Virus record (IMG/VR): IMGVR_UViG_3300044846_001015
Location: 1-22,047 of that record
From: a virus
Direction: 5' to 3' (one strand)
Length of the DNA: 22,047 nucleotides
Each line of letters starts with the position of its first letter. The first letter of the stretch is position 1. The position numbers and the translations under genes are program-made. Shown here piece by piece: positions 1-22,047 of this stretch. Below the pieces are notes generated by a model. That model did not search any database and was not told the origin of the DNA. It saw only the letters and a list, made by a program, of their open reading frames with translations.

Positions 1-285
1 ACCAGAACTGGTATGTATAAAAACCAAAATGTTAATCCTACTAATGTGGACTTTCACGCTCCAATTTTTAGAGGTAAAGTATTTGGTGGATTGATTATCC
101 GTATGTGTTCAGAAACTGATAATGGAAACGGTTATGTTTATTGGGTAGATAGCTCAGTTACCTTTACAGGTGGAGTTATAGGCCCAGCTAACAATACTGA
201 TTTACAAAGATTTGAAGGAACATTCACTTGGACAGCTAAAACTGACCCAGCTATGTACAATGAACCAGCTGGTGTTTTCGCTTAA
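1..285 (+). CDS. Partial CDS, C-terminal part of a probable phage structural protein
   Basis: The reading frame is open from base 1, so the gene begins before the window. The ATG at 13 is probably internal, because the four preceding codons are also open. The visible 94 residues are rich in Thr, Asn, Gly and aromatic residues and end in an alternating, beta-like stretch (TFTGGVIGP, then FEGTFTWTAK). There is no hydrophobic segment or catalytic motif. A strong terminator follows directly, so this is the last gene of a transcription unit. A tail tube or other beta-rich virion protein would fit a position just before the head genes, but I do not recognise the family, and the product name is inference. 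Confidence 0.6.
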   Translation, partial: TRTGMYKNQNVNPTNVDFHAPIFRGKVFGGLIIRMCSETDNGNGYVYWVDSSVTFTGGVIGPANNTDLQRFEGTFTWTAKTDPAMYNEPAGVFA

Positions 286-290
286 CACTT

Positions 291-318
291 AAAGAGGGGT
301 CTAAAAAGCCCCTTTTTT
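291..318 (+). terminator. Intrinsic terminator after the first gene
   Basis: The arms 291-299 and 309-317 form a 9-bp stem containing one G-T pair, with GGGG facing CCCC. The loop is 300-308, and the 3' arm merges into six consecutive T. It separates the upstream structural operon from the glycosyltransferase island. Confidence 0.85.
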
Positions 319-328
319 ATTCTACTTT

Positions 329-1204
329 ATGACTAAAGGAATTTTATTATCTGCTTTTGGCAGAAAAGGATATGCTTACGCAGCATTTAATATGTGTGCA
401 TCTATCAAGAACTTTAACAAAGATGTTAAGGTTGCTTTTGCTTTTGATAGAGAAATCTTTAAGTATCTATCTCCAGAGAAAATAGCTTTGTTTGATGACC
501 TAATAGAGATACCAAAAGAACAATTCTACACACATAGAATAGACCCAGCACTCTATAAGACTGCTATTTACAACTATCTTCCTTACGATGAAACACTTAT
601 TTTGGATGTTGATGGATGTGCGTTACAAGACCTACAACCATTAATTGATAAGTTAAGTCAAATTGATAAACCAATCCAAACGGAAGTTATGGGTATTGGT
701 GGTAAGTTTGATGAGATTAGATACTCTATTTGGGCTTCTAATGCTGTTATATGGGAAAGGTTCAACCTTAATGATGATTCTATATTACCAGCAATTCAAT
801 CTTCTTTTATGTACATTAAGAAGAACGAATGTAAAGAATACTTTGAGAAGCTTGAAGCCAACTACAAAGAAGGTATTTCGTTAGATAAGATTGTAACTTG
901 GGGAGGAACTATTCCAGATGAGTTGTTTTATAGTGCTACTTTTGCACAAATGGGTATAGACCCAACAATAGATATTAAACCTATATTCTTTGGTAATTAT
1001 TATGCTCCAGAAAGTTATACTGAATTAGGAGAGAAATTTTATGTACTTTCGCTTTACGGAAATGGAATAGGTAGGAAAGAAACTAAACAAAGATACATAG
1101 ACTACTACGAAAGAATTATGAGAGTATATTGCTCTAACCAAGGCATATCTCACGATTATAAGGTAAGTTATATAATGACAGATAAACACTTGAATTTCAA
1201 ATGA
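329..1204 (+). CDS. GT-A-fold glycosyltransferase-like protein
   Basis: This 291-residue protein probably transfers a sugar from a nucleotide-sugar donor. It begins with a hydrophobic strand (GILLSAFG) and carries a DxD-type motif, D93-V-D95, inside LILDVDG. That is the usual metal and nucleotide-sugar binding arrangement of GT-A enzymes such as GT8-like proteins. No signal peptide or membrane segment is visible, so it should act in the cytoplasm. It starts 11 bases after the U-tract of the preceding terminator and its stop overlaps the next start (ATGA at 1201-1204), so it heads an operon with two more glycosyltransferases and a methyltransferase. The acceptor is unknown. Virion protein or cell-surface glycan modification are both possible. 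Confidence 0.7.
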   Translation: MTKGILLSAFGRKGYAYAAFNMCASIKNFNKDVKVAFAFDREIFKYLSPEKIALFDDLIEIPKEQFYTHRIDPALYKTAIYNYLPYDETLILDVDGCALQDLQPLIDKLSQIDKPIQTEVMGIGGKFDEIRYSIWASNAVIWERFNLNDDSILPAIQSSFMYIKKNECKEYFEKLEANYKEGISLDKIVTWGGTIPDELFYSATFAQMGIDPTIDIKPIFFGNYYAPESYTELGEKFYVLSLYGNGIGRKETKQRYIDYYERIMRVYCSNQGISHDYKVSYIMTDKHLNFK

Positions 1205-1890
1205 TTGCATTAACATCCATTTCTCCAAAACACATTAACGAAGATATACAAGGAACAGCCATAAACTCTTGGGTTAAATTAGGGTTTAAAGTATATTCTT
1301 TCAATAACTCTAATGAGATTGCTATTCTTAAAGACAACTACAAGAATGTAACTTTTATAGAAAGCATAAGTGGGGAAGCTAAATTTGGTAGGCCATTAAT
1401 CTATTTAGATACTTTATTAGACTTTGCTAAGACCCAAGATGACACAGACATTTGTCTTATTAACTCTGATATTATCCTAAACGATAGTTGGACATTACTT
1501 CCAGAGATTATTGAAAATTTACCACATAGAGCAACTATTGTCAAAAGGAGAGATTTTATCAATGACATAAACGACAACAAAGTATTTGAAAGTGGTATAG
1601 ATGTATTCTTTATTCATAAAAATTACATAGATTTGATACCAAGGTCAGAGTTTGCTATTGGAGCTTGTTGGTGGGATTATCATGTTCCTTATTCGCTTAT
1701 GAACGCTAATATCCCAGTTAAATATCTTAGAGAGCCATTTGCTTTTCATAGACTTCACAATACTCAATACTCTATGCAAGAGTGGGAAGCTTTAGGACAC
1801 GAATTTAAACATTTGCACAATGTAAGAGCAAGAAGCATAATGCAACTAAACAATATAATTTACGCTCACATAATGGATAATGTTAAATAA
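1201..1890 (+). CDS. Putative glycosyltransferase (GT-A-like)
   Basis: A 229-residue protein with the alternating hydrophobic strand and helix pattern of GT-A enzymes. An early strand MIALTSISP is followed by a conserved-looking NSWVKLGFKVYSFNN segment, as in family 2-like transferases. The expected DxD position reads N88-S-D90 in LINSDIIL, so the first acidic residue is replaced by Asn, which is tolerated in some GT-A families. There is a Trp-rich segment near residue 160 (GACWWDYHVPYS). It overlaps the upstream gene by four bases (ATGA). It is followed by a short gap with the direct repeat AATGTTAAAT. The donor and acceptor cannot be told from sequence. Confidence 0.6.
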   Translation: MIALTSISPKHINEDIQGTAINSWVKLGFKVYSFNNSNEIAILKDNYKNVTFIESISGEAKFGRPLIYLDTLLDFAKTQDDTDICLINSDIILNDSWTLLPEIIENLPHRATIVKRRDFINDINDNKVFESGIDVFFIHKNYIDLIPRSEFAIGACWWDYHVPYSLMNANIPVKYLREPFAFHRLHNTQYSMQEWEALGHEFKHLHNVRARSIMQLNNIIYAHIMDNVK

Positions 1891-1911
1891 TAATATTAAA
1901 TAATGTTAAAT
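1879..1911 (+). repeat. Short direct repeat between two glycosyltransferase genes
   Basis: The 10-mer AATGTTAAAT occurs at 1879-1888 and again at 1902-1911, separated by 13 AT-rich bases. The first copy is the end of the upstream gene and the second overlaps the start codon of the downstream gene. It may be slippage or a trace of gene-module joining. No function is implied. Confidence 0.5.
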
Positions 1912-2593
1912 GGTAATATTTATAAAGACTTGGAAGAATGACCTTAAATGGCTTAAATACTGCCTTAAATCAATAGATAAGTATGGTAGTGGCTTTGAGG
2001 TGTTAATTGTTGCAGACTTGGATTGCAAATCAGAGATTGAATCTTGGGGTCTAACTAAAGAAGCTGTACATTATTGTGAGCCTAATATTGATGGTTATTT
2101 ATACCAACAATATGTTAAGTTAAGAGCTTTTGATTATACTGAATCAGAGTTCATTTTATTTTTAGATTCTGATTGTATTTTTACAGAGCCTACAAAACCA
2201 GAGGATTTCTTTACTGATGGTAAACCAAATATTTTAATGACACCTTATGAGGATATTCCAGAAGTAATGTTTTGGAAAGAAGTTACTGATAAAGCTACTG
2301 ACTTAGATGTCAAATATGAGTTTATGCGTAGGAACGGATTAGTGTACCATAGAAGCACTTTAATTAACTTATGGGATAAGTATTCACAAAAGTTCTACAA
2401 TCAGCTTAAAAGAGCTAAAAATAGGCAATTCAGCGAATTTAATGTTATTGGTGCTTTTGCTTTTGAATTTGAGCAAGAAAAGTATAACTTTATCAATACA
2501 AGAGATTCTATCCCACATCATCCAGTAAAACAATTTTGGAGTTGGAGTGGATTAACACAACAAGATATAGAAGAATTAAACAAACATTTATGA
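1910..2593 (+). CDS. Putative glycosyltransferase, DxD motif
   Basis: A 227-residue protein starting with MVIFIKTWKNDLKWLKYC, a typical first strand and helix of small nucleotide-sugar transferases. The motif D86-S-D88 sits in FILFLDSDCIF after a predicted strand, the classic metal-binding DxD. Further on, residues near 205 read PHHPVKQFWSWSG, an aromatic and His-rich patch often seen near active sites of such enzymes. DUF6492-like proteins have a similar look, but this is by eye only. The stop overlaps the methyltransferase start (ATGA at 2590-2593). It is probably co-translated with the two preceding transferases and acts on the same unknown glycan. Confidence 0.65.
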   Translation: MVIFIKTWKNDLKWLKYCLKSIDKYGSGFEVLIVADLDCKSEIESWGLTKEAVHYCEPNIDGYLYQQYVKLRAFDYTESEFILFLDSDCIFTEPTKPEDFFTDGKPNILMTPYEDIPEVMFWKEVTDKATDLDVKYEFMRRNGLVYHRSTLINLWDKYSQKFYNQLKRAKNRQFSEFNVIGAFAFEFEQEKYNFINTRDSIPHHPVKQFWSWSGLTQQDIEELNKHL

Positions 2594-3255
2594 AAATCCT
2601 AAAAAACGATTTGGCCGTTTTAGAAAACGACACACACATTAGTAAATGGGTAGAAGAACATAACTCTTTAATCCACAACCAATCATTAGCTCAAGAGCTT
2701 AAATACTACCTTCGTAAAGATATGAGCGTAGTGGAGATAGGTGCTTTTATAGGGGATAATACAGCTTTCTTAAAAGACTTAGGTAAATGGGTTATTTCTT
2801 TTGAACCTAATCCAGAAGCATTTGAATGCCTTGAGCATAACTCTCAATATTGGGATAATGTTACTTTGGCTAATTGTGCTATTGGCTCAAAGAAGGGTAA
2901 AGTAGATATTAATAGAAATGAGAATGTAGGTGCAAGTATGTGTGTTGAGGGTTCTCAAATAGATGTTATCACACTTGATTCACTCAAGTTAGATTCTTTG
3001 GATTTTATGATATTAGACTGCGAAGGATGGGAATTAGATGTATTACAAGGAGCTGTTGAAACCATAAAGCAATTTCAACCTTTAATGGTAATTGAAATAA
3101 ACCAAGGAACTTTAGAGAAATTTGGGAAAAAACCACAAGATATATTCGATTTTCTTAATAAATTAGGTTATTTTTGTAGGAACTTATATGCAAATCTCCC
3201 AATGGAAGGAGAACAGTATGATATTTTATGTTTTAAATCTAATTACAATGGCTAA
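2590..3255 (+). CDS. FkbM-type SAM-dependent methyltransferase
   Basis: I place the start at the ATG at 2590, which overlaps the upstream stop (ATGA), rather than at an earlier in-frame ATG at 2536 deep inside the neighbour. The 221-residue protein has a SAM-binding motif I at residues 47-58 (VVEIGAFIGDNT), then ISFEPNPEAF (motif II, acidic ribose-binding position), and later LDFMILDCEGWELDVLQGA with the conserved acidic and Gly-Trp residues of the FkbM family. FkbM enzymes methylate hydroxyls of sugars and other small groups. Directly after three glycosyltransferases, the likely role is O-methylation of the same glycan. The last 8 bases overlap the next small gene. Confidence 0.8.
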   Translation: MKILKNDLAVLENDTHISKWVEEHNSLIHNQSLAQELKYYLRKDMSVVEIGAFIGDNTAFLKDLGKWVISFEPNPEAFECLEHNSQYWDNVTLANCAIGSKKGKVDINRNENVGASMCVEGSQIDVITLDSLKLDSLDFMILDCEGWELDVLQGAVETIKQFQPLMVIEINQGTLEKFGKKPQDIFDFLNKLGYFCRNLYANLPMEGEQYDILCFKSNYNG

Positions 3256-3385
3256 GAAAATAAAAAAACCTAAAACTAAAACTTATTTAGTTAGACCGAG
3301 TATCACTAATTGTCGTAAAGGTAAAGGATGTATGAGTACATCTCACGAAGAAATGGTTTACAAAGGAAGTAAAATAGCAGCATAA
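3248..3385 (+). CDS. Small basic protein of unknown function
   Basis: I chose the ATG at 3248, which gives a 45-residue protein overlapping the methyltransferase by 8 bases. An earlier in-frame ATG at 3188 would bury most of the N-terminus in the upstream gene. The sequence opens MAKKIKKPKTKTY and is Lys- and Arg-rich, with two Cys (in TNCRKGKGC) and a C-terminal SHEEMVYKGSKIAA. It sits three bases before the portal gene, so it is translated with the head module. Candidate roles are DNA or RNA binding or a small head component. I do not recognise the family. Confidence 0.6.
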   Translation: MAKKIKKPKTKTYLVRPSITNCRKGKGCMSTSHEEMVYKGSKIAA

Positions 3386-3388
3386 GCG

Positions 3389-5293
3389 ATGTACAGTATA
3401 GAAGAAATTGCAGCTAAGATTAAGCGTGTTTCTGCTCTTGCTATTGAAGCAGAGAGAGAACGCAAACAAAGAGCTTACAATAGTGATGTAGCTTTGTTAT
3501 TCGGTACTGAATACATAGATGTACTACCAGACTATTTTGAAGGCTATGATGAATCAGTTGAAGATTATGAAGCTATTAGAGTTCATAGTGAGAAAAACTG
3601 TTTCCCAGCAAGATTGTTTGCAAAGAGAGCACCTAATCAAACTGAACAAGCAGCTCGTTGGATGCAAGATAACTATAAAAATGTTACGCAACCAGTATTC
3701 GTTGATTTCTTAAATACTGTACTTCGTGCTACACACGACCAAAACTGGAGTATTCACTTTGGTTTAGATGCAGCACAATATGAACAAGCTGGATTAACAT
3801 TCCAAAAATATTTAGATAATGACATTAGAGATTATGGTTCATTAGAATCATTCTTTAAACAAGTAATGTTTGCATTGCAATTAAAAGATGCAATGGGTGT
3901 TATTGCTATTAGACCACATTCTCTTGAGATGCTTGAAGATGAAGAAGGTGGATATGTTTTAGATTCAAATAAACTTATTGAACCACAACCATATTATTTT
4001 ACATCAAGACAAGTAGTCGGATATGAAACAAGCTATTGTATTGTAGAATCTGAAGAAAAATCTATTGTAGAATATTACGGAAGTAAAAGAGAAAAAGGTA
4101 GAATTTATGAGTTTTATGATGACCAAAATATTTGGTTTTGTAAACAAGTAGGTAAATATGTAGATAATCAATTTGAGATTACTTTATTTTACAATCACGG
4201 TTGGGGTAAAGTCCCAGCTACTCGTTTAAGAGGTATTCCAGTAGTTTACGAAGGTAAAGTATTATGGCAATCTCCTTTCTTATTTGCTACTGACTTATTA
4301 GATTTAGTTGCACAAAATAGTGCTTACAAACAAGCAAGTATTGCTAAATGCGTATTCCCAGCTACAATTATGTTGGGAGATATTTGTGAGTTTGAAGAAA
4401 ATGGAAATAGATGTAATGATGGCCTTATAGGATTCAATGATGAAGATGGTAACTATCATTCTCACACTTGTTCTAATTGCCATGGAGTTGGTTTAGTTTC
4501 TCGTTTAGGGCCATTGGAAACAATGTTAATTAAACCAGAAGTTAGAGGACAAAACGAAAGTGAATTGCGTTCTTCTCAAGAGCCATTAAAATATGTTTCT
4601 CCAGAGGTTCATACTTTACAATTCTTAGAGGAATCTATTGATAAGACCGAGATGAAAGCTCGTAAGATTCTTCACTTGCAGACTTCAAGCTCTGATATTA
4701 AGGGTTATGAGAATATGACTGCTACTGGAACTGTATTAGACAATAAAGCTGCATTTGCATTTATTATGCCTATTGCACATACTGCATTTGAAACATTTGA
4801 GTTTATCATTAATGCTATTGGATGGATGCGTTACAAGGATGATTATGTAAAGCCTTCTATTGCATATCCACAAAGCTTTGATATTGGAACTGAAAGAGAT
4901 ATTTTAATGACTATCTCGGAAATGGTTAAAAACCAAGTTCCAGCAGTATTGATTCACGCAGAGATATTCAGATACTTAAAATCAGTATTCTACACAGATG
5001 CTAAAACAACTGCTGTTTATGAATTAATGATTAATACAGATAGATTATTAGTTTTAAGTGGCGATGAGGTTATGTTAAGACAAGCTAAAGGTCTTGCAGA
5101 AAGATGGGAAGTTATCTTACACGATTCATTTATGTCATTCGTAGACCAAATGATTGCTTTAGAGCCAGACTTCTTAACTCAACCATTCGAGGTTCAAAAG
5201 ACTAAGATAATTGATATGGCTAAATTAAAAGCTACTCAAATAACTGAAAGTAATAATGTATCAGTACAAGGTATTGATTCAATGATTCAATAA
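3389..5293 (+). CDS. Phage portal protein
   Basis: At 634 residues this is of typical or slightly large portal size, with a mixed alpha/beta composition and no membrane segment or Walker motif. It lies directly before a MuF-like minor head gene (TAATG overlap at 5291-5295), followed by scaffold and capsid genes, which is the standard head order. Portals form the dodecameric ring at one capsid vertex through which DNA enters and leaves. Unusual for a portal is a four-cysteine cluster, C333-x8-C342-x18-C361-x2-C364, ending in CSNCHGVGL. This resembles the CxxCxGxG zinc-binding repeat of DnaJ. The portal assignment rests mainly on gene order and size. Confidence 0.75.
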   Translation: MYSIEEIAAKIKRVSALAIEAERERKQRAYNSDVALLFGTEYIDVLPDYFEGYDESVEDYEAIRVHSEKNCFPARLFAKRAPNQTEQAARWMQDNYKNVTQPVFVDFLNTVLRATHDQNWSIHFGLDAAQYEQAGLTFQKYLDNDIRDYGSLESFFKQVMFALQLKDAMGVIAIRPHSLEMLEDEEGGYVLDSNKLIEPQPYYFTSRQVVGYETSYCIVESEEKSIVEYYGSKREKGRIYEFYDDQNIWFCKQVGKYVDNQFEITLFYNHGWGKVPATRLRGIPVVYEGKVLWQSPFLFATDLLDLVAQNSAYKQASIAKCVFPATIMLGDICEFEENGNRCNDGLIGFNDEDGNYHSHTCSNCHGVGLVSRLGPLETMLIKPEVRGQNESELRSSQEPLKYVSPEVHTLQFLEESIDKTEMKARKILHLQTSSSDIKGYENMTATGTVLDNKAAFAFIMPIAHTAFETFEFIINAIGWMRYKDDYVKPSIAYPQSFDIGTERDILMTISEMVKNQVPAVLIHAEIFRYLKSVFYTDAKTTAVYELMINTDRLLVLSGDEVMLRQAKGLAERWEVILHDSFMSFVDQMIALEPDFLTQPFEVQKTKIIDMAKLKATQITESNNVSVQGIDSMIQ

Positions 5294-6216
5294 TGACTTT
5301 AGAAGAAATTATAAAGCTTAAATTATCAAGATTAGATGATATTCCAACTCTTTATACAAATGGTATAAAAGATACACAAAAGGAAATTATGTTAGAGATG
5401 TTGGATTCTTTAGAAAACCTAAAGAGGGATGAGAACGGAAACATAAAAAGAACTCAAGCTAACCTTGCAATTATTGAAGATATTAACGATGACCTTCAAA
5501 AGATATTTAAAGCTTCAGAGTACCTTTCACTTACTTCAGTATTCTTAAAAGAGTTTGATGAACAAGCAAAAATAACTGATGACTTTTTTAAGAAAGCATT
5601 TGGAGATTTTGAGGTATCTTCCTTTAACTTAAAAGCATTAGAAGTAAGCAGACAACAAGCATTTGAATTAATGGCTGGTCAAGCTTATTTAACTTCTAAT
5701 CTATACAATCCAGTAAAGAATATACTAACAGATGCAGTAGTTGCTGGAGATGCCTACTCAAAGACAGTTAAAGCTATTAGCCAAGCCATACAAGGCGGTA
5801 CAATCAACGGAAACAAGTTAGAGGGTAGATTGTATCGTTATGCTAAACAAATGGCTTTTGACACATTCGCAGTAGCTGACAGAGGATATACTAATAACAT
5901 AGCTCAAGATTTAGATGTAGAATGGTATGCTTATAGAGGTGGCCTTGTTGAAGATTCAAGACAATTTTGCATTACTCGTAACGGTAATTACTACCATAAA
6001 AAAGAAGTGGAAGCTTGGGGAGATTTAAAACAATGGGATGGTAAAATACCAGCAACTGATAGCAAGACAATATTTGTTTACGCTGGAGGTTATAGATGTA
6101 ACCATTCTATACTTCCTAATGCTATATCTGCTACACCAGTAGATGTCATCCAAAGAAACATTGAAAATGGTAACTTTACACCTACAAAAGCAGAGATAGA
6201 AATATTAGGATTATAA
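5293..6216 (+). CDS. MuF / SPP1 gp7-like minor head protein
   Basis: The 307-residue protein has a helical N-terminal two thirds and a C-terminal MuF-like signature: E220-D221-S-R-Q-F-C226 with IT-R-NG following, an aromatic/acidic segment (EVEAWGDLKQWDG), and GYRCNHSI with C269 and H271. This Cys plus Cys-x-His pattern is typical of Mu gpF / SPP1 gp7 head morphogenesis proteins. They are packaged in small copy number, associate with the portal and help genome entry or head assembly. It starts at the base where the portal gene stops. Its 3' end collides tail-to-tail with a minus-strand gene (stops at 6211-6216). Confidence 0.8.
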   Translation: MTLEEIIKLKLSRLDDIPTLYTNGIKDTQKEIMLEMLDSLENLKRDENGNIKRTQANLAIIEDINDDLQKIFKASEYLSLTSVFLKEFDEQAKITDDFFKKAFGDFEVSSFNLKALEVSRQQAFELMAGQAYLTSNLYNPVKNILTDAVVAGDAYSKTVKAISQAIQGGTINGNKLEGRLYRYAKQMAFDTFAVADRGYTNNIAQDLDVEWYAYRGGLVEDSRQFCITRNGNYYHKKEVEAWGDLKQWDGKIPATDSKTIFVYAGGYRCNHSILPNAISATPVDVIQRNIENGNFTPTKAEIEILGL

Positions 6217-6402
6217 AGATTTAAGTTCTTTAATTTCTCTGATTTCTTCTTTATGTACTCCATCAATCATCACGAAGATAACTGTACTTTGAATAATAAA
6301 GTTTACTTTGTTTAAATGCACATCGTGCTTCTTAGCGTAGAACTCTTTTAACTTATGAAGTGTTTGATACAATACTTCAATTTCTCTTTTCCTTACAATC
6401 AT
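6211..6402 (-). CDS. Small protein, partner of the ribbon-helix-helix regulator
   Basis: A 63-residue protein with a Lys- and Glu-rich N-terminal helix (REIEVLYQTLHKLKEFYAKK) followed by two predicted strands (VNFIIQSTVIFVMIDGV) and a charged C-terminal helix. Its ATG shares a base with the stop codon of the upstream minus-strand gene (TAATG at 6400-6404), so the pair is translationally coupled. Its stop overlaps the end of the plus-strand MuF-like gene. I do not recognise the family. Coupling to an RHH protein would fit a toxin-antitoxin pair, a co-repressor or an anti-repressor, but nothing in the sequence decides this. Confidence 0.6.
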   Translation of the reverse strand: MIVRKREIEVLYQTLHKLKEFYAKKHDVHLNKVNFIIQSTVIFVMIDGVHKEEIREIKELKSL

Positions 6403-6563
6403 TATTTTCCTAATAAAAGTTTATTAACTGCCGTTTCAATACTAATCTTAACTCCACTTTCAGTTAGAGCCTTAGCTTGTCTTGCGTGAATGATAGCCAT
6501 AGCTTCTCCACAAAATTTAATTGTAGCTGTTATACAGTCTTTGTTTTTGCGTTCTCGTGCCAT
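6402..6563 (-). CDS. Ribbon-helix-helix (CopG/Arc-like) DNA-binding protein
   Basis: A 53-residue protein with a basic N-terminus (MARERKNKD). It then has an alternating strand (CITATIKF), a helix (AMAIIHARQAKALTES), a Gly turn (SGVKIS) and a second helix (IETAVNKLLLG). This strand-helix-turn-helix order and size match dimeric RHH transcription factors such as Arc, CopG and ParD-type antitoxins, in which the strand inserts into the DNA major groove. It lies on the minus strand inside an otherwise plus-strand head operon. Immediately upstream are 10-bp repeats and an ATATAG/CTATAT palindrome that make good operator candidates. Autoregulation and control of the divergent promoter are inferred. 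Confidence 0.65.
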   Translation of the reverse strand: MARERKNKDCITATIKFCGEAMAIIHARQAKALTESGVKISIETAVNKLLLGK

Positions 6564-6580
6564 ATAGTAACATATAGTAA
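6561..6580. promoter_or_regulatory. Tandem 10-bp operator-like repeats
   Basis: The decamer CATATAGTAA occurs twice with no spacer, at 6561-6570 and 6571-6580, overlapping the start codon of the minus-strand RHH gene. The 10-bp spacing puts both copies on the same DNA face, as expected for adjacent RHH dimers. The hexamer ATATAG recurs in the palindrome at 6621-6634. Confidence 0.5.
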
Positions 6581-6587
6581 TAAACTA

Positions 6588-6619
6588 CAATATTAGGTAT
6601 AAATATTCATATTTCCAAA
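6588..6619 (-). promoter_or_regulatory. Candidate Bacteroidota promoter for the RHH cassette
   Basis: Read on the minus strand, TTTG (6619-6616) is followed after 20 bases by TAATATTG (6595-6588), one mismatch from TAnnTTTG. Transcription would start near 6582 and read straight into the tandem repeats and the RHH gene. An alternative -7 box, TATGTTTG, lies at 6623-6616. Confidence 0.4.
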
Positions 6620-6620
6620 C

Positions 6621-6637
6621 ATATAGTCCTATATTTG
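6621..6637 (+). promoter_or_regulatory. -7 promoter box overlapped by a palindromic operator candidate
   Basis: TATATTTG at 6630-6637 matches the Bacteroidota -7 box TAnnTTTG and would start transcription just before the ATG at 6656. The perfect inverted repeat ATATAG-TC-CTATAT (6621-6634) overlaps it, so a bound protein would block the promoter. The half-site is the same hexamer found in the tandem repeats at 6561-6580. No good -33 TTTG is visible. Confidence 0.5.
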
Positions 6638-6655
6638 AAGAAAAAACAAATATTT

Positions 6656-6976
6656 ATGTCAGTAAGATGTCTTAATGATAAGGGTGTAGTTGTATTTATT
6701 CCTACACACCTTGCACAAATGCCAGATTATATGAGGAGAAATAAACTCACTATTGATGAGATAAAACCTCAAGAACCACTAAAACCTTTATCGGAAGTCA
6801 ATTTAGAGGTAGAAAAACCACAAGAAGTAGTAGATGATTCTCCAATCGTTGAAGTATTAGCAGAAGATGTTGAACTCACTAAAGAGGAATACTGGGCTAT
6901 TTTAGATGAAAAAGGAATTGAATACAAGAAAACTTACGGAATTAATAAACTTAAAGAACTAACAAATGCCAATTAA
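6656..6976 (+). CDS. Small head-module protein with HeH/LEM-like C-terminus
   Basis: I use the ATG at 6656 (106 residues) and not an upstream TTG at 6635, because the TTG lies inside the predicted -7 promoter box. The N-terminus is a compact beta-like segment (MSVRCLNDKGVVVFIP), and the middle is a Pro/Glu/Val-rich linker. The C-terminus LTKEEYWAILDEKGIEYKKT followed by YGINKLKEL fits the short helix-extended-helix (HeH/LEM) motif common in small phage head-region proteins. It overlaps the scaffold gene by 11 bases. The role is unknown. A head-tail joining or nucleic acid-contacting role would be guesswork. Confidence 0.6.
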   Translation: MSVRCLNDKGVVVFIPTHLAQMPDYMRRNKLTIDEIKPQEPLKPLSEVNLEVEKPQEVVDDSPIVEVLAEDVELTKEEYWAILDEKGIEYKKTYGINKLKELTNAN

Positions 6977-7826
6977 AGAAGAAGAATTAAAGCAATTCGT
7001 GTCTGAATATTTAGACATCAATGTAGATTCAATCGAATCATTAGAGAGTTTAAAAGAAACATTTGGTTCATCATTCGCAAGAAAAGATGTTTACAAGTCA
7101 GAACTATCAAAAGACCCAAATTTCATTAACCCATTAATCGGTAAAAGATTAGGAACTATTGAAACAAAAATTAAACAAGCAGCTAAGGATAAACTATCTT
7201 TAGAGTTTGATGCTGGGGATTTTAAGGATAAGTCTGTTGAAGATTTACTTGATTTAGTAACTGACAAAGCAAAAGGTAAGTTTGAAAAAGAGCTTGGCGA
7301 TATGCGTTCAAAGGTAACTGGCGATTCAAGTGAAATTGAAACTAAATACCAAGAGCAATTAAAGTTACTTCGTGAAGAAGCTACTAATTGGAAAACTCAA
7401 GCTAATAATGCTAACCAAGAGTTTGAATCATTCAAGACTGGTTTAGTAGTTAAAGAGAAACAACAGAAGCTAAACTCTAATTTAGAGAAAGTATTTAACT
7501 CTGTTAAGTATGCTCCAGAAGCAGATGAACTTCGTAAAGAAGGGTTCAAGACAAAAATTATGTCAGATGTAAAGTTTGATTTTGATGAAAATGATAATTT
7601 TAGTATCTTTGACAAAGAAGGTAAGACTTTATTCCATCCTAACAAGGCTGGAGTTCAATACTCTCCCGAAGATTACTTGAGAGATAAAGCTATTGAATAT
7701 AAGATTTACCAAATGAATCCAGATGGAGGAAGACAAACTAATCAGAGAGTGGTAACACAAGCTGAAAGTTCTGCTCCAGAAGGGCCAAGAGGAAGAATAA
7801 TACACCCATCGGCAGCTCAATATTAA
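6966..7826 (+). CDS. Probable capsid scaffold protein
   Basis: The 286-residue protein is highly charged and mainly helical, with a long coiled-coil region around residues 110-185 (Glu, Lys, Gln and Leu rich, no Pro). It lies directly before the major capsid gene, the usual place for a scaffold that shapes the procapsid and is then removed. The C-terminal tail is disordered and basic (GPRGRIIHPS). There is no Ser protease motif, so the scaffold seems not to be fused to a protease. It starts inside the end of the HeH/LEM-like gene. The assignment rests on position, coiled-coil content and size. Confidence 0.65.
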   Translation: MPIKEEELKQFVSEYLDINVDSIESLESLKETFGSSFARKDVYKSELSKDPNFINPLIGKRLGTIETKIKQAAKDKLSLEFDAGDFKDKSVEDLLDLVTDKAKGKFEKELGDMRSKVTGDSSEIETKYQEQLKLLREEATNWKTQANNANQEFESFKTGLVVKEKQQKLNSNLEKVFNSVKYAPEADELRKEGFKTKIMSDVKFDFDENDNFSIFDKEGKTLFHPNKAGVQYSPEDYLRDKAIEYKIYQMNPDGGRQTNQRVVTQAESSAPEGPRGRIIHPSAAQY

Positions 7827-7958
7827 TTGGGTTGCCCTTGTGGCAAAATATACACATCGCAAGTGCGTGGATGCCTTATCCAATAATTAAGGAATAAGTG
7901 CCGAAAACTTACAAGGCAATAGGAAATATGTAAGTGCATTTATTTTATATTAATTATT
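7827..7958 (+). other. Structured 132-base leader between scaffold and capsid genes
   Basis: This is the only long gap in the plus-strand head genes. It has several possible stems: TTGCC/GGCAA (7832-7836 with 7842-7846), GGAT/ATCC (7869-7872 with 7878-7881), CTTATCC with GGAATAAG (7875-7881 with 7891-7898, one bulge) and CTTAC/GTAAG (7908-7912 with 7930-7934). ACAAGGCAA at 7911-7919 can also pair with the first hairpin (TTGCC-C-TTGT), giving two mutually exclusive folds. No ORF or TAnnTTTG box is visible. It could tune capsid translation, mark an RNA processing site or be a self-contained RNA. Confidence 0.4.
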
Positions 7959-9008
7959 ATGTCGTATGTATTAGGACAATTAACAGCATGTCCAACCATC
8001 CAAAGAGAACTGACAGATTATTTTATGACTTGTCCAGTTAATGAGTTTATGCCATTCTTTGAATTCTTAAACTCTCCAATCAACAATATGGGGTTAGCTC
8101 AAGAAGTAGCTCCAGGCGGTGGTAAAATCCGCACAGTAAGATTAACTTACACTCCAAGACAATTAGAATCAGCAGTTACAGCCAATGTAGCTAACCCTAA
8201 ATGTAATGTATCTAACTTCATCGGAGATAGATATACTGATTACACTTTAGATACTGATGAGAACTTTGGTGTAGGTTTTTCAATGACAGCAGTAGAATTA
8301 GAAGCTGCTTGTATTGCTAACGAAACATATTTTGTTCGTAGATTAGCAGATTTAATTGATGCTTTAGACCGTAAATTAGCTACTGATACAACTTCAGATT
8401 TAGCTTCTATCGTAGGTAAATGGGCTTCAAATGTAACTATGAACGCATCTAATGAGTTTGTAGTAAATACATTACAACCATCTTCAGCATTCATTGACCC
8501 ACAAACAACTGCAAAGATTGACTTTGCAATGCAAAAAACTGGTTATTGCAATGAATCTATGATTTTTGCTGGTTCACAACTTGCAGAATATTATAGAGCA
8601 ACTTCATCAGCTGGATGTTGCACACAACAAGGTATTGATGTTGCTGCTATCTTTAACCAATATGGTAAAGCAGTAGCGTATGATAGAAGAATTGAATCAA
8701 CTTTTGGAACAGATAAAGCTGTTGCAATTCAAGCTGGTTCATTAGCTTTATTAACATACACTCGTACACCTTGGAAAGAAGGTATGCCACTTCCTTATCG
8801 TGATGCTGGTAACTATATTTCAACAGTAATTCGCTCTCCAAGAACTGGAATCCCTATGGATTTAACAGTTTCTGACACTTGCGGTTCTGTTTCGGTTTCA
8901 CTTGTAGCTACTACAAAACTTGTTGGATTACCATTGGACATTTATGCTCAAGGCGATTTCATGAGTGGTGTAAACTACATGGCGAAAATCAAAGTTACAA
9001 ATGTTTAA
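7959..9008 (+). CDS. Major capsid protein
   Basis: This 349-residue protein is of the usual size for an HK97-fold major capsid protein, with no signal or membrane segment. It follows a scaffold-like gene and a structured leader and is followed by a very strong terminator, as expected for a highly expressed gene. It has an N-terminal helical part (QRELTDYFMTCPVNEFMPFFEF), a Gly-rich loop (APGGGKIRTVRLTYTPR) and a long beta-rich C-terminal half. Several Cys (CPT, TCP, CCT) could be structural. I do not see a protease cleavage signal. The family was not confirmed by search; the call comes from context and general composition. Confidence 0.75.
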   Translation: MSYVLGQLTACPTIQRELTDYFMTCPVNEFMPFFEFLNSPINNMGLAQEVAPGGGKIRTVRLTYTPRQLESAVTANVANPKCNVSNFIGDRYTDYTLDTDENFGVGFSMTAVELEAACIANETYFVRRLADLIDALDRKLATDTTSDLASIVGKWASNVTMNASNEFVVNTLQPSSAFIDPQTTAKIDFAMQKTGYCNESMIFAGSQLAEYYRATSSAGCCTQQGIDVAAIFNQYGKAVAYDRRIESTFGTDKAVAIQAGSLALLTYTRTPWKEGMPLPYRDAGNYISTVIRSPRTGIPMDLTVSDTCGSVSVSLVATTKLVGLPLDIYAQGDFMSGVNYMAKIKVTNV

Positions 9009-9020
9009 TTTTCATTAATT

Positions 9021-9055
9021 GGTGGGGGGCTAAAACCCCCTACCTTTATTTTTTT
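9021..9055 (+). terminator. Strong intrinsic terminator after the capsid gene
   Basis: A 9-bp stem (9021-9029 with 9036-9044, one G-T pair, five G-C pairs next to the loop) and the loop CTAAAA are followed by a T-rich tract at 9045-9055. The next gene starts at 9059 with no clear promoter, so it may be a partial terminator that sets a high capsid-to-connector ratio. Confidence 0.85.
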
Positions 9056-9058
9056 AAT

Positions 9059-10072
9059 ATGGCTTGTTTCGATAATCTTATAGGATTAAAAGGCTCTTGT
9101 GCAGAGAGTGCGTTACCATCTGATGGTTTATATTTAAACACACTTGGTATTAGCAGAGAATTTATAGAGGATATAATCAATGAAGATTATGCTGATGTAG
9201 ATTCTTTTGTGTTAGATAAGATTTCTTTGGCTCAAGACCAAATCAAAAGTGATATTTACTCTAAGTTTACAGCTAAGTTTAATGTAACATCAATCTTAGA
9301 ATCTGTAAGGTTAGGACAATTCAACGAAACACCAACTATTGTACCAGCCATTGCTGGAAGTTCTAAAGGCATACAAATGCGTATATGGAACGATACTACC
9401 TTTGCTAAATGTTATGTATCTACTATTCAAACTTACTGGAATTTTACTGGTAATGTTGATTTAAAAGTATATGACCTTACACAAGGTAAATTATTAGACA
9501 CTATCGTAGTTGCATCTGTTGCAAATCAGATTGTACAAACTACTATTAATAAAGTATATAAAAGCTCAAGTCAAGACTTAAACATAGTCTTTATTTATGA
9601 TTCTACTTTTCAATCTTATGCTTCAAGCTTCTTAAACGCTGGTTGTGTAACTTGTAATAGAGGTGGAGCTTTTATGCAAAACAAATATGTTTACTCTACT
9701 GGAGTAACATTTGAAAACGCAGACCCTAAAACACAAACTTATTTGAATGGCGAAAGTGATACTGGTGGTATCTCTGTTGTTTATTCTTTACAATGCGACC
9801 ACGAAGCTTGGATTTGCAGTAATGCTAACTTCTTTGTGAGTGCAATGTTATACAAAACTGCTTATTTGATTACTCAATATGCAGATTTAATGAGCAATTC
9901 ATTCTCAAGTGCTAATATTGATAGAGATAGATTAAGGAGCAAGATGGAATATTATGAATTTGAGTACAATAATAGATTAGAAGCTGGAGTAAAAAACTTA
10001 AAGATACCTTCTTATGATGTTTGTTTTTCTTGCAATAGATTAAGAATGAACAAAACAATCTTGCCAAGTTGA
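9059..10072 (+). CDS. Virion-module protein, possibly a head-tail connector or minor capsid component
   Basis: I start the 337-residue protein at the ATG at 9059, just after the capsid terminator; a longer frame reaching back to 8879 lies in the capsid gene. The N-terminus MACFDNLIGLKGSC suggests a cytoplasmic virion protein. Residues 25-80 are helical and acidic, residues 90-250 are beta-rich with aromatic residues, and the C-terminus is helical again (IDRDRLRSKMEYYEFEYNNRL) and ends with two Cys in CFSCNRL. Many Cys residues are spread through it, which is unusual. It lies between the capsid and the neck genes, so an adaptor or minor head role is likely. I do not recognise the family. Confidence 0.6.
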   Translation: MACFDNLIGLKGSCAESALPSDGLYLNTLGISREFIEDIINEDYADVDSFVLDKISLAQDQIKSDIYSKFTAKFNVTSILESVRLGQFNETPTIVPAIAGSSKGIQMRIWNDTTFAKCYVSTIQTYWNFTGNVDLKVYDLTQGKLLDTIVVASVANQIVQTTINKVYKSSSQDLNIVFIYDSTFQSYASSFLNAGCVTCNRGGAFMQNKYVYSTGVTFENADPKTQTYLNGESDTGGISVVYSLQCDHEAWICSNANFFVSAMLYKTAYLITQYADLMSNSFSSANIDRDRLRSKMEYYEFEYNNRLEAGVKNLKIPSYDVCFSCNRLRMNKTILPS

Positions 10073-10182
10073 TTTATAGCGAGATAGATGGCATATATGA
10101 AACATTCTTCATTTCAGACTTTTGGATTGAAGGAGATGAGTTTATCCAACAATTAGTAACGATTAAAATAATATTAAACTGA
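10069..10182 (+). CDS. Possible small ORF with TTG start, unknown product
   Basis: Between the connector-like gene and the next gene, one frame is open from 10039 to the TGA at 10180-10182, whose last base is also the A of the next ATG (TGATG). This tight junction and the clean amphipathic sequence (YETFFISDFWIEGDEF, then IQQLVTIKIILN) suggest real coding. There is no ATG in the frame. The best start is TTG at 10069, giving 37 residues and overlapping the upstream stop. A -1 frameshift extension of the upstream protein is an alternative, but no canonical slippery heptamer is present. Confidence 0.35.
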   Translation: MIYSEIDGIYETFFISDFWIEGDEFIQQLVTIKIILN

Positions 10183-10802
10183 TGACAGTAGCAGACTACC
10201 AAACCAAACTAAGGAATCAAATCAAGGCTTTAAAGTCTGATAAGATTATGCAGTTGGCTGTCTATTCTGTTAATCAAAAAAGGATTGAAAGAATATTTGA
10301 GAAGGGGCAAAACACTTATGGTTTTAAGATTGGGGATTACAATAGTACAACCCCAGTTTACATTAGACCAGAAGATGCTCCTAAAGCAGTTAAGTTAGGT
10401 GGTAAGCCAGAAGCTATTAAAGGAAAGTCTTATAAAAATAAGACTGGAGTTACTTTTAAGAGTACAGAAAAGAATCCAGAAACAGCTTATTACCCAAGTT
10501 ATAAAGCCTTTAGAAGGGCTATGGGTAGAGAAACTGGCTTTGTTAATATAAGGCTTAATAACCGATTACAAGGGGATTTGGCTAACGCTACTATAAGTAA
10601 AGCTACAACTAACTTAGCAAACAATAAACCTATTAAGGTTGATAACCATAGATACATTGTTACTCTTAAAAACCAAGAGAACATTGATAAGGTTCAGTCT
10701 TTAGAAAAGAGATATGGTAAGATAATTGACTTAACTGGGCGAGAGGTTAAATTTTACCACGAGATATTAGAAAAAGAATTTAGATTAGCTTTAGCAAAAT
10801 GA
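10182..10802 (+). CDS. Putative neck / tail-completion protein
   Basis: The 206-residue protein is basic and starts with a helix (TKLRNQIKALKSDKIMQLAV). A central Lys/Gly/Thr-rich part looks flexible, and the C-terminal IDLTGREVKFYHEILEKEFRLAL looks like the closing helix of small virion morphogenesis proteins of the HK97 gp10 kind. Those act as adaptors between the head connector and the tail. It overlaps the next gene by four bases (ATGA at 10799-10802) and follows the connector-like gene, so position supports a neck role. Sequence similarity is only by eye. Confidence 0.5.
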   Translation: MTVADYQTKLRNQIKALKSDKIMQLAVYSVNQKRIERIFEKGQNTYGFKIGDYNSTTPVYIRPEDAPKAVKLGGKPEAIKGKSYKNKTGVTFKSTEKNPETAYYPSYKAFRRAMGRETGFVNIRLNNRLQGDLANATISKATTNLANNKPIKVDNHRYIVTLKNQENIDKVQSLEKRYGKIIDLTGREVKFYHEILEKEFRLALAK

Positions 10803-11428
10803 TACAAACGATAGTAAGATATATGCAAAATAAGCTGGATGCTGAAACTATCTTCCAAAGAAACTACGGATTAACCGAGTTAATAGAAAGAGATGGTAGG
10901 GTATTCCCTTTATTTTACGAAACTGATGGTAAATATAAGCTTGATTTTCAACCTAATAAATGGTTTGGAGTTTCTTATTTTAGAAAGAATGGTAATGTAA
11001 GCTTTGCTGATGGTAATTTCCCTTCTTTAAAGCCTTGTGAAGTACCAGTTACTGTTACAGTCCCATTGAAGTTTATTTGTTCGATTAAGAAGGCTAAATT
11101 GAAGTGTGATGACAATTATGCTGGGGATGACTTGGCTTTTTATATAGCAAAATTATTTGAGGATATTAATGGCTTGAGGACAGAATTAAAGGCAAAAAGA
11201 GCTACCTTTGTAGTAGGAGAATATAGTACAGATTCACAAAAAGTTCTTGATTCAGAATTTAATGGTATGGATGCTATATTTAAACCAGAATATGTTTACT
11301 TATCAATGGACATAGAGATAAATGTTCAAACAACTAAAGAATGTATGTTTGATTATTGTGGTGGTGTAATCATTGATGAGGATGCAGATAAAGTAGTAGA
11401 TTCAAGAAATAACAAATTAAGAGCATAG
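10799..11428 (+). CDS. Putative neck or tail-terminator protein
   Basis: A 209-residue soluble protein with an N-terminal helix (IQTIVRYMQNKLDAETIF). It is followed by alternating beta segments (VPVTVTVPLKFICSI) and an acidic C-terminus with YLSMDIEINVQTTKECMFDYC. Size, the beta-rich middle and its place between a neck-like gene and the fibre fit a tail-terminator or neck component. No family is recognised with certainty. It is separated from the fibre gene by only two bases, so both are probably on one transcript. Confidence 0.45.
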   Translation: MIQTIVRYMQNKLDAETIFQRNYGLTELIERDGRVFPLFYETDGKYKLDFQPNKWFGVSYFRKNGNVSFADGNFPSLKPCEVPVTVTVPLKFICSIKKAKLKCDDNYAGDDLAFYIAKLFEDINGLRTELKAKRATFVVGEYSTDSQKVLDSEFNGMDAIFKPEYVYLSMDIEINVQTTKECMFDYCGGVIIDEDADKVVDSRNNKLRA

Positions 11429-11430
11429 AA

Positions 11431-14400
11431 ATGGCAGATGTAAGAATAACACAATATCCATTAAAATCAATTATATCAGATAATGATATATTTTTGATTG
11501 CAGATTCTAATGATATAGATGTAAATGGATTTCCTAAATATAAAAAAGTAAGAGCAAAGGATTTACCTTCTATTGTAAACACAGCAGAAAATATTACTTA
11601 TGCTAACTTAATGGCTTCTATTGCAGCCAATGACCTTATTATAGGTACATTTTATAGAATTACTGATTCTACTTCTGGAGTTTCTCCATTATTAGTACAA
11701 GCAGTAGGTGTAAATGCTATTAGCTATCAAGCTTTTGATGGTGCAAATCCACTTAATACTATTAACTATAATGTTGCAACCGATACAATTAGATGGAATA
11801 AAAACGAAACAAACCCTCCACAAGATTATTTAAGTGGTTCTGGTATTGTTAAATCTACTGCTGGTACTATTTCTTATTTAACTGATAACTCTACTAATTG
11901 GAATACGGCTTTTAACGATTCAATCGTAAGTGCTGCCGTAACTGGTAGTGCTACAAAGACTTTAACTCTTAATCAACAAGATGGTGGTACGGTTACTGCT
12001 TCTTGGAGTGATATAGATACTGGATTAACTTCGGTTGGTCTTACTATGCCTTCTGCTTTTACTGTTTCTAATAGTCCTTTGACTGCTAATGGAACACTTG
12101 CAGTAACTGGGGCTGGTGTTGCTTCTCAATATGTTAGAGGAGATGGTACTTTAGCTGCTTTCCCTACTTCAACTGGTGGTGGTTCTTCAGTAAGTTATTA
12201 TTTTAATGGAGGTACTAATCAAGGAACAATAGGTGGAAACACTTATTATGAAATGAGCAAGACTGCTGTTATAGGAGTTGGTGCTGATTTTAATATTAGT
12301 TCAAATGGCTATGTTGCTCAATTTGTAACAGATGCTAACGACCCAGCTTTATTATCTATACCAGCTGGTAATTGGAACTTTGAAATGTGGTTTTCTGCAA
12401 GTTCTAATGGTGGTAGTCCAAGTTTTTATTTAGAATTATATAAATATGATGGTGCTACGCTTACTTTAATTTCAAGTGGCTCTGCTGTTCCAGAATCAAT
12501 TACTGGTGGTACTGCTATTGATTTATATACTACTGCTTTAGCTGTTCCTTTAACATCATTAACAATAACTGATAGATTAGCTGTTAGAGTATTTGTTAAT
12601 AATAGTAGTAGAACAATTACACTTCATACACAAAACGGACATTTATGTCAAGCAATAACAACATTTTCTACTGGATTAACAGCCTTAAATGGTTTAACTA
12701 ATCAAGTTCAATATTTTGCAGTAGGTACAAGTGGAACTGACTTTGCTATATCAAGTGCAACAGATACACATACTTTTAACTTACCAACGGCTTCGGCAGC
12801 CAATAGAGGTGCTTTAAGTAGTGCTGATTGGACTACATTTAGTGCTAAGATTGGAGGAACGGGAACAACTAATTACTTACCAAAGTTTACAGGAGCAAGT
12901 GCTTTAGGGAACTCTTTGATATTTGATAATGGTACGAATATTGGTATAAACACAACAACTCCAGCAACTAAATTAGATGTTGTAGGTAGTGTAGCAGATA
13001 CTGCCGTTGTAGGTGGTATTACTGTTGAACAAACTACATTATTTAGACCTTCAAATAGTGCAGGTGGATTAAGAACAGGTTTTAATACAACAGGTGGGGA
13101 TGTTTATGTATGGTCTTCAACAAGTGGTGCAAGTTTAAACTTTGGAACAAGAGTAGCACCAAATAATAATGTTGGAATGACTTTGCTTTCAAGTGGTAAT
13201 TTTGGTATAGGAACTACTGCACCTGCAAGTAAATTAGATGTACAAGTTTCAACTGCTGGAACTTCAATTATAGGATATTTTAATAATAATGACTTTACTG
13301 CTGCAAATAAATCAGTATTAAGAGTAAGACAACAAACAGGAGTTTCAACTGGATTTTCGGGTTACTTTGGTATGGATGGGAATGTTTTATTCTTATCAAA
13401 TGATACTACTGCAACAAGGCATTTAGCAATTTCTACAACAGGTGCAGCAACATTTTCTTCTTCGGTAACGGCAGGTTTATCTTCTGCTACTGGAACACAA
13501 TTAACTTTAAATGCTTTATATTCAAATGGTATAACTTTCTTAAATACAAATGTTGGTGTTGATAATAGAAATTTTAGAATTATAACAGACCAAGGTGTTT
13601 ATGGAACTTTTAACATTCAAAAAAGTACAACACAAGGTGGTTCTACTTATGCTAATATATTATCTTTTGACCAAAATAGTGTAGCAACATTTAGTGCAGA
13701 TGCAACAATCAACGGAGTAAAAGTAGGTAGAGGCGGAGGAAATATTGCAACAAATACTGCGGTAGGAGCAAGTGCTTTAAACGCAAACACAACTGGTGCA
13801 AATAATATTGCAATAGGTTTATCTTCTTTAACAAATAATACTACAGGTGGGACAAATACCGCAATAGGTAATTTTTCTTTGGCTACTAATACAACTGGTA
13901 TTAATAATGCTGCTTTTGGATTTCAATCATTAGTATTTAATGTTACTGGTTCAGCAAATACCGCAATAGGTCGTGATGCTTTACAAAATAACACCGCATC
14001 TAATAATACGGCAGTTGGTTTTGAAGCTGCTTTAACTAACACAAGTGGTACAGATATAACCGCAATAGGATATAGAGCATTAAAATTCTCTACTGGAGTT
14101 TCTAATACTGCCGTTGGTAGTAACGCATTAACTGCAAACACTACGGGAGCAAATAATACTGCTCTTGGTAGTGGTACTTTAATCGCAAATACAACAGGTG
14201 CAACTAATACTGCGGTAGGTGTAAATGCTTTAACTGTAAACACAACGGGTTCACAAAACACATCAGTTGGTGTAAGTTCTTTATCAGCAAATAATACTGG
14301 CTCTCAAAATACTGCTATTGGTAGGTCAGCTTTATTTACAAATACAACTGGTTTAAATAATACTGGTCTTGGTTATCAAGCATTATATTTTAATTCTATT

Positions 14401-15219
14401 GGTTCGAATAATACCGCTTTAGGTGCTGCTGCTTTGCTTAACAACACCGCAAATAATAATACCGCAGTCGGTTTTGAAGCAGCTACTAATAATACAACAG
14501 GAGCAGCTACAACTGCTATCGGTTATCAAGCCCTAAAAATAAATTCAACTGGGGCAAATAACACCGCAGTAGGAAGTTCTGCATTAGGTTTAAATACAAC
14601 AGGTCAACAAAATACTTCGGTTGGAAGTGCTTGTTTAGTAAATAACACAACAGGAAATGATAACACCGCTATTGGTGTATCAGCTTTACAGTCAGTTACT
14701 ACTGCAAGTAATAATACTGCAGTTGGAAGACTTGCTTTAGGAGCAAATACCGCAGCCAATAACACCGCAGTTGGTTTTGAATCTTCTTATTTGAATACAA
14801 CAGGAACAGGAATAGTTTCAGTAGGTTACCAAGCATTAAGAGCAAATACAGGTATTCAAAATACTGGTATTGGTTTTCAATCTTTATTAGTTAATACAAC
14901 GGGTACATCAAACACCTCATTAGGGTTTCAAAGTTTAGTTGCTAATACTACTGGTGCAGTTAATACTGCTATTGGTAATGGTGCTTTAAGTGCTAATACA
15001 ACAGGTGCTTCAAATAGTGCATTAGGTGTAGGAACACAAAGTGGTAATTTTAACGCAAGTGTTATTTTAGGTAGAGATGCAACTGCAACTGCTTCAAATC
15101 AATTTGTTGTAGGTTCTGCATCTTATCCAGCAGGAGCAGTAGCAACAGAAGTAAACGCTTCATCAAAAGTTTGGAATGTAGTAATTAACGGAGTAGCACA
15201 AAAAATATTATTAGCATAA
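11431..15219 (+). CDS. Tail fibre / adhesin-like virion protein with 17-residue repeats
   Basis: The 1262-residue protein starts with a compact adaptor-like segment (MADVRITQYPLKSI). It continues with beta-rich domains, including two GIGTTxPxxKLDV-type motifs near residues 505-517 and 590-604 that are typical of phage fibres. Residues 775-1194 are about 25 tandem 17-residue repeats of the type NTAxGxxALxxNTTGxN. They resemble the head repeats of trimeric YadA-type adhesins and probably form a trimeric beta-roll shaft. The C-terminus ends in WNVVINGVAQKILLA, and no S74 autoprotease chaperone is seen. The gene stop overlaps the next start (TAATG). The likely role is receptor binding or a shaft. 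Confidence 0.85.
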   Translation: MADVRITQYPLKSIISDNDIFLIADSNDIDVNGFPKYKKVRAKDLPSIVNTAENITYANLMASIAANDLIIGTFYRITDSTSGVSPLLVQAVGVNAISYQAFDGANPLNTINYNVATDTIRWNKNETNPPQDYLSGSGIVKSTAGTISYLTDNSTNWNTAFNDSIVSAAVTGSATKTLTLNQQDGGTVTASWSDIDTGLTSVGLTMPSAFTVSNSPLTANGTLAVTGAGVASQYVRGDGTLAAFPTSTGGGSSVSYYFNGGTNQGTIGGNTYYEMSKTAVIGVGADFNISSNGYVAQFVTDANDPALLSIPAGNWNFEMWFSASSNGGSPSFYLELYKYDGATLTLISSGSAVPESITGGTAIDLYTTALAVPLTSLTITDRLAVRVFVNNSSRTITLHTQNGHLCQAITTFSTGLTALNGLTNQVQYFAVGTSGTDFAISSATDTHTFNLPTASAANRGALSSADWTTFSAKIGGTGTTNYLPKFTGASALGNSLIFDNGTNIGINTTTPATKLDVVGSVADTAVVGGITVEQTTLFRPSNSAGGLRTGFNTTGGDVYVWSSTSGASLNFGTRVAPNNNVGMTLLSSGNFGIGTTAPASKLDVQVSTAGTSIIGYFNNNDFTAANKSVLRVRQQTGVSTGFSGYFGMDGNVLFLSNDTTATRHLAISTTGAATFSSSVTAGLSSATGTQLTLNALYSNGITFLNTNVGVDNRNFRIITDQGVYGTFNIQKSTTQGGSTYANILSFDQNSVATFSADATINGVKVGRGGGNIATNTAVGASALNANTTGANNIAIGLSSLTNNTTGGTNTAIGNFSLATNTTGINNAAFGFQSLVFNVTGSANTAIGRDALQNNTASNNTAVGFEAALTNTSGTDITAIGYRALKFSTGVSNTAVGSNALTANTTGANNTALGSGTLIANTTGATNTAVGVNALTVNTTGSQNTSVGVSSLSANNTGSQNTAIGRSALFTNTTGLNNTGLGYQALYFNSIGSNNTALGAAALLNNTANNNTAVGFEAATNNTTGAATTAIGYQALKINSTGANNTAVGSSALGLNTTGQQNTSVGSACLVNNTTGNDNTAIGVSALQSVTTASNNTAVGRLALGANTAANNTAVGFESSYLNTTGTGIVSVGYQALRANTGIQNTGIGFQSLLVNTTGTSNTSLGFQSLVANTTGAVNTAIGNGALSANTTGASNSALGVGTQSGNFNASVILGRDATATASNQFVVGSASYPAGAVATEVNASSKVWNVVINGVAQKILLA
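13753..15012 (+). repeat. 25 tandem coding repeats of 51 (or 48) bp in the fibre gene
   Basis: Units of 17 residues (five of them 16) follow one another without gaps from N775 to residue 1194, then a degenerate 26th unit. A triplet of units recurs three times: a 16-residue unit ending in A-(S/N/A)-N, a unit starting NTAVGFE, and a unit with a VGY or IGY core. These triplets sit at units 5-7, 14-16 and 20-22, suggesting past segmental duplication. Codons vary between copies, so the array is not recent. Confidence 0.85.
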
Positions 15220-15542
15220 TGACAACATACACTTGGACAATCGAAAGTCTATACACACAAACAATCGCTGATGAGGCTGATTATGTAGTGATAGCAAATT
15301 ATTTAGTATTAGGAGTAGATGGAGAATATTCGGCATCACTTTCTAATATCGCACAATTCTCAACGGAGAATGTAGAAACTTTTATTCCTTACGAGGACTT
15401 AACTAACGAAATCGTTGTTGGTTGGGTACAATCGGTTTTAGGAGTAGATGGAGTAGCTAATTTAGAGGCTTGTATTCAAGGACAAATTGATTCTTTAATC
15501 AATCCTCCTACATACCCAGTAAACACACCTTTACCCTTTTAA
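15219..15542 (+). CDS. Small phage protein, DUF7936-like
   Basis: A 107-residue acidic protein starting TTYTWTIESLY, with a central beta-like part (YVVIANYLVLGVDGEYSASL) and a C-terminal FIPYEDLTNEIVVGWVQSVLG. This layout (an opening TYTWTI strand, a GxDG turn, then PYxxLT and VxGWVQ) matches a small protein family found near fibre genes of many phages (DUF7936 as I recall it). The function is unknown. The last residues are Pro-rich (NPPTYPVNTPLPF). It starts at the base where the fibre stops, so it is probably made with the fibre and may be a fibre accessory. Confidence 0.65.
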   Translation: MTTYTWTIESLYTQTIADEADYVVIANYLVLGVDGEYSASLSNIAQFSTENVETFIPYEDLTNEIVVGWVQSVLGVDGVANLEACIQGQIDSLINPPTYPVNTPLPF

Positions 15543-15544
15543 TT

Positions 15545-15697
15545 ATGGACAACAAAACATCAAAACTAATATTAAAAGAAGCATTAAATATAGCAATCTC
15601 AAAAGGTTGCTTTAACTTAATCGAAGTGTCAAATATTGTAAAAGCTATTGAATTTATAGAAAGCCAACCCGATATTGAATTTGGAGAAATAGAATAA
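15545..15697 (+). CDS. Small helical protein, paralogue of the next gene
   Basis: A 50-residue acidic protein with the segment LKEALNIAISKGCFNLIEVS followed by NIVKAIEFIESQ. It starts two bases after the preceding stop. The downstream 52-residue protein has the same helix - KGxFNL - helix layout, so the two are likely tandem paralogues. No membrane segment or motif is visible. The function is unknown. Confidence 0.65.
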   Translation: MDNKTSKLILKEALNIAISKGCFNLIEVSNIVKAIEFIESQPDIEFGEIE

Positions 15698-15714
15698 ATA
15701 ACTAACTTTGAATT

Positions 15715-15873
15715 ATGAATAAAGAGCAAATATATGGCATATTAGGACAAGGTCTTGATATAGCTACACAAAAGGGAGTATTTAATTTAAGTGATGCTAA
15801 AGTTATCGCTGATGCTTTATTAGAACTTAAAAAAGTTTTAGACATTCAAGAACCAGAAGTAGTTCAAGAATAA
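15715..15873 (+). CDS. Small helical protein, paralogue of the previous gene
   Basis: A 52-residue protein with LGQGLDIATQKGVFNLSDAK followed by VIADALLELKKV, aligning without gaps to the core of the preceding small protein. The shared positions are the helix before the KG, the FNL and the next helix. It lies 17 bases after its paralogue and is the last gene before the terminator at 15892-15930. The function is unknown. Similar pairs of small helical proteins sometimes follow fibre genes in Bacteroidota phages, but I cannot confirm this. Confidence 0.65.
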   Translation: MNKEQIYGILGQGLDIATQKGVFNLSDAKVIADALLELKKVLDIQEPEVVQE

Positions 15874-15891
15874 GTAGTATAATACTATATT

Positions 15892-15930
15892 AAAGAGTGT
15901 CTTGGCTAAAAGTTGAGGCACTTTTTTTTT
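15892..15930 (+). terminator. Intrinsic terminator ending the fibre operon
   Basis: The arms 15892-15907 and 15911-15926 pair along their length if G-T pairs are allowed, with AGTG facing CACT, and the 3' arm runs into ten T. It separates the structural genes from the lysis operon. Confidence 0.75.
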
Positions 15931-15937
15931 ATTTTTG
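15930..15937 (+). promoter_or_regulatory. -7 box of the lysis operon
   Basis: TATTTTTG at 15930-15937 matches TAnnTTTG and lies 17 bases before the ATG at 15955, directly after the terminator. Upstream TTG candidates at 15913 and 15902 have non-ideal spacing (14 and 25 bases). Confidence 0.45.
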
Positions 15938-15954
15938 TAATAGATACATTAAAT

Positions 15955-16200
15955 ATGAAAAAAATTACAGATTGGTTAAATGGTCTTTTAAAAGATGAGA
16001 AAGGTACTCCTTCTTCTAAGAGGTTTGTAGGGATTTTTTGTGCTTTAACCTTGTGTATTACTATGTACTCTAATTCTTTCACAGAAGCCCATTTTGTGCC
16101 TTCTAAGGAGCTTGTAGATGCAGTTGCACTATTAGCCTTCGGATGCTTAGGATTGGCTTCAGTAGATAAGATTTGGGGTAAAAAGGAGGATAAAGAATAA
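15955..16200 (+). CDS. Holin-like two-TM membrane protein
   Basis: I use the ATG at 15955 (81 residues), as an earlier GTG- or ATG-like frame opening at 15913 would start inside the terminator. A polar N-terminus (KKITDWLNGLLKDEKGTPSSKR) precedes two hydrophobic segments, FVGIFCALTLCITMYSNSF and LVDAVALLAFGCLGLASV, and then a charged tail (KIWGKKEDKE). Two membrane segments, small size, a charged C-terminus and a place at the head of an operon ending in an endolysin are typical of holins, which open the inner membrane at lysis time. The stop overlaps the next ATG (TAATG at 16198-16202). Confidence 0.65.
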   Translation: MKKITDWLNGLLKDEKGTPSSKRFVGIFCALTLCITMYSNSFTEAHFVPSKELVDAVALLAFGCLGLASVDKIWGKKEDKE

Positions 16201-16481
16201 TGGCTGTTAAGAAAACTGAAGTTACCCCTTCGGCAATGCCAATATCTTTTGAGCAGTTTAGTAAAGACCCAGTTAAAGGGTTGTTATTTATTGTTATTGT
16301 GGCTATTGGTTATTTGTATATTGATGGTAAAGTAAACTATACTAACCAAATTAAGAGCTGTAATGAAGAAGTAGTAATGTTGAATCTGAAGATTGATAAA
16401 TTGACAGAGCATATTAGAAAAAGTGATTCTACATTAGGTTATATGATTTCAAAAGTTGAAATGTTACAAATATTAAAATGA
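16200..16481 (+). CDS. Single-TM protein with coiled-coil periplasmic part
   Basis: A 93-residue protein with a polar N-terminal part (residues 1-27), one membrane segment (GLLFIVIVAIGYLYI) and a charged helical C-terminus (EEVVMLNLKIDKLTEHIRK) with coiled-coil periodicity. This is an N-in, C-out layout. An inner-membrane protein with a periplasmic coiled coil in a lysis operon resembles an i-spanin, although the next genes lack a clear lipobox. It overlaps both neighbours (TAATG at its start, ATGA at its end). Confidence 0.55.
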   Translation: MAVKKTEVTPSAMPISFEQFSKDPVKGLLFIVIVAIGYLYIDGKVNYTNQIKSCNEEVVMLNLKIDKLTEHIRKSDSTLGYMISKVEMLQILK

Positions 16482-16801
16482 AAATAGGTATTATACTTGT
16501 CCTTTTGATGACTGCTGTTTTGGCACAACCGCCAAAGATGATTGACCCCAAAAGTGAGGAGTTAGAAGTGCTTATGCAAAAATCTAAAGATAGATTAAAG
16601 AAAATTAATATTTTAACTAAGCAAATTGATAAAATATCTTCTACTAAAGTATCTGCTATGAAAGAAAACATAGTAGCTTTAGAGGTGGAAAAAATACAAC
16701 TAAAAAATGAATTACAAGAAACTAAAGCAGTTGTTGAGTTTAATTCTGCTGATAAATCTACCCCTTTTAGCATTGAGCCAATATCCGACACAACGAATTG
16801 A
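16478..16801 (+). CDS. Secreted coiled-coil protein
   Basis: The 107-residue protein has a signal peptide (MKIGIILVLLMTAVLA, probable cut before QPP) and then an almost unbroken charged helix from about residue 25 to 90. No lipobox Cys is present. It is therefore probably a soluble periplasmic protein. Its last 95 bases encode the start of the next protein in a different frame, an arrangement known from nested spanin genes. A spanin role remains inference. Confidence 0.55.
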   Translation: MKIGIILVLLMTAVLAQPPKMIDPKSEELEVLMQKSKDRLKKINILTKQIDKISSTKVSAMKENIVALEVEKIQLKNELQETKAVVEFNSADKSTPFSIEPISDTTN

Positions 16802-17120
16802 GGGTAAAGATACGGTAGTCGTAATGACTAAGAAACAAGCTGAAAACATTAATTTGGTATTTAAGAATACTAAAAATCAGATTGATAAGCTTAAAATAGA
16901 GATAGATTCAATCACTAAGATTAAACCAACAAAAGATACCATTAAGAGAACATCTATTCTAATACCTAATGGTAATTATCTTCTTTATAACTACAACGAA
17001 CAACAAAATAGATACGAATTAGACCCTAAGTCTATGGAATTAGCTAAGGAGTATAAAGAGCCTAATAGTTTGTTTATAGGTCTTGGATTCATTACATTTT
17101 TATACTTACTATTATGGTAG
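16707..17120 (+). CDS. Secreted protein with C-terminal membrane anchor
   Basis: The 137-residue protein begins with a signal peptide (MNYKKLKQLLSLILLINLPL, then LALSQ) encoded inside the 3' end of the upstream gene, in the +1 frame. The mature part has IEGKDTVVVMTKKQAENINL, a pattern that I associate with a small family near Bacteroidota phage endolysins, then a helical stretch and a Tyr/Asn-rich part. It ends in a hydrophobic segment (LFIGLGFITFLYLLLW). An exported N-terminus plus a C-terminal membrane anchor suits a protein bridging or scanning the periplasm at lysis. It overlaps the endolysin gene by 7 bases. Confidence 0.65.
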   Translation: MNYKKLKQLLSLILLINLPLLALSQYPTQRIEGKDTVVVMTKKQAENINLVFKNTKNQIDKLKIEIDSITKIKPTKDTIKRTSILIPNGNYLLYNYNEQQNRYELDPKSMELAKEYKEPNSLFIGLGFITFLYLLLW

Positions 17121-17716
17121 ATTTAACCAAGCTAAAAGGGCATATACCAGATTCGGTGATTGCACAAATTCCTTTTATTCAAAGTAATTACAAAGTAGAT
17201 ACATCTTTAAGACTTGCTCACTTCTTAGCTCAATGTGGCCACGAATCTGCTAACTTTAAAGCTACAAGAGAAAATCTAAACTATTCTGCTGAAGGACTAA
17301 ATAAGATATTCAAAAAATACTTTCCTACTTTAGAATCAGCTAAAGCTTACGCAAGGATGCCAGAGAAGATAGCTTCTAAGGTTTATGCTAATAGAATGGG
17401 CAATGGAGATGAAGCTTCAAAGGATGGCTTTAAATACGCTGGTAAAGGCTACATTCAGCTTACTGGAAAGGCTAACTATATGGAGTTTGATAAAACCGTT
17501 CCAGAGGATATAACTAACAACCCAGAGCTTGTAGCGACCAAATATCCTTTAGCTTCTGCTGCTTGGTTTTGGTCTAAGAATGGGCTTAATTTAATAGCTG
17601 ATAAAGGTGCTACTGATTTAGTAGTTACTTCTGTTACTAAAAGAGTTAATGGTGGTACAATAGGTCTTGCTGATAGGATTAAACACTTTAAAGAGTTCTA
17701 CGCATTATTAAGTTAA
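17114..17716 (+). CDS. GH19-type endolysin
   Basis: A 200-residue chitinase-like glycoside hydrolase that should cut peptidoglycan glycan strands. The N-terminal third has the family signature LAHFLAQCGHESANFKATRE followed by NLNYS. E44 in the HES motif and E53 in REN are the likely acid/base pair. Later come the conserved FKYAGKGYIQLTGKANY block and SAAWFWSKNGLN. No signal peptide or membrane segment is present, so release depends on the holin-like protein encoded upstream. The gene starts seven bases before the upstream stop, and no terminator follows, only a short AT palindrome (ATTTTATAAAAT, 17722-17733). Confidence 0.85.
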   Translation: MVDLTKLKGHIPDSVIAQIPFIQSNYKVDTSLRLAHFLAQCGHESANFKATRENLNYSAEGLNKIFKKYFPTLESAKAYARMPEKIASKVYANRMGNGDEASKDGFKYAGKGYIQLTGKANYMEFDKTVPEDITNNPELVATKYPLASAAWFWSKNGLNLIADKGATDLVVTSVTKRVNGGTIGLADRIKHFKEFYALLS

Positions 17717-17747
17717 TTTGTATTTTATAAAATAATCTTTAACTTGC
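17717..17747 (+). promoter_or_regulatory. Candidate promoter upstream of the phosphoesterase operon
   Basis: TTTG at 17717-17720, a 19-base spacer and TAACTTGC at 17740-17747 resemble TTTG-N19-TAnnTTTG with one T missing. The spacer contains the palindrome ATTTTATAAAAT. Transcription would start near 17753, just before the ATG at 17764. Confidence 0.4.
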
Positions 17748-17763
17748 ACAAAATTAAGGGATT

Positions 17764-17904
17764 ATGCTTTATAAATCTAACGACCTAATTGTATGGAATG
17801 GAATAATCACTTATTATGCCATTATAAAGCCCCTATTGAGTTCTAAAGATTCAATAGCATTTGCACAGCACGAAGATATTTTACTTTATAACTCATTTGT
17901 ATGA
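17764..17904 (+). CDS. Small protein of unknown function
   Basis: A 46-residue ORF too short to be obvious, supported by its ATGA overlap with the phosphoesterase start (17901-17904) and a candidate promoter just before it. The sequence MLYKSNDLIVWNGIITYYAI has aromatic and hydrophobic residues but no clear membrane helix, and the C-terminus is acidic to neutral (FAQHEDILLYNSFV). The family is not recognised. It probably serves also to couple translation to the phosphoesterase. Confidence 0.55.
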   Translation: MLYKSNDLIVWNGIITYYAIIKPLLSSKDSIAFAQHEDILLYNSFV

Positions 17905-18761
17905 ACCTAAACAGACCAAGATTAACCCCTAATGAGTTCAATCTAAGGCAAGAAAAAAAGCTATGGGATAAAAAACTTTATTCTGTAATGATTTTCTCCG
18001 ATGTACATGGATGGTTAGCCGACCTAAGAACATTAAAATGTATCAACAACATCCTAAAGGACAACAAATTTGATGAAGTATGTATCAACGGAGATTTGGT
18101 AGATATGCCATTTTTATCTAAACATACCCAAAAGCTTTATATGGATGGTATTCTAAACGGCTATACAGAGATAGGCGAGATAGACTATACAGTAGAACAA
18201 GTCTTAAAACCATTAAGATTAAGCACCGATGCAGAGATTCGCATTAGAACTGGAAACCATGATGAGAGGATTACAAAACCTAACTTATTGGGAGATAAGC
18301 AGTTAAAAAATTTAGCTATCCTTTACAATAACTTCCAGACTACTAAGCTTGAGGAGATGCTTCAATTAGAGGGCTTAGGAATGAATTATGACCCTTCTGA
18401 TGTATTTACCTACTTTGATATATTTGATGTAACACACGGTCTTAAATTGGCTAAAAACGCAGCAGAACAGAACATTAAGGATTATATGTCCTCTGGCTCT
18501 ACTGGCCACACCCATAGATTGAACTCTAAATACCTTACAAATAGGAAAGCTCCTTATGTTTGGTTAGAATCTGGATGTACCAGATTAATCAACCAAGTTG
18601 AGTATTTACCTACTGGAGTGGTGGCAGATTGGCAGAACGGCTTCGTAACGGTTCATTTCTGGGTAGATGGCGATAAAGTGCGTTTTTTCGCATCTCCGCA
18701 CATTATTATAGATGGAAGATGTTACTACAACGGAGTGGTTTACGACTTCAATAAATCTTAA
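17901..18761 (+). CDS. Calcineurin-like metallophosphoesterase
   Basis: The 286-residue protein carries the full metal-binding set of this fold: D34-x-H36 (FSDVHG), G64-D65 (INGDLVD), G118-N-H-D121 (TGNHDERI), H179-G (VTHGLK) and G202-H-T-H205 (TGHTHR). Such enzymes use two metal ions to hydrolyse phosphoesters, including nucleic acid ends, cyclic nucleotides or phosphoproteins. There is no signal peptide, so it acts in the cytoplasm. The phage substrate is not evident. It lies after the lysis genes in a run of small accessory genes and starts inside the preceding 46-residue gene. Confidence 0.85.
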   Translation: MNLNRPRLTPNEFNLRQEKKLWDKKLYSVMIFSDVHGWLADLRTLKCINNILKDNKFDEVCINGDLVDMPFLSKHTQKLYMDGILNGYTEIGEIDYTVEQVLKPLRLSTDAEIRIRTGNHDERITKPNLLGDKQLKNLAILYNNFQTTKLEEMLQLEGLGMNYDPSDVFTYFDIFDVTHGLKLAKNAAEQNIKDYMSSGSTGHTHRLNSKYLTNRKAPYVWLESGCTRLINQVEYLPTGVVADWQNGFVTVHFWVDGDKVRFFASPHIIIDGRCYYNGVVYDFNKS

Positions 18762-18781
18762 AATCTTCGTATTTTTATGTT

Positions 18782-18994
18782 ATGGCTGATAACATAGAAA
18801 ACTTAGATGATATTGAGGATGTAACCGATGACCAAACTCTCGCTGAAATAGATTTATTTTGGGGGATGTTTAAAGATTCAGAGGAGATGTCTTTTACTTT
18901 TTTTAATTCACAATTTAAAGTAGATTTGCAAATGCAGTTAATGCGAATGGTTAAAACACGATTGAATTTTTTAGACTATGACGAGGAGAATTAA
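18782..18994 (+). CDS. Small acidic protein
   Basis: A 70-residue strongly acidic protein opening MADNIENLDDIEDVTDDQ and continuing with a helical segment (FNSQFKVDLQMQLMRMVKTR). It starts 20 bases after the phosphoesterase. The Glu/Asp-rich N-terminus and small size are typical of phage host-takeover or DNA-mimic-like proteins, but nothing in the sequence decides this. Its end overlaps the next small gene by 17 bases. The family is not recognised. Confidence 0.6.
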   Translation: MADNIENLDDIEDVTDDQTLAEIDLFWGMFKDSEEMSFTFFNSQFKVDLQMQLMRMVKTRLNFLDYDEEN

Positions 18995-19115
18995 ACTAAT
19001 TGAAAGACTACAAGAACTATATTTAGAAATAGAATCAGTAAAAAGAGAAATAATAAAAGAAACTAACTTAGAAAAACAAAAAGAAAAACAGAATGAAAAG
19101 TATCGAAGAAATTAA
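18978..19115 (+). CDS. Small coiled-coil protein
   Basis: A 45-residue helical protein (MTRRIKLIERLQELYLEIES, then EKQKEKQNEKYRRN), Lys- and Glu-rich throughout. It begins inside the end of the acidic protein gene (17-base overlap) and ends inside the start of the DUF3310-like gene (23-base overlap). Such double overlaps are typical of real small phage genes. The function is unknown. Confidence 0.5.
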   Translation: MTRRIKLIERLQELYLEIESVKREIIKETNLEKQKEKQNEKYRRN

Positions 19116-19458
19116 CCACCTTGAGAATTGTGAATGTGATTCTCCTTGTCCTAATTGCACAGAAAAACACAAACTCTATCCAGAAGAAACAATCAAATTA
19201 CAAACTAAAGACCTAACTGGCGAACAGATAGCTGATGCAGTATTAAAGCCAGATTATTACAAAGGAAAAATTAAAGGTGTTGAATTAGATGTTTATGATA
19301 TATCTGAAGCATATAATTTAAACATATATAAATTTAATGCACTTAAATATATTTTAAGAGCTGGTAAAAAAGATTCTTTAGTACAAGACTTAAAAAAAGC
19401 TATTAGGTGTTTAGAAAGAAATATTGAAAAAGAATCTTGTAATTTAAACATAAAATGA
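19093..19458 (+). CDS. DUF3310-like phage protein with N-terminal Cys cluster
   Basis: The 121-residue protein has a C-terminal DUF3310-like core: PDYYKGKIKGVELDVYDISE, then LNIYKFNALKYILRAGKK, then LVQDLKKAIRCLERNI. These proteins are common in phages, often described as nucleotide kinase-like, and their activity is not well established. The N-terminus adds C13-x-C15-x3-C19-x2-C22, a compact metal-binding-looking cluster. It is followed by a canonical promoter that begins inside its end (TTG at 19437). Confidence 0.75.
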   Translation: MKSIEEINHLENCECDSPCPNCTEKHKLYPEETIKLQTKDLTGEQIADAVLKPDYYKGKIKGVELDVYDISEAYNLNIYKFNALKYILRAGKKDSLVQDLKKAIRCLERNIEKESCNLNIK

Positions 19459-19466
19459 TACCTTTG
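19437..19466 (+). promoter_or_regulatory. Canonical Bacteroidota promoter
   Basis: TTG (19437-19439), a 19-base spacer and TACCTTTG (19459-19466) fit the consensus TTTG/TTG-N19-TAnnTTTG well. Transcription would start near 19472, at or just before the ATG at 19474, giving a nearly leaderless message, or serve the lipoprotein gene at 19556. Confidence 0.6.
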
Positions 19467-19473
19467 TCGCCCT

Positions 19474-19635
19474 ATGACAGAAGAACAAGAGTTAATATCG
19501 TTAAAGAAAGAGATTGAACAATTAAAACAAATCCTCAAAAACAGAGAAAAAAGATATGAAGAAGTTTATAATGTATTTATTACTAATGGTAGTAATTTTA
19601 CTACTTTACTCTTGCAAGACCAAGACTGTTGTTAA
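19474..19635 (+). CDS. Small coiled-coil protein overlapping the lipoprotein gene
   Basis: A 53-residue ORF with a helical N-terminal half (MTEEQELISLKKEIEQLKQI) and a less regular C-terminus ending in DQDCC. It begins eight bases after a strong promoter box and overlaps the next gene by 80 bases in a different frame. The N-terminal coiled coil looks real. The C-terminal part, read from inside the lipoprotein gene, may be incidental. It could be a leader ORF that couples translation to the lipoprotein. Confidence 0.45.
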   Translation: MTEEQELISLKKEIEQLKQILKNREKRYEEVYNVFITNGSNFTTLLLQDQDCC

Positions 19636-19975
19636 AGTTGAAAAAGAAGTAATTACCGAGGTTAAAGAGGTAATTAATACAGTTTATACCGATACTGGTA
19701 AGATTATTACTAAGACTGAGTATATCTACGAGGTTAAGTATGATACTATCAATAAAACCTATTATTCTGTAATTACTAAGGTACTTGAGAATAAGAACGA
19801 AAATAAGGCGATTTCAGCCAATAAGAAGGAAGATAGGGTAGTTGTACAAAAAGCAAAAGAAAGTTCAAAGGAGGTCATTAAAAAGGCTTCATTTAGCGAT
19901 ATGGTATCTAATTGGGTTATAGTCCTTGTTTTAGGGTTTGTTGGATATTTATTAATAAGAAAGTATATATTATAA
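19556..19975 (+). CDS. Lipoprotein with C-terminal membrane anchor (u-spanin-like)
   Basis: The 139-residue protein has a lipoprotein signal (MKKFIMYLLLMVVILLLYSC) with lipobox L17-Y-S-C20, a long periplasmic part rich in Lys, Val, Thr and Glu (residues 21-118), and a C-terminal membrane segment (residues 119-139, NWVIVLVLGFVGYLLIRKYI). An acylated N-terminus and an inner-membrane C-terminus are the layout of unimolecular spanins such as T1 gp11, which fuse the two membranes at lysis. It lies about 2 kb after the endolysin and has its own promoter. An alternative is a phage-encoded superinfection or envelope protein. Confidence 0.7.
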   Translation: MKKFIMYLLLMVVILLLYSCKTKTVVKVEKEVITEVKEVINTVYTDTGKIITKTEYIYEVKYDTINKTYYSVITKVLENKNENKAISANKKEDRVVVQKAKESSKEVIKKASFSDMVSNWVIVLVLGFVGYLLIRKYIL

Positions 19976-19985
19976 AAAAAGTTTA

Positions 19986-20062
19986 TACCTTTGCATTGTT
20001 TTAAGTTTTTAAGGTAAATAGTTTGGTTTAGGGAAGCTCCACTTAGTGTGGGGCTTTTTTTG
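19986..20062 (+). ncRNA. Promoter plus terminator unit, possible short RNA or attenuator
   Basis: TACCTTTG at 19986-19993 is a clean -7 box, but no -33 TTTG is seen. About 40 bases later a 9-bp terminator hairpin (20034-20042 with 20048-20056, loop 20043-20047) is followed by a T run. The transcript would be about 60 bases with no ORF. It may equally be the read-out point of the lipoprotein gene combined with an attenuated promoter for the next gene. Confidence 0.35.
20034..20062 (+). terminator. Intrinsic terminator
   Basis: AAGCTCCAC (20034-20042) pairs with GTGGGGCTT (20048-20056), including one T-G pair, over a 5-base loop, and the T run continues to 20061. It ends transcription after the lipoprotein gene and separates it from the small basic protein gene. 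Confidence 0.8.
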
Positions 20063-20070
20063 TATATTTG
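20063..20070 (+). promoter_or_regulatory. -7 box of the small basic protein gene
   Basis: TATATTTG at 20063-20070 matches TAnnTTTG and is identical to the box at 6630-6637. It lies 12 bases before the ATG at 20083 and directly after the terminator T run. No convincing -33 box is visible. Confidence 0.45.
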
Positions 20071-20082
20071 AATAAAAAAGTT

Positions 20083-20262
20083 ATGCCACTAAGAAAAGCA
20101 AAAGGAACATCGAAAAAGGCTGTACAATCAGCTATATCCTACAACATTAAAGATTTAATGAAGGATAATAAGAAATCTGGTAAAGCAAGAGGTGCAATGG
20201 GCAAAACAAGGCCTATGAACCAAATTTTAGCTATTGCCATATCTAAAGCAAAAGGAAAATAA
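20083..20262 (+). CDS. Small basic DUF6496-like protein
   Basis: I use the ATG at 20083 (59 residues), because an upstream TTG at 20068 falls in the -7 box. The sequence opens MPLRKAKGTSKKAVQSAISY and continues with NIKDLM and a C-terminal QILAIAISKAKGK. This fits the small DUF6496-like family (short basic proteins with an MP(L/I)RKGxS start and a conserved AIA helix). The function is unknown. The basic charge suggests nucleic acid binding. It is a monocistronic unit with its own promoter box. Confidence 0.65.
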   Translation: MPLRKAKGTSKKAVQSAISYNIKDLMKDNKKSGKARGAMGKTRPMNQILAIAISKAKGK

Positions 20263-20269
20263 AAAATAA

Positions 20270-20300
20270 TTTGTAATTATTAAAAACATTATTACCTTTG
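20270..20300 (+). promoter_or_regulatory. Strong Bacteroidota promoter for a small RNA
   Basis: TTTG (20270-20273), exactly 19 bases, then TACCTTTG (20293-20300) followed by CA gives the best consensus match in the window. No ORF starts after it within about 240 bases. Transcription should begin near 20305. Confidence 0.7.
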
Positions 20301-20304
20301 CAGT

Positions 20305-20407
20305 ATCAAAGAGTATTTGTTCGGACAAACAGATACCCTTTCGATGGGGAATAGAGAGAAAGAAATAAAATTGGAGTTAAGGTGTCCGACTTAGCTCCTT
20401 TTTTTTT
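20305..20407 (+). ncRNA. Probable small structured RNA of about 100 bases
   Basis: The strong promoter at 20270-20300 is followed about 100 bases later by a strong terminator (20373-20407), with no plausible ORF between. One hairpin pairs TTTGT (20316-20320) with ACAAA (20325-20329) around a TCGG loop, and GTATC (20303-20307) can pair with GATAC (20332-20336) outside it. CCC (20336-20338) can pair with GGG at 20346-20348. TCGGACA (20321-20327) is exactly complementary to TGTCCGA (20383-20389) in the terminator loop, so a loop-loop contact or a competing fold is possible. The start is estimated. Confidence 0.5.
20373..20407 (+). terminator. Intrinsic terminator of the small RNA
   Basis: GGAGTTAAG (20373-20381) pairs with CTTAGCTCC (20390-20398), with one T-G pair, over the 8-base loop GTGTCCGA. 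Nine T follow (20399-20407). Confidence 0.85.
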
Positions 20408-20743
20408 GCCATTTTTTGAGGTCTTTAAAGGGTTGAATCCTCGGTAGCTATACGAATCTACCAAAATGAACGGCCAAGTTTAACTAAATTAGAGCTTTTG
20501 CAGAAAGAAACTGTAAAAGAAAACATCAAGTGTTTAAAGAGTGTGCAATGCTAAAGGGAGCAACATACGACAATAAAAAAGATTACAAACACTTGCCTTC
20601 GGATAGAGGATATATAGAATAGGCATTGAATTAGCATCGTTAAATAAAAGCTAAGGACATTTAATAAATCGGTCATCTGCGATGATTAATAGAGATTTAT
20701 TGGATATAACCCCACTATGCAATTAACTTAAAAAACAAATAAA
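20408..20743. other. 336-base region with no convincing gene
   Basis: No long ORF is present. The only sense-strand candidates are an ATG-started 24-residue ORF (20548-20622) and an ATG-less open stretch ending at 20554 that reads ERPSLTKLELLQKETVKENI, which looks more like a protein relic than random sequence. Hairpins include GGTAG/CTACC (20443-20447 with 20458-20462), and ATGCTAA/TTAGCAT (20548-20554 with 20631-20637). The strongest is a 10-bp stem counting two terminal G-T pairs (20661-20670 with 20694-20703), enclosing CATC/GATG. A degraded gene, a leader RNA or an origin are possible. Confidence 0.4.
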
Positions 20744-20839
20744 ATGGAAGATTTAAAAGAACACCAGTATTGGATTGACAAGCAAGAAGATTTAGCAAGT
20801 GATTGCGAGAATAATGATATTGAACAATGCGAAGATTAA
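20744..20839 (+). CDS. Tiny acidic protein
   Basis: A 31-residue ORF (MEDLKEHQYWIDKQEDLASD, ending in EQCED), strongly acidic, starting after an A-rich stretch (AAAAAACAAATAAA) typical of Bacteroidota translation starts. Its end overlaps the next ORF by 13 bases. The A-rich leader and the overlap support real coding. The function is unknown. Confidence 0.5.
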   Translation: MEDLKEHQYWIDKQEDLASDCENNDIEQCED

Positions 20840-20958
20840 CTTTATTAGAGTTATGCCTTATTTATGCCTTAAATATAGCTTTGATTATATTTATAATTAA
20901 GATGATAATTAACGGATTTCTTTATGTATCAAGGTTTTATAATTTAGAATCATTCTAA
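20827..20958 (+). CDS. Tiny single-TM protein
   Basis: A 43-residue ORF that starts inside the preceding 31-residue gene (13-base overlap). It has a short basic start (MRR), one hydrophobic segment (LNIALIIFIIKMIINGFLYV) and ends in SRFYNLESF. Its stop codon lies within the 21-bp palindrome at 20941-20961. Tiny single-TM proteins overlapping small cytoplasmic ones are common in early phage regions. AT-rich DNA can produce such frames by chance, so confidence is limited. Confidence 0.4.
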   Translation: MRRLTLLELCLIYALNIALIIFIIKMIINGFLYVSRFYNLESF

Positions 20959-20961
20959 ATT
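20941..20961. promoter_or_regulatory. 21-bp perfect palindrome, candidate operator
   Basis: AATTTAGAAT (20941-20950) and ATTCTAAATT (20952-20961) form a perfect inverted repeat around C20951. It lies 12 bases upstream of the TTG of the promoter that precedes the recombination operon. There is no T run after it, so it is more likely a protein-binding site than a terminator. Confidence 0.6.
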
Positions 20962-20972
20962 GCAAATAGTTC

Positions 20973-21003
20973 TTGACAGATGTTAAAATAAACCACACCT
21001 TTG
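20973..21003 (+). promoter_or_regulatory. Promoter of the recombination operon
   Basis: TTG (20973-20975, in TTGACA), a 20-base spacer and CACCTTTG (20996-21003) match the Bacteroidota promoter with one mismatch (C for T at the first base). Transcription would start near 21009, 16 bases before the ATG at 21025. Confidence 0.5.
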
Positions 21004-21024
21004 TCCTACCAAAACAAAACGAAA

Positions 21025-21330
21025 ATGACAAAACTTAAAAACCCACAAATTTTAGATGTTCAAGTGAACAACTTTAATTTCCAAGAGGAGTATCTTGTAT
21101 CTTATACAGATGGAGATATTATCTACCACCACGACTTTTTAATTGCCGACCTTATTAAATGGGTATGTAACAATCACATTGTAGGCTATGGTGGAATGGT
21201 AGCATTAGAAATTAAATCTTCTAATCCTAATCAGAAAGAACCTATTATTGTTAGAGAGCCTTTGCAAACTTTTATTGAAGCTAATTACAAAGGGATTATT
21301 CAAAATCTATTAACTCAACCAAGTTTATGA
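21025..21330 (+). CDS. Protein of unknown function, first gene of the recombination operon
   Basis: I use the ATG at 21025 (101 residues), since the TTG at 21001 lies in the promoter box. The protein has a beta-rich N-terminus (NPQILDVQVNNFNFQEEYLV, then DIIYHHDF), a helix (LIADLIKWVCNNHIVGYG) and a C-terminal segment ending in a predicted helix (TFIEANYKGIIQNLL). No catalytic motif is evident. The A-rich 5' end (CAAAACAAAACGAAA) is a typical translation start for these hosts. It overlaps the next gene by four bases (ATGA), and the operon continues into an ERF-type gene, which suggests a DNA replication or recombination role. Confidence 0.65.
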   Translation: MTKLKNPQILDVQVNNFNFQEEYLVSYTDGDIIYHHDFLIADLIKWVCNNHIVGYGGMVALEIKSSNPNQKEPIIVREPLQTFIEANYKGIIQNLLTQPSL

Positions 21331-21551
21331 TTATTAGACAAATCTTTAGAAATCACTTAGATGAGCAAGGCTTACCTAAAGTGCAAGAGGTGTCAGTCCA
21401 ATCAACTGTTGGAGTTTCCCCAGAAGAAGCTGGAATACAATTACACCAATGGGCATTATCAATTAGATGTCAAGCAGACTTAGTTTACAAGAAACTATAC
21501 AAATTAGAAAAAGAAACAAATTATTTATTATTTAACCCAAAAACAAAATGA
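21327..21551 (+). CDS. Small protein of unknown function in the recombination operon
   Basis: A 74-residue protein (MIIRQIFRNHLDEQGLPKVQ at the start, then SPEEAGIQLHQWALSIRCQA) with a helical C-terminal part (YKKLYKLEKETNYLLFNP). It overlaps both neighbours by four bases (ATGA), so it is translated with them. It has no recognisable domain. Being next to an annealing protein, it may be an accessory recombination factor, but this is inference from position only. Confidence 0.6.
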   Translation: MIIRQIFRNHLDEQGLPKVQEVSVQSTVGVSPEEAGIQLHQWALSIRCQADLVYKKLYKLEKETNYLLFNPKTK

Positions 21552-22047
21552 AAGAACTTATCTTAATTCAAAACGAATTAAAAGCACCAAAAAATCATTT
21601 CAACAAGTTTGGAAATTATAACCATAGAGTTGCAGAAGATATTTTAGAGGCTTTAAAACCTATCTGTTTAAAGTATGGTTGTTTATTAACCAATAACGAT
21701 GAAGTAAAAGAGTTAAATGGAACTTTATTTATTGAGTCAACTTGTACTATTAAGCATAAAGATTGGGAAACACCTATAAGCGCAAGAGGTAATGCTGGTA
21801 TTGATTTAAACCGTAAAGGTATGGATTTAAGCCAGTCTTTTGGCGCATCAAGTAGCTACGCTTTAAAAAGAGCGTTAGGTAACTTATTCCTTATAGATGA
21901 TACAAAAGATAGTGATGCTACTAATACTCACGATAAAGAAACTACTCAAGTTGTTGTAGAGAAGAAGAAGCCAGTATTACTTTTAAATACAGAAAACTTT
22001 GGTAATTGTCGTAAAGCATACTTAAAAGATAAGTCTAACTTAGCAAA
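21548..22047 (+). CDS. erf: ERF-family single-strand annealing protein (3' end missing)
   Basis: The gene runs off the right edge after about 166 residues. The sequence has an ERF-like N-terminal domain: NKFGNYNHRVAEDILEALKP, then an acidic strand region (LFIESTCTIKH), then GMDLSQSFGASSSYALKRAL followed by GNLFLIDD. The Ser-Ser-Tyr-Ala and Ala-Leu-x-x-L-F-L-I-D-D pattern is the family hallmark (it anneals complementary single strands in phage recombination). After residue 140 the sequence becomes a charged linker (VVVEKKKPVLLL), as in other ERF proteins. It is the third gene of an operon with ATGA overlaps. Confidence 0.85.
   Translation, partial: MKELILIQNELKAPKNHFNKFGNYNHRVAEDILEALKPICLKYGCLLTNNDEVKELNGTLFIESTCTIKHKDWETPISARGNAGIDLNRKGMDLSQSFGASSSYALKRALGNLFLIDDTKDSDATNTHDKETTQVVVEKKKPVLLLNTENFGNCRKAYLKDKSNLA

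Follow-up and report, generated by a model that had tools for sequence, protein, structure and literature searches.

Arc is a protein of 53 residues whose half-sites have the geometry TAGA-N5-TCTA. In P22-like phages, the Arc/Mnt 'ant moron' sits inside the late operon and is thought to affect the level of the tailspike by altering how often late polymerases pass through (PMC2629481). This insert is the nearest precedent for the locus described here, which by analogy may be regarded as a smaller version of it placed among head genes, and its existence tempers the view, expressed in an earlier note on this DNA, that a regulator seated within such a module is unusual. Two further systems invite comparison, namely the autorepressed operons of RelB/RelE (PMC2812701) and the Omega repressor of pSM19035, a member of the MetJ/Arc family (PMC4803016).

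The locus lies in a virus record of 22,047 bases, analysed over its whole length and referred to here as the window, which has 33% G+C and carries almost every gene on the plus strand. Its head genes run from the portal (3389-5293; PHROG portal match, E 4e-21) through a MuF-like gene (5293-6216, plus strand), a minus-strand cassette, a gene for a protein with an HeH/LEM-like C-terminus (6656-6976, plus strand) and a scaffold-like gene (6966-7826, plus strand; 26% identity, E 1e-22, to its equivalent in the more distant phage L071) to the capsid gene (7959-9008, plus strand), assigned to the major capsid protein by synteny and with 32% identity (E 3e-46) to that of L071. The MuF-like gene, on the distal side of the portal, takes its name from position, as the MuF label of the earlier note finds no confirmation in Pfam or PHROGs. 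The cassette itself is as that note described it, a unit of two minus-strand genes between the MuF-like and HeH/LEM-like genes, encoding proteins of 53 residues (6402-6563) and 63 residues (6211-6402) that are translationally coupled through a TAATG stop/start overlap (6400-6404). Among the window's main genes no other unit runs on the minus strand, and the cassette is convergent with the MuF-like gene; the stop codons of the latter and of the 63-residue gene abut in TTATAA, so that the cassette is tightly packed. The first head gene beyond the putative promoter had been read from a TTG at 6635, a start corrected here to the ATG at 6656, where the protein begins MSVRCLN or MPVRCLN in all clades. 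Upstream of the head genes, between the tail and portal genes, the window also holds glycosyltransferase-like and FkbM methyltransferase genes (329-3255). The host is probably a member of the Bacteroidota, to judge from the TAnnTTTG boxes discussed below and from weak portal similarity to the Polaribacter phages P12002L/S, the only link to annotated phage records; no relative of the cassette was found in those records or in bacterial genomes.

The ATG of the 53-residue gene, the putative regulator, and the ATG at 6656 are 92 bp apart, and this interval together with the regulator start codon contains two tandem copies of CATATAGTAA, a third copy of the form CATATAGT, the palindrome ATATAGTCCTATAT and the box TATATTTG. 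The tandem copies, located at 6561-6570 and 6571-6580, are identical in 12 of 12 contigs of the window's own clade (clade A), and the regulator's own start codon sits within the first of them. This pair is the window's only perfect adjacent 10-bp tandem, of a kind that 0.06% of intergenic dinucleotide shuffles yield, while the third copy is 8 bp long (6620-6627) and an 8-mer in three copies arises in 1.5% of shuffles. A first candidate operator, O1, with the pattern TAGT-N5-ACTA (TAGTAATAAACTA), occupies 6575-6587, and a second, O2, is the palindrome ATATAG-TC-CTATAT (6621-6634), which overlaps the -7 box TATATTTG (6630-6637, plus strand) of a putative head promoter; repeats, palindrome and overlap were all recovered as first reported. 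On the minus strand, TAATATTG (6588-6595), with one mismatch, is a candidate for the -7 box of the promoter driving the regulator and is replaced by an exact TAAATTTG in clades B and C, and TATGTTTG (6616-6623) could supply the -33 TTTG of the same promoter, at 20 bp spacing, or form a second -7 box. The TAnnTTTG box of flavobacterial sigma-A promoters is found at -12 to -5 (PMC9723704), and this placement predicts transcription starts near 6642 on the plus strand and, provided that TAATATTG serves as the box, near 6583 on the minus strand. Taken singly, several of these elements say little. The O2 palindrome alone was rejected as evidence, given that one with 6-bp arms arises in 36% of shuffles, as was the count of TAnnTTTG boxes, which shows no enrichment in the window (38 against an expected 37); the TAGT-N5-ACTA motif by itself is expected 0.8 times per window, and a second copy is unremarkable unless its full sequence is considered. 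With a palindrome so common in shuffles and a box so far from enriched, it is conservation between phages that carries the observation.

Beyond the window, scans of IMG/VR added 11 contigs to clade A and yielded three diverged contigs, two of clade B (L013 and L014) and one of clade C (L053); both cassette genes occupy the same place, in the same order, in each of the 15 contigs that cover the junction, across three diverged clades. Relative to the window, the regulator is 58-67% identical in clades B and C and the partner 60-65%. Values of pN/pS of 0.00-0.39 for the 53-residue gene and 0.05-0.37 for the 63-residue gene show that both are real and under purifying selection. Conservation of the control region far exceeds that of neutral sites: among the clade-A pairs compared, 91-92 of the 92 intergenic bases are identical, whereas in the LEM-like gene the window differs from L006 or L003 at 23-30% of fourfold sites, and L013, L014 and L053 share AATACTAAAACTTTTAGTATATTTGT, 26 consecutive identical bases, while about 50% of their fourfold sites agree (22/44, 19/38 and 21/41). 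The palindrome of clade A differs from that of clades B and C, which have ATACTAAAACTTTTAGTAT at the same place, yet it overlaps the same TATATTTG box in every clade, and clade A, L014 and L053 have in common the TAGT-N5-ACTA element at the regulator start codon, from which L013 departs by one change. Exact CATATAGTAA repeats, sought beyond clade A, are absent there; the repeat sequence appears specific to clade A and the layout common to the clades, so that the expectation of repeats kept beside the gene in homologues is borne out in clade A and gives way to another palindrome at that place in clades B and C. The clade-C cassette carries a third coupled gene of 64 residues after the partner (L053, 5056-5250, minus strand; MDLELEKETRKLIHKRMWKL...), for which no family was found. 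Contig L046, considered as a close relative without the cassette, was rejected since it looks chimeric, a junction of unrelated portal, protease and capsid genes with two pieces from this lineage, the scaffold gene's end and the capsid gene's start.

The 53-residue protein combines a basic N-terminus, the stretch CITATIK and two helix-like stretches ending in ISIETAINKLL, a pattern that by eye resembles ribbon-helix-helix (RHH) proteins. CITATIK, which would be the DNA-reading strand of such a fold, is identical in clades A and B though their palindromes differ, which speaks against the reading preferred below. The RHH label first attached to the protein is unconfirmed by matching against Pfam, PHROGs, NCBIfam and PDB sequences, none of which gave a profile match, formally an outcome that the earlier note had named as refuting but a weak test for a 53-residue orphan family in which four distinct sequences make for low search sensitivity. 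Applied straight to the phage records, the RHH profiles PF03869, PF01402 and PF12651 were likewise without a match, and comparison with Arc and CopG sequences produced no alignment. An AF2 monomer model from five sequences has helices at 2-36 and 42-51 (pLDDT 87) and is not strand-helix-helix, but is not decisive on the matter, since RHH proteins need to dimerise in order to fold (PMC4803016) and residue 8 of the L053 protein, which falls within the long helix of the model, is a proline. Structure searches with the models of both cassette proteins returned no match with E <= 0.001, and no solved structure or profile ties the 53-residue protein to any DNA-binding family; RHH chains are not among the matches listed for its model, which proves nothing. 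On balance, an RHH fold of the Arc/MetJ/CopG type is judged slightly the better guess. The AF2 model of the 63-residue protein is alpha-beta-beta-beta(-alpha) (pLDDT 81), and neither a family nor a credible fold match was found for it in Pfam, PHROGs, NCBIfam, PADLOC or the structure search. Profile comparison indicates that the two proteins are not paralogues of each other.

The preferred reading, to which about an even chance is given, is that of a lineage-specific, moron-like regulatory cassette whose 53-residue product is an autorepressor that also turns down the head promoter. This product would be a small dimeric DNA-binding protein with two targets, O1 beside the start codon of its gene and O2 towards the head genes in the intergenic region; occupancy of O1 and O2 would shut down the promoter of the regulator itself and, since O2 covers the -7 box of the opposing head promoter, would turn that one down too. 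The coupled 63-residue protein would probably act together with it, whether as co-factor, effector or cassette payload. That the 53-residue protein is the binder, that binding amounts to repression and that the head promoter is relevant in infection or to capsid timing are steps that we infer. The earlier note had proposed repression both of the regulator's own gene and of the onset of capsid expression, and the conserved unit, the operator-like repeats and the palindrome kept on the -7 box are the traces expected of a regulator that acts on both promoters. Gating of capsid onset is the weaker claim, as upstream transcription could continue through the cassette: a search at the cassette on both strands, from the upstream genes to the head genes, found no terminator, so that read-through from the upstream operon is possible and the head promoter may be redundant.

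A more distant head operon is built without the cassette. In L071/L072, whose portal is 37% identical, the LEM-like gene directly follows the portal and is itself succeeded by scaffold and capsid, the MuF-like gene is located elsewhere and no match to the cassette was found elsewhere in the record; the scaffold and capsid equivalences are clear, and that of the LEM-like gene is drawn from position and weak similarity (E 0.09). The gap after the portal is 10 bp there, leaving no room for a promoter, and the cassette and the head-facing promoter thus go together and are lineage-specific, with this single outgroup available for comparing gain here with loss there. Absence from the corresponding operon of related phages, one trait of morons, is therefore found in L071/L072, and the other, a promoter and transcription of its own, may be reflected in the opposite strand and a conserved TAnnTTTG-like box, but no terminator accompanies it. 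A moron of this kind might have its own promoter and autoregulation and yet a function unrelated to capsid timing, such as superinfection exclusion or host takeover by the 63-residue protein, with the plus-strand promoter merely restoring expression of the head genes. We regard this as possible but clearly short of probable. It draws on the missing cassette of L071/L072, on the solitary minus-strand placement among the main genes and on the description of the P22 'ant moron' effect on the tailspike as possibly accidental (PMC2629481), and it is opposed by the position of O2, which in every clade stays precisely over the head -7 box despite its changed sequence, and by a third candidate site, O3, which suggests sites outside the cassette.

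O3 (GTAGTATAATACTATA; 15872-15887), with a perfect 13-bp palindrome, lies upstream of the lysis genes, after the last tail-region gene and before a terminator hairpin (15893-15926, plus strand) and the -7 box TATTTTTG (15930-15937, plus strand), which reads TATATTTG in two relatives. Its 16 bp are those of the minus-strand O1 of L014 in clade B, a match expected about 7e-5 times per window. Two other clade-A phages carry the 13-bp palindrome unchanged, and across all three phages the whole set of palindrome, terminator hairpin and promoter-like box (15872-15937) is conserved upstream of differing lysis genes, the comparison being limited to clade A since the clade-B and clade-C contigs end before the lysis region. 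The lysis genes are swapped in close relatives, with a GH19-type lysin in the window (15955-17716) against a muramidase-like one in L088 (14514-15421). The adjoining tail region encodes a very long protein of 1262 residues (11431-15219) with many NTAIG..AL..NTTG repeats, the counterpart of which in L088, a close relative, reaches 2549 residues (6356-14005), a strong length variation. Elsewhere in the window, TACCTTTG boxes at 19459-19466 and 20293-20300 lie in short intergenic gaps with TTG/TTTG about 20 bp upstream and look like a separate, well-formed promoter class; the head and lysis -7 boxes, unlike these, have no TTG/TTTG at about that spacing and would suit weaker or regulated promoters.

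O3 is the best hint of one phage factor acting at more than one place, although it could instead belong to the terminator region and not be an operator. An unlikely but far-reaching extension of the preferred reading is a small regulon in which the 53-residue protein, as a DNA-binder of an unrecognised family, controls its own gene and the head promoter through O1 and O2 and the lysis promoter region through O3. If this were true, one tiny repressor within the head operon would time both capsid production and lysis.

We find it improbable that the pair forms a type II toxin-antitoxin system in which the 53-residue protein is antitoxin and repressor and the 63-residue protein the toxin. The gene order, the coupling and the divergent autoregulated promoter all fit such a system, and an alpha-beta-beta-beta-alpha topology, as modelled for the partner, also occurs in small toxins. 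PADLOC, NCBIfam, Pfam and PHROG gave no toxin or antitoxin match, though a new toxin would escape these libraries; the 53-residue protein is too short to carry a toxin-binding tail at its C-terminus past the putative DNA-binding region, fixation of the pair in its lineage contrasts with the usually patchy distribution of toxin-antitoxin loci, and relatives are absent from the bacterial genomes searched. The least probable reading, that a host regulator or a phage-modified polymerase binds the conserved region and the two small proteins do not bind DNA but serve, for example, in assembly or host interaction, accords with the lack of a detected DNA-binding family in either protein and with sites that are palindromic but AT-rich, but fares poorly against sites tied to the gene start in every clade, an O1/O3 similarity that follows the phage lineage and a small basic N-terminus (RERKNK) that with its following residues fits a DNA-binder.

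Transcription control in Bacteroidota phages is poorly known, and this locus provides a divergent control region that is both compact and conserved, has candidate operators beside the capsid genes and may have a second target by the lysis genes, so that the timing of a structural module by its own resident repressor becomes testable. Several of its features recur in described systems. The autorepressed RelB/RelE operons likewise consist of two coupled small genes, the first corresponding to the would-be repressor, with a set of short repeats spaced at about one helical turn (PMC2812701), but the locus lacks a sequence match to RelB or RelE, a C-terminal tail on the repressor and an identified toxin. 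The Omega repressor (PMC4803016) likewise has short repeats, direct as well as inverted, as its operator near its own promoter, whereas the heptad sequence and the protein are unrelated and omega comes from a plasmid tripartite system. With Arc the 53-residue protein shares its length, and TAGT-N5-ACTA is set here against TAGA-N5-TCTA, there being no sequence relation between the two proteins. The closest likeness is to immunity I of P22, or the 'ant moron' (arc, mnt, ant), in which small repressor genes form an independently transcribed insert within a late morphogenetic operon (PMC2629481), variable or absent in relatives and thought to influence a downstream structural gene. The present insert differs in having no antirepressor gene, in lying among head genes and not before the tailspike, and in a candidate operator that overlaps the promoter facing the structural genes. 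A regulatory insert like immI of P22 may have had an independent origin in a different head operon.
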